Shown piece after piece: positions 1-59,183 of a stretch of DNA of 59,183 bases. The stretch is from Alphaproteobacteria bacterium (lineage in GTDB: Bacteria > Pseudomonadota > Alphaproteobacteria > Rhizobiales > Xanthobacteraceae). The translations under genes were made by a program, and so were the position numbers. Below the pieces are notes generated by a model. The model was given only the letters and a program-made list of their open reading frames with translations. It did no database searches and was not told the DNA's origin. The stretch is from contig VGEP01000029.1 of NCBI GenBank assembly GCA_016869215.1, forward strand, positions 1 through 59,183, in the 5' to 3' direction. Positions within the stretch are counted from its first letter, which is position 1; each line of letters starts with the position of its first letter.

Positions 1-5
1 TCATG

Positions 6-35
6 AGCTGCTGGCCTCCAACCCAGCCAGCAGCT
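6..35. repeat. Perfect inverted repeat (10-bp arms, 10-nt loop)
   Basis: AGCTGCTGGC at 6-15 is mirrored by GCCAGCAGCT at 26-35. It could be the terminator stem of a gene to the left of the window, but no T-run follows on the plus strand. The rest of 1-153 holds no gene I can support and is the upstream region of the BA14K-like gene. Confidence 0.4.
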
Positions 36-153
36 TGAATCACAATCCGTAGCCCAACGGAATCCCTATCGATTCAGAAAAACGGTGAACCGCTCTAGCA
101 TGCAATATGGGGATGGAATTGCCGCAAGGCGCAGCTCGATAAGAGGAAATCAA

Positions 154-519
154 ATGGCAGCGATCCAATCCGGCGGCACAGTCCGCAAATTCGTCACCCG
201 CGTGCTGGCGACGAGCGCCCTGCTCGGCGTCTACATGTTCGGCACCGCGGCAGCGACCGGCATGTTCATGAGCGCAGGCATCACGGCGGCGCAAGCGCAG
301 CGCGGCCGTCGGGGCCGCGGGCGCGGTCGCGGCCGAGGTAATGTCGGCGCCGCCATCGGTGCGGGCGTCGCCATCGGCATCATCGGCGGCGCGATTGCGG
401 CCGACGCGGCACGCCGCCGCTCCGACGCCGTCGAATACTGCATGTCGCGGTATCGCTCCTACAATCCCGAGACCGGGACCTGGATCGACCGCCAGGGCAA
501 CGTCCGCTACTGCCCGTAA
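154..519 (+). CDS. BA14K-like secreted protein with Arg-Gly-rich segment
   Basis: A 121-residue protein starting at the ATG at 154. This start is preferred over an upstream start at 85 because AGAGGA lies just before it. It has a basic N-terminus, then a hydrophobic segment ending in AQAQ that fits a signal peptide, then a short Arg-Gly repeat, a Gly/Ala/Ile-rich hydrophobic stretch, and a C-terminal block (CMSRYRSYNPETGTW...) typical of the BA14K family. BA14K proteins are small alphaproteobacterial envelope-associated proteins first known as Brucella immunoreactive proteins, and their molecular role is not settled. The final Cys pair (CMSRY...RYCP) may form a disulfide. The gene stands alone and is followed by a strong terminator. 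The hydrophobic Gly-rich stretch could be a membrane anchor. Confidence 0.85.
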   Translation: MAAIQSGGTVRKFVTRVLATSALLGVYMFGTAAATGMFMSAGITAAQAQRGRRGRGRGRGRGNVGAAIGAGVAIGIIGGAIAADAARRRSDAVEYCMSRYRSYNPETGTWIDRQGNVRYCP

Positions 520-543
520 GCGGATTTGGCTTTGAATTGAGAG

Positions 544-571
544 CGGCGGCGCGGGAAGGCGCCGCCGTTTT
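544..571 (+). terminator. Rho-independent terminator of the BA14K-like gene
   Basis: CGGCGGCGC (544-552), a 6-nt loop and GCGCCGCCG (559-567) form a perfect 9-bp GC stem directly followed by TTTT. It starts 25 nt after the stop codon of the BA14K-like gene. Confidence 0.8.
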
Positions 572-611
572 CATTTGCGGCGCTCCATGCCGCGCGGTAG
601 AGCGTCGCTCG

Positions 612-1778
612 TCAATACGACTTCGGCAGGCCCAGCGCCCGCTCGGCGATGAAGCTCAGGATCAGGTGCGGCGTGATCGGCGCGATCCGCACCACGAACG
701 ACTCGCGCAAGTAGCGCTCGACGTGGAATTCCTTGGCGTAGCCCATGCCGCCGTGGGTCATCAGCGCGGTCTCGCAGGCGTTGAACGCGGCCTCGCCCGC
801 AAGATACTTCGCGGCGTTGGCCTCGACGGCGCAGGGCAGGCCCTTGTCGTAGAGGGACGCCGCCTTCATCGCCATCAGGTTCGCGGCTTCGAGCTGCATC
901 CAGCAGGCCGCGAGCGGATGCTGGATGCCCTGGTTCTCGCCGATCGGGCGGTCGAACACGATGCGCTCTTTTGCATAGGCTGCGGCCTTGCGGATCGCGA
1001 CGCGCCCGATGCCGATGCCCTCGGCGCCGATGAGAATCCGTTCCGGATTCATGCCGTGCAGGATGTATTCGAAGCCCCTGCCCTCCTCGCCGATGCGGTC
1101 GGCGGCGGGCACCGGCAGGCCGTCGATGAACAACTCGTTGGAGTCGACCGCCTTGCGGCCCATTTTCGGAATTTCGCGCACGTCGACGAAGGTGCGGTCG
1201 AGGTCGGTGTAGAACAGGCTCAGGCCCTGCGTGCGGCTTCCCACCTCGTCGAGCGGCGTGGTGCGCGCGAGAATCAGCATCTTGCTCGCAACCTGCGCGG
1301 TCGAAATCCAGATCTTCTGGCCGGACAACACGTAGCGGTCGCCCTGCTTCACCGCCTTGGTTTTGAGCTTGAGCGTGTCGAGGCCGACGTTCGGCTCGGT
1401 GACCGCAAAGCAGGCTTTGTCGTTGCCTGCGATCAGCGGCGGCAGCATGCGCCGCTTCTGCTCCTCGGTGCCGAACACCACCACCGGGTTGAGCCCGAAG
1501 ATGTTCATGTGCAGCGCGGAGGCGCCCGACATGCCGGCGCCCGACTCCGCGATGGCCTGCATCATCAGCGCGGCCTCGGTGACGCCGAGCCCCGCGCCGC
1601 CGTAGTCCTGCGGCATGGCGATGCCGAGCCAGCCGTCGTCGGCGAAGGCGCGATGGAAATCGTCAGGGAAGCCGCCCTCGGCGTCCTTCTCGAGCCAGTA
1701 GTCGTCGCCGAACCGGGCGCAGATTTTCCGCACCGCATCGAGGATCGCTTCCTGGTCGGAGGTGAGGGAGAAGTCCAT
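612..1778 (-). CDS. Acyl-CoA dehydrogenase family protein
   Basis: A 388-residue flavoenzyme of the acyl-CoA dehydrogenase fold, normal full length. It starts MDFSLTSDQEAI as in the family's helical N-terminal domain. The central substrate/FAD region is present (CFAVTEPNVGLD; QKIWISTAQ), as is the C-terminal helical domain. The catalytic-base motif GGMGYAKEFHVERY carries the expected Glu. Expected reaction: FAD-dependent alpha,beta-dehydrogenation of an acyl-CoA, passing electrons to ETF. The substrate cannot be read from sequence. It is transcribed leftwards and is divergent from the SDR at 1946, with a G-rich palindromic element between them. No convincing ribosome binding site precedes the ATG. 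Confidence 0.9.
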   Translation of the reverse strand: MDFSLTSDQEAILDAVRKICARFGDDYWLEKDAEGGFPDDFHRAFADDGWLGIAMPQDYGGAGLGVTEAALMMQAIAESGAGMSGASALHMNIFGLNPVVVFGTEEQKRRMLPPLIAGNDKACFAVTEPNVGLDTLKLKTKAVKQGDRYVLSGQKIWISTAQVASKMLILARTTPLDEVGSRTQGLSLFYTDLDRTFVDVREIPKMGRKAVDSNELFIDGLPVPAADRIGEEGRGFEYILHGMNPERILIGAEGIGIGRVAIRKAAAYAKERIVFDRPIGENQGIQHPLAACWMQLEAANLMAMKAASLYDKGLPCAVEANAAKYLAGEAAFNACETALMTHGGMGYAKEFHVERYLRESFVVRIAPITPHLILSFIAERALGLPKSY

Positions 1779-1810
1779 GAGCGCAGTCTAGCGGCCAATC
1801 CATATGCGGC

Positions 1811-1879
1811 GCGACTCCCTTCCCCCCGCGAGCGAAGTAAGCGGCGGGGAGGGGTTGGGGGTGGGGGTGGGGGAGTCGC
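1811..1879. repeat. G-rich intergenic palindromic element with 9-bp terminal inverted repeats
   Basis: GCGACTCCC at 1811-1819 is the exact reverse complement of GGGAGTCGC at 1871-1879. Between them lies a C-run/G-run hairpin and then five consecutive runs of 4-5 G (1846-1849, 1851-1854, 1857-1861, 1863-1867, 1869-1873). It resembles the dispersed intergenic repeats of Bradyrhizobium-like genomes, but copy number cannot be tested here. It lies between two divergent genes. Confidence 0.65.
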
Positions 1880-1945
1880 CTTGCTGCGTGCAAGGGCGCT
1901 AGCCTGCCCTCGCCCAAAACCAGAACCGCAGCCGTGAGGACCGTC

Positions 1946-2758
1946 ATGCCAGCACCCGCAAACCTCGCCGTCATTGTCACCGGCGCCGCGCGCGGCATGG
2001 GCCGCGCCATGACGCTGGCGCTCGCGGGCGCGGGCGTCCGGGTCGCGGCTTTCGACCTCGCATCGAGCGGCGACGCCATGGCCGAAATGCTGGACGCCGC
2101 GCGCCAGCAAGGGTCGCACGAACGTATCGTCCCGTTCGAATGCGATATCTCGCGCTGGTCCGACTGCCAGGCGGCGGTGCAGGCGGCCGTGTCGCGCTTC
2201 GGCGCGATCCACGGTCTGGTCAACAACGCCGGCATTGCCGTCACCGACGAGGAACTGGCGAGCGGGCGTGCGCGGCTGCGGCCGTTCTACAAGCACGAGG
2301 CCGACGACTGGCGGCGCGTCATCGACGTCAACGTCAACGGTTCGTTCCAGATGGCGAAGGCGGTGGCGCCGATGCTGGTCGCGCAGGGCTGGGGCCGGAT
2401 CGTGGTCGTGACCACGAGCTTCTTCACCATGCTCGCGGAAGGCTTCTCGCCCTACGGCCCGTCGAAGGCCGCGCTCGAAGCGGCGGTTGCGGTGTGGTCG
2501 AAGGATTTGAAGGACACCGGCGTCACCGTGAATGCGCTCGTTCCCGGCGGCCCGGGCAACACGCGCATGGTGCCGGTCTCCGAAATGCCGGACCGCGCGA
2601 AGCTGGTGCAGCCCGAGACCATGATGGCGCCGATCGTATGGCTGATGTCGGCGGCCTCCGACGGCGTCACCGGCCGGCGCTTCGTCGCGGCGCAATGGGA
2701 CCCGAAGCTGCCGCCGGCGGAGGCGGCGGAGAAGGCCGGGGCCCAGGCGGGGTGGTGA
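1946..2758 (+). CDS. SDR family NAD(P)-dependent oxidoreductase
   Basis: A 270-residue short-chain dehydrogenase/reductase. I use the ATG at 1946, which has GAGGA five bases upstream; the in-frame GTG at 1934 overlaps that ribosome binding site. The Rossmann motif TGAARGMG is near the N-terminus, NNAG follows beta-strand 4, and YGPSK supplies the catalytic Tyr and Lys. The usual catalytic Ser appears as a TTS sequence upstream. The family oxidises or reduces alcohol/keto groups with NAD(P). The substrate is unknown. It has its own promoter region, divergent from the acyl-CoA dehydrogenase, and the next gene starts about 90 bases downstream. Confidence 0.9.
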   Translation: MPAPANLAVIVTGAARGMGRAMTLALAGAGVRVAAFDLASSGDAMAEMLDAARQQGSHERIVPFECDISRWSDCQAAVQAAVSRFGAIHGLVNNAGIAVTDEELASGRARLRPFYKHEADDWRRVIDVNVNGSFQMAKAVAPMLVAQGWGRIVVVTTSFFTMLAEGFSPYGPSKAALEAAVAVWSKDLKDTGVTVNALVPGGPGNTRMVPVSEMPDRAKLVQPETMMAPIVWLMSAASDGVTGRRFVAAQWDPKLPPAEAAEKAGAQAGW

Positions 2759-2849
2759 AATCAGCAGGCTTCATCAGCCTTCCAAAAGATGATATCTTTT
2801 GGCGAACGCCGCCGCCCCGCCGGGTCCGAGCGGCGAACGGAGGACCGCC

Positions 2850-3722
2850 ATGACGCAGGTGACCGTCGCGCCCAAGGGCATGGGGCTCAACGATTTCGTC
2901 GCGATGCAGGAAGGCTTCTTCAAGGCCGAAGGCCTCGACGTGACCTTCGACTGGAAGACGTTCCGCGGCACGCAGTCGAGCTGGAAGGGCCTCAACTACA
3001 TGGAGCGCCCGCAGGACCGCCCCTACACCAAGGACAACGCGACCGTGATCCAGGGTGCGTGCGTCTGGGGGTCGATCTGCAACGCGTCCGCAGGCATGGG
3101 CAAGTTCGTGCCCGACGCCTACGGCGATTCACCCTGGGCGATCTTCGTGCGGCCGGATTCGAAAATCCGGACGCCACAGGATTTGAAGGACGTGCCGATC
3201 TCCGTCGGCATGCGTGCGGGCTCGCACTTCAACGTGCCCTACCGGCTGGAAAAGTATCTGCCGCTTGAGAACATCAAGACCGTCAACACCGGCGGTTTCG
3301 GTGCGCGGCTGAAGGCCTTGCTCGACGGCGAGGTGGACGCGGCCTCGCTGCTGCCGCCGCAGATCGCGATGGCCGAGCAGCTTGGACTTCGCAAGATCAT
3401 CGAGGATACGTTCCACACGCTGTGGTGGGTGCCGGAGGGCTTCGATCCGGAAGCGACCAAGGCGTATCTCCGTGGGCTCGACCGCGCTGAGAAGGCGATG
3501 GACGCCGATCTCGCGAAATATCTGCCGCTGTGGAAGTTCGCGGTGCCGGCGGAGTTCGAGACCTATCGCCCGTGGGACTTCTCGAAGTTCGGCCGCGGCG
3601 AGCGCTTCGTCTACAAGACCATCCCGCATTCGGAATTCGACGAGGTGATGGACCAGGTCAAGCGCTGGAATCTGGATCAGTTCCTCAAGGACAAGACGTT
3701 CGATGGATTGGCGGCGCGCTGA
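2850..3722 (+). CDS. NMT1/SsuA-type substrate-binding-fold protein lacking a signal peptide
   Basis: A 290-residue protein. Start chosen at the ATG at 2850, which has GGAGGA just upstream; the longer reading from 2799 adds a Pro/Gly-rich tail with no signal features. The start MTQVTVAPKGMGLNDFVAMQEGFF, the hinge-like 'TPQDLKD...VGMRAGSHF' and 'LLDGEVDAASLLPP' fit the periplasmic binding-protein type II (NMT1/THI5/SsuA) fold. No hydrophobic leader or lipobox is visible and no ABC permease or ATPase is adjacent. It may therefore be a cytoplasmic enzyme or sensor built on the binding-protein fold, as in the 4,5-dihydroxyphthalate decarboxylase family. Function unassigned. It lies between an SDR and a crotonase. 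Confidence 0.75.
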   Translation: MTQVTVAPKGMGLNDFVAMQEGFFKAEGLDVTFDWKTFRGTQSSWKGLNYMERPQDRPYTKDNATVIQGACVWGSICNASAGMGKFVPDAYGDSPWAIFVRPDSKIRTPQDLKDVPISVGMRAGSHFNVPYRLEKYLPLENIKTVNTGGFGARLKALLDGEVDAASLLPPQIAMAEQLGLRKIIEDTFHTLWWVPEGFDPEATKAYLRGLDRAEKAMDADLAKYLPLWKFAVPAEFETYRPWDFSKFGRGERFVYKTIPHSEFDEVMDQVKRWNLDQFLKDKTFDGLAAR

Positions 3723-3730
3723 GCCGCTAT

Positions 3731-3862
3731 CGTGTCCCGGGCGCGGCGCAGCACGAAGTGATGCGACGCAGACCCGGGACCCCGGTTACCGGGAAAGCTG
3801 GGTCCCGGATCTACGGTGCACCGCTCCGCTGACGCTTCGCGTTGCACCGCGTCCGGGACACG
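3731..3862. repeat. Long intergenic palindromic repeat (10-bp perfect terminal inverted repeats)
   Basis: CGTGTCCCGG at 3731-3740 is mirrored by CCGGGACACG at 3853-3862. Internal sub-palindromes include GACCCGGGAC, and a second hairpin begins at the GTCCCGG near 3802. It resembles the element at 26701-26844 (shared GTCCCGGAT and CGGTGCA words) and is probably one family of dispersed intergenic repeats. It fills most of the 210-base gap before the crotonase gene. Confidence 0.7.
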
Positions 3863-3932
3863 CCTCTCGCTGCATTGATGGCCTGCCGCGTGTGTGCCAG
3901 CATCGCGCACGCACCAACGCGCCGAGGTCCCC

Positions 3933-4766
3933 ATGTCCAAGTCCGAATCCGACACCGTCACCGTCTCGATCGAGAACGCGGTCGCAACCGTCACGCTCAA
4001 CCGTCCCGCCAAGCGCAACGCGATGAGCCCGTCGCTGCATCTCGAAATGGCCGAGGTGCTGGAGAAGCTGCGCTACGAGACCACGTCGCGCGTATTGGTG
4101 ATCACCGGCGCGGGCGAGTCGTTCTGCGCCGGCATGGACCTCAAGCAGTTCTTCGTCGACCTGAAGGACAATCCGCCGGAGTTCGACCGCATCTTCCGCA
4201 TCGCCACCGAATGGCGCTTCCGCACGCTGCGCTATTACCCGAAGCCGACCATCGCCATGGTCAACGGCTATTGCTTCGGCGGTGCGTTCTCGATCGTGGA
4301 GGGCTGCGATCTAGCGTTCGCCGCCAAGGAGGCGACGTTCGGGCTGTCCGAGGTCAACTTCAAGCATTTCCCCGGCGGCAGCGTTTCGAAGTCGCTCGCC
4401 AACCTGCTGCGCCCGCGCGACGCGCTGTTCTACGCCATGACCGGCCGCACCTTCAAAGGCGACCGCGCCGCCGAGATCGGGTTCGTCAACGCGGCCTACC
4501 CGCTGGCGGACCTGAAGAAGGAGGTCATGGCGGTGGCGCAGGAACTCGCGCAGAAGGACCCCGACGCGCTCGCCGCCTGCAAGGATGGCTACCGCTTCTC
4601 GCTGGAGATGAGCGCGGAGGCGGCGCTCAATTTCGCCGCGGCGAAATCCGACCAGCTCACGCTGCGGCAGAAGGATAGCTGGCGCAGCGAGGGCATCGGC
4701 GATTTCCTCGGCGGCAAGTACCGCCCCGGCCTCGGCGGCCACGAGAAGGCGGGCCCTAACGCCTAA
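3933..4766 (+). CDS. p-Hydroxycinnamoyl-CoA hydratase/lyase-like crotonase
   Basis: A 277-residue crotonase-fold protein. The ATG at 3933 (MSKSESD) follows a GAGG site; an upstream GTG at 3894 lacks one. It shows the full pattern of hydroxycinnamoyl-CoA hydratase-lyase (HCHL/Ech): VTLNRPAKRNAMSP, GAGESFCAGMDLK (oxyanion-hole segment), PTIAMVNGYCFGG, and FGLSEVNF with a Glu near residue 140 that matches the catalytic Glu of HCHL. These enzymes hydrate feruloyl- or p-coumaroyl-CoA and cleave off acetyl-CoA, giving vanillin or 4-hydroxybenzaldehyde. No CoA ligase or aldehyde dehydrogenase is adjacent, so the exact substrate is inferred. It converges on a MarR regulator with an 11-bp overlap of the 3' ends. 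Confidence 0.8.
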   Translation: MSKSESDTVTVSIENAVATVTLNRPAKRNAMSPSLHLEMAEVLEKLRYETTSRVLVITGAGESFCAGMDLKQFFVDLKDNPPEFDRIFRIATEWRFRTLRYYPKPTIAMVNGYCFGGAFSIVEGCDLAFAAKEATFGLSEVNFKHFPGGSVSKSLANLLRPRDALFYAMTGRTFKGDRAAEIGFVNAAYPLADLKKEVMAVAQELAQKDPDALAACKDGYRFSLEMSAEAALNFAAAKSDQLTLRQKDSWRSEGIGDFLGGKYRPGLGGHEKAGPNA

Positions 4767-5310
4767 CCTTCTCTCGAATTTCATTCGCCGCGAGATTGCG
4801 CCGCATCCGGTGCAGCATGGTCTTCAGCGCCTTCTGCTCGGCCGGATTGAAATCCGCAAGCATGACGCGGTTGGTCACGTCGATGTCGGGCATCACCAGG
4901 TCGTACAGCCTGCGGCCCGCGGGCGTCAGGTGCACGCGCAGCTTGCGGCCATCGTCGCCGTCGCCGATCCGGCGCACGAATCCGCGGCGATCGAGCTCGT
5001 GCAAGGCGCCCGCGGCCGACGGGCCTCGCATGCGCGCACGCGCGGCAAGCTCGCTCTGCGTCAGGCCCTCCTGCTCCCACAGTATCCGCAGGAACTGGAA
5101 GATGCCCATGCCGACGCCGTGCTTGGCGATGCGCGCCGAGAAGGCGCGCGTCATGGTGCGGTTCGTGTCGGCGACCAGAAAGCCGACGGTCTCGTCGAGC
5201 TTGAGATGATCGTATCGCCGCCCGGATTTCGTCCGGCGGCGCGCGGCCGTGCGGCTCCGCGAGCCGGCGCCCGCTGACTTCTGACGTTTCCCGGCCACGT
5301 CGTCGTCCAT
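4756..5310 (-). CDS. MarR family transcriptional regulator
   Basis: A 184-residue protein from the ATG at 5310; a TTG at 5328 would add six residues. It has an Arg/Lys-rich disordered N-terminus of about 35 residues, then the MarR winged helix: LTQSELAARARMRGPSAAGALHELDRRGFV (helix-turn-helix) and DGDDGRKLRVHLTPAGRRL (wing). MarR proteins usually repress nearby genes and release DNA when they bind a phenolic compound or an aromatic acyl-CoA. Its 3' end overlaps the crotonase gene, and it is divergent from the hydrolase/LLM operon. The spacer to that operon contains an inverted repeat. A CouR/FerR-like role, sensing hydroxycinnamoyl-CoA, is an inference from position. Confidence 0.88.
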   Translation of the reverse strand: MDDDVAGKRQKSAGAGSRSRTAARRRTKSGRRYDHLKLDETVGFLVADTNRTMTRAFSARIAKHGVGMGIFQFLRILWEQEGLTQSELAARARMRGPSAAGALHELDRRGFVRRIGDGDDGRKLRVHLTPAGRRLYDLVMPDIDVTNRVMLADFNPAEQKALKTMLHRMRRNLAANEIREKVRR

Positions 5311-5348
5311 CGGTTGCAGTTTCAGCAACCATGCCGTTCCCGCGCGTG

Positions 5349-5390
5349 ATTGACAATACGCAATGATGATAGGAACCTAACGATTGTCGA
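5349..5390. promoter_or_regulatory. Candidate operator/promoter between MarR gene and hydrolase operon
   Basis: ATTGACAAT at 5349-5357 is itself a palindrome (ATTG-A-CAAT) and contains a TTGACA -35-like hexamer. ATTGTCGA at 5383-5390 mirrors most of it (8-bp arms, one mismatch), with half-site centres 33 bp apart, about three helical turns. It lies in the divergent region between the MarR gene and the hydrolase start, where an autoregulatory MarR operator would be expected. Confidence 0.45.
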
Positions 5391-5436
5391 CGGCCAGCGC
5401 GGCGAAGATCGCGCATTGCCGCAGGGAGACACCCAG

Positions 5437-6213
5437 GTGCAGGCGAGCGAGATCGACGTGCGCGGCTTAAGGCTGCACGTCCGCCGCGGCGGCCGCGGGG
5501 CGCCGTTGCTGTTCCTTCACGGCGCACAGGGCCTGAACGGCTCGGAGCCCGGACTCGACGCACTTTCCTCGCATTTCGACGTGATCGCCCCCGATCATCC
5601 CGGATTCGGGCGTTCGGCCGACAGCGAGACGATCGAGGACGCGTCCGATCTCGCGTTTTTTTATCTCGACGTCATCGAATTTCTCGGCCTTCGCAGTGTT
5701 CATGTGGTGGGGCAGTGTATCGGCGGATGGGTCGCGCTCGAAATGGCGATCCGCTCGACCGCACGGATCGAGTCCCTGGTGCTGGCGAACAGCGCAGGCA
5801 TCCGCGTGAAGGGCGTGCCGCGCGCGGACATGTTCGTTTGCTCGGAGGATGACCTCCTCAAAATGCTGTTTGCAGGGCCAGGCGGAGCCGAATGGCTGAA
5901 GTCCTGGCGCGCCACGCCGGAACTTGAAGATCTCTACGACCGCAACCGCGCGGCGGCGGCGCGCTATTCCTGGTCGCCGCGGCTGTTCAATCCCAAGCTC
6001 GAACGCTGGCTGCACCGAGTCGACGTGCCGACGCACATCGTCTGGGGCCGCGAGGACCGCGTGATTCCTCAGGCCTACGCCGACGCTCTCAAGAGCCTGA
6101 TCAAGGGCGCGACCGCCGCCACCCTGCCCGGCTGCGCGCATCTGCCGCACGTGGAACAGCCGCAGGCTTTCGCCCGCGAGGTCGAACGGTTCATCCGGAG
6201 CGCCGCGCGATGA
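5437..6213 (+). CDS. Alpha/beta hydrolase with Cys at the nucleophile position
   Basis: A 258-residue alpha/beta hydrolase. I place the start at the GTG at 5437, eight bases after AGGGAG. The open frame extends up to a TTG at 5350, but that lies inside a likely operator/-35 sequence. Visible motifs are HGAQG (oxyanion region), DHPGFGRS, VVGQCIGGW (nucleophile elbow), WGREDRVIP (acid) and GCAHLPHVEQP (His). The elbow has Cys where Ser is usual, giving a Cys-Asp-His triad as in dienelactone hydrolases. It overlaps the LLM monooxygenase start by four bases (ATGA), so the two are translationally coupled. It may hydrolyse the product of that monooxygenase. Substrate unknown. Confidence 0.85.
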   Translation: MQASEIDVRGLRLHVRRGGRGAPLLFLHGAQGLNGSEPGLDALSSHFDVIAPDHPGFGRSADSETIEDASDLAFFYLDVIEFLGLRSVHVVGQCIGGWVALEMAIRSTARIESLVLANSAGIRVKGVPRADMFVCSEDDLLKMLFAGPGGAEWLKSWRATPELEDLYDRNRAAAARYSWSPRLFNPKLERWLHRVDVPTHIVWGREDRVIPQAYADALKSLIKGATAATLPGCAHLPHVEQPQAFAREVERFIRSAAR

Positions 6214-7397
6214 AGGTGTTCATGTTCCACCTGATGCCCTACGCGGACCTCGACATGAGCTACGCGGAAAAGTACCGCGCCGCGTGGGTGGTGCTGCCGA
6301 ACAGCTACTTCGATCCGAAGAAGGGCCACGAACTCTACAACCGCTATCTTGACGAGCTGGAGCTGGCCGCCGAACTCGGCTTCGACGGCATCTCGGTCAA
6401 CGAGCATCACCAGAACGCCTACGGCTTGATGCCCTCGCCTGTGGTGACGGCCTCGGCGCTGTCGCGGCGCACCAAGAGCGCGAAGATCGCGATCCTGGGC
6501 AACGCCTTCTGCCTGCGCGAGCACCCGCTCACCGTCGCCGAAGAGCACGCCATGATCGACTGCATCACCGGCGGACGTCTGATCACCGGCATGGTGCGCG
6601 GCATCGGCGCCGAGTACTACTCGATGGGCGTCAATCCCACGATCTCACATGCGCGCTTCCAGGAGGCGCACGATCTCGTGGTGCAGGCCTGGACGCGGAC
6701 CGGGCCGTTCGCCTTCGAGGGCAAGCACTATCACTTCGAATACGTCAACGTGTGGCCGCGCCCCTACCAGCAGCCGCATCCGCCGATCTGGGCGCCGTCC
6801 ACCGGCTCGACCGAGACCATCGAATGGGCTGCGCATCCGTCGCGCCGCTACGTCTATCTGCAAGCCTACAGCCCGATTACGTCGGTCGCGCGCTATCTCA
6901 ACTATTACCGCGAATGCGCGCAGAGCATGTACGGCTACACGGCAGCCTCCGAGCAAATCGGATGGTCGACGCCGGTGTACGTGTCCGACACCGACCGGAA
7001 GGCGCGCGACGAGGCCAAGGCGCACATCGAGGTGCTGTTCAACCGGCTCCTGCGCCTGCCGTTCGAGATGATCTTCCCGCCAGGTTATCTGTCCGCGAAG
7101 TCGCTGAAGAACATGCGAAGCCACAAGCGCTCGGTCAGCGGCCAGGAACACACGGTCGACAGCCTGATCGAACAGGGAATCATCCTGTGCGGCAGCCCGG
7201 ACACGGTGCGAAAGCAGCTCATGGACACGCACCGCATGCTGGGGTTCCAGAATCTCCTGTGCCTGATGCAGTTCGGCACGCTGCCGCGCGACCTGACCGA
7301 AAAGAACATCCGCCTGTTTGCGTCCGAGGTGCTGCCCGCGATCCAGGCGCTGAGCGACAAGGAATACGGCGGCATGGCCGTGCGCGCGGCCGAGTAG
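6210..7397 (+). CDS. LLM class flavin-dependent monooxygenase
   Basis: A 395-residue luciferase-like (LLM) TIM-barrel flavoenzyme; the length is usual for the larger LLM branch. Typical segments are MKVFMFHLMPY at the N-terminus, ELAAELGFDGISVNEHH, the GRLITGMVRGIGAEYYSMG loop, and QQPHPPIWAPSTGS. These enzymes use reduced FMN from a separate reductase to oxygenate substrates, including Baeyer-Villiger and C-N or C-S cleavage reactions. The ATG overlaps the hydrolase stop codon. The following SDR begins 24 bases downstream, so the hydrolase, LLM, SDR and CaiB genes look like one operon. No flavin reductase is adjacent. Confidence 0.9.
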   Translation: MKVFMFHLMPYADLDMSYAEKYRAAWVVLPNSYFDPKKGHELYNRYLDELELAAELGFDGISVNEHHQNAYGLMPSPVVTASALSRRTKSAKIAILGNAFCLREHPLTVAEEHAMIDCITGGRLITGMVRGIGAEYYSMGVNPTISHARFQEAHDLVVQAWTRTGPFAFEGKHYHFEYVNVWPRPYQQPHPPIWAPSTGSTETIEWAAHPSRRYVYLQAYSPITSVARYLNYYRECAQSMYGYTAASEQIGWSTPVYVSDTDRKARDEAKAHIEVLFNRLLRLPFEMIFPPGYLSAKSLKNMRSHKRSVSGQEHTVDSLIEQGIILCGSPDTVRKQLMDTHRMLGFQNLLCLMQFGTLPRDLTEKNIRLFASEVLPAIQALSDKEYGGMAVRAAE

Positions 7398-7420
7398 TCG
7401 AACGCTGAGGGAGGCGAGAC

Positions 7421-8185
7421 ATGCTCAAATCGCTGCAATTCAACGGCGAGGCCGTGGTCGTCACCGGCTCGGGCACCGGCATCGGGCGCTCGACCGCCGA
7501 GACGCTGGCCGAGATGGGCGCGACCGTCGTGCTGGTCGCGCGCACGCAATCGAAGCTCGACGAGGTGAAGGCCGCGATCGAGAAGGCTGGCGGCAAGGCC
7601 GAGACCTGCGCCGCCGACGTGTCGAAGGAGGCCGATGTCGGCAAGCTGCGCGATTTCGTGAAAGGCCGGTTTGGACGCTGCAAGGCGGTCGTCAACAACG
7701 CCGGCAACAATTTCATCGCGCCGGTCACCGAACTGTCGACTGAGAAATGGCGCGAGTTGATGGCGGTCGACCTCGACAGCATCTATTTCATGTGCCGCGA
7801 CTTCATCCCGCTGCTGCTGCAATCGAAGAACCCGGCGATCCTCAACGTCGCCTCGACCTTCGCGCACATCGGCAATCCGCAGATGCCGGTCTATTGCGCG
7901 GCCAAGGGCGGCGTGGTGTCGTTCACGCGCCAGCTTGCGGTCGATTACGGGCCGAAGGGCCTGCGGGTGAACTCGATCTGTCCGGGTCCGACGCTGTCGC
8001 CGCGCGTGAAGGGCTATTTCGACGCCGGCAAGGCCGACCCCGCGGGCACCTTGCAGAAGGTGATGCTCGGACGCTTCGCGCAATGCGAGGAGATCGGCAA
8101 TGTCGCCGCGTTCCTGGTATCGGACGCCGCAACCTTCGTGCACGGCGCGTCGATCCTGGTCGACGGCGGACAAACGATCAATTAG
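7421..8185 (+). CDS. SDR family oxidoreductase
   Basis: A 254-residue classical SDR. GAGGGAGG precedes the ATG. The cofactor loop TGSGTGIG, NNAGNN and the catalytic Ser plus YCAAK are all present, with the usual C-terminal DGGQTIN ending. It most resembles the 2,4-dienoyl-CoA reductase/3-oxoacyl reductase-like part of the family, but the substrate cannot be assigned. It is third in the hydrolase-LLM-SDR-CaiB operon, so it probably acts on a hydroxyl or keto group produced by the monooxygenase step or on an acyl-CoA made by the next gene. Confidence 0.92.
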   Translation: MLKSLQFNGEAVVVTGSGTGIGRSTAETLAEMGATVVLVARTQSKLDEVKAAIEKAGGKAETCAADVSKEADVGKLRDFVKGRFGRCKAVVNNAGNNFIAPVTELSTEKWRELMAVDLDSIYFMCRDFIPLLLQSKNPAILNVASTFAHIGNPQMPVYCAAKGGVVSFTRQLAVDYGPKGLRVNSICPGPTLSPRVKGYFDAGKADPAGTLQKVMLGRFAQCEEIGNVAAFLVSDAATFVHGASILVDGGQTIN

Positions 8186-8197
8186 GGGCCAGGCTCC

Positions 8198-9373
8198 GTG
8201 ACCTCGGTGCTCAAAGGCGTCCGCGTCGTCGAGTTGGGCACCATGATCACCGCCCCGCTCGCGGGCATGATGCTGGCCGACCTCGGCGCCGAGGTGATCA
8301 AGGTCGAGCATCCGCAGGGCGGCGATCCGTTCAGGAGCTTCCGCGGCGGCCTCTACAGTCCGCACTTCATCGCCTACAACCGCGGCAAGCGCTCGATCAA
8401 ACTGGACCTGCGAAACGCGGCCGGACAGGACGTGCTGCGCAAGCTGCTCGCGCGCGCCGACATCCTGCTGGAGAACTACCGTGCCGGTGTCATGGACCGG
8501 TTGGGATTTGCCACGGAGGCACTGCGCTCAGCCTACCCGCGCCTGATCCATTGCTCGATCACCGGTTTCGGCGCCGACGGGCCCTACAGCGCGCGGCCGG
8601 CGTACGACAGCGTGGGGCTCGCGCTCTCCGGCATCGCGAGCCTGTTGCTCGACCCGGAGAAGCCGCAGGCCGCAGGCCCGACCATTCCCGACAACGCCAC
8701 CGGAATGTTCGCCTGCTCCGGCATCCTCGGCGCGCTTTACGAGCGCGAGCGCACCGGCGAAGGCCGCCGCGTCGAGATCAACATGATGGAGGCGGCGATC
8801 GCCTTCATCCCGGACCCGTTCGCCAACCACACCCAGATGGGCATCGAGAACACGCCGCTGACGCGCGTCGCAAGCTCGCACTCGTTCGCGTTCCGCTGCG
8901 CCGACGGCAGGCTGCTCGCGGTGCACCTGTCGTCGCAGCCGAAGTTCTGGGAGGGGTTGCTTGCCGCGCTGGAGCGGACGGAACTGGCGCAGGACGAACG
9001 TTTCGCGACGCGCGAGGCGCGGATCAACAACTACGTCGCGCTGACGCAGGCGCTGGCGAAAACCGTCGGGACGAAGCCGCGCGCCGAATGGATGACGCGG
9101 CTCGAAACGAACGACGTGCCGTTCGCCCCGGTGCACAACATCCCCGAGGTGATCGACGACGAACAGGTGAAGCACCTGCAAACCTTCCGCACGCTCAAAC
9201 ACCCGACCGAGGGCGACATCGTCGCGATCCGCCGGCCGGTGCGGATCGACGGCGGGCGCGACGGCTCCGACCTGCCCGCGCCGACATTGGGACAGCACAC
9301 GGACGAGGTGCTGGGCGAATTGGGATGTGGCGCGGAGGAGATTGCGAAGCTGAAAGCGGCAAAGGTGATCTGA
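8198..9373 (+). CDS. CaiB/BaiF family CoA-transferase
   Basis: A 391-residue class III CoA-transferase. It starts at a GTG 13 bases after the SDR stop. The N-terminal LKGVRVVELGTMITAPLAGMMLADLGAEVIKVEHP is the family hallmark, followed by NRGKRSIKLDL, ADILLENYRAGVMDRLG and PDNATGMFACSGILGALYERERTGEG, which contains the conserved Asp that forms the acyl-enzyme. It moves CoA between carboxylic acids, thereby activating an organic acid for degradation. It is the last gene of the operon starting at the hydrolase. A second paralogue is at 44366-45604. Confidence 0.92.
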   Translation: MTSVLKGVRVVELGTMITAPLAGMMLADLGAEVIKVEHPQGGDPFRSFRGGLYSPHFIAYNRGKRSIKLDLRNAAGQDVLRKLLARADILLENYRAGVMDRLGFATEALRSAYPRLIHCSITGFGADGPYSARPAYDSVGLALSGIASLLLDPEKPQAAGPTIPDNATGMFACSGILGALYERERTGEGRRVEINMMEAAIAFIPDPFANHTQMGIENTPLTRVASSHSFAFRCADGRLLAVHLSSQPKFWEGLLAALERTELAQDERFATREARINNYVALTQALAKTVGTKPRAEWMTRLETNDVPFAPVHNIPEVIDDEQVKHLQTFRTLKHPTEGDIVAIRRPVRIDGGRDGSDLPAPTLGQHTDEVLGELGCGAEEIAKLKAAKVI

Positions 9374-9398
9374 ATCCGCGCGCCGCGAGCGATCCGCC

Positions 9399-9794
9399 CT
9401 ACTCGATCACCGCAATCGCGTTGATCTCGATCAGGTACTCCGGCGAAGTCATCTTCGAAATCTCGACCATCGTCGACGCCGGCGCCGGCGGCTTGAAATA
9501 CTCGCGCCGCACTTTGTGGATCTTCTCGAAGTGCTCCATATTGCGCACGTAGACGTCGACGCGGCAGATGTCGTCGAGCGTGCCGCCCGCGGCCTCGACC
9601 GCCGCCTTGACGTTCTCGCACACCTGCTTGGTCTGCGCCTCCACGTCGCCGATGCCGGCGATGGTGCCGTCCGGCCGCCGCGACGTCATGCCGGAGATGA
9701 ACACGATGCGCCCGCGGGCCTCGATCACGGTGGCCTGCGAGAAATGGCCGTTGGGCTTGGCGATCTTGTCGGAACTGATCTGCTTCTTGGGCAT
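9399..9794 (-). CDS. RidA family protein (Arg-less variant)
   Basis: A 131-residue RidA/YjgF/UK114 protein with GAGGA before the ATG. It shows the family pattern FSQATVIEARGRIVFISGM, DVEAQTKQVCENVKAAVEAAGGTLDDI, and the C-terminal INAIAVIE. In E. coli RidA the imine-hydrolysing Arg lies in FPARSCVEV; here the aligned segment is PAPASTMVEI, so that Arg is absent. Archetypal 2-aminoacrylate deaminase activity is therefore doubtful, and it belongs with the less understood Rid subgroups. It converges on the CaiB gene of an LLM-containing operon; a second LLM-RidA association occurs at 46.8-48.1 kb. Confidence 0.9.
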   Translation of the reverse strand: MPKKQISSDKIAKPNGHFSQATVIEARGRIVFISGMTSRRPDGTIAGIGDVEAQTKQVCENVKAAVEAAGGTLDDICRVDVYVRNMEHFEKIHKVRREYFKPPAPASTMVEISKMTSPEYLIEINAIAVIE

Positions 9795-9844
9795 GGCGTC
9801 CTCGTGAATGTTTCGTCCGGCGCCAAGTGTGGTTCAATGACGCC

Positions 9845-9891
9845 AGCATGATCCCGAAAAGTGGGAACCGGTTTTCGGACAAGATCATGCT
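9845..9891. repeat. Dispersed Rhizobiales-type intergenic palindrome
   Basis: AGCATGATC (9845-9853) and GATCATGCT (9883-9891) form perfect ends, with nested arms CCGAAAA (9854-9860) and TTTTCGG (9872-9878). I recognise the GATCCCGAAAAGTGGGAACC core as a very common intergenic element in Bradyrhizobium-like genomes. It sits between the RidA gene and the amidase and ends with an in-frame stop for the amidase reading frame. Confidence 0.8.
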
Positions 9892-9935
9892 GAAATAAAG
9901 CCGGCAAGGGGCGCACCATCGAACCGCTCAACGAG

Positions 9936-11201
9936 TTGACGGCCACGGACATCGTCGCGGCGATTGGCGAAGGCCGCACCACCTGCGAGGCCGTCGCGCG
10001 TGCCTGCCTCGAACGGATCGCGGCGCGCGAGCCGGACGTGCATGCGTTCGCGCATCTCGATCCGGACGCGAGCATTACAACCGCCCGCGCGCTCGACCGA
10101 AGCGGGGCGCGCGGGCCGCTGCACGGCGTGCCGTTCGGCGTGAAAGACATTATCGACACCTTCGACATGCCGACCGAATGGGGCACGCCGATCCACAAGG
10201 GACGCCAGCCCGGCCGCGACGCGGCCTGCGTCGCCCTCGCCCGCAAGGCCGGCGGGCTGATGCTCGGCAAGACCGTCACCACCGAATTCGCCAACCTGCA
10301 CCCCAGCCCGACCTGCAACCCGCGCGATCTCAAACGTACGCCGGGCGGCTCCTCCAGCGGCTCGGCCGCGGCGGTCGCCGATTTCATGCTGCCGGTCGCC
10401 ATCGGCACCCAGACCACCGGCTCCACCATCCGCCCGGCATCGTTCTGCGGCGTCTTCGGCTATCGGCCGACCTGGGGCGAGCACCGCCTGCACGGCGTGA
10501 TGGAAGCGTCGGGCTCGCTCGACACGCTCGGCGTGCTGGCGCGCTCGGTCGAGGACATCGCCCTGATCCGCGACGTGATGCTTGGCATTGCGCCGGAGCC
10601 GGTCGCGGATTTGCCCCGGCCGCCGCGCATCGGGTTCTGCCGCAGCCACGTCTGGGATCAGGTCGAGCCTTCGACACGCGCGCTCGTCGAAGATGCCGCG
10701 GCGCGCCTCGCCCGCGCCGGAGCATCCGTGCACGACATGGACCTGCCGCCGGGCTGCGAGCGGCTGAACGACGCGCACCGCACCATTTCGAGCTTCGAGT
10801 TCGCCCGCACCTTCACATACGAGATCGAGAATCACTGGGACGAAATCAGCGAGACGCTGCGCGGCGGGCGGCTCCACGACGGCATTCACGGCAGCTTCGA
10901 GAAATACATCGAGGCGCTGGGTATTGCCGAGACCTGCCGCAGGCGGCTCGATGCGGTCTTCGACAGCTACGACCTGCTGCTCGCGCCCGCGGCCTTCGGC
11001 GAGGCGCCGGAGGGCATGTTCGCCTTCGCCGGCGTACCGCTCTACCAGATCTGGACCACGCTGCACCTGCCCGCAATTTCGCTCCCCGCTTTCACGGGGC
11101 CGAACGGAATGCCGGTCGGCGTGCAACTGCTTGCCAAACGCCATGCCGACCGCACACTGTTCGCCGGCGCGCGCTGGGCGTGGCGGGCGCTGATGCAATA
11201 A
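9936..11201 (+). CDS. Amidase signature family protein
   Basis: About 421 residues if started at the TTG at 9936. The amidase signature triad is visible: Lys in FGVKDIID (about residue 70), the cis-Ser in the GGSSSGSA loop (about 139-143) and the nucleophile Ser in GTQTTGSTIRPAS (about 163). The family hydrolyses carboxamides to acid plus ammonia. No ATG or GTG exists between the upstream in-frame stop at 9891 and 9936. A strong AAGGGG at 9906-9911 sits six bases before an in-frame ATC at 9918, so the true start may be non-canonical. It is the first gene of the co-directional block running to 24888. Confidence 0.88.
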   Translation: MTATDIVAAIGEGRTTCEAVARACLERIAAREPDVHAFAHLDPDASITTARALDRSGARGPLHGVPFGVKDIIDTFDMPTEWGTPIHKGRQPGRDAACVALARKAGGLMLGKTVTTEFANLHPSPTCNPRDLKRTPGGSSSGSAAAVADFMLPVAIGTQTTGSTIRPASFCGVFGYRPTWGEHRLHGVMEASGSLDTLGVLARSVEDIALIRDVMLGIAPEPVADLPRPPRIGFCRSHVWDQVEPSTRALVEDAAARLARAGASVHDMDLPPGCERLNDAHRTISSFEFARTFTYEIENHWDEISETLRGGRLHDGIHGSFEKYIEALGIAETCRRRLDAVFDSYDLLLAPAAFGEAPEGMFAFAGVPLYQIWTTLHLPAISLPAFTGPNGMPVGVQLLAKRHADRTLFAGARWAWRALMQ

Positions 11202-11211
11202 GGGGAATGAC

Positions 11212-12375
11212 ATGGTTTCGATGCCGAGCGAGCCGACCTGGCAGGTGACCTTTCCGGGCAACCTGCGCTGGAGCAACGCTACACAGATCGTCAAAGGCAT
11301 GGTGGCCTACGGCGCGGCGGCGATGGCGGAGATCGACCTGATCGTGCGGCGGCTGCGCGAGCGCGCTGGCGAACCCGACCTCGATAAGGCCTGGGCCGAG
11401 GAGTGGTCGCGCGAAGCCGACCGCGTCGCCAGGATCGGCGACGAGGCTGACGCCGACGGACGCGCGATCACCGCCGGCAACCAGTACATGCGCGCCGGCA
11501 ACTACTACTACAGCGCCGAGCGATTCATCCCGCCGGGCGACGAGAAGATGGCGATGTATCGCAAGGCGCTGCGCTGCTACCAGGCGGCGATGCAGCGCCT
11601 GCATCCGGAGATCGAACGGGTCGAGGTGCCCTACGAGGACACCAGCCTGCCCGCGTGGTTCGTCAAGGGCCGCGGGCTGGGCAAGCGCCCGACCATGGTG
11701 ATGTTCGACGGCATGGACAACGCCAAGGAGATGAGCGTGATCTTCGCCGGCATCGACTTTGCCAAGCGCGGCATCAACGTGCTGGCGATCGACGGACCGG
11801 GCCAGTCCGAGCCGCTGCGGCTGCACAACATGCCGACCCGCCACGACTACGAGGTCGCCGGCACCGCGGCCTACGACTACGTCACCTCGCGGCCGGAGGT
11901 CGATCCGGCGCGCGTTGCGGTGATGGGCTACAGCTTCGGCGGCTATCAGGCACCGCGCATCTGCGCGTTCGAGAAACGCTACGCCGCCTGCGTGTGCCTC
12001 GGCGCGATGCACTGGAACGTCTACGACTTCGTGAAGGGCCACGCGCCGGCCGATCCGCGGCAGACCTCGGGCTCCACATTCCAGTGGCGTTGGGTGACCG
12101 GCGCGCCCGACGTGCCCACCGCATTGGAATGGGCCAAGAAGTTCACGCTTGAAGGCGTGGCCGAGAAGGTCGAATGCCCGGTTCTGATCCTGCACGGCGA
12201 GAACGACCGCGTGGTGCCCATTGCCGATGCACACAAGCTCCATGAGCGGATCGGCTCGAAAAACAAGCACCTGAAAATCTTCACCGAAGCCGAAGGCGGC
12301 GCGGAGCATTGTCAGGTCGACAACCGCCAGTTGGGCGTCGACATTATCGGCGACTGGCTGCTCAAGACGCTCTGA
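11212..12375 (+). CDS. Alpha/beta hydrolase, 2,6-dihydropseudooxynicotine hydrolase-like
   Basis: A 387-residue protein with AGGGGA before the ATG. It has a helical N-terminal cap of about 140 residues (including SNATQIVKGM and GEPDLDKAWAEEW) followed by an alpha/beta hydrolase core. Core motifs are the nucleophile elbow MGYSFGG (Ser about 241), HGENDRVVPI (Asp) and GGAEHCQVDN (His). This architecture matches the FrsA/DUF1100-like branch that includes the C-C bond hydrolase of nicotine catabolism in Paenarthrobacter. Ring-ketone C-C cleavage is plausible, but ester or amide hydrolysis cannot be excluded. A clear paralogue lies at 17137-18303, and the molybdenum hydroxylase genes lie between the two. 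Confidence 0.85.
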   Translation: MVSMPSEPTWQVTFPGNLRWSNATQIVKGMVAYGAAAMAEIDLIVRRLRERAGEPDLDKAWAEEWSREADRVARIGDEADADGRAITAGNQYMRAGNYYYSAERFIPPGDEKMAMYRKALRCYQAAMQRLHPEIERVEVPYEDTSLPAWFVKGRGLGKRPTMVMFDGMDNAKEMSVIFAGIDFAKRGINVLAIDGPGQSEPLRLHNMPTRHDYEVAGTAAYDYVTSRPEVDPARVAVMGYSFGGYQAPRICAFEKRYAACVCLGAMHWNVYDFVKGHAPADPRQTSGSTFQWRWVTGAPDVPTALEWAKKFTLEGVAEKVECPVLILHGENDRVVPIADAHKLHERIGSKNKHLKIFTEAEGGAEHCQVDNRQLGVDIIGDWLLKTL

Positions 12376-12476
12376 CCCGCGGCCGGCCGGCACATGCGGC
12401 GGAAGGTCTCCCCTATCGACGCCGGACCCGGTCCGTGGTCGAATGGCGCAATGCCAAGAATTTGAGGGGGAATATC

Positions 12477-13466
12477 ATGCGGCATGCTATCCGCCTGCTT
12501 TCGATTTTCGGCCTGATGCTCGGCCTCACGGCCGGCGCGTTTGCACAAGCCAACTATCCCGAACGGCCTGTGCGCTTCGTCATCGCCTTCCCGCCGGGCG
12601 GCGCGACCGACACGTTCTTCCGTGCCATCTCGCACGAATATTCGCAGGCGCTCGGCGGCTCGATCGTCATCGAGAACCGCGGCGGCGCGGGCGGCTATAT
12701 CGCCTGGCAGCACGTGGCGGCGGCGGCGAACGATGGGTACACCGTGCTGGTTGCCGAGAACGCGCTGGGCATCAACCAGGCGCTGTTCAAAAAGCATCCC
12801 TCCGGCTTCAACCCGCTGGTGCAATACGACGCGGTCGCCGCGATGGCGAACACCGCCCTCGCCTGGACCGTCGCCAACAAGGTGCCGGCCAACAACTTCA
12901 AGGAATTCATCGCCTGGGCGAAGTCGCGTCCGACCAAGTTCGACTACGGCCACGCCGGCCCCGGCAGCGTGTCGCATCTGGTGCCGGAGGTCATTTTCGA
13001 CGGCGCCGGCATCCAGGGCCAGCCGGTGCCGTTCCGGGGCGGCGGACCGGCGGCGCAGGCGGTCGCGGGCGGGCACGTCGACGTGGTCACGTTGTCGGTC
13101 GCCGTCGCCAAAGGTCAGGTCGAAGGCAAGCTGGCAAAGACCCTGTTCGTGACCAGCAAAAATCGCTCGCCGGCGATGCCTGACGTGCCGTCGCTGTCCG
13201 AGCTTGGACTGAAGTTCGCGGACGTCGACCTCGACTTCTGGTGGGGGCTGTTCGTGCCGAAGGGCGTACCGGAGCCGATCAAGGCCAAGCTCGAAGCGGC
13301 GATGAAGACGACCATGTCGAACCCGGCCGTGCGCGAACGGCTGATCAAGGTTGGCACCGACCCGACGTTTGCGCCGGGCCCCGCGCTGCGCACCAAGCTG
13401 GAGCGCGAGATCGCCAACTGGTCGAAGTTCATCGATGCCAAGGGCATCACGATGGAGCAGAAATAG
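12477..13466 (+). CDS. Tripartite tricarboxylate transporter (Bug/TctC) substrate-binding protein
   Basis: A 329-residue periplasmic binding protein. Start at the ATG at 12477 after GAGGGGG; the open frame extends further up but without a leader. A cleavable signal peptide (MRHAIRLLSIFGLMLGLTAGAFAQA) leads to YPERPVRFVIAFPPGGATDTFFR, the Bug hallmark. The rest follows the family, ending with the 'FWWGLFVPKGVPEPIKAKL' region. Bug proteins bind carboxylates or small aromatics and feed a TctAB permease. No tctA or tctB is in the window. It sits six bases before the iron-sulfur subunit gene, so its ligand may be the substrate of that hydroxylase. Confidence 0.92.
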   Translation: MRHAIRLLSIFGLMLGLTAGAFAQANYPERPVRFVIAFPPGGATDTFFRAISHEYSQALGGSIVIENRGGAGGYIAWQHVAAAANDGYTVLVAENALGINQALFKKHPSGFNPLVQYDAVAAMANTALAWTVANKVPANNFKEFIAWAKSRPTKFDYGHAGPGSVSHLVPEVIFDGAGIQGQPVPFRGGGPAAQAVAGGHVDVVTLSVAVAKGQVEGKLAKTLFVTSKNRSPAMPDVPSLSELGLKFADVDLDFWWGLFVPKGVPEPIKAKLEAAMKTTMSNPAVRERLIKVGTDPTFAPGPALRTKLEREIANWSKFIDAKGITMEQK

Positions 13467-13472
13467 TTTCGC

Positions 13473-13949
13473 GTGAGCGAGCTTCATTTCATCGTCAACG
13501 GCAAGTCCGTTCGCGTCGAGACCGACGGCAGCAAGCCGCTGCTGTCGGTCTTGCGCGACGATTTAAATCTGCGCGGTACGCATTTCGGCTGCGGCACCGA
13601 GCAGTGCGGCGCCTGCATGGTGCTGATCGACGGCAAGCCTGCGCATTCGTGCTCGCGCGAGGCGCAGACCGTGGCGGGCCATAGCATCACGACCGTCGAG
13701 GGCCTGTCGCAGAACGGCGCGCTGAGCCCGCTGCAGCAGGCGTTCCTGGACGAGCAAGCCGGCCAGTGCGGTTATTGCCTGTCAGGCATCCTCATCTCGG
13801 CCTCGGCGCTGCTCGCCGCGAATCCTGCGCCGACGCGTGCCGAAGTGATCGCGGCTCTCGATCCCCATCTCTGCCGCTGCGGCATCCACAACCGCGTGAT
13901 CCGCGCGGTGCAGAAGGCCGGCGCGGCGATGGCGGGAGCGCCGCGATGA
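13473..13949 (+). CDS. (2Fe-2S) subunit of a molybdenum hydroxylase (IorA-like)
   Basis: A 158-residue two-cluster ferredoxin-like subunit, GTG start. The N-terminal plant-type cluster ligands are Cys40, Cys45, Cys48 and Cys60 (GCGTEQCGACMV...HSC). The second, helical cluster uses Cys99, Cys102, Cys134 and Cys136 (GQCGYCLSG...LCRCG). This is the small subunit pattern of xanthine oxidase-family hydroxylases such as isoquinoline 1-oxidoreductase and nicotinate dehydrogenase. It passes electrons from the molybdenum site. It overlaps the large-subunit start by four bases (ATGA). No FAD-subunit gene is present, as in the IorAB type, where electrons go to a cytochrome or other acceptor. Confidence 0.93.
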   Translation: MSELHFIVNGKSVRVETDGSKPLLSVLRDDLNLRGTHFGCGTEQCGACMVLIDGKPAHSCSREAQTVAGHSITTVEGLSQNGALSPLQQAFLDEQAGQCGYCLSGILISASALLAANPAPTRAEVIAALDPHLCRCGIHNRVIRAVQKAGAAMAGAPR

Positions 13950-16069
13950 TCGACACCAAGCTGCCGCTCAGCCTGACCGACAATCCGATTCTGTCGCAAT
14001 GGATCGCCTTCAACGAACCCGGCCGCGTGCGCGTCGGCTCCGGCAAGGTCGAGATCGGCCAGGGTATCCTTACGGCGTTGACGCAAATTGCAGCCGAAGA
14101 GCTCGATCTCGGCGTCGAGCAGGTCAACCTCGTGTCCGGCCAGACCGACGTGAGCCCGGCGGAAGGCTTCACGTCCGGAAGTTATTCCATCGCCGTCGGC
14201 GGCGCGTCGATCCGGCTGGTCTGCGCCGAAGTGCGCGCGCTGTTCCTCGACCGGCTCGCCGAGACGCTGAAATGCCCTGTGGCAGAGCTTTCGGTCGCGA
14301 ACGGAAAATTCCTGCGCAACGGCAAGGGCACCGGCCGCGACTACTGGTCGATGGCGGTTGAGATCGACCTGGAACGCCGCGCGAGTGGCACCGCGCCGGT
14401 CAAGAAGCCGTCGAGCTACAGGATCGTCGGCAAGCATCTGCCGAGGCTCGACCTGCCCGCGAAGATTTCCGGCAAGGGCTTCGTCCACGACATGGCGCCG
14501 AACGGCGTGCTGCACGCCCGCGTGCTGCGCCAGCCGTGGCGCGGCGCGCATCTGGCCGCGCTCGACGAGGCTGCCGTGCGCAAAGCCGCGCAAGCACCGA
14601 TCGACATCCTGCGCGAAGGCGAGTTCGTCGCCTTCACCTCCGCCGACGAGACCGCGATCATGCGCGCCGCCGAAGCCGCGCGCACGCTTGCCAAGTGGGA
14701 CGGCGGCGCGCCGGTGCCCGACGACGCGGGCACGCCGGACTGGCTCAAGCGGCAAAGCGCACGCAGCCGCACGGTCGAGACCGGCGTCCAGACGCCGGCG
14801 CAGGGCAACCGTGTGGTCGAGGCGAGCTTCTCGCGGCCGTTCCTGACCTACAGCTCCATCGGTACGGCCTGTGCGCTGGCGGAGTGGAAGGACGGCCATC
14901 TCAACGTCTGGTCGCACACGCAAGGCCCGGCCGTGCTGCGCGACTGGCTCGCGCGCGCGCTGAAGCTCGAAGCCAGGCAAGTCACCGTGATCCACACCCA
15001 CGGGGCGGGCGCCTACGGCCACAACACCGCCGACGATGCCGCGTTCGATGCATCGTTTCTGGCGATGCGCCATCCAGGCCGCACCATCCGGGTGCAATGG
15101 TCGCGCGAGGACGAGTTCCTCGGCGCGCCGATCTCGACCGCCATGGCAATCGACCTGCGCGCTGTGCTCGACGCGGACAACAAGCCCGCCGACTGGACCA
15201 TCGAAATCTGGAGCCCGCCGCACGCGCAGCGACCGGGCATGAATGGCAACGCGAATTTCTCGAGCGAGACCGCGCTCCCCAATCCGCTGCCGATGAACCC
15301 GCTCGGCGACGTGCCCGACGAGCGCGGCGGCGGCGCGACCCGCAACGCGGTCGCAATCTACGACCTGCCGCGCCACCGGCTGGTGCACCACCTGCTGCCG
15401 GAGGTGCCGATCCGCACCTCGTCGCTGCGCGGGCTCGGCGCCTGGGCCAACGTCTATGCCATCGAGATGTTCATCGACGAGCTGGCGGAACTGGCGGGCG
15501 AGGACCCGATCGCGTACCGGCTTTCGCTGCTCTCCGATCCCCGCCCTCGGCGCGTGGTCGAGACCGCGGCGAAGATAAGCGGCTGGTTCGACAAGCCGAA
15601 GCTGCCCGAAGGCACGGCGCGCGGCTTCGGCTTCGCGCGCTACAAGAACATCGCCGCGTTCGCCGCCGTCGTGGTCGAGGCCGAGGTCGCCGAAGATATT
15701 CGGCTCAAGCGCATCTGGTGCGCGGCCGACGCAGGCCTCGTGATCTCGCCGGACGGCGCAAGAAACCAGGTCGAAGGCGGCATCATCATGGGCGCGAGCT
15801 TCGTGATGCGCGAGCAGGTGAAATTCGCGGGCGGCCGCGTCGCCAATTCGACGTGGGACGACTATCCGATCCTGCGCTTCAGCGACATTCCGGACATCGA
15901 CATCGAGCTGATCGACAACCCGAACGAACCGGCGCTCGGCCTGGGCGAAGCTTCGGTCGGCCCGACCGGCGCCGCGATCGGCAACGCCGTCGCCCGCGCG
16001 CTCGGCAAGCGCATCCGCGATTTGCCGCTGACTCGCGAGCGGATCGTCGCTACTCTGATGGCGGACTGA
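13946..16069 (+). CDS. Molybdopterin-binding large subunit of a molybdenum hydroxylase (IorB-like)
   Basis: A 707-residue catalytic subunit starting at the ATG at 13946, which overlaps the iron-sulfur gene stop. Recognisable parts are RVGSGKVEIGQGILTAL and GFTSGSYSIAVGGASIR (Mo-cofactor region), LDLPAKISGKGFVHDM, the THGAGAYGHNTADDAAFD segment, VPIRTSSLRGLGAWANVYAIE, and GLGEASVGPTGAAIGNAV with the Glu that acts as base in this family. The enzyme should hydroxylate a carbon next to nitrogen in a heterocycle, or oxidise an aldehyde, using water. There is no twin-arginine leader, so a cytoplasmic location is likely. The substrate is unproven; an N-heteroaromatic is the best guess given the flanking hydrolases. 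Confidence 0.9.
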   Translation: MIDTKLPLSLTDNPILSQWIAFNEPGRVRVGSGKVEIGQGILTALTQIAAEELDLGVEQVNLVSGQTDVSPAEGFTSGSYSIAVGGASIRLVCAEVRALFLDRLAETLKCPVAELSVANGKFLRNGKGTGRDYWSMAVEIDLERRASGTAPVKKPSSYRIVGKHLPRLDLPAKISGKGFVHDMAPNGVLHARVLRQPWRGAHLAALDEAAVRKAAQAPIDILREGEFVAFTSADETAIMRAAEAARTLAKWDGGAPVPDDAGTPDWLKRQSARSRTVETGVQTPAQGNRVVEASFSRPFLTYSSIGTACALAEWKDGHLNVWSHTQGPAVLRDWLARALKLEARQVTVIHTHGAGAYGHNTADDAAFDASFLAMRHPGRTIRVQWSREDEFLGAPISTAMAIDLRAVLDADNKPADWTIEIWSPPHAQRPGMNGNANFSSETALPNPLPMNPLGDVPDERGGGATRNAVAIYDLPRHRLVHHLLPEVPIRTSSLRGLGAWANVYAIEMFIDELAELAGEDPIAYRLSLLSDPRPRRVVETAAKISGWFDKPKLPEGTARGFGFARYKNIAAFAAVVVEAEVAEDIRLKRIWCAADAGLVISPDGARNQVEGGIIMGASFVMREQVKFAGGRVANSTWDDYPILRFSDIPDIDIELIDNPNEPALGLGEASVGPTGAAIGNAVARALGKRIRDLPLTRERIVATLMAD

Positions 16070-16093
16070 CACAAGAAACTAGGGGAGAATGGA

Positions 16094-17059
16094 ATGCCGC
16101 TCACAAATCGACGAGCCGCGCTCGCAATGGCGCTGGCCGCGCTGGCGCTGCCCGCGCAGGCGCAGCAGCTTCAGCAGAACAAGCCGATCCGGTTCATCGT
16201 CGCGCTGTCGCCCGGCGGCGGAACCGACGTCACCGCGCGGCTTGTGGCGCAAAAGATGAGCGTCAGCATGGGAATGAACGTGCTGGTCGAGAACAAGACC
16301 GGCGGCAATTTCATCCCGGCCGGCCGCGAAGTGCTCAACGCCCCGCCCGACGGCCACACGCTCTATTTCATCTCGACCAGCTCGCTGATCACCCAGACGA
16401 TCCACTCCGATTATCCGTTCGACATCACCAAGTTCACGCCGGTCACGGAGGCCGCCACCGGACCGCTGATCCTGGTCGTGCGCAACGATCTCGGCGTGAA
16501 GACGATCAAGGACTTGCTCGACCGCATGAAGAAGGAGCCGGACAAGATCAAGTTCGGTATGGGCGGCGGCTCCGGAAGTTCGCTTGGCATGGCGACGGAA
16601 TTGCTGAAGGCGCGCACCGGCGTCAAGATCACGACGGTGCCTTATCGCGGCGCGGCGGAGGCGCTGAACAACCTGCTCGGCGGCCACATCGACGCGATGT
16701 TCGACGCCATGCCGGTGATGGCGGTGCAGGCGAAGGAAGGCAAGGTCACGCCGATCGCGGTCACCGGCGACAAGCGCTCGTTCCTGCTGCCGAACGTTCC
16801 GACCATGAAGGAAGCCGGTTTGGATTTCCTGATCAACGGCTGGTACGGCGTGCTCGCGCCGCCGAACACCCCGGCTCCCATCGCGCAGAAGCTGCGCGAC
16901 GAGATCGCCAAGGCCGTCGCCGACAAATCCGCGGTCGACGCACTCGCCAAGCAGGGCATGGAGCCGCGCGGCACCCAGCCCGGCGAATGGGCGAAGTACA
17001 TGAACTCCGAGAAGGCGTTCTACGCCAAGGTCGTCAAGGACGCCGGCCTCGGCAAGTAG
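16094..17059 (+). CDS. Bug/TctC-type substrate-binding protein
   Basis: A 321-residue periplasmic binding protein with AGGGGAGA before the ATG. The leader MPLTNRRAALAMALAALALPAQAQQ fits a signal peptide, and KPIRFIVALSPGGGTDVTARLVAQKM is the Bug signature. Later family segments include PDGHTLYFISTSSL, 'KFGMGGGSGSS' and the C-terminal EWAKYMNSEKAFYAKVVKDAGL. It directly follows the molybdenum hydroxylase large subunit by 24 bases, so it is probably co-transcribed. It is the second of four Bug proteins in this block, suggesting several related carboxylate ligands. A palindrome follows its stop codon. Confidence 0.92.
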   Translation: MPLTNRRAALAMALAALALPAQAQQLQQNKPIRFIVALSPGGGTDVTARLVAQKMSVSMGMNVLVENKTGGNFIPAGREVLNAPPDGHTLYFISTSSLITQTIHSDYPFDITKFTPVTEAATGPLILVVRNDLGVKTIKDLLDRMKKEPDKIKFGMGGGSGSSLGMATELLKARTGVKITTVPYRGAAEALNNLLGGHIDAMFDAMPVMAVQAKEGKVTPIAVTGDKRSFLLPNVPTMKEAGLDFLINGWYGVLAPPNTPAPIAQKLRDEIAKAVADKSAVDALAKQGMEPRGTQPGEWAKYMNSEKAFYAKVVKDAGLGK

Positions 17060-17080
17060 TTCACCGGACTCACAAAACGC

Positions 17081-17105
17081 GATGCCCGGCCGCAAGCCGG
17101 GCATC
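17081..17105 (+). terminator. Intergenic hairpin (perfect 10-bp stem)
   Basis: GATGCCCGGC (17081-17090), loop CGCAA, GCCGGGCATC (17096-17105). It lies between a Bug protein gene and the second hydrolase. The following sequence is not a clean T-run (a TTTT occurs about 15 bases later). It could be a weak terminator or an mRNA-stabilising element that tunes relative expression inside the block. Confidence 0.55.
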
Positions 17106-17136
17106 CTGACTCTACAGGTATTTTGGAACATCACGC

Positions 17137-18303
17137 ATGCCCTCACGCGGTCCCTGGATCGACCACTTCGGCGAAAACTTCCTGTGGTCGAACGCAACGC
17201 TGATCCTCAAGGGCATGGCGCCTTATGGCGTCGTCTCCTTGGAGGAGATCGACCGCTGCTGCGAGCGGTTGCGCAAGCGCGAGGGCGAGCCCGACCGCGG
17301 CAAGGCCTGGTATGAGGAGTGGCGCGCGCTCGGCCTTCAAGTCGAGGAGCGCGGCGACGAGGCGCTCGGCAAAGGCTACGAGACCACCGCGGGCGACTAC
17401 TACCTGCGCTCCGGCATCTACCACTACAACGCCGAGCGCTTCATCCCGCCGAGTCCCGAGAAGAAGGAACAGGCCGGACACGCCTACCGCGTCTGGCACC
17501 AGGGCATCCGGCTGCGTTGTCCCGACATCGAGTTCGCCGAAGTGCCCTACGAGGGTACGACGCTTCCCGCATTGTTCATGAAGGCGCGGGAACCCGGCCC
17601 GCGGCCCACCGTCGTCGTGGTCAACGGCATGGACAACGCCAAGGAGATGAGCATTTTCTTCTGCGGCATCGAGTTCCAGCGCCGCGGCTTCAACACGCTG
17701 TGCCTCGACGGCCCCGGCATGGGCGAGACGCGGCGCATGCGCGACATGGCGAGCCGCTTCGACTACGAGGTGCCGGCCGGCTGCGCGGTCGACTGGCTCG
17801 TGAAACGGCCCGATGTCGACGGCAGGCGGCTGGCGATCTTCGGCTACAGCTTCGGCGGCTATTATTCGTCCCGCATCGCAGCGTTCGAGAAGCGGTTCTC
17901 GGCCTGCGTCGCGCTGTCGGCGCTGCACTGGGACTTGGCCGCCTGGCAGCAGAAGATCAAGGACGCCAACCGCAACGCGCCCAAGAGCGTCGCGCAGTCG
18001 AACTTCCAGTGGCGCTGGGTCGCAGGCGCAAAGGACGAGGACCAAGGCATCGAAATCGCAAGAAAGTTTTCGCTCAAGGACGTGGCGAAGAACATCACCT
18101 GCCCGTTCCTGGTCACCCACGGCGGCAACGACCGCGTGGTGCCGGTGGAGAACGCGCAGAAGCTCTATGACGCAGTCGGATCGAAGAACAAGACCATCAA
18201 GATCTTCACCACCGAGGAAGGCGGCGCCGAACACGCCCACGTCGACAACCGGCAGATCGGCATGGACTTCGCCGCCGACTGGCTGGAGGAGAATTTGAAG
18301 TGA
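17137..18303 (+). CDS. Alpha/beta hydrolase, 2,6-dihydropseudooxynicotine hydrolase-like (second copy)
   Basis: A 388-residue paralogue of the protein at 11212-12375, nearly identical in length and organisation. Shared N-terminal cap words are WSNAT, LKGM, EEID, GEPDRGKAWYEEW and YNAERFIPP. The hydrolase core has FGYSFGGYYSSR (nucleophile Ser), THGGNDRVVPVENAQKLYD (Asp) and EEGGAEHAHVDN (His). Both copies also share the NGMDNAKEMS / DGMDNAKEMS segment. The duplicated genes flank the molybdenum hydroxylase and two Bug proteins, so they may act on successive or alternative intermediates. The ribosome binding site is weak (GGAAC), and the gene follows a hairpin. Confidence 0.85.
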   Translation: MPSRGPWIDHFGENFLWSNATLILKGMAPYGVVSLEEIDRCCERLRKREGEPDRGKAWYEEWRALGLQVEERGDEALGKGYETTAGDYYLRSGIYHYNAERFIPPSPEKKEQAGHAYRVWHQGIRLRCPDIEFAEVPYEGTTLPALFMKAREPGPRPTVVVVNGMDNAKEMSIFFCGIEFQRRGFNTLCLDGPGMGETRRMRDMASRFDYEVPAGCAVDWLVKRPDVDGRRLAIFGYSFGGYYSSRIAAFEKRFSACVALSALHWDLAAWQQKIKDANRNAPKSVAQSNFQWRWVAGAKDEDQGIEIARKFSLKDVAKNITCPFLVTHGGNDRVVPVENAQKLYDAVGSKNKTIKIFTTEEGGAEHAHVDNRQIGMDFAADWLEENLK

Positions 18304-18318
18304 GGCACGGCCGCTCCA

Positions 18319-19242
18319 ATGTCTAACCCCATCCCCATCCGCATGGGCGGTTACGGGCCGCCGACCACCGGCTTCTCGCGCGCGCTGAAGTTCATCGGCG
18401 ACCGGCTCGCGGCGCAATTCGGCGACCGCATCGACGTCAAGTACGCCTGGAACATCATGGATTTCGGCTACAAGGCCGAAGAGATCGTCTGGCTGGTCGA
18501 AAGCGGCGTGCTCACACTCGGCTACCAGTCGTCGAGCTACCTCACCGATCGGGTTCCGGAGCTCGGCTTCGTCGACCTGCCGTTCCTGTTCGAGAGCAAC
18601 GAGCAGGCGCGCGCGGCGATGGACGGTGCGCTCGGGCAAAAGCTCGCCGCCGCCATCGAGGCCAAGGCGAACTATCGCATCCTCGGCTGGTTCGAGAACG
18701 GCTTCCGCCACATCTCCAACCGCGTGCGGCCGGTGCGCACGCCCGCCGACCTGACAGGCATCCACATCCGCGTTCTGCCAAGCCAGATTCAGGCGCGCAC
18801 CTTCGAACTGCTCGGCGCGACACCCATGATCATGGACCTCACCGACGCCATCCGCATGATCAAGGCCGGCGAGATCGACGCGCAGGAAAACCCGCTCACC
18901 AACACCGTCACCTACGGCGTGCACAAGTTTCACCGCTTCCACACCGTCAGCAACCACTTCTACATTTCGCGGCCGATCTTCCTGCACCGGCCGACGTTCG
19001 ACGGCTGGCCGGCCGACTTTCAGGCCGCGATGCAGAAGGCCGTGGCTGAGGCGGTGACGTTTCAACGCGGCCTGCACGAGCAGGAAGAGCACGAGGCGCA
19101 GCGCGCGATCGAGGCCGAAGGCTGCGAGATCGTCACGCTCGACGCCGCTCAGCACGCGGCCTTCGCCCAAGCGGTCGAGCCGCTGAGGCGTGAGGCGCGC
19201 ACAATCTACGGCGGCGACCTGTTCAAGCTGATCGGAGGCTGA
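18319..19242 (+). CDS. DctP-type TRAP substrate-binding-fold protein without signal peptide
   Basis: A 307-residue protein of the DctP family. The conserved Arg motif region NRVRPVRTPADLTGIHIRVLPSQIQARTFELLGATPMIMDLTDAIRMIKAGEIDAQENPLT is typical of TRAP binding proteins. Unusually, the N-terminus MSNPIPIRMGGYGPPTTG begins directly at the first beta-strand, with no hydrophobic leader and no good upstream start. No DctQ/DctM genes are adjacent (the TRAP permease at 32877 is of the TAXI type). Either it is exported by another route, the annotated start is too far downstream, or it is a cytosolic ligand-binding protein. It begins 15 bases after the hydrolase stop codon. Confidence 0.82.
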   Translation: MSNPIPIRMGGYGPPTTGFSRALKFIGDRLAAQFGDRIDVKYAWNIMDFGYKAEEIVWLVESGVLTLGYQSSSYLTDRVPELGFVDLPFLFESNEQARAAMDGALGQKLAAAIEAKANYRILGWFENGFRHISNRVRPVRTPADLTGIHIRVLPSQIQARTFELLGATPMIMDLTDAIRMIKAGEIDAQENPLTNTVTYGVHKFHRFHTVSNHFYISRPIFLHRPTFDGWPADFQAAMQKAVAEAVTFQRGLHEQEEHEAQRAIEAEGCEIVTLDAAQHAAFAQAVEPLRREARTIYGGDLFKLIGG

Positions 19243-19353
19243 CCGCCCACCGGCACCCCGCTTGTGCAGGGCGGGCGGCGGTCCGTACAATCCCCCATCA
19301 GCGATAGAGGGCGGACCAACCGCCCCGCCCGGCCTCTTGGGGAGGAAAGGGCC

Positions 19354-20346
19354 ATGCGCCGTCTTTCGTGCATCGTCGCAGCCGTGTTGTGTCTTGCGTC
19401 GGCCGCCACCGCGGCCGTGGCGCAGGCGCCGTATCCGAACCGGCCGATCCGCGTGCTCATTCCCTACGGCCCCGGCGGCCTGACCGACGTGGTCGCGCGC
19501 CACTACGCCGAGCGGCTGCGGACCGTGCTCGGCCAGAACGTGATCGTCGACAACAAGCCCGGCGCGTCCGGCATCATCGCCCTCGAGCAATTGGCGCGCG
19601 CCGCGCCCGACGGCTACACGATCATGATCGGCAACATCTCGACCAATTGCCTGACGCCGATCCTGCTCGCCAAGCGCATGACCATCGACTACGACCGCGA
19701 CGTGCAGATCGTCGCGCGCACCGCCGACGCGCCTGTGTTCTTCCTGTCGACGACCACGAACTTCCCGCCGGCGACGTTCAAGGAGTTCATCGAGTACGTC
19801 CGCGCACGGCCGGGCGAGATACGCTACGCCTCCGCCGGCATCGGCGCCTACCAGCACGTCAACACGGAAATCCTCGCCAAACGCGCCGGCGGGCTGAAGA
19901 TGATCCACATTCCGTTCAAGGGCGGCGGCGCCCCGATCCTGCGCGACATCGCCTCGGGGGACACGCATGTGTCGTGGTTCAACATCACCAACCCGGTCGG
20001 CATGATCAAGGCCGGCAAGGTGCGCCCGCTCGCGGTCGCCTCGCCGCAGCGGCTTGCCGCCTGGCCGGACGTGCCGACCATCGACGAGGTGGGATTCCCA
20101 GGTTTCCACCCGTCGCAATGGAACGCGGCCTTCGCGCCGGCCGGCGTGCCGCGCGAGATCGTCGACAAGCTGCACAACGCCTTCGCGGCGGTGGCGAAGA
20201 TGCCGGAGATGCAGGCGATCTTCGAGAAGGGCGGACTGCGCGCGCCGGCCGACAAGTCCGCTGACGACGCGCGGGCATGGCTGAAGCGCGAGATGGATAC
20301 CTGGCGCAAGGATATCGCCGAGGCGGGCATCAAGGCCGACGAGTAG
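19354..20346 (+). CDS. Bug/TctC-type substrate-binding protein
   Basis: A 330-residue periplasmic binding protein from the ATG at 19354, preceded by GGAGGAAAGG. The signal peptide MRRLSCIVAAVLCLASAATAAVAQA is followed by YPNRPIRVLIPYGPGGLTDVVAR, the Bug hallmark. The family segments RAAPDGYTIMIGN and HIPFKGGGAPILRDIASGDTHVSW are present. It is the third Bug protein of the block and lies 12 bases upstream of the isocitrate/isopropylmalate dehydrogenase-family gene, which fits uptake and oxidation of a hydroxy-di- or tricarboxylate. No permease subunits are nearby. Confidence 0.92.
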   Translation: MRRLSCIVAAVLCLASAATAAVAQAPYPNRPIRVLIPYGPGGLTDVVARHYAERLRTVLGQNVIVDNKPGASGIIALEQLARAAPDGYTIMIGNISTNCLTPILLAKRMTIDYDRDVQIVARTADAPVFFLSTTTNFPPATFKEFIEYVRARPGEIRYASAGIGAYQHVNTEILAKRAGGLKMIHIPFKGGGAPILRDIASGDTHVSWFNITNPVGMIKAGKVRPLAVASPQRLAAWPDVPTIDEVGFPGFHPSQWNAAFAPAGVPREIVDKLHNAFAAVAKMPEMQAIFEKGGLRAPADKSADDARAWLKREMDTWRKDIAEAGIKADE

Positions 20347-20358
20347 AGGATTGGAATC

Positions 20359-21417
20359 TTGAAAATTGGAATTCTGCTCGGCGACGATATCGGCCTCGAA
20401 GTCGTTCCGGAATGCGTCAAGGTCATGAAGGCGGCGGCGGCCAGGACCGGCCTCGCCGTCGACTGGCACGAGTTCCCCATCGGCAAGGCCGGCCACGAGG
20501 CGCACGGCACGACGCTGCCCAAGGTCACCGAAGACGGCCTGCGCGGCATGGACGGCTGGATCATGGGGCCGATCGGCCACAACGCCTATCCGCGCAACGA
20601 TCCCACCTGGGTCATGCCGCCGGTGCGCAAGAAGTTCGACCTGTTCGCGGCACTGCGCCCATCGCTGTCGCATCCCAACATCGCCTCGATCCACAAGAAC
20701 GTCGACATCGCGTTCTTCCGAGAGTTGACCGAAGGAATGCTCTATTCAGAGACCGTGGTCGCGGGCGCGCCGGAGTTCCGGCCGAACGACGACATCACAG
20801 TCGCGATGCGCGTCATCACCCGCAAGGGCTCGAACCGCGTCGCGCGCGAAGCGTTCGAGATGGCGCGCACCCGGCCGCGCAGGAAGGTGACCGCCGCGCA
20901 CAAGGAGCCGGTCTATCGCCTCGCCTGCGGCATGTTCGCCGAGGAATGCCGCAAGGTCGCGAAGGAATATCCTGACGTCGAATTCGAAGAGATGATGATC
21001 GATTCGATCGCCATGAAGCTCGTGGCCGACCCGCGGCGCTTCGACGTCGTCGTGACCACTAACCAGTTCGGCGACATCCTGACCGACATCGGCGCAGGCC
21101 TGGTCGGGGGCCTGGGCCTCGCACCGGGTCTATGTATCGGCGAGAAACAGGCGATGGCGCAGGCCACCCACGGCTCGGCCCCCGACATTTTCGGACAGAA
21201 CATCGCCAACCCCTATGCGATGATCGTGTCGGGCCAGATGCTGCTCGGCTGGCTCGGGCGCAAGCACAAGGAGCCCAAAGCCAGCACGGCCGCCGACCTG
21301 ATCCAGAAAGCGGTGACCAGGACGATCGCCGAAGCGAAGCACCTCACGAAAGACCTCGGCGGCAAGGCCAGCACCGCTCAGATGGGCGACGCCATCGCTA
21401 CAGCCATTTCGCAGTGA
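20359..21417 (+). CDS. Isocitrate/isopropylmalate dehydrogenase family protein
   Basis: A 352-residue metal- and NAD(P)-dependent beta-decarboxylating dehydrogenase. It starts at a TTG (MKIGILLGDDIGLEVVPE) eight bases after AGAGGA. The family signature TNQFGDILTDIGAGLVGGLGLAPG provides the metal-binding Asp residues, and HGSAPDIFGQNIANP is the nucleotide-binding segment. The Tyr seen in isopropylmalate dehydrogenase near the REL(T)EG...RVITR region is not obvious, so it is closer to the tartrate/isocitrate-like branch. Expected reaction: oxidation and decarboxylation of a 2-hydroxy-3-carboxy acid. It lies between two Bug proteins, which suggests a catabolic rather than a leucine-biosynthetic role. 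Confidence 0.87.
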   Translation: MKIGILLGDDIGLEVVPECVKVMKAAAARTGLAVDWHEFPIGKAGHEAHGTTLPKVTEDGLRGMDGWIMGPIGHNAYPRNDPTWVMPPVRKKFDLFAALRPSLSHPNIASIHKNVDIAFFRELTEGMLYSETVVAGAPEFRPNDDITVAMRVITRKGSNRVAREAFEMARTRPRRKVTAAHKEPVYRLACGMFAEECRKVAKEYPDVEFEEMMIDSIAMKLVADPRRFDVVVTTNQFGDILTDIGAGLVGGLGLAPGLCIGEKQAMAQATHGSAPDIFGQNIANPYAMIVSGQMLLGWLGRKHKEPKASTAADLIQKAVTRTIAEAKHLTKDLGGKASTAQMGDAIATAISQ

Positions 21418-21442
21418 CCACCATCGAACGACAGGGGAAGAA

Positions 21443-22420
21443 ATGCCAATGAACAGGATCGTGAAGCTGATCGGCGCGGCAGCGTTTGCGGCGATTCTCC
21501 TGCCTTCGCTCGCCTCGGCACAGGCTTGGCCGCAGCGGCAGATCAAGGCAATCGTGCCGTTTCCGGCCGGCGGTGGCACCGACCTGATCGGGCGGCTCTA
21601 CGCCAAGCACCTGAGCGATCTGCTCGGCCAGCAGGTCTACATCGAAAACATCGGCGGCGCGAACGGCTCGATCGGCGTGCAGGCGGTGATGCGGGCGGAG
21701 CCCGACGGTTACACCATCGGCGTGTTCTCCGACGGCCCGATGATCGTGAACCCAGCCCTCTATCCGAAAAATCCCTACCAGACGCTGCGCGACTTCGTGC
21801 CGGTTGCAATGCTCAACCGCTTCCCATCGATGCTGACCGCGCATCCTGCGACCGGCATCAAGACCGTGGCGGACCTGCTGAGGGTGGCCAGAGAGAAGCC
21901 CGGCACGCTCAACTACGGGTCGGGCGGCATCGGCAACTTCAGCCACATGGGCCTTGAACTGCTCGCGCAGCAGACCAAGATCAACATCGTGCACGTGCCC
22001 TATCGCGGCATCGGGCCGTCGACGCAGGCGGTCCTCGCAGGCGACGTGCAACTCCTCTACAACAACGTCACCACGTCGCTGACGCACGTGCGCGCCGGCA
22101 AGACCAACGGCCTCGCCATCGGAGAAGCCAAGCGCCTGCCGGGCCTGCCGGACATCCCGACCATCGCGGAGACGGTCCCGGGCTACGAGTTCTCGGCCTG
22201 GATCGGCATCTATGCGCCGGCAAAGACGCCGCCGGCCGTCGTGGAGCGGCTGACAAAGGCGACATCGGACTTCCTGCAGCTCGACTCGGTGAAGAAATAC
22301 TTCGCCGACCAGTTCATCACCGCGAGCTACAAGAATCCAAAGGAGTTCTCGGATTACATCAAGTCTGAGCTCGTGAAATGGGACAAGGTGGTCAAAGACG
22401 CCAAGCTCCAGGTGCAATAG
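21443..22420 (+). CDS. Bug/TctC-type substrate-binding protein
   Basis: A 325-residue periplasmic binding protein with AGGGGAAG before the ATG. The leader MPMNRIVKLIGAAAFAAILLPSLASAQA fits a signal peptide, and WPQRQIKAIVPFPAGGGTDLIGRLYAKHL is the Bug motif. Further typical parts are RAEPDGYTIGVFSDGP and 'HVPYRGIGPSTQAVLAGDVQLLYNN'. It is the fourth Bug protein of the 10-24 kb block. It follows the dehydrogenase by 25 bases and precedes two acyl-CoA dehydrogenases. The ligand is unknown; a carboxylate later degraded as a CoA ester is plausible. Confidence 0.92.
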   Translation: MPMNRIVKLIGAAAFAAILLPSLASAQAWPQRQIKAIVPFPAGGGTDLIGRLYAKHLSDLLGQQVYIENIGGANGSIGVQAVMRAEPDGYTIGVFSDGPMIVNPALYPKNPYQTLRDFVPVAMLNRFPSMLTAHPATGIKTVADLLRVAREKPGTLNYGSGGIGNFSHMGLELLAQQTKINIVHVPYRGIGPSTQAVLAGDVQLLYNNVTTSLTHVRAGKTNGLAIGEAKRLPGLPDIPTIAETVPGYEFSAWIGIYAPAKTPPAVVERLTKATSDFLQLDSVKKYFADQFITASYKNPKEFSDYIKSELVKWDKVVKDAKLQVQ

Positions 22421-22469
22421 CGAAGTGCAGTAGTCAGGTGCATTAGCCAAACCGCCCAAAGGCACGCGC

Positions 22470-23672
22470 ATGTACAGTCTCTCGCTCAGTCCCGAGCAGC
22501 ACGAATTCCGCGACACGGTGCGGGCGTTCGTCGATGGCGAGGTCAATCCCGTGGCGCTCAACGCCGCGCGGCTCGACCTCGGCGACCGCAATCCGCCGCT
22601 GGAGGTGCTGCGCAGCGCGTCGCGCGTCGGCCTGCGGTCGCTGGCGCTGCCGGAGGAGCTTGGCGGCGCCGGCGCCGATGCGCTGACCTGCTGCATCGTC
22701 ACCGAGGAGCTGGCAGCGGGCGACGCAGGCGTGGCCGCGGTGCTGGGGGAGACGGCGGCGCTGGCGCGTGCGCTGTTTGCGGCTATGTCGCCACAGCAGC
22801 GCGAGCGGTTCCTGCCGGCGTTCCTGGAAGACGACGACTGTCACCTCGCGCTTGCCGACCGGGAGCCGGGCGCGGACAAAGCGCTCGGCATCGACTACCA
22901 CCGGCCGGTGCCCCAGGCACGGGCGCTCGACGCCACCGCCGTGCGGTCCCGCGACGAATGGATCGTCAACGGCGCCTGGGAGCGCGTCGGCAACGCCGGT
23001 CTCGCCAGGCTGTTCGCCGTGCTGGCGCGGACCGACGACGGACCCGCCCTGTTCCTGGTGCCGCAGGGCGCGCCCGGCCTGACGGTGACGGAGGATCCCG
23101 AGCCGCGCTGGTATCACGGCTCGCGCGGCACCGTGACCCTGAAGGACAGCCGCATTCCGCTCGACAACCGACTGCCCGCCGGCGCCGCCACCCGCGGCGG
23201 CGAAGTACCGTGGCCGCTCGCGGTCAACCTCGGCATCGGCCGCGCGGCCTACGAGGCCGCAGTCGACTACGCCAAGCTTCGCGTGCAGGGCGGACGGCCG
23301 ATCGTCGAGCATCAGGCAATCGGCACCAAGCTCGCGGACGCGGCCATTCGCCTAGAGGCGGCGCGCGCTCTGATCTGGCGCGCGGCCTTCGCGGCCGATC
23401 GTCCGGACGCGGTCGCGGACGCGAGCCTGCCCGATCTGCCGCACGCGGCAATGGCGCAGGCCTTCGCTGCAGAGGCGATCTACCGCGCTGTGAAGGATTC
23501 CGCCGAGTGCTTCGGAGCCATGGGCGTGATGCGCGACATGCCGTTGCAGAAGTACGTCAACGACGCCCGCATCTGCCTCTACGGCGAAGGCGGCACGGCG
23601 GACCTGAAGCTGCGCATCGCTGAGGCCGTCGCAAGCTACCGCCGCACGCCTTCGATGCTGGCCGCGGAATAG
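22470..23672 (+). CDS. Acyl-CoA dehydrogenase-like protein with Asp at the catalytic-base position
   Basis: A 400-residue member of the acyl-CoA dehydrogenase fold. It has the N-terminal helical domain (LSPEQHEFRDTVRAFVDGEV), a central beta-domain, and the C-terminal region AECFGAMGVMRDMPLQKYVNDARICLYGEGG. In the usual GGxGYxxE motif the catalytic Glu aligns here with Asp (GAMGVMRD). The central flavin-contact segment is also poorly conserved: the expected TEPxxGSD reads ADREPGADKA. It may form a heteromeric pair with the following paralogue, as known for some steroid and aromatic acyl-CoA dehydrogenases. The two genes are separated by only 10 bases. Confidence 0.82.
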   Translation: MYSLSLSPEQHEFRDTVRAFVDGEVNPVALNAARLDLGDRNPPLEVLRSASRVGLRSLALPEELGGAGADALTCCIVTEELAAGDAGVAAVLGETAALARALFAAMSPQQRERFLPAFLEDDDCHLALADREPGADKALGIDYHRPVPQARALDATAVRSRDEWIVNGAWERVGNAGLARLFAVLARTDDGPALFLVPQGAPGLTVTEDPEPRWYHGSRGTVTLKDSRIPLDNRLPAGAATRGGEVPWPLAVNLGIGRAAYEAAVDYAKLRVQGGRPIVEHQAIGTKLADAAIRLEAARALIWRAAFAADRPDAVADASLPDLPHAAMAQAFAAEAIYRAVKDSAECFGAMGVMRDMPLQKYVNDARICLYGEGGTADLKLRIAEAVASYRRTPSMLAAE

Positions 23673-23682
23673 GAGACGCGCG

Positions 23683-24888
23683 ATGGACTTCGCACTGAGC
23701 AACGAGCAACGCTCCTGGCAGATGACCGCGCGCAAGTTCGCCGAGGAGGAGATCAAGCCGATCTCGCTTGCGCTCGACGAGGCGCCCGATGCGCACGGCA
23801 CCTTCGACTGGGACATCGTCGAAAAGGGATCGAAGCTCGGCCTGCGCACGCTCGCGGTGCCCAAGGAATTCGGCGGCGAAGGCACCGATTACGTGACGCA
23901 GGCGATCGTGATGGCGGAGCTCGCCCGCGGCGACAGCGCGATCTCCAAGACCTTCAGCCAGAACTGGAAGTGGAGCCACCTGATCGCACAGGCCTGCAAC
24001 GCCGAGCAGAAGGAGCGCTTTCTGCGCCCGTTCGTCGCCGACCATCGCTTCCTGCTCGGCAAGGGCATCACCGAGCCGAGCGCAGGCTCCGACAATCGAA
24101 TGCCGCCGAAGGACGATCCGAAGGCCGGGCTGAAGCTGCGCGCCGAGCGCCGCGGCGACGAATGGATTTTGAACGGCGAGAAATGCTTCATCGCCAACGC
24201 GCCGGTCGGAAAGCTGTTCTTCATCGACGCGCGCACCGATCCGAACGCGCCGCTGCGCCAGGGCACAACCATGTTTCTGGTGCCCTACGACACGCCGGGC
24301 TTTCGCATCGGCAAGGTGTTCAACAAGAGCGGCTGGCGGTTCTACCGCAACGGCGAAATGATCTTCGAGAACGCGCGCGTGCCGCACGCCAACGTAGTCG
24401 GCCACGTCAACAATTCCGACATGAAGACGGAAGCCGCGGGCGACCGCACCGGCGGCGATATTTTCGGCGATCTTGAATTGGCCGCGAACGCACTCGGTGT
24501 CTGCGACGACGCCTGCGAGGCCGCGATGAAATACGCTCGCACGGCAAAGCAAGGCGGCCGGCCGCTGTTCGACCAACAGGCGGTGCAGCTCAAGATCAAC
24601 CGCATGAACATGCTGACCGAGGCGCTGCGCTCGCTGGTGATGCGGATCGCCTGGGAGCACGACCGCAAGATTCATTCCGCCAACGCGGGGCTTGCGATGA
24701 ACTTCTCCACCGACGTGATCCAGGAGGTCACCGAGTTGAACCTGGAAATCCACGGCGGCGCGGAGGGAATGGCCGGACGGCACGCCGAGAAGCTCACGCG
24801 CGACGCCTTCATCTGGAGCCATCTGGCCGGAGACAGCGTCCAGCGGCTGAAAGTCGCCGGGCGGCTCGCACGGATGGCGGCGCATTAA
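23683..24888 (+). CDS. Acyl-CoA dehydrogenase family protein with Gly at the usual catalytic-base position
   Basis: A 401-residue acyl-CoA dehydrogenase with TAGGAGA before the ATG. The FAD/substrate segment is canonical (GITEPSAGSDNR; GEKCFIANAPVG). In the C-terminal domain, HGGAEGMAGRHAEKLTRD aligns with the common HGGxGYxxExxxER motif, placing Gly where the Glu base normally sits. In isovaleryl-CoA and long-chain enzymes the base lies elsewhere, so the protein may still be active. It ends the co-directional block begun by the amidase. Together with the preceding paralogue it should oxidise an acyl-CoA derived from the compound imported by the neighbouring Bug systems. Confidence 0.87.
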   Translation: MDFALSNEQRSWQMTARKFAEEEIKPISLALDEAPDAHGTFDWDIVEKGSKLGLRTLAVPKEFGGEGTDYVTQAIVMAELARGDSAISKTFSQNWKWSHLIAQACNAEQKERFLRPFVADHRFLLGKGITEPSAGSDNRMPPKDDPKAGLKLRAERRGDEWILNGEKCFIANAPVGKLFFIDARTDPNAPLRQGTTMFLVPYDTPGFRIGKVFNKSGWRFYRNGEMIFENARVPHANVVGHVNNSDMKTEAAGDRTGGDIFGDLELAANALGVCDDACEAAMKYARTAKQGGRPLFDQQAVQLKINRMNMLTEALRSLVMRIAWEHDRKIHSANAGLAMNFSTDVIQEVTELNLEIHGGAEGMAGRHAEKLTRDAFIWSHLAGDSVQRLKVAGRLARMAAH

Positions 24889-25061
24889 CGATCGCCGGTC
24901 GGCGTAAAGGTTGATTGTTTACAGTAGCCTCAACTTGCGCGCGGACGCGGTGGCCTTCGCCGCGCCTGTCGCAATCCCCGATGCTAGAGATTTGCGATCC
25001 ACAACGCCCGGTGTCGCTGCCGGCGATGCGGACACGCAATGAACTTCGAAAGGAGTGACCG

Positions 25062-25310
25062 ATGAGGAAGCAGCTTCTCACCATGGCCGCGCTGGCGTCG
25101 CTGGCCGCAGCCCTCGCCATGCCGCAGGCCGCACAGGCGGCCGTTGCCGGCCCCACCGACACCATGGCTCGCGCTGCGCAGGCGCTCGACATGACCGAAG
25201 AGGTCCGCCGCATCTGCACGCGCCAGCTTCGCTGCCGCGGCCCGTTCAAGTGCCGCTGGGAGCGCGTCTGCCGCATCTCCCGCGACTATCCCCCGCGCCG
25301 CCGCCGCTGA
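25062..25310 (+). CDS. Small secreted cationic peptide with C-x5-C-x5-C-x5-C spacing
   Basis: An 82-residue protein with AAAGGAG before the ATG. Residues 1-26 form a signal peptide (MRKQLLTMAALASLAAALAMPQAAQA). The mature part is short and very basic, ending PPRRRR. Its four cysteines at 52, 58, 64 and 70 are spaced exactly six residues apart. I do not recognise a named family; similar short Cys/Arg-rich leader proteins occur in Hyphomicrobiales. Possible roles are a disulfide-stabilised envelope peptide or metal binder. It stands alone and is followed by a hairpin. The spacer 24889-25061 upstream holds nothing else I can support. Confidence 0.75.
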   Translation: MRKQLLTMAALASLAAALAMPQAAQAAVAGPTDTMARAAQALDMTEEVRRICTRQLRCRGPFKCRWERVCRISRDYPPRRRR

Positions 25311-25343
25311 TAGCTGCTGTCGGCGACAGGACGGTTGAATTCG

Positions 25344-25367
25344 AAGCGCGGGCTTACGCCCGCGCTT
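25344..25367 (+). terminator. Hairpin after the small secreted peptide gene
   Basis: AAGCGCGGGC (25344-25353), loop TTAC, GCCCGCGCTT (25358-25367): a perfect 10-bp stem 34 bases after the stop codon. No long T-run follows beyond the TT closing the stem, so termination strength is uncertain. Confidence 0.6.
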
Positions 25368-25437
25368 GCATGCATGCGCGCAGGATGACGCTCGCGCCTG
25401 GGCTATAGTGTCCGTGACGATCAATCGAGGACCGGAC

Positions 25438-25821
25438 ATGGACACGAAGGAACAAGCCGCCAAAGGACTGAAGCTCCGCAAGGAGCTGTTCGGCGACAAG
25501 GCCGTCGAGCAGCGCATGGCGTCGTTCGGAGAATTCGGCGAGCCGCTGCAGCACATCATCAACGCCTATGCCTATGGCGACGTCTGGAGCAGGCCCGGCC
25601 TGCCGATGTCGACCCGGAGCCTCGCCATGATCGCGATGATGGCGGCGGCAGGGAAGCCCGCCGAACTGCGCGTGCATATCAACGGCGCGCTGCAGAACGG
25701 CTGCACGCCGGAGGAAATCCGCGAAATCCTGCTGCTGGTCGCGCTCTATTGCGGCATCCCGACCGCGAACGAGGCGCACCGCGCGGCGGTCGAGGTGATG
25801 AAGGAACGCGGCAAGGCCTGA
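25438..25821 (+). CDS. Carboxymuconolactone decarboxylase (CMD) family protein
   Basis: A 127-residue protein from the ATG at 25438, behind a CGAGG site; the frame runs further up without start features. It resembles the gamma-carboxymuconolactone decarboxylase (PcaC) architecture: GLKLRKELFGDKAVEQRM, the central helix pair, STRSLAMIAMMAAAGKPAELRVHINGALQNGCTPEEIREILLLVALYCGIPTANEA. PcaC converts 4-carboxymuconolactone to 3-oxoadipate enol-lactone, but many CMD proteins are peroxidase-like or of unknown function. The AhpD-type CxxC is absent. It converges with an amidohydrolase of the pyrone-dicarboxylate hydrolase type, a context that fits aromatic-acid breakdown. Confidence 0.85.
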   Translation: MDTKEQAAKGLKLRKELFGDKAVEQRMASFGEFGEPLQHIINAYAYGDVWSRPGLPMSTRSLAMIAMMAAAGKPAELRVHINGALQNGCTPEEIREILLLVALYCGIPTANEAHRAAVEVMKERGKA

Positions 25822-25832
25822 CGCACTGCGGC

Positions 25833-26672
25833 TCAGGCGAACTTGTAGATGCGCTGCGCCGTGCCGCCCAGCACCTCGGCGCGGTCGGCGGGAGACAGCC
25901 CCGTGAGCAGCTCCTCGATGCCGCGCCAAACCTGCGAGAAGCTTCCCGAGATCAGCACCACCGGCCAGTTGCTGCCCGCCATCACCCGGCGCGGCCCGAA
26001 GTGCCTCATGACGTGGTCGGAATAGCGGCGAATTTCCTCCGTCGACCACGGCCAGCGCCAGACAACGTCGCCCCCGACCGAGAGCTTCACCGAGATGTTC
26101 GGCAACTCGGCCGCGCGCACCATCTGCGAGGCCCAGGGCTCCCAGCCCTTCTCCGGCAACGGCGGCCGCCCGAGATGGTTGAGCACGATGTTGAGGTTTG
26201 GCATGCGGCGCGCGGTGTCGAGCACCGTGTCCATCTGCTCCTCGGTGTTGGTGATCGCCTCGAAGGCAAGCCCGCGCCGGGCGAACTCTTGAAGCGATTC
26301 CTGCACCGTGGGCTGGAGCAACCAGCGCGGATCCTTCTCGTAGACGATGAGATGGCGCATGCCGACGAACTTCTTGCGGGATTTGAGTTCGTCGAGCCGG
26401 CGCATACAGGCTTGCGGATCGGCGAGCGGCACCCAGCCGACCACGGCGCGGATGAAGTTGTGTTCGTCCGCGACGTCGAGGTAGTGCGGCGTTTCCTCCC
26501 ACTTGTCGAGCGACTGCACCAGAACGGTGCCGTCGACACCGCAGGCATCAAGCTCCGGCTTGAGGTCGTCAGGCGTGAAGTCGCGGTTGAGGCTCGTCCC
26601 CCATGATGGGGGGAACTGGTGCGGAAACTTGTCCAGCCACCAGACGTGATGATGGCAGTCGATCACGGGCAT
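25833..26672 (-). CDS. Amidohydrolase family (TIM-barrel metal-dependent hydrolase)
   Basis: A 279-residue protein from the ATG at 26672 (MPVIDCHHHVWW); GCGAGG precedes it, whereas a TTG at 26696 does not have a site. The N-terminal HHH metal motif, the central HLIVYEKDPRWLL region, VLNHLGRPPLPE and MAGSNWPVV near the C-terminus fit amidohydrolase-2 proteins such as 2-pyrone-4,6-dicarboxylate lactonase and L-fuconolactonase. It probably opens a lactone or removes a small group from a cyclic acid. It converges with the CMD gene (11-base gap), and a long palindromic repeat lies upstream. Confidence 0.87.
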   Translation of the reverse strand: MPVIDCHHHVWWLDKFPHQFPPSWGTSLNRDFTPDDLKPELDACGVDGTVLVQSLDKWEETPHYLDVADEHNFIRAVVGWVPLADPQACMRRLDELKSRKKFVGMRHLIVYEKDPRWLLQPTVQESLQEFARRGLAFEAITNTEEQMDTVLDTARRMPNLNIVLNHLGRPPLPEKGWEPWASQMVRAAELPNISVKLSVGGDVVWRWPWSTEEIRRYSDHVMRHFGPRRVMAGSNWPVVLISGSFSQVWRGIEELLTGLSPADRAEVLGGTAQRIYKFA

Positions 26673-26700
26673 TGTCGACCTCGCGTCATGGCGCAATCGA

Positions 26701-26844
26701 GTCCCGGATGCGGTGCAGCGCCATTAGCGCGTCTACGCGCGTCTTCGGCGCGCTATGGCGGTGCACCGCTGATCCGGGGCCCAGCGCATCTTGTAGTCAG
26801 ATCAAGAAACCGGGGTCCCAGGTCTCGCTTCGCTCGCCCGGGAC
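26701..26844. repeat. Long intergenic palindromic repeat with near-perfect 22-bp internal arms
   Basis: GTCCCGG at 26701-26707 is mirrored by CCGGGAC at 26838-26844. Inside, GCGGTGCAGCGCCATTAGCGCG (26710-26731) pairs almost fully with 26749-26769, able to form a cruciform. It shares words with the element at 3731-3862 and is likely the same dispersed repeat family. It fills the gap between the amidohydrolase and the GST gene. Confidence 0.7.
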
Positions 26845-26854
26845 GGATTGCCGG

Positions 26855-27469
26855 TCAAACCTTCACCTTCTCGTCCTCGACAACACGCTGGGTCGCGGCC
26901 CGCTTCAGCATCCGGTCCTTGTGGGCGGTGTAGTTCTTCAGTTCGCCCATCGGCAGCTCGCGGCGGACGCCCCAGGTGTAGAAGACGAAGGCGTAGGGAT
27001 CGAGCACCGAATACTTGTTGCCGATCCATTCGCGGCCGGCGAGCATGCCGTCGATCTGCTTGAGATGGCCGTGGAACGTTTTCAGCCCCTGCTCCTTGAT
27101 GCCGGGATGCGCCGATGCATCCGCCGTGTAGCGCTCCGGCCGCCCGACGTGGGCGTGCGCGGGATGCACGCTCGACGCGAAGAATCCGACGGTCGAGAGC
27201 GCCTTGGCCTCGCCCTTCGGATCGGTGGGCCATAGCCCGAAACGCTTGCCGAGATAGGGCAGGATCGCGGTGTTCTCCGGCAGCGGCTCTCCGTCGTCGA
27301 GGATCAGGAGCGGCACGCGGCCGAGTGGATTCAGCTTGAGGTAGGAGTCGGTGCGCTGCTCGCCCTTGGCGAGGTCCATGCGCCGCGGCTCGTATTTCTC
27401 GCCGCTTTCCTCCAGCACGATGTGGGAGGCCATCGAGCACGCGCCGGGACCGTAATACAACGTCAGCAT
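26855..27469 (-). CDS. Glutathione S-transferase family protein
   Basis: A 204-residue GST of normal length with AAAGGG before the ATG. The thioredoxin-like N-terminal domain begins MLTLYYGPGACSMASHIVLEESG, typical of the beta-class GSTs with Cys near residue 11 as the glutathione-contacting residue. NPLGRVPLLILDDG holds the cis-Pro, and ENTAILPYLGKRFGLWP leads into the all-helical C-terminal domain. It conjugates or removes glutathione on electrophiles, or acts in ring-fission isomerisation. It is a short distance downstream of a beta-hydroxyacid dehydrogenase on the same strand, but with a 70-base gap. Confidence 0.9.
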   Translation of the reverse strand: MLTLYYGPGACSMASHIVLEESGEKYEPRRMDLAKGEQRTDSYLKLNPLGRVPLLILDDGEPLPENTAILPYLGKRFGLWPTDPKGEAKALSTVGFFASSVHPAHAHVGRPERYTADASAHPGIKEQGLKTFHGHLKQIDGMLAGREWIGNKYSVLDPYAFVFYTWGVRRELPMGELKNYTAHKDRMLKRAATQRVVEDEKVKV

Positions 27470-27539
27470 GTTACGCCCTTTCCAGGTGGGGGAATTCGGC
27501 TGGGATCAAACGCGGATGGCAAGTGCGGGTCAAGATACC

Positions 27540-28406
27540 TCACCTTCTCCGCCTTCTGATCTCCTCCACGATGCTGCTGTTGTCGCGCTCGGCCTCGCCT
27601 GCGCGCACGCAGGATTCCAGCACGTCGCAGTGCACGCGCAGCATGGGCAGGTCCTGCCCAACGCACTCGCCCTGCTCTAGCATCATGTGGACGTCCTTCA
27701 GCGTCTGTTTCACGCGGCCCTCGGGCGCAAAATCGCGTTTGAGCATCTTCGAGCCTTTGGTCTCCATCACCTGCGAGTAGGACGCCGAGCCTTTCGCCAC
27801 CTCCAGGAATGCCTGACCGTCGAGGCCGATGCGTTCGGCGAAGGCGAGGCCTTCCGCCAGCGCCATGCGGTTCAATCCGAGGATCAAATTGACCGCGAGC
27901 TTGGCGCGCCCGCCGTCGCCCGCCTTGCCGATGTGGAACCGGCGCGGAAACAGCGCGTCGAGCACCGGCTTTGCCTGCTCCGCAACCGCCCTGTTGCCGC
28001 CGATCAGCCCGACGCCGTCGCCCGCCCGCACCTGCTCGCTGGTGCCGGACACCGGCGTTTCGAGAAAGCGCAGGTTCGAGCCCGCAAGCCGGCCGGCCAG
28101 CGCCTCGATCCGGTCCGGGTCGCAAGTCGACGTGCAGAGCACGACCGTACCGGGCTTGGCCGCGGGCTTGAGCGCCTTTTCAGTGACGTCCTCGACCTGG
28201 TCGGTGTTGAACACCGCAAGCACCACCGTGCCGCAGTGCGCGACCTCGGCGGGCGACGCAACGGATGTGCCGCCAAGTGACGCGAGCTTTTCGTTCTTGG
28301 CCGGGTCGACGTCATAGCCCACGACGGAGAAACCCGCGGCCATCAGGCGCCGTGCGAGCACTTCGCCCATCAGTCCCAGCCCCACAACGCCGACAGTCCG
28401 ATCCAT
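27540..28406 (-). CDS. NAD(P)-dependent beta-hydroxyacid dehydrogenase (3-hydroxyisobutyrate dehydrogenase family)
   Basis: A 288-residue protein, ATG start. The Rossmann motif GVVGLGLMGEVLARRLMAAGF opens the protein. ETPVSGTSEQVRAGDG is the substrate-binding loop, and AKLAVNLILGLNRMALAEGLAFAERIGLD carries the catalytic Lys of the family. It oxidises a beta-hydroxyacid such as 3-hydroxyisobutyrate, tartronate semialdehyde or a related compound; the motif set cannot discriminate. It is divergent from the Gfo/Idh/MocA gene with a 118-base spacer, where shared regulation is possible. Confidence 0.9.
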   Translation of the reverse strand: MDRTVGVVGLGLMGEVLARRLMAAGFSVVGYDVDPAKNEKLASLGGTSVASPAEVAHCGTVVLAVFNTDQVEDVTEKALKPAAKPGTVVLCTSTCDPDRIEALAGRLAGSNLRFLETPVSGTSEQVRAGDGVGLIGGNRAVAEQAKPVLDALFPRRFHIGKAGDGGRAKLAVNLILGLNRMALAEGLAFAERIGLDGQAFLEVAKGSASYSQVMETKGSKMLKRDFAPEGRVKQTLKDVHMMLEQGECVGQDLPMLRVHCDVLESCVRAGEAERDNSSIVEEIRRRRR

Positions 28407-28524
28407 ATTCCGAACCCTTGTTGAGACCCTTTGCCAGGTTAGCTTGCCATGTCAGCCGGATTGCCCGACATTGGCAACCCAAGCCGGAAGCCGTGCCTGC
28501 GGCGCTATCGTGAGCAGAGTTGCA

Positions 28525-29502
28525 ATGATCGACGCCGCCGTGATCGGGCTCGGCCGCTGGGGCAAGTCCCTCATCGCCGCCGTTCAGGGCAAGAGCGACA
28601 AGCTGCGCTTCGTGCACGGCGTCAGCAAGGAGCCGGACACAGTGTGCGATTTCGCCGCCCAGAACGGCTTCCGCCTGTCCACCGACCTTTCCGACGTGCT
28701 GTCCGATCCGCAGGTGCAGGCCGTGTTTCTCGCAACGCCCCATTCGCTGCATGTGTCACAGGTCAAGGCCGTCGCAGCCAAGGGCCTGCCGGTGTGGTGC
28801 GAGAAGCCCCTCTCGCTGACGCGCGCGGGCGCGCAACGCGCGGTGGACGCCTGCCGCAAGGCCGGCGTCGTGCTCGGCTCCGGCAACAACAAGCGCTGCT
28901 TCGCCTCGATGCGCGAGTTGAAGCGAATCGTCGACGAGGGCGCACTTGGCGACATCCTGCACATCGAGGGACATTTCTCCAACGAGCACTCGACCCGCGT
29001 GGTGGGCGGCGGCTGGCGCGACGACCCGAGCGAGTCGCCCGGTGGCGGGCTGACCGGCGCGGGCCTGCACGTGCTCGACGCGCTGGTCAATCTCGGCGGG
29101 CCGATCAAGTCGGTCGATGCCAAGCTGTTCGAGCGCAAGCCCCCGCCCGACCCGCGGGATGTGCTGGCGGTTTTGGTTGAGTTCGCGACCGGCGCGACCG
29201 GCATGCTCGCGACGGTGCGCGCCGCGCCCGCCTTCTGGCGCATCCACGTGTTCGGCACCGAGGGAATGGCCGAGGCGCGCGACGAGGACACGCTGATCCT
29301 AGGCCGCATCGGCGACACGCCGAAGGTCCACACCTATGAGCACGTGGATTCGTTGAAAGTTCTGGCCGAGGCCTTCGCCGACGCCGTCGCCGGCCGCGCG
29401 CCGTTTCCGGTCGCGACCTCGCAGATGCTGGATATGATCGCCGCTTTCGAAGCCATCGTTGCATCCCTGCAAACCCGCGCGCCCGTGCGCATCGACGGAT
29501 GA
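28525..29502 (+). CDS. Gfo/Idh/MocA family oxidoreductase
   Basis: A 325-residue NAD(P)-dependent oxidoreductase. I choose the ATG at 28525 because the Rossmann strand MIDAAVIGLGRWGKSLIAA begins there; the longer frame from 28444 adds a Cys/Pro-rich tail. LPVWCEKPLSL is the EKP motif that contributes the catalytic Lys. A C-terminal beta-sheet substrate domain follows (GGGLTGAGLHVLDALVNLGG). These enzymes act on sugars, cyclitols or related polyols. The hydroxyacid oxidase starts seven bases after the stop codon, so the two are probably co-transcribed. Confidence 0.9.
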   Translation: MIDAAVIGLGRWGKSLIAAVQGKSDKLRFVHGVSKEPDTVCDFAAQNGFRLSTDLSDVLSDPQVQAVFLATPHSLHVSQVKAVAAKGLPVWCEKPLSLTRAGAQRAVDACRKAGVVLGSGNNKRCFASMRELKRIVDEGALGDILHIEGHFSNEHSTRVVGGGWRDDPSESPGGGLTGAGLHVLDALVNLGGPIKSVDAKLFERKPPPDPRDVLAVLVEFATGATGMLATVRAAPAFWRIHVFGTEGMAEARDEDTLILGRIGDTPKVHTYEHVDSLKVLAEAFADAVAGRAPFPVATSQMLDMIAAFEAIVASLQTRAPVRIDG

Positions 29503-29509
29503 CCCCGCC

Positions 29510-30637
29510 ATGAACGACGCATCCAACGTCAACTCGCCGCTTTCCATGGACGAAGTGCGCGAGCGATTTCAGAATTTGCATGAACTGGTCGCGGCCGCCC
29601 GCGCCAGGCTCAACCGCAACGTCTGGGACTATCTGATCGGCGGCGCGGAAACCGAGACCTCGGTGCGGCGCAACCGGCTCGGACTGGACTCGCTCGCGTT
29701 CCGCCCGCGGATCATGCGCGACGTCAACACCACCGACACCGCGGGCTCCTTCCTCGGCCGCAAGCTCAAGATGCCGATCGCGCTGGCGCCGATCGGCAGC
29801 ATCGAGCGATTCGATCCGGCGGCGAGCGCCGCGGTCGCAAACGCCGCGGGCTCTTTCGGCTGCGCCATGTTCCAGAGCTCGGTGTCCACGCCCGACCTGG
29901 AAGTAACCGCAAAAGAGGTGCCGGAAGGGCCGAAGGTGTTCCAGCTTTATGTCCGCGGCGACCATGCCTGGGTCGAGGCGATATTCGACCGCGCCGTGGC
30001 CGCGGGCTTCGGCGGGCTGTGCCTCACGGTGGACACACACCATTACAGCCGGCGCGAGCGCGACATTTCAAAGCGCTACGCCGCCGCCTCGGCGCGAACG
30101 GCCGACGGAGCGCGCTATCAGAAGGGTCTCGACTGGAAGCAATTCGACAAGCTGCGCAAGCGCTACAAGCTGCCGATGATCGTCAAAGGCATCGCTACCG
30201 GCGAGGACGCGCGGCTCGCGGTCGAGCACGGCGTCGACGTGGTGTATGTGTCGAACCACGGCGGCCGCCAGCTCGATCACGGCCTCGGCACCATCGACGT
30301 GCTGCCGGAAGTGGTCGCCGCCGTCGGCAAGAAGGCCGAGATCATTATCGACGGCAGCTTCTGCCGCGGCACCGACGTGCTGAAGGCGATCGCGCTCGGC
30401 GCCGACACCGTCTGCGTGGGGCGTCTCTATGCCTTAGGCATGGCCGCCGCGGGCAGGAACGGCATCTACCGCGTGCTGGAATTGCTGCACGACGAGATGG
30501 TGCGCGACATGGGCCTGCTGGGCGTGAATCGTCTCGCCGAGCTCGACCCGAGCTACGTGCGGCCCGCCCAGCCGGTGCGGTCGCCGCATGTGCTGAGCGC
30601 GTTCCCCTACATCGAAGCGCCCGACGACCGGTATTGA
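29510..30637 (+). CDS. FMN-dependent alpha-hydroxy acid oxidase/dehydrogenase
   Basis: A 375-residue protein of the glycolate oxidase/L-lactate dehydrogenase (LldD) family; start at the ATG at 29510. VWDYLIGGAETETSVRRNR and LAFRPRIMRDV are the N-terminal hallmarks. LPMIVKGIATGEDARLAVEHGVDVVYVSNHGGRQLDHG includes the FMN-contacting Lys and the catalytic His-Gly-Gly-Arg segment, followed by IIIDGSFCRGTDVLKAIALGADTVCVGR. It oxidises an L-2-hydroxyacid to the 2-oxoacid. Electron acceptor (oxygen, quinone) is unknown. It follows a sugar/polyol-type dehydrogenase, so the pair may process a polyol-derived hydroxyacid. Confidence 0.9.
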   Translation: MNDASNVNSPLSMDEVRERFQNLHELVAAARARLNRNVWDYLIGGAETETSVRRNRLGLDSLAFRPRIMRDVNTTDTAGSFLGRKLKMPIALAPIGSIERFDPAASAAVANAAGSFGCAMFQSSVSTPDLEVTAKEVPEGPKVFQLYVRGDHAWVEAIFDRAVAAGFGGLCLTVDTHHYSRRERDISKRYAAASARTADGARYQKGLDWKQFDKLRKRYKLPMIVKGIATGEDARLAVEHGVDVVYVSNHGGRQLDHGLGTIDVLPEVVAAVGKKAEIIIDGSFCRGTDVLKAIALGADTVCVGRLYALGMAAAGRNGIYRVLELLHDEMVRDMGLLGVNRLAELDPSYVRPAQPVRSPHVLSAFPYIEAPDDRY

Positions 30638-30726
30638 CCGCCGCCGCACAACGCCAGTCCGAAATGCCGTGAATTGCCGAGGGCGGCGGCGCGCATTTGA
30701 CGCGCCACGTCGGCGGCTTGTATCCT

Positions 30727-30745
30727 AATTATGAAATAATTTTCG
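30727..30745. promoter_or_regulatory. Candidate IclR-type operator upstream of the IclR gene
   Basis: ATGAAATAATTTTCG at 30731-30745 matches the core AAATNATTT and part of the flanks of the E. coli IclR operator consensus. It overlaps a perfect AATTAT-GAA-ATAATT inverted repeat at 30727-30741. It is the AT-richest spot in a GC-rich spacer and lies about 60-80 bases before the IclR start codon, fitting autoregulation. Confidence 0.5.
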
Positions 30746-30804
30746 CAATCCGAAAGTAATGCCAGCCACAACCGGCGGCGTCCAGGGAGTGGAGTTCGGC
30801 GCGC

Positions 30805-31704
30805 ATGGATCGGGGATCCGTCGAAGAGTTGCCGCGCAGCCGCAAGCGTAGCGAGACCGCCGACGCGCCGTCCGCGCGGCGCTCTGCCAAGCGCGATGCC
30901 GCACCCGCCGGCGAAGATTCCCGCAATCTCGTCAATTCCCTGTCCAAGGGCCTGCGTGTGCTCGAAGCCTTCACCGCCGAGCGCAGCGAACTGACGCTCA
31001 GCGAGGTGGCGCGCGCCGCACGCATCGATCCCGGCACCGCCTTCCGCATGCTCAAGACGCTGGTGCTGCTCGGCTACGTGGCGCGCGTTCCGGACAGCCG
31101 GCGCTTCCGTTTGACGCTCAAGGTCGTCGACCTCGGCCTGCACGCGATCGGCCGCGCCGACCTGCGCGAACTGGCGCGCCCGATCCTGCGCTCGCTGGTC
31201 GGCGAGGTCAGCGAGGCTGCAAGCTTCGGCGTGCTCGACGGCGCGGACCTGCTATATGTCGAGCGCGTGCGCGCGGGCCTCATCCGTCTTGGCGTCGACA
31301 TCCGCATCGGCACCCACATTCCCGCAGTGTCCGGCGTCATCGGTCACGCCATCCTGGCGTTCCTGCCACCCGCCGAGCGGGACCGCATCATTGCGATGCC
31401 GAGCCGGCCCGGCGACATGACTGCGAAGCCGATCAGCACGCCCGCGCTGCTGCGCACGCTCGAAGCGGTGCGCAAGCGCGGCTATGCACTGCAGGATTCC
31501 ATGTTCGGCAACGGCCTTCGCATCCTCGCAGCTCCTGTGCTTGACCCCGACGGCTGCCCGGTTGCGGCCATCAGCGTCGCGGCGCCCGCGGTGCGCATTT
31601 CGCTCGACGAGTTCCGCGCCCGTGCGCTCGGGCCGGTGCAGGCCGCCGCCGCCGACATTGCGCGCGCAGTGCAGGCGAGCGGTACGGTCACTACCGCGGT
31701 TTGA
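30805..31704 (+). CDS. IclR family transcriptional regulator
   Basis: A 299-residue regulator; AGGGAGTGGAG precedes the ATG. After a disordered Arg/Ala-rich stretch of about 45 residues comes the winged helix LVNSLSKGLRVLEAFTAERSELTLSEVARAARIDPGTAFRMLKTLVLLGYVARVPDSRRFRL, then the GAF-like effector domain (VLDGADLLYVERVRAG; ISTPALLRTLEAVRKRGYALQDSMFGNGLRILAAPVLD). IclR proteins sense small carboxylates. It sits directly upstream of, and co-directional with, the TAXI-TRAP/DUF1445/HyuAB genes and is the likely regulator of that unit. An AT-rich palindrome precedes it. Confidence 0.93.
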   Translation: MDRGSVEELPRSRKRSETADAPSARRSAKRDAAPAGEDSRNLVNSLSKGLRVLEAFTAERSELTLSEVARAARIDPGTAFRMLKTLVLLGYVARVPDSRRFRLTLKVVDLGLHAIGRADLRELARPILRSLVGEVSEAASFGVLDGADLLYVERVRAGLIRLGVDIRIGTHIPAVSGVIGHAILAFLPPAERDRIIAMPSRPGDMTAKPISTPALLRTLEAVRKRGYALQDSMFGNGLRILAAPVLDPDGCPVAAISVAAPAVRISLDEFRARALGPVQAAAADIARAVQASGTVTTAV

Positions 31705-31767
31705 CGAAGGCCATCGCGCATCGCGGACATCCGCTTCACGAACGTCCAAGTTCAAAGGGAGGAAACG

Positions 31768-32763
31768 ATGAGAAACATCTCAAAATTCGCCTTGATCGGA
31801 ACGGCGGTCGCCGGCATCGGCGCGGCGGCAAGCGCGCTCGCCTCCGAGCCGTTGCGGATCGGTGCCATGCCGGTCGGCTCGGGCTGGTACGTCGCGGCAT
31901 CGACGCTTGAGAAGACGCTGCGGCCCGTGGTCGGCGACCGCAAGCTCGAAGTCATCCCGCGCGGCGGCGGCGTCGCCAACCCGGTGGTGGTCGATACCGG
32001 CCGCGCCGAAATCGCGCTGTCGAACGTGCAGACCGCGCAGCTCGCCGTGGCGGGCGACGCCCTCTACAACGGCAAGAAGGCCGAAAACATCCGCGCCCTG
32101 GTCGGCGGGCTGAACCCGGTGTTCCTAGGCGCCATGGTACGCAACGACTTCGTCCAGCGCACCGGGCTCGACACCTTCGACAAGATCATGGCATCGGGCA
32201 AGGCGGTGCGCATTCTGATGAAGCCGCAGGGCTCCAACGTGCCGCCCGCCGTCGATGCGATTCTGGCGGCCTACGGCCTCGACCGCGCCAAGATCAAGGC
32301 CAACGGCGGCGACATCATCCAGGTCGACGTGGCGCAGACGCCCGCGATCATGCGCGACGGCCGCGCCGACATCCTGATCGACACCGTGCTGCGCGGCCAT
32401 CCGATGATCACGGAAGTGGCGCTGACCGCCGACGTTCGGTTCATGGACCTGTCGCCGAAGGCGCTCGACGCGCTCGCCAAGGTCGGCGTGAAACCTGCTT
32501 CGATTCCGGAGTGGTTCAAGGGCCAGAGCGGGCCGACCAAGAGCGGCGACTTCGGCACCGTGCTGATCGCGCACAGGAACCTGCCGGAGAACCTTGCGTA
32601 TCAGATCACCAAGGTCGTGATCGAACAAATGCCGGAAATGGCCAAGAACTACCCAGCCTGGTCGAGCTTCAAGGCCGAGGAAGCCGGCAAGCGCGAGAAC
32701 ACCGGCATAGCGCTGCATCCGGGCGCCGCGCGCTACTACAAGGAGCGCGGGTTCTCGATGTGA
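31768..32763 (+). CDS. TAXI family TRAP transporter solute-binding protein
   Basis: A 331-residue periplasmic binding protein with GGGAGGAAAC before the ATG. The signal peptide MRNISKFALIGTAVAGIGAAASALA precedes EPLRIGAMPVGSGWYVAASTLEKTLRPV, the TAXI (TRAP-associated extracytoplasmic immunogenic) N-terminal motif. ALSNVQTAQLAVAGDALYNGKK and KPQGSNVPPAVDAILAAYGL follow the family. Characterised TAXI proteins bind glutamate/glutamine or dicarboxylates. The matching fused membrane subunit is the next gene, so this is a complete transporter, unlike the orphan binding proteins elsewhere in the window. Confidence 0.93.
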   Translation: MRNISKFALIGTAVAGIGAAASALASEPLRIGAMPVGSGWYVAASTLEKTLRPVVGDRKLEVIPRGGGVANPVVVDTGRAEIALSNVQTAQLAVAGDALYNGKKAENIRALVGGLNPVFLGAMVRNDFVQRTGLDTFDKIMASGKAVRILMKPQGSNVPPAVDAILAAYGLDRAKIKANGGDIIQVDVAQTPAIMRDGRADILIDTVLRGHPMITEVALTADVRFMDLSPKALDALAKVGVKPASIPEWFKGQSGPTKSGDFGTVLIAHRNLPENLAYQITKVVIEQMPEMAKNYPAWSSFKAEEAGKRENTGIALHPGAARYYKERGFSM

Positions 32764-32811
32764 GGCGGCGCCAACTTTGATCGTCTGGCATAGCCAGCGG
32801 CACGGCGTGCT

Positions 32812-32834
32812 CCCCTCCCCCTTGCGGGGAGGGG
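32812..32834 (+). repeat. C/G-run hairpin between TAXI and TRAP permease genes
   Basis: CCCCTCCCC (32812-32820), loop CTTGC, GGGGAGGGG (32826-32834): perfect 9-bp stem. It is similar in words to the element at 1811-1879 and to a dispersed repeat class in related genomes. It lies inside a probable operon and may limit read-through so that the binding protein is made in excess over the permease. Confidence 0.6.
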
Positions 32835-32876
32835 CGACCCGAATTCGCAGCCACTCCCTCCCCCGCCAAGCCTCTC

Positions 32877-34805
32877 ATGACCGCAGCGCTGAAAAAACTC
32901 GCTGACATACGGCTGTGGGTCGCGGTCGTCCTCGTCGTCTTCCAATACTGGATTCTCCTGCATCCACAGCAGCCGCTGTTCGAGCGGCCCGTGCATCTGC
33001 TGCTCGCGCTGTTCCTCGTCTACCTGTGGTTCCCGGTCAAAAGCGGGCGCATGCCGCGCGCGGCGAGGCTCGCGCTGGATGTCGCCGGCGTTGCCGCGGT
33101 CGCGGCGCTTGCCGTCTACCTGTGGATCGCAGTGCCGCGGTTCATGACCCGCATCGACAACGTCGACCCGGTGTTCTGGTGGGACGTCGTATTCGGCGCG
33201 GTGCTGGTGGTGCTGCTGATCGAAGCTGTGCGGCGCACGGTCGGCTGGATCCTGGTCTGGGTGATCGCAGGATTCCTGCTCTACGGCGCGCTCGGGTACC
33301 TCATCCCCGCGCCTGCCGGCTTCCGCGGCTTCGGCGTCGAGGAGTACACCGAAATCCTCACCATGACGACGAGCGGCATCCTCGGCGTCACGACCGAAAC
33401 CTCGGTCAACTTCGTGTTCTATTTCGTCGCGTTCGGCGCGGCCTATTCGGCCATCGGCGGCGCACAGCTATTCATCGACCTCGCCGTGCGTCTCGTTGGC
33501 CGCAGCCGCGGCGGCGGCGCCAAGATTGCCATCGTCGGGTCGAGTCTGATGGGAACGATCTCCGGCAGCGCAGTCGCCAACGTCACCGCGACCGGCGTGT
33601 TCTCGATACCGCTGATGCGGCGCTCCGGCATGTCGGCGCACAATGCCGCGGCGACCGAGGCCATCGCCTCCACCGGCGGCCAGCTCATGCCGCCGGTGAT
33701 GGGGATCGCGGCCTTCGTCATGGCCGAACTGCTGAGCGTTCCCTATGCCCAGATCGCGCTCGCGGGCCTGATCCCGGCGATGGCGTTCTACATCGCGCTC
33801 TACTTCAACGCCGATCTTTACGCGCGCAAAACCGGCATCGGCACGCTAGACAAGGACGCCATCGGGGAATTGCCGCCGCTGCTGCCGCGGCTACATCTGC
33901 TGGTCCCCCCGCTGGTCCTGGTCGCGGGCCTTTGCCTGAACTTCTCCGCGCAGATGGCCGCGACCTACGCCACGCTGTCCTGCTTCCCGCTCGCCTTCAT
34001 CCGGCGCGAGAACTGGCTAACCTTCGACAAGACCGTGAAGATGATCAACGACCTCGGCAAGCAGATGGCCGAGATCGCAATCCCGATCGCGGCGATCGGC
34101 ATCATCATAGCGGTCGCGATCCAGTCCAACATCGCGCTGAAGTTCGCCGCAGGCGTGATCGCTGCGAGCGGCGGCGCGCTTGGAATTTCGCTCATTCTGG
34201 TCATCGTCGGCTGCATCGTCATGGGCATGGGCCTGCCCACCGTCGCGGCCTACATCATCGGTGCGGTGCTGTACGTTCCGGCGCTGAAGGAGCTGGGAGT
34301 GGCGCCGCTCGCCGCGCATTTCTTCGTCATGTACTACTGCGTGCTGTCGATGGTGACGCCGCCGGTCGCGCTCGCCTCCTACGCCGCCGCAGGCCTCGCC
34401 GGCGCGGGGCCGATGACGACGAGCCTCGCGGCGTTCCGCATGAGCTTCGTCTGCTTCCTGGTGCCGTTCGCCTTCGTGGTCGACCCGGCGCTGCTGTTCC
34501 AGGCGGACCTCATTCAGGTGCTGATCGCGAGCGCCGGCCTATTCCTGTCGACATCGGTGTGGGCGATCGGGCTGATCGGCTACTTTCGCCGGCCGCTGGT
34601 CTGGTGCGACCGCATCCTCTTGATGGCCTGCGGCGTCATCGCCATCGTTGCGCCCACCGGCGCGATGCTGTGGGACATCGGCGTCGGGGTCGCGGCCGTG
34701 TTCCTGTTGCTGAACTGGTTCTTTCCGCGTTTCAGCTTCGCGACGCTGACGCCAGACGGATGGAACGGCAAGGGCGCGGCGGCGCCGGATACGGGGCAAC
34801 GCTAG
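32877..34805 (+). CDS. TRAP transporter fused permease subunit (4TM + 12TM)
   Basis: A 642-residue integral membrane protein. The N-terminal part has several hydrophobic helices corresponding to the small DctQ domain (LWVAVVLVVFQYWILL; LLLALFLVYLWF), fused to the large DctM-like domain. TETSVNFVFYFVAFGAAYSAIGG, IVGSSLMGTISGSAVANVTATGVFSIPLM and ASTGGQLMPPVMGIAAFVMAE are hallmarks of the fused TAXI-associated TRAP permease. It carries out sodium- or proton-driven uptake of the ligand captured by the preceding binding protein. It overlaps the next gene by one base (TAGTG). Confidence 0.93.
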   Translation: MTAALKKLADIRLWVAVVLVVFQYWILLHPQQPLFERPVHLLLALFLVYLWFPVKSGRMPRAARLALDVAGVAAVAALAVYLWIAVPRFMTRIDNVDPVFWWDVVFGAVLVVLLIEAVRRTVGWILVWVIAGFLLYGALGYLIPAPAGFRGFGVEEYTEILTMTTSGILGVTTETSVNFVFYFVAFGAAYSAIGGAQLFIDLAVRLVGRSRGGGAKIAIVGSSLMGTISGSAVANVTATGVFSIPLMRRSGMSAHNAAATEAIASTGGQLMPPVMGIAAFVMAELLSVPYAQIALAGLIPAMAFYIALYFNADLYARKTGIGTLDKDAIGELPPLLPRLHLLVPPLVLVAGLCLNFSAQMAATYATLSCFPLAFIRRENWLTFDKTVKMINDLGKQMAEIAIPIAAIGIIIAVAIQSNIALKFAAGVIAASGGALGISLILVIVGCIVMGMGLPTVAAYIIGAVLYVPALKELGVAPLAAHFFVMYYCVLSMVTPPVALASYAAAGLAGAGPMTTSLAAFRMSFVCFLVPFAFVVDPALLFQADLIQVLIASAGLFLSTSVWAIGLIGYFRRPLVWCDRILLMACGVIAIVAPTGAMLWDIGVGVAAVFLLLNWFFPRFSFATLTPDGWNGKGAAAPDTGQR

Positions 34806-35899
34806 TGTCGAAGGGTCAAGTCCATCTGCGCGAGGATCGCATTGCAACCGACGAGCGTTCGGGCCGACGGATCCGGCAGGTCACGAGCCATCCATCGATT
34901 CATCATCATCCGTTCTTTTTCGTGCCGGCCTACGACCGCGCGATGAAGAAGCTGATCTTCGTATCGTACCGGACCGGAAGCCCGCAGATTTTCTTCGAGG
35001 ATCGCGCCAGCGGCAATCTGGTGCAGGCGACCAACCGGCCCGACCTCGCCGACTGGTCGATCTCGCCGTCGCCCGACGGCCGCTACGTCTATTTCACCGC
35101 CGGTACCGGCGCGTTTCGCGTCGACCTCGACACGTTCGCTGAGGAACAACTCGCCGACTTCGGCGCGGTCGAGATGCGCGAGAAGGGCATGGTCGGCGCG
35201 GCCATGGGCACCACCGCGCTGTCGGCCAGCGGTCGCTGGTGGGCCGTGCCGGTCAAAGCCGGGTCGGTGTCGCGGTTCGTGCTGATCGACACCGAGAAAA
35301 AGACTTCCAGCGTATTCCTGGAGCGCGACACCATCGGCCATCCGCAGTTCTGCCCCGACGACGAGGACCTGATCCTCTACGCCGGCCCCCTCACCGACCG
35401 GGTCTGGCTCACCGACCGCAGCGGCAAGAACAACCGAAGGCTCTACGAGCGCGAGGACAAGATGCAGTGGGTCACCCACGAGGTCTGGGTGCCGGGCCGC
35501 CGCTGCGTCGCCTTCGTCGACTGGCCGCGCGGCATGCGCATGATCGACATCGACCGCGGCGTAATCTACTGGGTCACGCGCTTTCCGGCGTGGCACGCCT
35601 CGCCCGACTCCGTCGGGCGTCATTTCGTCTGCGACACCAATTTCCCCGACCGCGGGCTGCACACCATCGATATCGACGACGACGACGACGTGACTCCGCT
35701 CTGCCTTAGCGAAGCCACCAACGAGGGCGCGCACTGGGGCGCGCCGTTTCCCTACAACGACGGCCCCGTCGGCGTCGAAGCCCGCCAGCACACCCATCCG
35801 CATCCGCGCTATTCGCCGGACAATACGCGCGTGCTGTTCACATCCGACAAGTCCGGACACGCACAGCTTTACGAAGTGCTGCTGGAGAACGGCCGATGA
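34805..35899 (+). CDS. Oligogalacturonate lyase-like/TolB-like beta-propeller protein
   Basis: A 364-residue protein. It starts at the GTG at 34805, coupled to the permease stop (TAGTG); the open frame extends far upstream only as a shadow of the permease gene. It contains repeated propeller blades (SISPSPDGRYVYFTAGTG; DNTRVLFTSDKSGHAQLYEVLLENG) and a run of His (SHPSIHHHPFFFVPAYD) plus QHTHPHPRYSPDN. The His-rich loops and the blade pattern resemble oligogalacturonate lyases, whose metal site uses His residues. There is no signal peptide, so it is cytoplasmic. Oligogalacturonide cleavage is unlikely in this neighbourhood; a related lyase or isomerase acting on the imported acid is my inference. 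It overlaps the DUF1445 gene by four bases. Confidence 0.78.
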   Translation: MSKGQVHLREDRIATDERSGRRIRQVTSHPSIHHHPFFFVPAYDRAMKKLIFVSYRTGSPQIFFEDRASGNLVQATNRPDLADWSISPSPDGRYVYFTAGTGAFRVDLDTFAEEQLADFGAVEMREKGMVGAAMGTTALSASGRWWAVPVKAGSVSRFVLIDTEKKTSSVFLERDTIGHPQFCPDDEDLILYAGPLTDRVWLTDRSGKNNRRLYEREDKMQWVTHEVWVPGRRCVAFVDWPRGMRMIDIDRGVIYWVTRFPAWHASPDSVGRHFVCDTNFPDRGLHTIDIDDDDDVTPLCLSEATNEGAHWGAPFPYNDGPVGVEARQHTHPHPRYSPDNTRVLFTSDKSGHAQLYEVLLENGR

Positions 35900-36672
35900 A
35901 CGCAAACGGCATGCTGGAAAGTCAGCGCGTACGCGCCGAAATCCGCGCCGGGCGCATCACCGGCACAAGCCGGGGGCTCGCGCACGGCTTCGTGCAGTGC
36001 AATCTCGCGATCCTGCCGAAGGCATACGCCTTTGACCTCCTGCTCTACTGCCAGCGCAACCAGCGCGCCTGCCCGGTTCTGGAAGTCACCGATCCCGGCA
36101 GTCCGGTGCCGAAGAAGCTCGCGCCCACCGGCGACCTGCGCACCGACTGCGCCCGTTATGCGATCTACCGCGACGGCGTGCGCGTCGAGGACCGCACCGA
36201 CATTACCGATCTCTGGCGCGACGACCTCATGACCTTCCTGATCGGCTCCGGCATCTCGATCGACGGCGCGCTGGAGGCCGCCGGCGTGCCGACCCACAAG
36301 GACCGCTGGGTGCTGCGCACCACGATCCCGACCGAGCCCGCAGGCCTCTTCAGCGGCGACATGATCGTAACGATGCGCTGGCTCTCGCCGCAGCAGGCCA
36401 TTGCGGCAACGCAGATCACGTCGCGCTTCCCGTTCAATCACGGCGCACCGATTCACATCGGCGATCCGGCGTTGATCGGCGCGGACCTGAAAGCCCCGCT
36501 GTTCGGCCCGCCGGTGCCGCCGACGCCCGAGGGCATCGTGCCGGTGTTCTGGGCCTGCGGCGTGACCCCGCAGAGCGCGGTCGAGAACGCTAAGCTGCCG
36601 TTCTTCATCGCGCATGCGCCAGCGCACAGCTTCATCTCCGATATGCCGTCCAGCGCGCTGATGAACCCCTGA
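35896..36672 (+). CDS. DUF1445 (YcsI/D-glutamate cyclase-type) putative hydro-lyase
   Basis: A 258-residue protein, normal full length for the family, with an ATGA overlap with the upstream gene. Recognisable family segments are RAEIRAGRITGTSRGLAHGFVQCNLAILPKAYAFDLLLYCQRN, CPVLEVTDPG, DLRTDCARYAIYRDG, FLIGSGISIDGAL, VTMRWLSPQQAIAATQITSRFPFNHGAPIHIGDP and PVFWACGVTPQSAV. In mammals a protein with this domain is a D-glutamate cyclase giving 5-oxo-D-proline. In Bacillus the homologue ycsI is in the 5-oxoprolinase operon. Here it is next to oxoprolinase-type HyuAB, which supports a role with D-glutamate or 5-oxoproline. Confidence 0.88.
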   Translation: MNANGMLESQRVRAEIRAGRITGTSRGLAHGFVQCNLAILPKAYAFDLLLYCQRNQRACPVLEVTDPGSPVPKKLAPTGDLRTDCARYAIYRDGVRVEDRTDITDLWRDDLMTFLIGSGISIDGALEAAGVPTHKDRWVLRTTIPTEPAGLFSGDMIVTMRWLSPQQAIAATQITSRFPFNHGAPIHIGDPALIGADLKAPLFGPPVPPTPEGIVPVFWACGVTPQSAVENAKLPFFIAHAPAHSFISDMPSSALMNP

Positions 36673-36686
36673 AGGAACCTTTCGCA

Positions 36687-38768
36687 GTGAACGCCCCCGT
36701 GCGCAGCACCTCCCCGATCCGCCTGTCCGCCGACGTCGGCGGCACGTTCACGGACGTCGCGGCGTTCGACGAGGCGACGGGCGAGCTGAAGCTCGGAAAG
36801 ACGCTGACCACGCCGGAGCGGCTGGTGAGCGGCATCGAGAACGGCGTCGGCAAGGCAGGCTCGGCGTTCAAGGCCGCTCGGCTCTTCCTTCATGGCACCA
36901 CGGTCGCGATCAACACCATCCTGGAGCGCACCGGCGCGCGCTGCGCGCTGCTCACCACCACCGGCTTCCGCGACATCTACGAAATCGGTCGCGTCAATCG
37001 GCCAGAGTCCTACAACCTGTTCTTCAAAAAGCACGCGCCGCTGATCGACCGCGACCTGCGGTTCGAGATCATGGAGCGGACCGACGCCCAGGGCACGGTC
37101 CTGATCCAGCTCGACGAAGAGCAGGTCCGAAAGGCCGCGGCCGAGGCGGTGGCACAGGGCGCGGAAGCCATCGCGATCCTGTTCCTGCACTCCTACCGCA
37201 ACCCGACGCACGAGCGCCGCGCCAAGGAGATCGTCGAGCGCGAATTCCCGCAGCTCTTCGTCACCGCCTCGCACGAGCTGTCGCAGGAGTATCGCGAATA
37301 CGAACGCACCTCGACCGCGGCCGCCAACGCTTATGTCGGCCCGCGGGTGCGGACCTATCTCACCGAGATGGAACAGCACCTCAGCGGCGCCGGCTTCAAC
37401 GGCAGCTTTCTGATCGTGCAGTCGACCGGCGGTCTGTTCGACGTCGGCGATGCGCGGAGCTCGTGCATCCGCATGCTGGAGTCGGGACCGGCCGCAGGCG
37501 TGGTCGGCGCCAAAGCGCTGTGCGATTCCATCGGAATAAAGAACGCCATCGCCTTCGACATGGGTGGCACCACCGCCAAGGCCGGCGTGATCGAGAACGG
37601 CGAGGTGCTGATGACCGGCTCGGCGCTGATCGGCGGCTACGCCACCGGCCTTCCCGTGCAGATGCCAATGATCGACATCCAGGAGGTCGGCACCGGCGGC
37701 GGCTCGATCGCGCGTATCGAGACTGGCAACGCGCTGCGAGTCGGCCCCGAGAGCGCGGGCGCGGTGCCCGGCCCGGTCTGTTACGGACTCGGCGGAACCG
37801 AGCCGACGGTGACCGACGCCAATCTGGTGCTCGGCCGGCTCAGCGCAGACCGCTTCCTCGGCGGCGAGATGACGCTCGACCTCGCCGCTGCCCGCAAGGC
37901 GTTAGCCGAGCGTGTCGCGACCCCGCTCGGCCTCGGCGCGATCGAGGCCGCGGAAGGCATTCTGCGCATCGCCACCACCAAGATGGCTCATGTCGTACGC
38001 TGGGTGACCACCGAGCGTGGGCTCGACGCGGCGAACTTCGCGCTGATCGCTTACGGCGGCGCGGGACCGCTGCATGCCGCGATGGTGGCGCGCGACCTTG
38101 GCATCGCCAAGGTCGTGATCCCGCGCGCGCCGGGGCATTTCTCGGCCTTCGGCATGCTGGTCGCTGACCTGCGCTGCGACCACGTCAACACCTGGTTTAC
38201 GCCGCTCGCCGAAGCTTCGTTCGAGGCGATGGAGCGGCTCTACCGCGGCATGGAAGCGCGCGGCCGCGACACCGTCACGCGCGACGGCGGCGTCGGTGGC
38301 ACGATCGCGACACGCGCGGCCGACATGCGCTACGTCGGCCAGGAGCACGCGGTCACCGTCGACCTGCCGGTCGAGCTGTTCGAGAAGCAGGACCGCGACG
38401 GCATCAAGAAGCGCTTCGACGCCGTTCATGACGTGCGCTATGGGTTCTCGGTGCCCAACGAAAAGGCCGAGATCGTCAGCCTGCGCAGCGGGGTCGTCGG
38501 CCAGATGCGCAAGCCGCCGTTCGAGCGGATCGCGGCGGGCGCGGCGGAGCCCGATTCCCCCGCCTTCCGCGGCAAACGGCCGGTCTATTTCGCGGGCACG
38601 GGCTTTACCGAGACGCCGACCTATCACCGGCCGGCGCTGAGGGCCGGCAACGTCATCGCGGGCCCGGCGCTGATCGAGGAGCACGCCTCCACGACGGTTG
38701 TGCTGCCCAGCGACACGCTGACGGTCGACGACTTTGGCGACCTCGTGATCGAGATCGGAAGGAACTGA
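36687..38768 (+). CDS. hyuA: Hydantoinase/oxoprolinase family protein, A subunit
   Basis: A 693-residue ATP-dependent hydrolase subunit of usual length; GTG start after GAAGGAA. SADVGGTFTDVAAFD is the N-terminal phosphate-binding motif, and FDMGGTTAKAGVIENGEV is the second acidic nucleotide-binding motif. HGTTVAINTILERTGARCALLTTTGFRDIYEIGR is the substrate-domain hallmark. With the B subunit it hydrolyses cyclic amides such as 5-oxoproline or N-methylhydantoin at the cost of ATP; some relatives are acetone or acetophenone carboxylases, but no gamma subunit is present. It lies 14 bases after the DUF1445 gene and two bases before hyuB. Confidence 0.93.
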   Translation: MNAPVRSTSPIRLSADVGGTFTDVAAFDEATGELKLGKTLTTPERLVSGIENGVGKAGSAFKAARLFLHGTTVAINTILERTGARCALLTTTGFRDIYEIGRVNRPESYNLFFKKHAPLIDRDLRFEIMERTDAQGTVLIQLDEEQVRKAAAEAVAQGAEAIAILFLHSYRNPTHERRAKEIVEREFPQLFVTASHELSQEYREYERTSTAAANAYVGPRVRTYLTEMEQHLSGAGFNGSFLIVQSTGGLFDVGDARSSCIRMLESGPAAGVVGAKALCDSIGIKNAIAFDMGGTTAKAGVIENGEVLMTGSALIGGYATGLPVQMPMIDIQEVGTGGGSIARIETGNALRVGPESAGAVPGPVCYGLGGTEPTVTDANLVLGRLSADRFLGGEMTLDLAAARKALAERVATPLGLGAIEAAEGILRIATTKMAHVVRWVTTERGLDAANFALIAYGGAGPLHAAMVARDLGIAKVVIPRAPGHFSAFGMLVADLRCDHVNTWFTPLAEASFEAMERLYRGMEARGRDTVTRDGGVGGTIATRAADMRYVGQEHAVTVDLPVELFEKQDRDGIKKRFDAVHDVRYGFSVPNEKAEIVSLRSGVVGQMRKPPFERIAAGAAEPDSPAFRGKRPVYFAGTGFTETPTYHRPALRAGNVIAGPALIEEHASTTVVLPSDTLTVDDFGDLVIEIGRN

Positions 38769-38770
38769 TC

Positions 38771-40684
38771 ATGGACGCCGTTACGGGAAAACGTCCGGCA
38801 TCCTCCGCCAGTCACGACCCGGTCGTGACCGAAATCGTGCGCAACGGTCTCGTGGCCGTGACCGAGGAGATGAAGATCAACCTCATGCGCACGGCCTACA
38901 ACATGATCATCTACGAGGCGCTCGACTTCACCGTCGGCCTGTTCGACGCGCGCGGCGACACGGTGTCGATCGGTTTGGGCCTGCCGATGTTCATCCGCGG
39001 CATGAGCGACACGGTGAAAGCCAAGATCGACCAGGTCGGCCCGCAGAACATGGAGCCGGGCGACATCCTGCTGACCAACGACGCCTACACGACCGGCTCG
39101 CACCTCAACCACATGACCTTCACGGTGCCGATCTTCCACGACGGAGAGTTGGTGGCTTACTCCTGCTGCATGGCGCATTGGCCGGACGTCGGCGGCACGC
39201 TGACGGAGGGCACGACCGACATCTATTCCGAAGGCTTGCAGATGCCGATCGTGAAAATCTACCGCAAGGGCGTGCCGAACGAGGAGCTAATCTCGATCAT
39301 CAAGACCAACGTGCGCATCCCCGAGCGCGCCATGGGCGACTTCCGCGCCCAGATCGCGGCTGTTAAGACCGGCGAGCGGCGGTTCATCGAAATGATCCGC
39401 AAGTACGGCCGCGACGCGGTGCTCGGCGGAATCGAAGCGATCATGGACCAGAGTGAGGCCGTAGCGCGCGCGCGCGTGCGAGAGATGCCCGACGGCGTCT
39501 ACGAGGCCGAGTCGTTCATGGACGACGACGGCATCAACCAGGGCCAGCGCGTGCCGATCAAGGTGCGCGTAACGGTGAAAGGCGACCGCATGACGGTCGA
39601 CCTCTCCGACGTGTCGCCGCAGGTGCAGGGCTTTTACAATTCCGGCCAGACCGCCGGACGGTCCTGCTGCCAGGTGGCGTTCAAGTGCCTGACCACCGCG
39701 CTCGACCTTCCGATCAACGACGGCACGTTCCGCGCCCTCGACATCGTGCTGCCGATGGGCCGCGTGGTCAGCGCGGAGAAGCCGGCCGCGATGCGCATGT
39801 GGATGACCTATCCCATGACCATCGTCGACACGATCTTCAAGGCGCTCGCGCCGGCCCTGCCCGACCAGGTGATCGCGGGTCATCACGCCGACCTCTGCGT
39901 CGGCCGCATCAACGGCCGCCGGCCAAAGGACAACAGCTTCTATATTTACCTCGGCGGCTTGATCGGCGGTGGTTGGGGCGCCAAGCACGACAGCGACGGT
40001 ATGAACGCCACCATCGCCATGAACGACGGCGACACCCACAACGGGCCGTCGGAACAGGTCGAGGCGAAGTATCCGCTGCTGGTGGAGCGTTACTGCCTGC
40101 GCCCGGACTCCGGCGGCGCGGGCCGATTCCGCGGCGGACTCGGCACCGAGCAGGTGGTGCAGGCGCGGCATCCGATCCGCTTCTCATCGCTGATGGAGCG
40201 CGTACGCTGCAAGCCCTGGGGCCTGTTCGGCGGGTTGTCGGGTTTCGGCAATGGCGTGGCGCTGCACCGCTTCGGCAAGGACGAAGAGGCACGGTTTCCC
40301 AGCGGCAAGGCGCTCAATCAGACCCTGCAGGCGGGCGACGCCTACATTCTGCGCTCCGGCGGCGGCGGCGGCTACGGCTCGCCGCTGGAACGCGACATCG
40401 CGGCGCTGCAGCGCGACGTGCGCTGCGGCTATGTGTCGAGGGAATCGGCCGAGAAGCACTATGGCGCCGTGTTCAGGGGCGACACGCTCGACCTCGACGT
40501 GACCGCAACGCAGGCGCGCCGCACGCAGATGCGCGAGCAGGGCCTGCCGCACGACGAGCCGATTTCGGATATCATCATCCCGTTCCCCGCGGCGCCGCAG
40601 GCGCCGGAGCGCAACCCTGAGCTCGAGAAGCTGACCGAGGAGGAGCGCACGGCGTTTGCGATGACCTGCCGGTGCTGCTCTTGA
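38771..40684 (+). CDS. hyuB: Hydantoinase B/oxoprolinase family protein, B subunit
   Basis: A 637-residue partner subunit. DPVVTEIVRNGLVAVTEEMKINLMRTAYNMIIYEALDFTVGLFDARG, GDILLTNDAYTTGSHLNHMTF (with the metal-site-like Asn-Asp and His) and YNSGQTAGRSCCQVAFKCL are typical. The Gly-rich FRGGLGTEQV and LRSGGGGGYGSPLERD segments lie near the C-terminus. It forms the catalytic complex with HyuA. The C-terminus ends in CRCCS, which may bind metal. The gene is tightly linked to hyuA (two bases apart) and is followed by the carboxypeptidase gene 14 bases on. Confidence 0.93.
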   Translation: MDAVTGKRPASSASHDPVVTEIVRNGLVAVTEEMKINLMRTAYNMIIYEALDFTVGLFDARGDTVSIGLGLPMFIRGMSDTVKAKIDQVGPQNMEPGDILLTNDAYTTGSHLNHMTFTVPIFHDGELVAYSCCMAHWPDVGGTLTEGTTDIYSEGLQMPIVKIYRKGVPNEELISIIKTNVRIPERAMGDFRAQIAAVKTGERRFIEMIRKYGRDAVLGGIEAIMDQSEAVARARVREMPDGVYEAESFMDDDGINQGQRVPIKVRVTVKGDRMTVDLSDVSPQVQGFYNSGQTAGRSCCQVAFKCLTTALDLPINDGTFRALDIVLPMGRVVSAEKPAAMRMWMTYPMTIVDTIFKALAPALPDQVIAGHHADLCVGRINGRRPKDNSFYIYLGGLIGGGWGAKHDSDGMNATIAMNDGDTHNGPSEQVEAKYPLLVERYCLRPDSGGAGRFRGGLGTEQVVQARHPIRFSSLMERVRCKPWGLFGGLSGFGNGVALHRFGKDEEARFPSGKALNQTLQAGDAYILRSGGGGGYGSPLERDIAALQRDVRCGYVSRESAEKHYGAVFRGDTLDLDVTATQARRTQMREQGLPHDEPISDIIIPFPAAPQAPERNPELEKLTEEERTAFAMTCRCCS

Positions 40685-40698
40685 GGCTTGCGACGCTC

Positions 40699-41916
40699 AT
40701 GCGCCTACGCCTTGATTCACCACTTGCAGCCTTGTGGCCTTGCCTGCTCTTCGTGGCCGTCGTCCTACCCTCGCCCGGTCAGGCCCAGACCGATGCCAAG
40801 GAGCGAGTCGCAGCGCTCGCTCCGGCGGCACAGGTGCTCGTGATGGATGCCGCGGGAACCGAACTCGTGGCCCAGAACGCCGACGCACCTTTCGTCCCGG
40901 CCTCGGTTGCAAAGATCGCGACGGCGTGGATGGCGATGGAGGTCCTGGGCCGGGATCACCGCTTCCAGACCGGCTTCTATCTGGACAGTAAGCGGATGCT
41001 GTACGTGCGCGGTGGCGGCGATCCTTTCCTGATTTCGGAAGAGCTGGCTTTGCTCGCGCCGCAACTGGTCGCCGCAATCGGCAAGCAGCCGCTGACCGGC
41101 ATGGTGCTCGACGCGAGCTACTACCCGGCCAAGCTGAGCATTCCCGGTATTGAGGACAGCAACAGATCATACGATGCTTTGAACTCGGCGCTCGCGGTGA
41201 ACTTCAACACCATCAGTGCCGTACGCAAAGGCAAGACAGTCCGCCAGGGAGAGAAGCAGACTCCAATCACCCCGCTTGCGGCCAGCCAGTTCCGGGAGCG
41301 GGGGCCGAACGGGCGCGGCCGTATCAGCCTCGCCCAAGAGCCCGCGCTGAGTCTGCGCTATGCCGGCGAATTGCTCGCCGCGTTCATCAAGCAGGCCGGC
41401 GGCAGCGTCCGCGGCAAGATTTCGACGGGCACCGTGCCCGCGGGCCTTGCTCCGGTCTACGTTCATCGCCAGTCGCGTCCGCTCTCGGCGATCCTCAGCC
41501 AGTTGCTGCTCGGCTCGAACAACTACGTTGCCAACCAGGTCTTCCTGGAGATCGGCGCGCACCGCCTGGGCGGCCCCGTCAGTCTCGAGAAGTCGCTCCG
41601 GATCACGCGCGAGGTTCTCGCCAAGCACGGCCTCGCCGAAACCATTTACATTGAGGAAGGCTCGGGATTGAGCCACGGCAACCGCTTCACGCCGCGCGGC
41701 CTTGCCCAAATGCTGCACCATTTCACACCCCATGCCGGCCTGCTCGAAAACCGCAAAGGCGCCGCGTTTAAGACCGGCACGCTCGAAGGCGTCCGCACGC
41801 TGGCGGGCTACCTCGACACCTCAAAGCATGGACAAGTGCGCTTCGTGATCTCGCTCAAGAGCAACAATGGCGCGATGCGCTTCCAGTTGTTGCGCGCCAT
41901 CGAGTCCGTGCTGTAG
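40699..41916 (+). CDS. D-alanyl-D-alanine carboxypeptidase/endopeptidase (S13, PBP4-type)
   Basis: A 405-residue penicillin-binding protein from the ATG at 40699; a GTG at 40672 inside hyuB would add nine residues. The leader MRLRLDSPLAALWPCLLFVAVVLPSPGQAQ is a signal peptide. Active-site motifs are SVAK (about 69-72, in VPASVAKIATAW), SNN (LLGSNNYVANQ) and KTG (AAFKTGTLEG). The distance between SxxK and SxN is slightly shorter than in E. coli PBP4, so the inserted domains are compact. It trims D-Ala or cuts peptidoglycan cross-links in the periplasm. Location right behind hyuAB is notable because peptidoglycan is the main source of D-amino acids. Confidence 0.88.
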   Translation: MRLRLDSPLAALWPCLLFVAVVLPSPGQAQTDAKERVAALAPAAQVLVMDAAGTELVAQNADAPFVPASVAKIATAWMAMEVLGRDHRFQTGFYLDSKRMLYVRGGGDPFLISEELALLAPQLVAAIGKQPLTGMVLDASYYPAKLSIPGIEDSNRSYDALNSALAVNFNTISAVRKGKTVRQGEKQTPITPLAASQFRERGPNGRGRISLAQEPALSLRYAGELLAAFIKQAGGSVRGKISTGTVPAGLAPVYVHRQSRPLSAILSQLLLGSNNYVANQVFLEIGAHRLGGPVSLEKSLRITREVLAKHGLAETIYIEEGSGLSHGNRFTPRGLAQMLHHFTPHAGLLENRKGAAFKTGTLEGVRTLAGYLDTSKHGQVRFVISLKSNNGAMRFQLLRAIESVL

Positions 41917-41959
41917 CGGGGCGCTCGCCAGAGCCGAGGCCCAAGCTTGCCACCACGCA

Positions 41960-42955
41960 CTATTGCTGCAACGTGCTCGGCGCGAAAATGTCCTCGAGCT
42001 TCGCCGGCTGCGGCGTCAGGCCCTGCTCGAACGAATACTGCGCGATGGTCTCCAGCACCTTGCGGTTGGCCGCGACGCCGTGGCGGATCAGCGGTGTGTC
42101 GAACGCCTGCTTGGCCGACGCAGGCAGGATGCCGGTCTCGAAATAGTATTCGGCGTGTTCGATGCGCTGACGCTCGGCAATGTCGTTGGCCGCCTTGAAG
42201 GCTTTCAGAATGTTGGTCACCGCCCAGGGATGGCGCTCGGCCAGTTCGCGCTTGATCACCGTGCCGTGGTTGATCGGATAGAGGCCGGTTTTCTCGTGAT
42301 AGCGCACCGCCTCCGCGGCCGGGTCCGCAAACAGCGGCTTGATGTCGGGGTGGTTGTCGAGGTCGGCAGAGGAGCGGTCCACTAGATTACGGTGCGGCAG
42401 ATAGAACATCACCGCGTCGAGCTCGCGCGCCAGCATCATCGAGCCAAGGTCCTTGTCGGCCGGCACGCGGTTCACCGTCACGCCAGGCGGTGGCTGAAAG
42501 CCGGTCGCGCCGCCATGGCTGCGCTCAGGCGGGCGCTCCATCCAGAACGTCATGTCCTTCGGGTGCACGCCGAATTCGTGCTGCAGCGCGCCTCTGATCC
42601 ACAGCGCCGCGGTCTGTTGATACTCTGGCACGCCGACGCGCTTGCCCTTGAGGTCGGCGGGCGTATCGATCTTCGCATCCTTCCGCACCACGAACACGGT
42701 GTGGAAGAAGCGCCGCGTCGTGAACACCGGGATGCCGACGAAGCGCTCGTCGCCCTTCGACTTCGCCATCAAGAGCGACGACATCGACATTTCGGAAATG
42801 TCGAATTCGGCGAAGCGGAGCTGCCGCCAGAACAACTCGGACGGATGCAGCACCGTCGGCACGAGATCGATGCCGTCCGGCTTCACCGTGCCGTCGATGA
42901 TCGGCCAGGTGCGCGGGTTGGAGGTGATGCCGATGGAGAGGGTGATTTTGGACAT
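41960..42955 (-). CDS. 4,5-Dihydroxyphthalate decarboxylase-like protein (binding-protein fold)
   Basis: A 331-residue protein with no signal peptide. ITLSIGITSNPRTWPIIDGTVKPDGIDLVPTVLHPSELFWRQLRFAEFDISEMSMSSLLM and DLKGKRVGVPEYQQTAALWIRGALQHEFGVHPKDMTFWM are characteristic of the Pht5/4,5-dihydroxyphthalate decarboxylase family, which has a periplasmic-binding-protein fold but is cytoplasmic and catalytic. Many relatives are simply annotated as ABC binding proteins. The expected reaction would be decarboxylation of a hydroxylated aromatic diacid, such as 4,5-dihydroxyphthalate to protocatechuate; ring-cleavage partners are not here. It is downstream of the CaiB/MaoC-like/SDR genes, separated by a palindromic repeat. 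Confidence 0.83.
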   Translation of the reverse strand: MSKITLSIGITSNPRTWPIIDGTVKPDGIDLVPTVLHPSELFWRQLRFAEFDISEMSMSSLLMAKSKGDERFVGIPVFTTRRFFHTVFVVRKDAKIDTPADLKGKRVGVPEYQQTAALWIRGALQHEFGVHPKDMTFWMERPPERSHGGATGFQPPPGVTVNRVPADKDLGSMMLARELDAVMFYLPHRNLVDRSSADLDNHPDIKPLFADPAAEAVRYHEKTGLYPINHGTVIKRELAERHPWAVTNILKAFKAANDIAERQRIEHAEYYFETGILPASAKQAFDTPLIRHGVAANRKVLETIAQYSFEQGLTPQPAKLEDIFAPSTLQQ

Positions 42956-42986
42956 GGCTTCAGTTGACCTTTCGAATCACGTGGAC

Positions 42987-43091
42987 GTCATTCCGGGACG
43001 GCGCGAAGCGCCGGGCCAGGAATCCAGGCCACTATCTCCGTAGGGCAGCTCTGGATTCCGGGTTCGCGCCTTCGGCGCGCCCCGGAATGAC
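42987..43091. repeat. Intergenic palindromic repeat with 11-bp perfect terminal inverted repeats
   Basis: GTCATTCCGGG at 42987-42997 is mirrored by CCCGGAATGAC at 43081-43091. Inner arms GGCGCGAAGCGCCGGG and CGCGCCTTCGGCGCGCC and a CTGGATTCC/GGAATCCAG pair form nested hairpins. I recognise GTCATTCCGGG...CCCGGAATGAC ends as a common dispersed element in Bradyrhizobium-like genomes. Confidence 0.75.
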
Positions 43092-43110
43092 AGTCGAGAG
43101 CATTGCGTTG

Positions 43111-43875
43111 CTACCCGTGCATCGTGAGCCCGCCGGACACGCTGATGGTCTGTCCGGTGATGTAGGCGGCGTCGTCGGAGAGAAAGAAGGCAACGAGCCC
43201 CGGATAGTCCTCCGGCGAACCGAGCCTTCGCATCGGGATCGCGCGCTTGAGGCCTTCCGCGATCTTGGCGCCGTCGGGACCTTCGAGAAAGCTGCGCAGA
43301 ATCGCGGTGTCGGTCGGGCCCGGGCAGAGCGTGTTGACGACGATGCCCTTGCTGACGAGCTCGCGCGCCACCGTCTTGGTGAAGGCGATCATGCCGCCCT
43401 TGCAGGCCGAATAGACCGCCTCGCCCGACGAACCGACACGCCCCGCGTCGGAGGCGACGTTGACGACGCGGCCGAAGCCGCGCGCTGCCATCCCCTTGAG
43501 GACAACATGGCTGACGTTGAGCGGGCCGTAGAGATTGATAGCCACGATCTTACGCCAGAACTCCGGCGTGGTGTCGAGGAAGTTCGCCGCGCGATCCCAG
43601 CCCGCGTTGTTGACGAGGCACGCCGTTGGCCCGTGCGCCGCCTCGAACGCCTCGACCGCGCGCTTGACCGCGTCGTAGTCGGAGATGTCGGCAGCGTGCG
43701 CGCTGGCGCGCCCGCCGGCCGCCTTGATTTCGCCCGCGACCTTCTCCGAGCCTGACGCATCGAGATCCACGATGCCGACGATGCAGCCCTCCTCCGCGAG
43801 CCGTCGCGCGATCGCGGCCCCGATGCCGTTTGCGCCGCCGGTGAGCAGAACGGTCTTGTCTTTCAGTCCGCGCAT
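43111..43875 (-). CDS. SDR family oxidoreductase
   Basis: A 254-residue classical SDR from the ATG at 43875 (MRGLKDKTVLLTGGANGIG); the frame is open upstream into the MaoC-like gene. TGGANGIGAA is the cofactor loop, DLDASG suggests NAD preference (Asp after beta-2), and VNNAG, the Ser in NVASDAG and YSACK complete the catalytic set. It resembles 3-hydroxyacyl-CoA or cyclic-alcohol dehydrogenases such as BadH-type enzymes, but the substrate is not certain. It starts 10 bases after the MaoC-like gene in the CaiB-MaoC-SDR operon. Confidence 0.92.
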   Translation of the reverse strand: MRGLKDKTVLLTGGANGIGAAIARRLAEEGCIVGIVDLDASGSEKVAGEIKAAGGRASAHAADISDYDAVKRAVEAFEAAHGPTACLVNNAGWDRAANFLDTTPEFWRKIVAINLYGPLNVSHVVLKGMAARGFGRVVNVASDAGRVGSSGEAVYSACKGGMIAFTKTVARELVSKGIVVNTLCPGPTDTAILRSFLEGPDGAKIAEGLKRAIPMRRLGSPEDYPGLVAFFLSDDAAYITGQTISVSGGLTMHG

Positions 43876-43885
43876 GACGTCGCTC

Positions 43886-44344
43886 TCAGCCTGCCTTGCC
43901 CGCCAGCATGCGAGTCGCGTCGTAGCTGATAACGACTTCGCCATTCTGGTTCTTGATATCGACTCTCGAAGCGACAATGCCGCGGTTGCCCTTGGAAGTC
44001 GGGCGCACCGACGTCACCTCGACCTCGGCGTGGATCGTGTCGCCGACGCGCACGGGCTTCAGCACCTTCTTGTTCAATTCCAGCATGGCCAAGCCCGTGC
44101 CCTGGATCATGGTCTGGCACAGCAGGCCCTCGATCAGGCTGTAGGTCAGCGCGGCCGGCACGAACCGACCCTGGATCGCGCCCTTGTCCTGGCCGAAGGT
44201 CTGATCGGTGAAGATCACCTCCACCATGCCGGTGACGCCGACAAACATCATCAGATCGGTTTCGGTGAGGGTGCGGTTCAGCGTGCGAAATTTCTGCCCG
44301 GGCGATAGCTGCTCCCAGGTAAAGCCAAGGCCGAGGGTTTGCAT
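43886..44344 (-). CDS. MaoC-like hot-dog protein lacking the hydratase catalytic residues
   Basis: A 152-residue hot-dog-fold protein with GGGAGA before the ATG. The N-terminus FTWEQLSPGQKFRTLNRTLTETDLMMFVGVTG and the C-terminal LNKKVLKPVRVGDTIHAEVEV follow the MaoC dehydratase pattern. Where active R-hydratases have SGDxNPxHxD, this protein reads TGMVEVIFTD, so both the catalytic Asp and His are replaced (Met and Phe). It may be a thioesterase-like, binding or structural subunit rather than an enoyl-CoA hydratase. It is encoded between a CaiB CoA-transferase (21-base gap) and an SDR, so it still probably handles a CoA intermediate. Confidence 0.82.
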   Translation of the reverse strand: MQTLGLGFTWEQLSPGQKFRTLNRTLTETDLMMFVGVTGMVEVIFTDQTFGQDKGAIQGRFVPAALTYSLIEGLLCQTMIQGTGLAMLELNKKVLKPVRVGDTIHAEVEVTSVRPTSKGNRGIVASRVDIKNQNGEVVISYDATRMLAGKAG

Positions 44345-44365
44345 GCAAATGTCTCCCGAACGCGA

Positions 44366-45604
44366 TTACGCTACGGGCTCGTCCGCGCGTGCGGGCAGCA
44401 CGAGCCCGCCGCCGGCCGCGAGCGCCTCGATTTCGTCGCCGCTCATCCCGATCTCGCCCAGCACCTCGCGGCCGTGCTCGCCGAGCCGCGGCTGCAGGCG
44501 GTTAATTCCCGCGGGCGAATCCGCGAACTGCACCGACACATCGGGCAGCACGATCTCGCCTTCGGTCGGATGCTGCGCGCGCTTGAAGAACCCGATCTCG
44601 GCGAGATGCGGGTCCTGCAACACCTCGCCGAGTGAGTTCACCGGGCCTGCCGGGATTTCCAGCGCATCGAGGATTTTCAACCATTCGGCGGTCGTGCGCA
44701 CCGCCATCTGCTCGCCCGCGAGCCGGTAGACCTCGTCGATGTTGCGGCTGCGCGCGGTCATGTCGACGAATCGCGCGTCCTTCATCATCTCCGGCTTGCC
44801 GACCTCATCCCAGAACCGCCGCCACTGGCCGTCGGTGTAGGCCAGCATGCAGACGTAGCCGTCCCTGGTGCGGTACGGCCTCCGCCACGGCGCCAGCACC
44901 CGCGAATAGCCGAGCGTGCCGTTCTGCGGCACGTAGGTGCCGCCGTGCAGATGCTCGACCATGATGAAGCCGACCATGGTCTCGAACATCGGGATTTCGA
45001 CGAACTGGCCGCGGCCGGTCTTCTCGCGGTGATAGAGCGCGGCGAGAATCGACTGCGCCGTGAACAGCCCGCAGGTCTTGTCGGCGAGGATAGTCGGCGC
45101 ATAGCGCGGCTCGCCGGTGAGTTGCTCCATGAGGCCCGCCATGCCGCACAGACCCTGGATGATGTCGTCGTAGGCCGGCCGGCCGCTGTAGGGCCCGTCC
45201 TCGCGCCAGCCGTGGATGCCCGCATAAATGAGCCGCGGATTGCGGGCGGTGAGCGCGTCCGCGCCTAAGCCCAGCGGTTCGAGCTTCTGCGGGCGGATGT
45301 TGTGGACGAACACGTCGGCGGTATCGACGAGGCGCAGCAGCGCGTCGCGCGCCGGGGCCTGCTTAAGGTCCAGCACAATGCTGCGCTTGTTGCGGTTGAT
45401 GCCCATGAATAACGACGCCATGTCGGCGTTGCGGCGCGGGCCGGTGTAGCGCGTGGTGTCGCCCTCGGGAGCCTCGACCTTGATGACGTCGGCGCCGAGA
45501 TCGCCCAGCACCTGCGTGCCGTAGGGCCCGAGCACGACCGTGGTGAGGTCGATCACGCGGACCCCCGCGAGCGGGCCGCCCGGCTTGTCGTTCTGCTGCC
45601 CCAT
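44366..45604 (-). CDS. CaiB/BaiF family CoA-transferase
   Basis: A 412-residue class III CoA-transferase. Several in-frame starts exist; I prefer the ATG at 45604 (MGQQNDKPGGPLAGVRVIDL), which gives the usual short lead before the first strand. Hallmarks are GVRVIDLTTVVLGPYGTQVLGDLGADVIKVEAPEG, NRNKRSIVLDLKQ, ADVFVHNIRPQKLEPLGLG and LADKTCGLFTAQSILAALYHREKTGRG, which contains the catalytic Asp. It activates a carboxylic acid by CoA transfer. It heads the minus-strand CaiB-MaoC-SDR unit and is divergent from a Bug protein, suggesting that the Bug ligand is the acid activated. Confidence 0.9.
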   Translation of the reverse strand: MGQQNDKPGGPLAGVRVIDLTTVVLGPYGTQVLGDLGADVIKVEAPEGDTTRYTGPRRNADMASLFMGINRNKRSIVLDLKQAPARDALLRLVDTADVFVHNIRPQKLEPLGLGADALTARNPRLIYAGIHGWREDGPYSGRPAYDDIIQGLCGMAGLMEQLTGEPRYAPTILADKTCGLFTAQSILAALYHREKTGRGQFVEIPMFETMVGFIMVEHLHGGTYVPQNGTLGYSRVLAPWRRPYRTRDGYVCMLAYTDGQWRRFWDEVGKPEMMKDARFVDMTARSRNIDEVYRLAGEQMAVRTTAEWLKILDALEIPAGPVNSLGEVLQDPHLAEIGFFKRAQHPTEGEIVLPDVSVQFADSPAGINRLQPRLGEHGREVLGEIGMSGDEIEALAAGGGLVLPARADEPVA

Positions 45605-45761
45605 TTCGTTCTTGATGTCCTTCGGCGTCTCTCCCTGGGGCATGGTAGCAAAGAACGCAGCCATTACATCGCCATTTCGGCATCGGGCGCATGCACGCTC
45701 CGGCCTCGACGCCCGCGCTCCCGAACGCCAGACTAATCGAAACAACCATGGAGAGAACGCC

Positions 45762-46724
45762 ATGAAACGCATGGCCACGGCCCTGGCCCTGCTCGCGCTT
45801 GCGAGCGCCGCGCCGGCAGCCGCCAACACCTATCCGAGCCGGCCGGTACGCGTGATCGTGCCGACCCAGGCCGGAGCGTCGATGGACATCATCGTGCGCC
45901 TGCTCCAGCCGTATCTGGAGAAATCGCTCGGCCAGCCGATCGTGGTCGACAACCGCTCCGGCGCCAGCACCATCATCGGCACCGACGCCGCGGCCAAGGC
46001 CGAGGCGGACGGGTACACGCTGCTGATCGTGCCGACGACGTTCACGGTAAACGCCGCGCTCAACGCCAAGCTGCCATACGACCCGGTGCGCGACTTCCAG
46101 CCGATCGCCGTGCTGGTGAAGAATCCGCTGGTGTTCTCGGCCAACGCCCAGGTTCCGGCAAAGTCGCTCAAAGAGTTCGTCGAACTCGCCAGAAAGGAGC
46201 CGGGCAAGCTCAACTACGGTTCGTCGGGAGCTTCGACCCAGGCCCATCTGCTGCTCGAAATGTGGACCGCCCGCGCCGGCATCAAAATGCAGCACATTCC
46301 CTATCGCGGCGGAGCGCCCGCAGCGCGCGCCGTCGCAACCGGCGAGGTGCAGCTTGTGCTGCTGTCGACGATCGGAATCCTGCCGCAGATCCAGTCCGGC
46401 ACGGCGCGGGCGCTGGCATCCGGCGGGCTCAAGCGCGATCCGAAATTGCCCGACGTCCCCACCGCCGCCGAAGCCGGCTTTCCCGGTTTCGAGGCCGTGC
46501 AGTGGTTCGGCCTGCTCGCGCCGGCCCGGACGCCCCGGCCGGTCGTCGAAAAGATCAACGCCGAGGTGAACAAGGCCCTGCGCGATCCCGACCTGGTCGC
46601 AAAGCTCGCGACCCAAGGCGCCGCCGCGGCCGGCGGCACGCCGGAAGAGTTCCGCGCACTCATCGTCAGCGAGATCAACAATTGGAAGGAAACCGCGCAA
46701 CGCGCCGGCATTACTGCGAAGTGA
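45762..46724 (+). CDS. Bug/TctC-type substrate-binding protein
   Basis: A 320-residue periplasmic binding protein from the ATG at 45762 after GGAGAG. The signal peptide MKRMATALALLALASAAPAAA precedes NTYPSRPVRVIVPTQAGASMDIIVRLLQPYLEKSLGQPIVVDNRSGAS, the Bug hallmark. EADGYTLLIVPTTFTVNAAL and KLNYGSSGASTQAHLLLEMW fit the family. It is divergent from the CaiB gene with 157 bases between, which is the likely shared regulatory region. It is the fifth Bug protein in the window, again without tctA/tctB. Confidence 0.92.
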   Translation: MKRMATALALLALASAAPAAANTYPSRPVRVIVPTQAGASMDIIVRLLQPYLEKSLGQPIVVDNRSGASTIIGTDAAAKAEADGYTLLIVPTTFTVNAALNAKLPYDPVRDFQPIAVLVKNPLVFSANAQVPAKSLKEFVELARKEPGKLNYGSSGASTQAHLLLEMWTARAGIKMQHIPYRGGAPAARAVATGEVQLVLLSTIGILPQIQSGTARALASGGLKRDPKLPDVPTAAEAGFPGFEAVQWFGLLAPARTPRPVVEKINAEVNKALRDPDLVAKLATQGAAAAGGTPEEFRALIVSEINNWKETAQRAGITAK

Positions 46725-46760
46725 GCCTTGCTCCGCCCACATCCTGAGGCACACGCGCCG

Positions 46761-47741
46761 TCAGACGAACGGCAGAACCTCTTCCGCCGCACGGTGCAGT
46801 TGCGCCATCGGGTCGCCCATGGTCGAGATGCGGAAGGTCACGCGCTTGCAGCCGTTGTCCTTGAAGCGTTTCAGATGCGCGATGCAGTCCTTCGGCGAGC
46901 CGTAGGTCAGCCAGGCCTCCAGCCGCTCCTTGGAGTAGTTCGCGCCGTAATAGAGATCGAGGAACTTCTTCGAATCGGCAAGCGCCGCGTCCTTGTCTTC
47001 GTTGACGTTGATGTGGTGGTAGAGCACGTGATCGAAGCCCGACATGTCACGTCCGTGCTCGCGGCCGGTGTTGAGGATGAAATCCCAGGAGTTCCGGAAC
47101 CCCTCCGGACTGACCGAATGCGTCATCCAGCCGTCGGCGACGCGGCCGACGCGGCGCAGTGCAAACTCCGAGCCGCCGGAGTCCGCCTGCCCATGCGACA
47201 GCCGCTCGGCGTTGGTCGCAAGCCAGATCGGGCACGGCTTCTGCACCGGCTTCGGCTCCAGCGTGATGCCGGAGAACTTCACGAACTGGCCTTCGAACGG
47301 TTCGTTGTCCTTGGTCCACAGGTGGCGCATCACATGGATGTTCTCGATCATGCGCTTGCGGCGGTCCTCGGGCTTGACGCCCATCGCCGCGCTCTCGGCC
47401 TCCCACAGCGGGCCTGCGCCGCCGCCGGAACAGGCGACCATGCGCGTGCGGCCGTTCGAGATCACGTCGAGCGAGGCCCATTCATAGGCGAACACCAGCG
47501 GATCGCGCAGCGCATACGAGCCCATGCAGGCCGGCCCGAGCAGCACGCGCTCGGTGCGGCCGGCCACCGCCGACAGCAGCGTCAGCGCGTCGAGCCTGCG
47601 GTTCACGAACAGCGCGTCGCCGCACCAGATCGAGTCGAAGGCCGGCCGGGCCTCGACCGCGTCTGCCAGTTCGAGCAGCGAGCGCGGCGTACAGAGCCCG
47701 ACGATGACGCCGCGGTTGGAAAGCGTGATACCAAATTTCAT
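46761..47741 (-). CDS. LLM class flavin-dependent oxidoreductase
   Basis: A 326-residue luciferase-like protein. MKFGITLSNRGVIVGLCTPRSLLELADAVEARPAFDSIWCGDALFVNRRLDALTLLSAVAGRTERVLLGPACMG is the classical LLM start. The 'ISNGRTRMVACSGGGAGPLWEAE' loop and KPCPIWLATNAERL follow. It needs reduced flavin (FMNH2 or F420, undetermined). The start is 10 bases after the RidA stop codon, and the RidA gene in turn follows HpaB, so it is the third gene of an HpaB-RidA-LLM unit. An unrelated LLM is at 6210. Confidence 0.9.
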   Translation of the reverse strand: MKFGITLSNRGVIVGLCTPRSLLELADAVEARPAFDSIWCGDALFVNRRLDALTLLSAVAGRTERVLLGPACMGSYALRDPLVFAYEWASLDVISNGRTRMVACSGGGAGPLWEAESAAMGVKPEDRRKRMIENIHVMRHLWTKDNEPFEGQFVKFSGITLEPKPVQKPCPIWLATNAERLSHGQADSGGSEFALRRVGRVADGWMTHSVSPEGFRNSWDFILNTGREHGRDMSGFDHVLYHHINVNEDKDAALADSKKFLDLYYGANYSKERLEAWLTYGSPKDCIAHLKRFKDNGCKRVTFRISTMGDPMAQLHRAAEEVLPFV

Positions 47742-47751
47742 ATTCGTTGTC

Positions 47752-48132
47752 TCAGCGCTCGATCACAGCCATGAAGTCGCATTGGATGAAAACGCCCTGC
47801 TCCATCGGCACCTCCATCACCTGCCGTGCCGGCCGCGACTTTGGATCGGGAAACACCTTCACCCACTCCTCGTTGATCAGCTTGCGTTCAAGCTTCCCGA
47901 CCCAGACCGTCACCTTGACGATGTCGTCGAGCGTGGCGCCGCCGGCCTCCGCACACTGACGCATGTTGCGGAACATGAACGTGCACTGGTCTTCAAGCGT
48001 GCCTGCGAGCTTGTGCGTCGCCGGATCGAAGCCGCGGACCAGGCCCGAGACCAGGATATTGCCGATGCGGCTGGCGTTCGGGATCGGGCTCTGGTGCGCG
48101 ATCTCGTCGACGTAGATGCTCCTGCGCGGCAT
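47752..48132 (-). CDS. RidA family protein (Arg retained)
   Basis: A 126-residue RidA/RutC-type protein: MPRRSIYVDEIAHQSPIPNASRIGNILVSGLVRGFD, the CTFMFRNMRQCAEAGGATLDDIVKVTVWVGKLE helix region, and SRPARQVMEVPMEQG with Arg at the position of the E. coli RidA catalytic Arg. Imine/enamine hydrolase activity is therefore plausible. It sits between an HpaB-type flavin hydroxylase and an LLM monooxygenase, recalling the RutA (LLM)-RutC (Rid) pairing in pyrimidine degradation, although no RutB or RutD homologue is adjacent. Confidence 0.9.
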   Translation of the reverse strand: MPRRSIYVDEIAHQSPIPNASRIGNILVSGLVRGFDPATHKLAGTLEDQCTFMFRNMRQCAEAGGATLDDIVKVTVWVGKLERKLINEEWVKVFPDPKSRPARQVMEVPMEQGVFIQCDFMAVIER

Positions 48133-48166
48133 CGATCTTTGTCCCTTTGCGCCGTCGCCGGCCGGA

Positions 48167-49627
48167 TCAATTCCGGGGCTTCGGAGCGTCGTAACTCGCC
48201 AGCAGCTCGTCGACCCGGTCGCCCCATTCTTTCCACGGCCCGGTGAGAAAGCTGTAGCTGTTCATAACGAAGCCAGGGCCGGCGTAGAACTTCTCGTACT
48301 GCATATGCCTCCCCGCGAAGTCGGACCCGAGCAGGTCCCAGGCGAGGTTGAGGAGCTTCATGCGGCTTTCCGCGGTCTGGCCGGGCACGGACCAGTAGGT
48401 CTCGAAGGTTTCGCGCAACTTCGGGTCCGCGAGCACGGAGGCGTCGGCCGGCATCTGAAATACGCCCGCGCCCATCAACTCGCGCACCGTGTCGCAGATC
48501 TCGGAATGGTTGTTGGTGCACCAGTGCAGCGCCGCATAGACGTAGCGGCGGTTGACGGTGTGGAATTCGCCAAAATCCTCGCCGCTGTTGATCTGCCCCA
48601 TGAGCAGGCCCTCCAACGTGGCCTGCATGGCGGCGAGCCGGCCGAGCGTGAACTGCACCGCCGGCACATTGCGCGCGCCGTTCATCTCCGCGACCTTGCT
48701 GGCGATGCCGACGATCAGCTTAAGCTTCTCCAGGAACCGCACATTAGCCTGGTGGTTGGCCATGGCGTGGCCCGGCGTGCGCATGTAGATCGCGCGCGTC
48801 ATTTCCACGTTGTCGTGGCAGAACACTCGCTCCCACGGCACGTGGACGTTCTCGAACAGCACCGCAGCATCGGATTCGTCGAAGCGCGCGGCGAGCGGAT
48901 TGTCGAACTCGCTCACCGCGTGGCGCTCGTAGGGCTTGCGCGCCCAGATGCTCACACCCGGCGCGTTCAGCGGCACCGCGCAGGTGATCGACTCCTTGAT
49001 TTGGTCGGGCGCGACTGGCTGCAGGTTGCCGCACCAGGTCTCGTGACAGAACACGGTCGCGGTACCGAGCATCTTCAGGCCGTTGACGGTGACGCCGCGG
49101 TCGTCCTCGGCGACGACGCGCAAAGTCGCGGGCGTGCGGCCCTTCATCGCCACCGGGTCGGCCATGCGCCAGCCCTGCGGATTGGTCACCGTATGCGAGA
49201 CGAACACGTCGTTCTTTCGCATGTGCTTGTAGTAGTTGGTTACGTTTGCGCCGAAACCCTGGCGGATGCGGTCGAACATCGGCGGGTCCATGACGAGCCC
49301 GCTGACGTAGCTCGGGAAGTTGTCGGGCGAGCGCCCAAGCAGGCCGTAGGTCCAGGAGGCGATGCGGCGGTGGGTCTCGAAGCGCTTGTGCAGGTCCTCG
49401 CGCGACTTCGGCAGCAGGTAATAGGCCGAGTAAGTGTCGCCGTCCTCGTCGACGGTCATGACGTCGCGGTTCTCGGGCGCGCGCTTCTTGTCGTAGATCG
49501 ATGCGAACGAGCGCGCCGCGTTGCGGAACGCCGGGTGCGCCGTGACGTCGTCGACCCGCTCGCCGCCGACATAGACTTTGCGTCCGTCGCGGAGGCTTTC
49601 GAGAAATTCGTCGCCGGTCAGCAGCAT
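48167..49627 (-). CDS. 4-Hydroxyphenylacetate 3-hydroxylase family (HpaB-type) flavin monooxygenase
   Basis: A 486-residue oxygenase subunit of normal length. ATG at 49627 with GGGGGAG upstream; the open frame continues upstream only as a shadow. It shows TGDEFLESLRDGRKVYVGGERVDDVTAHPAFRNAA, HRRIASWTYGLLGRSPDNFP, KNDVFVSHTVTNPQ and TVFCHETWCGNLQPVAPDQ, and a C-terminal SDFAGRHMQYEKFYAG, all as in HpaB/PvcC enzymes. It hydroxylates phenols or similar rings with FADH2 supplied by a separate reductase (HpaC), which is not in the window. The gene is divergent from a DapA-like gene (189-base spacer) and heads an HpaB-RidA-LLM unit. Confidence 0.9.
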   Translation of the reverse strand: MLLTGDEFLESLRDGRKVYVGGERVDDVTAHPAFRNAARSFASIYDKKRAPENRDVMTVDEDGDTYSAYYLLPKSREDLHKRFETHRRIASWTYGLLGRSPDNFPSYVSGLVMDPPMFDRIRQGFGANVTNYYKHMRKNDVFVSHTVTNPQGWRMADPVAMKGRTPATLRVVAEDDRGVTVNGLKMLGTATVFCHETWCGNLQPVAPDQIKESITCAVPLNAPGVSIWARKPYERHAVSEFDNPLAARFDESDAAVLFENVHVPWERVFCHDNVEMTRAIYMRTPGHAMANHQANVRFLEKLKLIVGIASKVAEMNGARNVPAVQFTLGRLAAMQATLEGLLMGQINSGEDFGEFHTVNRRYVYAALHWCTNNHSEICDTVRELMGAGVFQMPADASVLADPKLRETFETYWSVPGQTAESRMKLLNLAWDLLGSDFAGRHMQYEKFYAGPGFVMNSYSFLTGPWKEWGDRVDELLASYDAPKPRN

Positions 49628-49816
49628 GGTGGCTCCCCCCGTGGGCGCGTGCGGGATTGTCGTTTTGGCAAACGTCGCCGGGGCTGGCGCAAAGATCAAG
49701 CCGGACCCTCGGCCCACGGCTGCACGGGGAGGGTAACTCTCTTCCCGGATTGCATCGGTGCTTCTGCTAGGATGCAGGCAACCGCAGATACAATGCGGAA
49801 CGGCAGGGAGGACGAC

Positions 49817-50731
49817 ATGCAGACGCCCGGACTGATCGTTGCGCCTTTGACCCCATTCACGTCGGACCTCACGATCGACGAGACGTCGCTCAAGCGCCAG
49901 ATCGACTACGTCGTGAACGACTGCCGGGCCACCATGGTGGTCGCGGCTGGCGTCGAGACCCAGGAATACACCTACCTGAGCATGGAGCAGCGCAAGGCGC
50001 TGATCCGCAGCACCGTAGAGATGGTCGGCGGCCGCGTACCGGTGATGGTCGGAATTTCGCACCCCTCCTTCAAGACATCCATTGAGCTGGCGCACGACGC
50101 CGAGCGGCTTGGCGCCGCGGCGGTGCAACTGCTCGCGCCGCTTAGGCCGTTCGCAGGCCCGCCGACCCAGGCCGATCTGATCGCCTATTTCGAGGCCATC
50201 GGCCGCGAGACCAAATTGCCGATCACGCTCTATCTCAATCCGGGTCCGGGCGCCGACGTGTCGATCCCCGACACCATCGCGCTCGCCAAGCTCCCCTGCG
50301 TGCAACTCATTAAGGAGAGCTCGCGCGACCTCGCCCGCGCGTCGCGGCTGATCGTGGAGATCGACCGCGCGGGGCACGCGCGCTATTTCACGACCATGCA
50401 GATGCTCTTGGCGACGCTGATGCTCGGAGGCTCGGGCGCGACCATGCCGCCGCCGGGCTCGGAGATTGCGCGCCATGTGATCGACGCCTACATGGCGAAG
50501 GACTACGAGCGCGCGGCAGAGATTCAGCTCCAGTTCGCGCCGTTCCCGTCGAAGTGGATGCACCGCGGACTGGCACCGACCATGAAAGCCGCGATGAACC
50601 TGATCGGCATCCCGTCCGGCGAGCCCTACCCGCCGTATGCGCCGCTCACCCGCGACGAGATGGCCGCGCTTGCAGCCACGCTGCGCGGCACCGTGCTCGC
50701 GCCGCGCTTCAAGTCGGCCGCCGCGGCCTGA
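49817..50731 (+). CDS. Dihydrodipicolinate synthase/N-acetylneuraminate lyase family aldolase
   Basis: A 304-residue class I aldolase from the ATG at 49817 with AGGGAGGA upstream. The (beta/alpha)8 barrel begins GLIVAPLTPFTSDLTIDETSLKRQIDYVV. The Schiff-base Lys is about residue 166 in VQLIKESSRD, and LYLNPG holds the Tyr. The usual GTTGE pyruvate-binding loop is changed to GVETQE, which argues against true DapA and for a catabolic lyase or hydratase acting on another 2-oxoacid. It is followed 17 bases later by a GlcG/HbpS protein and is divergent from the HpaB hydroxylase, so cleavage of a ring-derived oxoacid is plausible. Confidence 0.88.
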   Translation: MQTPGLIVAPLTPFTSDLTIDETSLKRQIDYVVNDCRATMVVAAGVETQEYTYLSMEQRKALIRSTVEMVGGRVPVMVGISHPSFKTSIELAHDAERLGAAAVQLLAPLRPFAGPPTQADLIAYFEAIGRETKLPITLYLNPGPGADVSIPDTIALAKLPCVQLIKESSRDLARASRLIVEIDRAGHARYFTTMQMLLATLMLGGSGATMPPPGSEIARHVIDAYMAKDYERAAEIQLQFAPFPSKWMHRGLAPTMKAAMNLIGIPSGEPYPPYAPLTRDEMAALAATLRGTVLAPRFKSAAAA

Positions 50732-50748
50732 ACCGGAAGGACATTGAC

Positions 50749-51180
50749 ATGGCCCAGCAAGCCGCGCCGCCCTCCACGCCCTACGGAGCGCCCATCGCCA
50801 TCGACGCCGCGCGCAAGGCGATGGCGGCCGCCGAAGCGGAAGCCACGAAGAACAACTGGGGCGTGGCCATCGCCATCGTCGACTCCGGCGGCAATCTCGT
50901 AATGCTGCACCGCCTCGACAACGCGCAGCTTTCATCGGTGCGCATCGCCGAAGAGAAGGCGCGCACCGCGGTCGAGTTCCGCCGCCCGACCAAGGTGCTG
51001 GAGGATGCGCTAGCCGGCGGCGGCGTGGGACTGCGGGTGCTGACCTTCGGCGCGAGTCTCGCCGAAGGCGGCGTGCCGATTGTCGCCGGCGGCACGATCG
51101 TCGGCGGCATCGGCGTGTCGGGCGTGGCCTCACACCAAGACGCGCAGGTCGCGCAGGCCGGAGCCGCGGCGCTCCGCTAG
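50749..51180 (+). CDS. GlcG/HbpS family heme-binding-like protein
   Basis: A 143-residue protein from the ATG at 50749 behind GGAAGGA. PIAIDAARKAMAAAEAEATKNNWGVAIAIVDSGGNLVMLHRLDNAQLSSVRIAEEKARTAVEFRRPTKVLED and the Gly-rich GGVPIVAGGTIVGGIGVSGVASHQDAQVAQAG are the Haem_degrading (DUF336/GlcG) pattern. There is no signal peptide. GlcG-type proteins often accompany glycolate or aromatic oxidation genes; a ligand-binding or haem-related role is known only for HbpS. It is probably in an operon with the DapA-like aldolase, and a dispersed palindrome follows it. Confidence 0.9.
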   Translation: MAQQAAPPSTPYGAPIAIDAARKAMAAAEAEATKNNWGVAIAIVDSGGNLVMLHRLDNAQLSSVRIAEEKARTAVEFRRPTKVLEDALAGGGVGLRVLTFGASLAEGGVPIVAGGTIVGGIGVSGVASHQDAQVAQAGAAALR

Positions 51181-51191
51181 GGCCTTTGGCT

Positions 51192-51253
51192 TTGACGCGT
51201 TTTCTTCACGCGAACCGGTATCCACTTCGCTCGAGAACGCACTAACGCGTCAA
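51192..51253. repeat. Dispersed Rhizobiales-type intergenic palindrome
   Basis: TTGACGCGTT (51192-51201) pairs exactly with AACGCGTCAA (51244-51253). The core with CACGCGAACCGGTATCCACT is one I recognise as a frequent intergenic element of Bradyrhizobium-like genomes. It lies between convergent GlcG/HbpS and hpnN genes and may serve as a terminator-like structure for both. Confidence 0.78.
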
Positions 51254-51283
51254 GCGGAGCAGCCGGCAAAGCGTTCGCGCGGA

Positions 51284-53956
51284 TCAGGCGTGTGTCGTGC
51301 CCGCCGCAGCGGCCAGTTCGGGCGGCTTCTCGGGTTCGGGCAACTTCTCGGCCTCGGGCGGCTTCTCGGCAGCCTCCTCGCGTGGCTTGCCCATGAGCGC
51401 GGGCTGAAACAGCACCGCCGCGGCCAGCGTCGTGACCAGCGACAGCGCAAGCAGCTTGCCCATGCTGGACGTGCCGGGATGGCTCGACAGCCACAGGCTG
51501 CCGAACGCTACGGCGGTGGTGAGCGCACTCCAGATCACCGCGCGCGTCAGGCTCGATTGCAGCAGGTCGGTCTGCCCCGCGCGCCAGGCCATGGTGTAGT
51601 AGATCTTGAACGCCACGCCCACGCCGAGCAGCAGTGGCAGCGCGATGATGTTGGCGAAGTTCAGCGGCAGCCCGATCAGCACGCAGATTTCCAGCGTGAG
51701 GACGCCGGCGAGCAGCAACGGCACCAGCGTCAGCAGCACGTCGCTGACCCGCCGCAGCACGATCCAGAGCAGGATCGCAATGGCGACCAGCGAATAGAGG
51801 CCCGCCTGGATGAAGGCGGTGACCACCGTGTCGCCCGACTCCAGGATCGAGATCGGCGAGCCGACCGCTTCCGGGAACACGCCGAGAATCGCAGCCGCGA
51901 AATGCCGCAAAGTGTCGTTGTCGTTGGGGTCGCCTTTGGGCGTCGCCTCGACGCGCGTGCGGCCGCCGGCGCTGATCCACTGCTGGACGATATCCTTCGG
52001 CAAGTTCTCCAGGGTGACTCTTTGCGCCTGCAGATATTCTCGCAGGTCGCCAAGCGCGATACGCAGCGGTATCACAAACGCGCTTTCGGCGCGCTCGCGA
52101 ACGCCGGGCTCGGACTGCGCCAGCGTGGTGAGATTGGCCGCCAGCCGTTTGGCCGCCGTGGCTCCCGGACCTTCGGCCGTGCCGGCGAGGCGTATCAGCG
52201 TCGCAGCCGTGCTTTGCAGCGCCGCGACGTTCTGCGCGTCGGTCGGCGCGCGCGCGGCGCCTTCCGCGTCGAGGATCGGGCGAAGCTGCCGCGACAACCC
52301 CGACAGCATCGCGAGCTTCTTGTCCTGATCGGCCGGCACGAAGTCGGTGACAGACATGACTCGGTCGACTTCGGGAATCTTCTTGAGCCGTTCGGCGACC
52401 GCTCCGGTCTCCTTCACGTTCGGGACCACGATGTTGATGGCGTTGGCGCCCATCGCCGGATCGCTGCGCAGGTCGAGGAAGGTCGCGACCGACTCGACCT
52501 TCGGGCTGCGCAGATTCATCGGATTGAAGTCGAAGGTCACAAGGTAGAGCAGCGGCAGACCCAGCACCGCCACCCCAGCCGTGCCGCCGATCACCCACAG
52601 CCGATAGCGCTCGATGAACCGGTCGGCAGGCGCCAGCGCCTTGTAGCCGATCGGCTCCGGTTCGCCCGGCGGCTTGAGCAGCGTCAGCAGGGCCGGAAGC
52701 AGCGTCAGGCTCGTCAGATATGCGATCACCATGCCCATGCCCGCGATTACGCCGAGCTCAGACAGGCCTTTGTAGTCGGTCGGGAAGAACGACATGAAGC
52801 CGACCGTCACCGCCGCTGCGGCGAGCGTAAGCGGCGCGCCGATCTTGCCCGCGGAGGCAAGCAACGCCTCCTTCAAGTCGCCGCCGTCGTGCCGTTCGGC
52901 GCGATAGCGCACCGCGAACTGGATTCCGAAGTCGACGCCGATACCGACGAACAGCACAGCGAATGCAATCGATATCGGATTGAGCGCGCCGACCATCATC
53001 AGGCCGAGCGCCGCCGTCAGCGACAGGCCGACGAACAGGTTGGCGAACACCGCCACGATGATCCGATAGGAGCGCAGCGCGATCCACAAGATCAGCAGAA
53101 CGGACACGATCGTCAGGATCGTCGTGATGAGGTGTCCCTCCTGCACCGTGCCGAATTCGTCGTCGGCCATTGCGACAGGCCCGGTCAGGCGCACGCGGGC
53201 CCGGTAGGTGTCGGCAAGCTTGAGGTCCTCGACCGCCTTGCGGATGCCGTTGCTCGCGGCCCGGCCCGGCTCGAGCGCCGAATAGTCCAGCACCGGACGA
53301 ATCTCGATCAGGCGGCGCAGGTCCTTGGGCTCGGGCGTCTTGCCGGTCAGAAGCTGATTCCAGGAGAAGCTCGCCGGCTGTCCGCCGAGCACCCGGTCGA
53401 GCGTATCGGCCGACATGTTCAGCGGCCTGACCAGGTCGTCGAGCTTGGAGCCGCCCGACTGAACGCCAAGCATGCCGAACGACAGCGCGCGGGTCAGCCC
53501 GCGCAGCGTCGGATCGTTCGACAGCGCCCCGATCATCGGTCCCGCGCCGGCAAGCCCCCTGGTGGTGGCGGCCAGATCCTCGGGCGACTGGAACAGCAGC
53601 CCGTTCTTGGCGAAGAACGGTCCGCCATCGAGCTGCCGCACCGACCGGAACAGCGTCTTGTCCTGCGACAGCTTGTCGGTCAGCACCGATGCCGCCTGCG
53701 AGGCAAGCTCCGTCGTCGGGGCGTTGACCACGACGAGGATCGACGTGAACGGATCCGGAAACGTCGCCTCGAACGCCAGTTCGCGCTTGCGCCAGTCGAG
53801 CTCGGACGAAATCAGCTTGTTGATGTCGGTCGAGATCGCGAAATTTGACGCGGCGTAGATCGCCGCCGCGACGCCCAGCACCGCCGACGCCACCACCACC
53901 GGCCAAGGGAAACGGCTGCACAGGCCTACGATTCGTCTCAGAATGGAAATCAGCAT
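51284..53956 (-). CDS. hpnN: Hopanoid transporter of the RND/MMPL superfamily (HpnN-like)
   Basis: An 890-residue inner-membrane protein. The first transmembrane helix (FPWPVVVASAVLGVAAAIYAASNF) is followed by a periplasmic domain with STDINKLISSELDWRKRELAFEATFPDPF, characteristic of HpnN. Two repeats of the MMPL membrane domain follow (LITTILTIVSVLLILWIALRS...; LYSLVAIAILLWIVL...), with FVGIGVDFGIQFAVRYRAERHDGG as the GxxxDF transport motif. The C-terminal tail is Pro/Glu/Lys-rich (KPREEAAEKPPEAEKLPEPEK). HpnN moves hopanoids towards the outer membrane. It is divergent from hpnH across a 637-base spacer, strong context for the assignment. Confidence 0.9.
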   Translation of the reverse strand: MLISILRRIVGLCSRFPWPVVVASAVLGVAAAIYAASNFAISTDINKLISSELDWRKRELAFEATFPDPFTSILVVVNAPTTELASQAASVLTDKLSQDKTLFRSVRQLDGGPFFAKNGLLFQSPEDLAATTRGLAGAGPMIGALSNDPTLRGLTRALSFGMLGVQSGGSKLDDLVRPLNMSADTLDRVLGGQPASFSWNQLLTGKTPEPKDLRRLIEIRPVLDYSALEPGRAASNGIRKAVEDLKLADTYRARVRLTGPVAMADDEFGTVQEGHLITTILTIVSVLLILWIALRSYRIIVAVFANLFVGLSLTAALGLMMVGALNPISIAFAVLFVGIGVDFGIQFAVRYRAERHDGGDLKEALLASAGKIGAPLTLAAAAVTVGFMSFFPTDYKGLSELGVIAGMGMVIAYLTSLTLLPALLTLLKPPGEPEPIGYKALAPADRFIERYRLWVIGGTAGVAVLGLPLLYLVTFDFNPMNLRSPKVESVATFLDLRSDPAMGANAINIVVPNVKETGAVAERLKKIPEVDRVMSVTDFVPADQDKKLAMLSGLSRQLRPILDAEGAARAPTDAQNVAALQSTAATLIRLAGTAEGPGATAAKRLAANLTTLAQSEPGVRERAESAFVIPLRIALGDLREYLQAQRVTLENLPKDIVQQWISAGGRTRVEATPKGDPNDNDTLRHFAAAILGVFPEAVGSPISILESGDTVVTAFIQAGLYSLVAIAILLWIVLRRVSDVLLTLVPLLLAGVLTLEICVLIGLPLNFANIIALPLLLGVGVAFKIYYTMAWRAGQTDLLQSSLTRAVIWSALTTAVAFGSLWLSSHPGTSSMGKLLALSLVTTLAAAVLFQPALMGKPREEAAEKPPEAEKLPEPEKPPELAAAAGTTHA

Positions 53957-54593
53957 GTCAACTCAATGTGTCGCGGCGGACTTTGCAGGCATGGCTCGGC
54001 GCCGTGAAACGACGCGCCGGACGTCCCCGCTCGGGGCGCCGGCAAAGCGCATGGCACGACTGGCGACGTCCATGGAGGCCGAACAAGGCAGCGAAATGAC
54101 CATCGCGATTGCAGGGGCTGGAATCATGGCGGTATGCGAGCGCGCTTGGCCCTAGCAACGTTCAAGCCCCACGACAAGTTTCAACCGATCCGCGTTTTCG
54201 TGCTGTTTAGGGCTGAAAACATTTGCTTCCCCCAACGCAGCAGCCCGTCGCCCCGCTGATCCCAACGCCGCCCAGGCACCCCGCCGGGGCCGCTCGGCGG
54301 CAATTCGCCGCCCACGGCCATGGAACCGGCGCAAGCCGTCCGCATTGTAATATTCACGATTTCGATACCGCCTTGGCCCCAAACGAGGGTTTTGGGGCGT
54401 TATCCGGGGCCGGCATTGCGTGGTTGGCACAAAATGGTAGATAGTTCCATGATCGCAAATGCCATACGCGGCTTGAATTCGGCCGGGCGGGGCGGACAGA
54501 CCTCGGAACCCTTGGCCACAGGCCTAATTCGGAACGACTAATCCAAAAGGCTGGTTTGCAGCCGTAATCACAGCGGAAAAGCAGGCAATTACC
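53957..54593. other. 637-bp intergenic region between hpnN and hpnH
   Basis: It holds the divergent promoters of the two hopanoid genes. Short open frames (for example 53943-54155 and 54320-54541 on the plus strand) have no ribosome binding sites or recognisable products, and I do not call them genes. There is a GC-rich palindromic part (54270-54320), an AT-richer part around 54345-54365, and the EcfG-like promoter near the right end. No RNA gene is recognisable, but an unannotated small RNA or long leader cannot be excluded. Confidence 0.6.
54531..54556 (+). promoter_or_regulatory. Candidate EcfG (general stress sigma factor) promoter of hpnH
   Basis: GGAAC at 54531-54535, 18 bases, GTT at 54554-54556. 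This matches the alphaproteobacterial EcfG pattern GGAAC-N17/18-GTT, except that the base before GTT is G rather than C. Transcription would start about 30 bases before the hpnH start codon. Confidence 0.5.
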
Positions 54594-55739
54594 TTGAGCA
54601 TACCACTCCTTCAGAAGCTCCACGTCGGCAGCTATCTCATTCGACAGCAACTGGCCGGCCGAAAACGCTATCCAGTCGTGCTGATGCTGGAACCGCTGTT
54701 CCGCTGCAACCTGGCCTGTGCAGGCTGCGGCAAGATCGACTATCCGGACGAAATCCTGAACCAGCGCATCCCGGTCGCCGACGCGCTTGCGGCGGTCGAT
54801 GAATGCGGCGCGCCGGTCGTGTCGATCGCCGGCGGCGAGCCGCTGCTGCATAAGGAATTGCCGGAGATTGTCCGCGGCATCATCGCGCGGCGCAAGTTCG
54901 TCTACCTCTGCACGAACGCTCTGCTGATGGAAAAGAAGATGAAGGACTACCAGCCGAGCCCGTATTTCGTCTGGTCGGTCCATCTCGACGGCGACAAGGA
55001 CGACCACGACAAGTCGGTGTGCCAGGCGGGCGTGTACGATCGTGCGGTCGAAGCGATCAAGGCGGCCAAGGAGCGCGGCTTCCGCTGCAACATCAACTGC
55101 ACGCTGTTCAACACCGCCGAGCCGGACCGGGTCGCGAAGTTCTTCGACACTGTCATGGAACTCGGGGTCGACGGCATCACGGTGTCGCCCGGCTACGCCT
55201 ACGAGCGCGCGCCGGACCAGCAACACTTCCTGAACCGCAGCAAGACCAAGCAGCTGTTCCGCGACATCTTCAAGCTCGGCCGCGGCGGCAAGGCATGGTC
55301 GTTCAGCCAGTCGGGCCTGTTCCTCGACTTCCTGGCGGGCAATCAGGAGTATCATTGTACTCCCTGGGGCAATCCGACCCGCACGGTCTTCGGCTGGCAG
55401 CGGCCCTGCTATCTGCTCGGTGAGGGCTACGCCAAGACCTTCAAGGAACTGATGGAAGGCACCAACTGGGACGCCTACGGCACCGGCAACTACGAAAAGT
55501 GCGCCGACTGCATGGTGCATTCGGGCTACGAGGCGACGGCGATCCAGGACACCATCAAGAACCCGTTCAAGGCACTGGCCGTTACGATGCGTGGCATCAG
55601 GACCGAAGGCGAGATGGCGCCCGAGATCGGCCTCGAAAACCAGCGTCCGGCGCAATATGTGTTCTCGCGCCATGTCGAGCAGAAGCTCGGCGAAATCCGG
55701 GCCGCCAAACAACCTGTGAAGCGCCCCGACGCCGCGTAG
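54594..55739 (+). CDS. hpnH: Adenosyl-hopene transferase HpnH (radical SAM)
   Basis: A 381-residue radical SAM enzyme, full length, starting at a TTG (MSIPLLQKLHVGSYLIRQQLAGRKRYP). The iron-sulfur motif CNLACAGC gives Cys38, Cys42 and Cys45 (CX3CX2C). CGAPVVSIAGGEPLLHKELPEI contains the GGEP SAM-binding motif, and FVYLCTNALLMEKKM, VWSVHLDGDKDDHDKSVCQAGVYDRAVEAIKAAK and VSPGYAYERAPDQQHFL are diagnostic for HpnH. It adds the 5'-deoxyadenosyl radical to diploptene, the first step to C35 bacteriohopanepolyols. It is flanked by two MMPL-type transporters and preceded by a candidate EcfG promoter. I see no squalene cyclase or other hpn genes in the window. Confidence 0.95.
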   Translation: MSIPLLQKLHVGSYLIRQQLAGRKRYPVVLMLEPLFRCNLACAGCGKIDYPDEILNQRIPVADALAAVDECGAPVVSIAGGEPLLHKELPEIVRGIIARRKFVYLCTNALLMEKKMKDYQPSPYFVWSVHLDGDKDDHDKSVCQAGVYDRAVEAIKAAKERGFRCNINCTLFNTAEPDRVAKFFDTVMELGVDGITVSPGYAYERAPDQQHFLNRSKTKQLFRDIFKLGRGGKAWSFSQSGLFLDFLAGNQEYHCTPWGNPTRTVFGWQRPCYLLGEGYAKTFKELMEGTNWDAYGTGNYEKCADCMVHSGYEATAIQDTIKNPFKALAVTMRGIRTEGEMAPEIGLENQRPAQYVFSRHVEQKLGEIRAAKQPVKRPDAA

Positions 55740-55867
55740 CACGACTGACACTCGAATCGGGAGCTTCAGCCAGCGCCGCTATTGGCGGCACAGCCAGAGG
55801 AACGTGGTCCGGCCCTCGCTTGCAAGGCCACCGGCCCGTCACCGCGATGTTCAGCAAGGCAAAGCCT

Positions 55868-56359
55868 ATGAAGGCGCTCCGGTCCGGTTCGTTTGCGTTC
55901 GCTCTGGGAGTGCTGGCTTGCGCAGCCGGCACGCCCGAGGCGTCCGCCAACCCGTTCGGCCAGTTCACCGGCAGCTGGTCGGGTAACGGCACCATCACCG
56001 TGCAGGACGGCACGCGCGAGCGCATCCGCTGCCGCGGCCAGTACCGGTCGAGCGAGGGTGGCAACGCCCTGAAGCTCGAACTGCGGTGCGCCAGCGACAG
56101 CTACAAGTTCGAGCTGCAGAGCGACATCGCCTACGATGGCGGCAATGTCAGCGGCAGCTGGAACGAGACCACCCGCAATGTGTTTGGTTCGCTTTCGGGC
56201 CGCGCCTCGGCCAACGCCATCCAGGCGACCGCCAGCAGCGTCGGCTTCACAGCGCAGCTCTCGCTGACCACCAAGGGCAACCAGCAGCGGGTCTCGATCC
56301 GCTCGCCGGGCAGCGAAATCTCCGAAGTCGCGATCTCGCTGGCCCGCTCCGGCCGCTGA
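55868..56359 (+). CDS. Conserved-type secreted protein of unknown function
   Basis: A 163-residue protein from the ATG at 55868 (a second possible ATG is at 55847); AAGGC lies upstream. It has a signal peptide (MKALRSGSFAFALGVLACAAGTPEASA) and then a beta-rich mature part: FGQFTGSWSGNGTITVQDGTRERIRCRGQYR, two Cys (CRG and LRCAS) that could form a disulfide, and repeated Ser/Gly/Asn-rich strands ending SEVAISLARSGR. The length and strand pattern suggest a small lipocalin- or calycin-like beta-barrel, which I cannot confirm. It lies 128 bases downstream of hpnH and converges on the second MMPL transporter gene, so a role in lipid or hopanoid handling at the periplasm is only a guess. Confidence 0.75.
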   Translation: MKALRSGSFAFALGVLACAAGTPEASANPFGQFTGSWSGNGTITVQDGTRERIRCRGQYRSSEGGNALKLELRCASDSYKFELQSDIAYDGGNVSGSWNETTRNVFGSLSGRASANAIQATASSVGFTAQLSLTTKGNQQRVSIRSPGSEISEVAISLARSGR

Positions 56360-56390
56360 AAGATTTGAATCGATCCAGCCGCAGGCCCGG

Positions 56391-58766
56391 TCACGCCGCC
56401 GCGTGACGGCGGGCCTTGAGCTGTCGCGCGATCTTGTAGAGGTACATCGCCGTCGGCCGCAGGATCAGCAGATCCGCGGTCAGCGCCGCCAGCATGGCGA
56501 AGGCGCTCAACCACCCGAACAACCGCAACGACGGCAGGTCGGACAGGACCATCACCGCAAGCCCGCATGCCAACACGACGGAGGTGAGGATCAGCGCCGG
56601 CCCCACAAGCACGGTCGCGCGTTCGACGCCGACGCCTGGATCGGCGTTGGGATTGTCCTCGAGCCTGAGCCGGTTGAGGAAGTGGATGGTGGCGCTCAGC
56701 CCCAGGCCGAACGACACCACAAGCGCCACCACGCTCGCGAACTGCAGTCCCTCCCCCATCCACCACAGCACGGTGCCCGCCATCACCACCGGGAAGATGC
56801 CCGGCAGGATGCTCGCCAGCATCACCGCAAAGGACCGGAATGCGAGCCCGATGAAGGCCGAAACGAACAGGATTTCGATGGTCAGCGCGTAGTTGAGGCG
56901 GCTGATCATGTTGGCGCTGTTGCGCGCGGCGATCGCGGCCAGTCCCGTGACCGAGACGCGGTAGCCGGGATGCGCCTTGCGGACGTTCTCCAGCGCCTTG
57001 TCGAGCGTCAGGATCACGGGCAGAAGCTGGCTTGCGTCGACGTCCGGAATGCGCCCGGACACCACCACGGCATCCTGCTCGGCCGATATGAAGCGCCGCG
57101 TCAGGTGCGCCGGCAGGATATCGACGTATTGCTTGAGCGTGTCGACGTCGGTCTTGCCGGCGCGCTCGGCGAGCCAGCGGCGCAGGGAATCCAGCGACCA
57201 GACGTTGCCGACGCCGGCCTGCTTTTCGACGATCGAATGCACTGCCGCGATCGCGGCCAGCGAGCCGGGATCGTAGAGTCCCGCACCGCGCGGGAATTCG
57301 ATCAGAACGTCGATCGGATTGGCGCCAGTGAGCTTGGCGTCGAGACGGCCGCTGGCTTCGACTGCCTGCCGCTTGTCGGGCACCTGATCGGCGAGCCGGT
57401 AGCGCGGTTCGAGGTTCGCGTAGATGACTGCGAGCGCGCCGACCACGATGACGCTGATCAGGCTGAACAGGCCCGGATGGCTTACCATCCGCACCGCAAT
57501 CCAGCGGCAGAAGCTTCGCAGCCAGTCGACGCCGACGTCGGCGCCCTTGATCTTGGTCGCGAACGTCGCCTCCTTCCGGATCAGCAGCACGCCGAGCAGC
57601 GGCACCAGCGACAGCACTGCGATCAGCGCCACCACGGTCGCGATCAGGCCGGCGTAGCCGAAGGTTCGGATCAATTCCGAATTGGAGAACGTCAGCGCGA
57701 TGAACGACAGCGCCGCGACGCCATGGGTGAGCACGCAGGCGGGGCCCACGATCAGCACGGAGTTGCGGAACGCCTGGTACTTGTCCTCGCCCGCGATCAG
57801 GCGATCGCGGGCCGCGAACGTGAGCTGCATGCTGTCCGCAAAGCTGATCACCATGATGAGCGGCGTCATCACGTTGAGGAACATGTTCAGCCGGAAATCG
57901 AGCCAGCCGAAGGTGCCGAGCGACAAGAGGATCGCGATCAGCGGCGGCGCCGCGGCGATGATCATGAACGACACGCGGCGGAAGAACGCGATCGCGATCA
58001 GGCAGCCTGCGGCAAATCCGATCGAGTTGTAGAGCAGCCGGTCGCGCTCGACCGCGTTGCGGATTTCGAGCTGCATGACCGGCACGCCGGAAAGCTGTGC
58101 GAGAAGGCCGGTTTCGCCGAGATTCTCCCGCATCGACTTGCGGATTTCGCCGACGGTCTCGTTGAGGCCGCGGCTCGCGGCCACCTTCGGATCGAGCGCC
58201 AGTACCACCAGCGCAAGCGTGCCGTCCTCCGCCAGGAGCTTGCCGCGGATGATCTCGTTGGTCAGCACGCGCTTGACCAGCGCGTCGTATTCGGCACCCT
58301 CCGGCAGTTCTTCCGGGAACAGCGGCGCCGGCAGCTTGCCCTGCTCCGGCGGCTGGCGCGCCGAGAACAGCGAGATCAGACCGCGCACGCCGTCGATCAG
58401 CTGCAGATCGGTGACGAGATCGCGGAATTTTTCCACCGACTCTCTGGCCAGCAGGTTCTTGCCTTCGATAACCACCAGCACGTCGAATTCGGTCGAAGGG
58501 AATCGCTTGGTGACCGCCTCGAACTGGCGGAACTCAGGCGTCTCGGAGCGGAACAATTGGCTCAGCGAATCGTCGACCTTCAGGCTCACGGCCCCGAAGG
58601 CCGCGGCGATGCACATCGCGACCAGCACGACGGCGGACAGAATCGGCGCGCGCAACGGGATGAGACCGATGCGCTCGATGCCGTAAGCCAGGTTATGGAG
58701 CTTGCGCGGATTTGAGGCGGGCGCGGCGGCCCCCGCTCCGCCCCTATCGGAATCAGTCGTCGACAC
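56391..58766 (-). CDS. MMPL/RND superfamily transporter, second copy beside hpnH
   Basis: A 791-residue inner-membrane protein starting at a GTG at 58766 with GGAAGGGGAG just upstream. Overall architecture follows the RND/MMPL pattern: transmembrane helix 1 (PILSAVVLVAMCIAAAFGAV), a periplasmic loop with VDDSLSQLFRSETPEFRQFEAVTKRFPSTEFDVLVVIEG, a five-helix block (LLYNSIGFAAGCLIAIAFFRR to LVPLLGVLLI), a second loop and a second helix block (ILFVSAFIGLAFRS to ADLLILRPTAMYLYKI). GxGxSATIHFLNRLR-type segments replace the GVDFGIQF motif of HpnN. It is shorter than HpnN, so it is a distinct paralogue, possibly for another lipid. It faces away from the gene at 58973. Confidence 0.85.
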   Translation of the reverse strand: MSTTDSDRGGAGAAAPASNPRKLHNLAYGIERIGLIPLRAPILSAVVLVAMCIAAAFGAVSLKVDDSLSQLFRSETPEFRQFEAVTKRFPSTEFDVLVVIEGKNLLARESVEKFRDLVTDLQLIDGVRGLISLFSARQPPEQGKLPAPLFPEELPEGAEYDALVKRVLTNEIIRGKLLAEDGTLALVVLALDPKVAASRGLNETVGEIRKSMRENLGETGLLAQLSGVPVMQLEIRNAVERDRLLYNSIGFAAGCLIAIAFFRRVSFMIIAAAPPLIAILLSLGTFGWLDFRLNMFLNVMTPLIMVISFADSMQLTFAARDRLIAGEDKYQAFRNSVLIVGPACVLTHGVAALSFIALTFSNSELIRTFGYAGLIATVVALIAVLSLVPLLGVLLIRKEATFATKIKGADVGVDWLRSFCRWIAVRMVSHPGLFSLISVIVVGALAVIYANLEPRYRLADQVPDKRQAVEASGRLDAKLTGANPIDVLIEFPRGAGLYDPGSLAAIAAVHSIVEKQAGVGNVWSLDSLRRWLAERAGKTDVDTLKQYVDILPAHLTRRFISAEQDAVVVSGRIPDVDASQLLPVILTLDKALENVRKAHPGYRVSVTGLAAIAARNSANMISRLNYALTIEILFVSAFIGLAFRSFAVMLASILPGIFPVVMAGTVLWWMGEGLQFASVVALVVSFGLGLSATIHFLNRLRLEDNPNADPGVGVERATVLVGPALILTSVVLACGLAVMVLSDLPSLRLFGWLSAFAMLAALTADLLILRPTAMYLYKIARQLKARRHAAA

Positions 58767-58885
58767 GGGCTCCCCTTCCGACTCGTCCGAGCGCTGCAGT
58801 TATATGATCCAAACGCCACTGGATGGGTAGATCAAATTCCATGGGCATTCGCAGCCGATCTGGTGTAGGCTGCAAGAAACAGGCG

Positions 58886-58910
58886 GGAACATGCGGTTGC
58901 CTTTGCCGTT
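58886..58910 (+). promoter_or_regulatory. Candidate EcfG promoter of the small secreted-protein gene
   Basis: GGAAC at 58886-58890, 16 bases, CGTT at 58907-58910: an exact match to the EcfG consensus GGAAC-N16/17-CGTT. It is 62 bases before the start codon of the gene at 58973. The spacer 58767-58972 otherwise holds nothing I can identify beyond this and the start region of the MMPL gene on the other strand. Confidence 0.6.
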
Positions 58911-58972
58911 GTAGCATTATGGCAACACATGGGCTGCGTCCGAGGGGTGGCGGTCGAAGCCGGAGGTCGCTG

Positions 58973-59183
58973 ATGCGTCGCGGCGCTGTTTTCGCACTGG
59001 GGATATTGACTGCGGCGGCCGGCCATTCGCCGGCGCAGGCACAAGACCTGCCGCGCGACATGCTCGGCGTCATCACCAATCCGGTCGGTGCCATTCTCGG
59101 CACTGTGGGACGCATCGGCAGGAGCCTAGACCGCAGGCCGCCAGGCGCGCGGCCTCGGCCGCCGGCGCCGGTGCCGGTGGCGC
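58973..59183 (+). CDS. Small secreted protein, partial (runs off the window)
   Basis: At least 70 residues, truncated by the window edge. The ATG at 58973 follows CGGAGG at a good distance. The start MRRGAVFALGILTAAAGHSPAQAQ fits a signal peptide; the mature part reads DLPRDMLGVITNPVGAILGTVGRIG and then becomes Pro/Arg-rich (RRPPGARPRPPAPVP). I do not recognise the family. It has an EcfG-type promoter match upstream and is divergent from the second MMPL transporter, which suggests a stress-induced envelope protein. Function unassigned. Confidence 0.7.
   Translation, partial: MRRGAVFALGILTAAAGHSPAQAQDLPRDMLGVITNPVGAILGTVGRIGRSLDRRPPGARPRPPAPVPVA

Follow-up and report, generated by a model that had tools for sequence, protein, structure and literature searches.

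A conserved transporter-propeller gene module in an alphaproteobacterium, possibly for the catabolism of a small organic acid

The window, a stretch of 59,183 nucleotides from an alphaproteobacterial genome of the family Xanthobacteraceae (GCA_016869215.1, contig VGEP01000029.1), contains a compact gene cluster that we tentatively interpret as a catabolic module under IclR control, in which a manganese-dependent β-propeller enzyme would begin the breakdown of a small organic acid, probably a non-amino one. According to this proposal, the TAXI-TRAP transporter, or an NMT1-type ABC transporter in some relatives, would import a small organic acid that probably lacks an α-amino group and is probably sugar-acid-like. 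A cytosolic propeller of the PL22 type would then use Mn2+ and a histidine base to remove the proton next to the carboxylate, leading to β-elimination or a related rearrangement. The product could pass to the DUF1445 protein for a hydro-lyase- or cyclase-type step and also to HyuAB, a member of the ATP-dependent lactamase family whose metal site has changed; in most of the other lineages seen, a DHDPS-family (pyruvate-type) lyase or hydratase occurs where HyuAB is missing. Here we infer the metal, the cellular location, the substrate class, the reaction types and the order of the steps.

Table 1 Genes of the cluster in the window, with the profile matches on which their assignment is based
Feature	Position	Strand	Basis
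IclR-family regulator	30805..31704	+	PF01614 98.8 bits, PF09339 54.2 bits
TAXI-family TRAP solute-binding protein	31768..32763	+	TIGR02122 115.3 bits, cut-off 84.35
Fused TRAP permease (QM)	32877..34805	+	TIGR02123 509.5 bits, cut-off 320.65
PL22/oligogalacturonate-lyase-like β-propeller	34805..35899	+	PF14583 60.8 bits; GTG start
DUF1445/D-glutamate-cyclase-family protein	35896..36672	+	PF07286 134.7 bits, cut-off 25
HyuA-type ATPase subunit, ATP-dependent lactamase family	36687..38768	+	PF01968/PF05378/PF19278
HyuB-type subunit	38771..40684	+	PF02538 532.8 bits
PBP4-type D,D-carboxypeptidase	40672..41916	+	PF02113 169.2 bits; TIGR00666 116.6, cut-off 107.8

The eight genes listed in an earlier, sequence-only reading of this DNA are all present, as are the junctions it described. 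The TAG stop of the permease overlaps the GTG start of the propeller (34803-34807), the propeller and DUF1445 genes share an ATGA (35896-35899), and spacers of 14 bp and 2 bp separate DUF1445 from HyuA and HyuA from HyuB, respectively. The start of the carboxypeptidase probably lies downstream of 40684. The regulator has PcaR/PcaU/PobR as its top NCBIfam model, at 182.5 bits and below the cut-off of 284.75; promoter and terminator scans returned chance-level matches only.

The propeller, left unexplained by the sequence-only reading, proves to be oligogalacturonate-lyase-like and to form the conserved core of the module together with the transporter. Its match to Pfam Pectate_lyase22 exceeds the gathering cut-off of 30 bits, and it also matches PF07676, the 'WD40-like Beta Propeller Repeat'. 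The best solved sequence match is PDB 3pe7 (E=3.8e-16), and a Foldseek search with the AlphaFold2 model (pLDDT 87.3) again places 3pe7 at rank 1 (E=1.3e-25, TM 0.82/0.80). Pfam family, PDB sequence match and fold thus all indicate an oligogalacturonate lyase, which speaks for the proposed module. With 3pe7 and the PL22 lyase of Vibrio parahaemolyticus (3c5m) the propeller shares the fold over its full length, PF14583 and all six residues of the presumed active site: R199, H225, H264, Q328, H331 and H333 align with R217, H242, H287, Q350, H353 and H355 of 3pe7 and are invariant in 36/36 aligned sequences (alignment A2: 34 of the 64 loci described below plus the two copies of its own genome). 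We take H287, Q350, H353 and H355 of 3pe7 to be Mn ligands and R217 and H242 to be catalytic; with these roles, the window propeller would likewise bind Mn and act as a catalyst. Inspection of its sequence by eye, with no predictor, revealed no signal peptide.

The propeller nevertheless departs from the known PL22 lyases. It is 19-26% identical to such lyases, about 25% (24-26%) in the case of annotated plasmid oligogalacturonate lyases, and it belongs to a separate subfamily whose members retain at least 51% identity to the window's protein across phyla. Unlike those lyases, it adjoins a small-solute transporter, and KduI (PF04962) gave no match in its own genome, a draft assembly, which leaves the classical unsaturated-uronate route with no apparent next enzyme. 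This distance from annotated lyases and the missing KduI weigh against the proposed module.

Gene content, gene order, conservation, predicted fold and conserved residues were observed, as was the exclusivity of partner enzymes in the loci seen. Genome contigs were scanned with two propeller peptide patterns, which yielded 64 loci from several phyla and would have missed relatives without these patterns. Open reading frames were our own simple calls and gene families were clustered by script, the LacI and ABC permease/ATPase families being named by eye. Contig edges fall soon after DUF1445 in L028, soon after the propeller in L027 and inside HyuAB in L017 and L018; in L052, TAXI, TRAP and DUF1445 each matched in two reading frames. 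A fused TRAP permease is present in 28 loci, a TAXI protein in 27 and an IclR relative in 19/64, and some loci carry an NMT1-type ABC transporter in place of TAXI-TRAP. The genome itself holds a second TAXI-TRAP-propeller-DUF1445 set on contig C102, and in 11 loci the transporter-propeller pair occurs with a DHDPS-family gene and without DUF1445 or HyuAB. Transporter and propeller are the constant element of the module.

The remaining partners vary. DUF1445 is encoded no more than 8.5 kb from the propeller gene in 19/64 loci and HyuA in 16/64, and DUF1445 and HyuAB occur together in 13/64; DUF1445 is present in 82/297 genomes of the window's order, mostly as a single copy, and the linkage of DUF1445 and HyuA to the propeller is well above chance. 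Since Alphaproteobacteria such as Pseudolabrys carry the same set of genes as the window, the conserved DUF1445-HyuAB linkage that had been predicted is real. L012 and L019 combine the propeller and HyuAB without DUF1445. A DHDPS-family gene occurs in 41/64 loci (38/64 after removal of three unrelated ones) and in none of the 64 together with HyuA. This exclusivity is partly phylogenetic: every HyuAB locus comes from a record titled Alphaproteobacteria, save two titled only Proteobacteria. Families with a galactarate/talarate-dehydratase-like or a Gfo/Idh tested member are found in 15/64 and 23/64 loci, respectively; such sugar-acid enzymes often accompany the DHDPS-family gene, and this setting speaks for the proposed module. 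The D,D-carboxypeptidase adjoins the cluster in the window and had been counted as part of the system. None of the 64 loci, some of which stop at contig edges, yielded a relative at E up to 1e-10, and we reject it as a component. No published account of this gene set appeared among the matches listed in searches of open-licence literature.

The TAXI protein and the permease both score above the cut-offs of their TAXI-TRAP models, in support of the predicted catabolic operon with a TAXI-TRAP importer. The binding protein belongs to the same family as VcGluP and TtGluBP and aligns with them overall, whereas in the ligand site the sequence alignment pairs Y45 with W40, Q93 with N86 and S75 with G68. 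VcGluP binds L-glutamate and, weakly, L-pyroglutamate, with Y45 and Q93 critical for glutamate binding (PMC11574862, excerpt). The suggested glutamate-type TAXI protein is thus not supported, both critical residues being replaced, and the site is probably altered towards a non-glutamate ligand. W40, Y41 and N86 are invariant in 24 sequences (alignment A3: 22 of the 27 TAXI loci plus two) from HyuAB-type and DHDPS-type modules alike, which suggests one common ligand for both.

HyuA contains both phosphate motifs, P1 (DxGGTxTD) and P2 (DxGGT), of the ATP-dependent lactamase family as given in an excerpt of PMC8453981, and its closest solved relatives, like those of HyuB, are the N-methylhydantoinase 7hk5 (428 bits with HyuA) and caprolactamase CapAB, 6yra (387 bits with HyuA). 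The metal site of subunit B in this family is Asp-His-Asp-His (PMC8453981, excerpt). HyuB, in contrast to 7hk5 and CapAB, keeps D52, H111 and H136 with His114 rather than Asp at the third ligand position, as read from 7hk5 and residue spacing with CapB itself absent from the alignment, and ends in an additional Cys-rich C-terminal tail. On the caprolactamase NCBIfam equivalogs HyuAB scores 512 and 300 bits, below the cut-off of 1000; seven other HyuA proteins scanned alongside reach 486-552 bits on the alpha model, so that 512 bits denotes no special likeness. The acetophenone carboxylase equivalog gave 338.7 bits against a cut-off of 1500, and with this low score an acetone/acetophenone carboxylase type, which would have told against the earlier assignment, is set aside. 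Characterised relatives of HyuAB either hydrolyse cyclic amides or carboxylate (PMC8453981, excerpt), activities that fit a plain sugar acid poorly and count against the proposed module. A bolder form of that proposal, in which the PL22-fold Mn enzyme would perform a first step new to its family on the imported acid and a rebuilt HyuAB (Asp to His, Cys-rich tail) would replace the DHDPS-family lyase of other phyla, seems to us unlikely.

The substrate could alternatively be pictured as an N-heterocyclic acid of the hydroxy-pyrrolidone or hydantoin type, or an amide-linked sugar acid, from which the propeller removes a β-substituent, DUF1445 closes or dehydrates the ring and HyuAB opens it with ATP, with DHDPS acting on a pyrroline-type ring. 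The hydantoinase and caprolactamase kinship of HyuAB and the cyclic-amide activity of its family agree with this alternative, as do the NMT1-type ABC transporters in the TAXI-TRAP place and a sister HyuAB on contig C5 of the same genome that adjoins RidA-, polysaccharide-deacetylase- and Ldh_2-family genes; pyrroline carboxylates, moreover, are substrates of some members of the DHDPS family. The sugar-acid context in Chloroflexota loci argues against it, and the Asp-to-His change in the HyuB metal site suggests that the reaction may have changed; we regard it as unlikely.

By analogy with the L-ascorbate-pathway 'WD40-like' enzyme on 2,3-diketo-L-gulonate, the propeller might instead carry out a carboxylate rearrangement, the module taking ascorbate-breakdown or related keto-sugar acids. 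The PF07676 match would suit such a role, and so would the amidohydrolase-2, enolase-superfamily and DHDPS-family genes that neighbour the propeller: the bacterial L-ascorbate pathway, reportedly described by Stack et al. in 2020, is said to use these kinds of enzyme. Ascorbate also improves the growth of a SAR202-clade strain of Chloroflexota (PMC10444878, excerpt). Against this stand the solved relatives of the amidohydrolase, many of them named decarboxylases and the best an uncharacterised hydrolase, and the lack of any PdxA- or gluconolactonase-type family among the 25 of 81 families listed; DUF1445 and HyuAB would also be left unexplained, and we consider this alternative quite unlikely. 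With the amidohydrolase, 368 plasmid records matched, and the two examined contained no annotated propeller. A phylum search with the propeller profile matched, besides the window's own genome, 13/398 genomes, all weakly (29-95 bits); ten of these matches are strong PF14583 proteins (at least 549.8 bits). Judged by eye, the proteins of the locus that contains the G654 match look like secreted ones.

The sequence-only reading had proposed D-glutamate/5-oxoproline salvage, in which TAXI-TRAP would import D-Glu or 5-oxoproline, DUF1445 would interconvert D-Glu and 5-oxo-D-proline and HyuAB would open 5-oxoproline with ATP. The window's DUF1445 protein shares PF07286 with the mouse D-glutamate cyclase, which converts D-Glu to 5-oxo-D-proline (PMC5339696, excerpt); this activity is known for the mouse protein and, by family membership, may extend to the window's subfamily. 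That subfamily is distinct and divergent: the window protein is 65-76% identical to 14 module relatives and 45% to its paralogue on contig C7 (alignment A4: 13 of the 19 DUF1445 loci plus the genome's own three), and it scores 295.2 bits on PRK05463, 'putative hydro-lyase', below the equivalog cut-off of 324.

DUF1445 contexts elsewhere point to glutamate or oxoproline compounds and so weigh against the proposed module. In Bacillus badius, as the earlier reading had stated for Bacillus, DUF1445 stands beside IclR, PxpABC and NRAMP genes. This kip/pxp operon has an IclR regulator, an importer, DUF1445 and an ATP-dependent lactamase in common with the window; by contrast, the window's genome gave no PxpA (PF03746) match, its lactamase is unrelated, its DUF1445 subfamily is divergent and a lyase-like propeller is added. 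Among 239 plasmid records matched by DUF1445, of which 4 of the 25 listed were examined, the gene overlaps a PxpA annotation in at least three Paracoccus plasmids among the matches listed, and it lies beside a gamma-glutamyltransferase in one examined context; a Terrarubrum plasmid has LysR and ABC genes directly beside it and no lactamase. The Acidovorax plasmid pACDW039_1 clusters LysR, DctPQM, DUF1445 and a fused HyuAB-family gene, sharing TRAP, DUF1445 and a HyuAB-family enzyme with the window but with a DctP- rather than TAXI-type TRAP, a fused HyuAB of another group and no propeller. In the window's order, a HyuA relative lies near DUF1445 in 4/21 contexts (the genome's own on C7 plus 20 hand-picked from 88 places and spread over genera).

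These neighbours, together with the glutamate and pyroglutamate binding of VcGluP, favour salvage, whereas the replaced TAXI residues oppose it. So does the HyuAB tree, in which the window's proteins form a clade separate (100/100) from a fused group that we take to be of the oxoprolinase (OPLAH) type, the fused branch being long (3.03) and carrying a long-branch warning; the genome holds one member of that group on contig C4. The label 'fused oxoprolinase-type' derives from architecture (PMC8453981, excerpt), and 7hk5, a fused N-methylhydantoinase, indicates that fusion alone is not decisive. We did not use Lys40 of CapA to argue against an oxoprolinase, since the fused sequences in the alignment also have Lys at this position. 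Salvage gives the propeller no role, and the loci lacking DUF1445, HyuAB or both, as well as the unconserved carboxypeptidase, likewise oppose it; cyclisation of D-Glu followed by hydrolysis of 5-oxo-D-proline would moreover burn ATP in a futile cycle, barring a change of stereochemistry. Of the original claim, the DUF1445-HyuAB linkage and the TAXI-TRAP catabolic operon stand, while the glutamate site, the oxoprolinase type and the carboxypeptidase are not supported. Salvage is not favoured and strikes us as improbable; the operon is probably something else. An ordinary pectin system, with a true oligogalacturonate lyase and side genes, would explain the Pfam and PDB names and the catalytic residue set, but it is highly improbable and set aside given the low identity to annotated lyases, the missing KduI and the transporter, TAXI-TRAP not being, to our knowledge, an oligosaccharide carrier.

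If the proposed catabolic module is correct, it would provide function leads for three groups that are so far little understood: a PL22-like subfamily kept from Alphaproteobacteria to Chloroflexota, the divergent subfamily of DUF1445 and the HyuAB clade whose metal site is altered. The labels 'D-glutamate cyclase' and 'hydantoinase/oxoprolinase' should not be taken literally for these proteins. The exchangeable partners, TAXI-TRAP or NMT1-type ABC on the one hand and HyuAB or DHDPS on the other, offer a built-in test of any substrate that may be proposed.

The eight genes first proposed from sequence alone, with their coordinates and junctions, are confirmed by gene calls, profile matches and a sequence check, and the operon itself is genuine and evolutionarily conserved, as judged from 64 loci anchored on its propeller gene. 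Its centre, however, is this PL22-like propeller, which the sequence-only reading had left unexplained, together with its transporter. A search of the 64 loci at E up to 1e-10 gave no relative of the carboxypeptidase, formerly counted as part of the system.

Coordinates of the window operon and associated features
Feature	Contig or locus	Coordinates	Strand	Remark
Gfo/Idh oxidoreductase and FMN-dependent hydroxy-acid dehydrogenase genes	C29 (window)	28525-30637	+
IclR to carboxypeptidase, eight genes	C29 (window)	30805-41916	+
Propeller	C29 (window)	from 34805	+	GTG start inside the permease stop codon; 364 residues
Cys-rich HyuB tail	C29 (window)	40570-40684	+
Second propeller set	L008 (C102, source genome)	1-5393		5.4-kb contig
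Sister HyuAB cluster	L161 (C5, source genome)	4027-10533
DAO, SDR and DHDPS-family cluster	L022, L025	about 12900-16900	-

The propeller matches Pfam Pectate_lyase22 (60.8 bits, cut-off 30) as well as the WD40-like repeat PF07676, and its closest solved relatives by sequence are the oligogalacturonate lyases 3pe7 (E=3.8e-16) and 3c5m. A predicted structure built from 36 sequences (pLDDT 87.3) likewise has 3pe7 as its top PDB match (E=1.3e-25, TM 0.82/0.80), the best one beyond oligogalacturonate lyases having E=6.3e-11. In the 3pe7 alignment, R199, H225, H264, Q328, H331 and H333 correspond to R217, H242, H287, Q350, H353 and H355, which we take to be the acid/base and manganese residues of the Yersinia oligogalacturonate lyase; all six are invariant in 36/36 propeller sequences, both copies from the source genome among them. 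Classical oligogalacturonate lyases are nevertheless distant from this subfamily (24-26% identity to 12 Rahnella plasmid matches). The propellers of the 64 loci share 51% or more identity with the window's protein.

These loci come from a search of genome contigs with a propeller alignment in which each species was represented by one genome; genes lying no more than 8.5 kb from the propeller were counted as neighbours. Few genomes of the window's order carry the propeller (3/397, including the source genome, a draft of 5.15 Mb in 123 contigs). The source genome holds a second TAXI-TRAP-propeller-DUF1445 set, with a 73% identical propeller, on a contig that stops just upstream of TAXI, leaving a regulator or any DHDPS gene out of view. 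Across the 64 loci the neighbours are fused TRAP (28), TAXI (27), DUF1445 (19), IclR (19), HyuA (16), HyuB (15), DHDPS-family (41), Gfo/Idh-type (23), LacI-type (22), enolase-type (15) and amidohydrolase-2-type (11) genes, the LacI name being assigned by eye only and the other four names of non-window families resting on one to three tested members each. The window's set of IclR, TAXI, TRAP, propeller, DUF1445 and HyuA is present in six loci (L013, L014, L021, L026, L073, L075), and in four (L015, L023, L024, L065) an ABC transporter, with an NMT1-type binding protein as tested in the partial locus L018, replaces TAXI-TRAP. Eleven loci, mostly Rhodobacterales by title, combine LacI-type, DHDPS, TAXI-TRAP and propeller genes without DUF1445 and HyuAB. 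Loci of Chloroflexota and other phyla join the propeller to DHDPS and Gfo/Idh-type genes, in 15 loci with an enolase-type gene whose tested member is galactarate/talarate-dehydratase-like (242 bits, under the model cut-off of 500). L012 holds propeller, HyuA and HyuB, and no relative of DUF1445, TAXI-TRAP or IclR was found there. Directly upstream of the window's operon, on the same strand, lie two oxidoreductase genes, of which the FMN-dependent one has no match in the 64 loci.

HyuAB and a DHDPS-family gene never share a locus (0/64), an exclusivity that is confounded by phylogeny, because every HyuAB locus comes from Alphaproteobacteria or carries a title naming just Proteobacteria. DHDPS nevertheless occurs with DUF1445 and without HyuAB in L016 (Xanthobacteraceae) and L052 (Burkholderiales). 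Three of the 41 DHDPS-family genes (L022, L025, L071) are unrelated to the others and lie on the other strand; the remaining 38 form two groups with about 30% identity between them, that of L061 being on the other strand. The opposite-strand cluster of L022 and L025, with an FAD oxidoreductase (DAO), adjoins an IclR-ABC-propeller-amidohydrolase module and is reminiscent of hydroxyproline breakdown.

According to the published account of VcGluP (PMC11574862), glutamate binding requires Y45 and Q93, mutation of which causes 213- and 990-fold losses, and position Q93 differs from one TAXI protein to another and may determine which ligand is bound. Alignment to VcGluP, which we infer from length and residues to be 8s4j, and to TtGluBP places W40 of the window TAXI at Y45, N86 at Q93 and G68 at S75, replacements that make glutamate, one of the ligands previously suggested, unlikely. 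W40 and N86 are invariant in 24 module TAXI proteins from HyuAB-type and DHDPS-type loci, and this common site points to a single ligand shared by the two kinds of module.

The closest solved relative of HyuAB is the N-methylhydantoinase 7hk5, a fused chain (428 and 321 bits), followed by the caprolactamase 6yra (387 and 262 bits), whose chains are named 5-oxoprolinase and hydantoinase in the PDB; carboxylases score below both. In the HyuA tree, the window's protein falls in an 18-row clade (100/100) with other module HyuA and the C5 paralogue of the source genome, and five fused proteins, including that of its contig C4, group apart under the program's long-branch warning. We take these five to be oxoprolinase-type, a putative label drawn from their fused architecture. 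The caprolactamase paper identifies 6YRA as CapAB, gives a fused architecture for oxoprolinases and lists Asp41, His99, Asp102 and His124 as CapB metal residues, the last three fully conserved in its set. Matched by spacing and by alignment to 7hk5, with CapB itself outside the alignment, the window HyuB has D52, H111, H114 and H136. The Asp102 position is His in 16/16 module HyuB; among 12 others it is Asp in 10, Asn in C7 and His in C5 of the source genome, which has eight HyuB genes. The Cys-rich C-terminal tail LTxEERxxxAMxxRCC(S/T) or close, also written ..LTEEERxxFAMxCRCCS or close, is found in 13/16 propeller-linked proteins; it is absent from L020, L027 and the C5 and C7 HyuB, and the L017 protein is cut off by the contig end ahead of the Cys motif. 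The sister C5 HyuAB (HyuA 929 bits) lies alongside genes of the RidA, Ldh_2 and polysaccharide-deacetylase families, in a cluster that may encode an N-heterocycle pathway.

D-glutamate/5-oxoproline salvage is a possible alternative, because a DUF1445 family member cyclises D-glutamate (PMC5339696) and the wider DUF1445 contexts point the same way, but for the window's operon several lines of evidence speak against it. The kip/pxp analogy drawn earlier holds for that wider family: Bacillus badius combines IclR, PxpABC-type genes, NRAMP and DUF1445, and in three Paracoccus plasmids among the matches listed a PxpA annotation overlaps the DUF1445 match. A gamma-glutamyltransferase gene adjoins DUF1445 in Azospirillum; Acidovorax brings together LysR, DUF1445, a DctP-type TRAP and a fused HyuAB-family protein; and LysR and ABC genes adjoin it in Terrarubrum, without lactamase. 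By sequence identity (65-76% within, 45% to C7 of the source genome), the DUF1445 proteins of the module form a subfamily of their own; the window protein scores under the NCBIfam equivalog cut-off, and PxpA has no match in the source genome. Among 21 DUF1445 loci from the window's order, a HyuA relative is present in 4, a shared family identified as DctP through its tested member L090 in 11 and one identified as LysR through its tested member L011 in 14; at E up to 1e-8, none holds a relative of the propeller or of TAXI. L082, L090 and other such loci show a recurrent cluster of their own, with DctP-type TRAP, LysR, a DUF2848 protein and an amidase.

From context and residues, we favour a pathway in which the transporter would take up a small, probably non-amino acid, which the propeller would open through a Mn-dependent elimination or rearrangement; DUF1445 and the remodelled HyuAB would act downstream.
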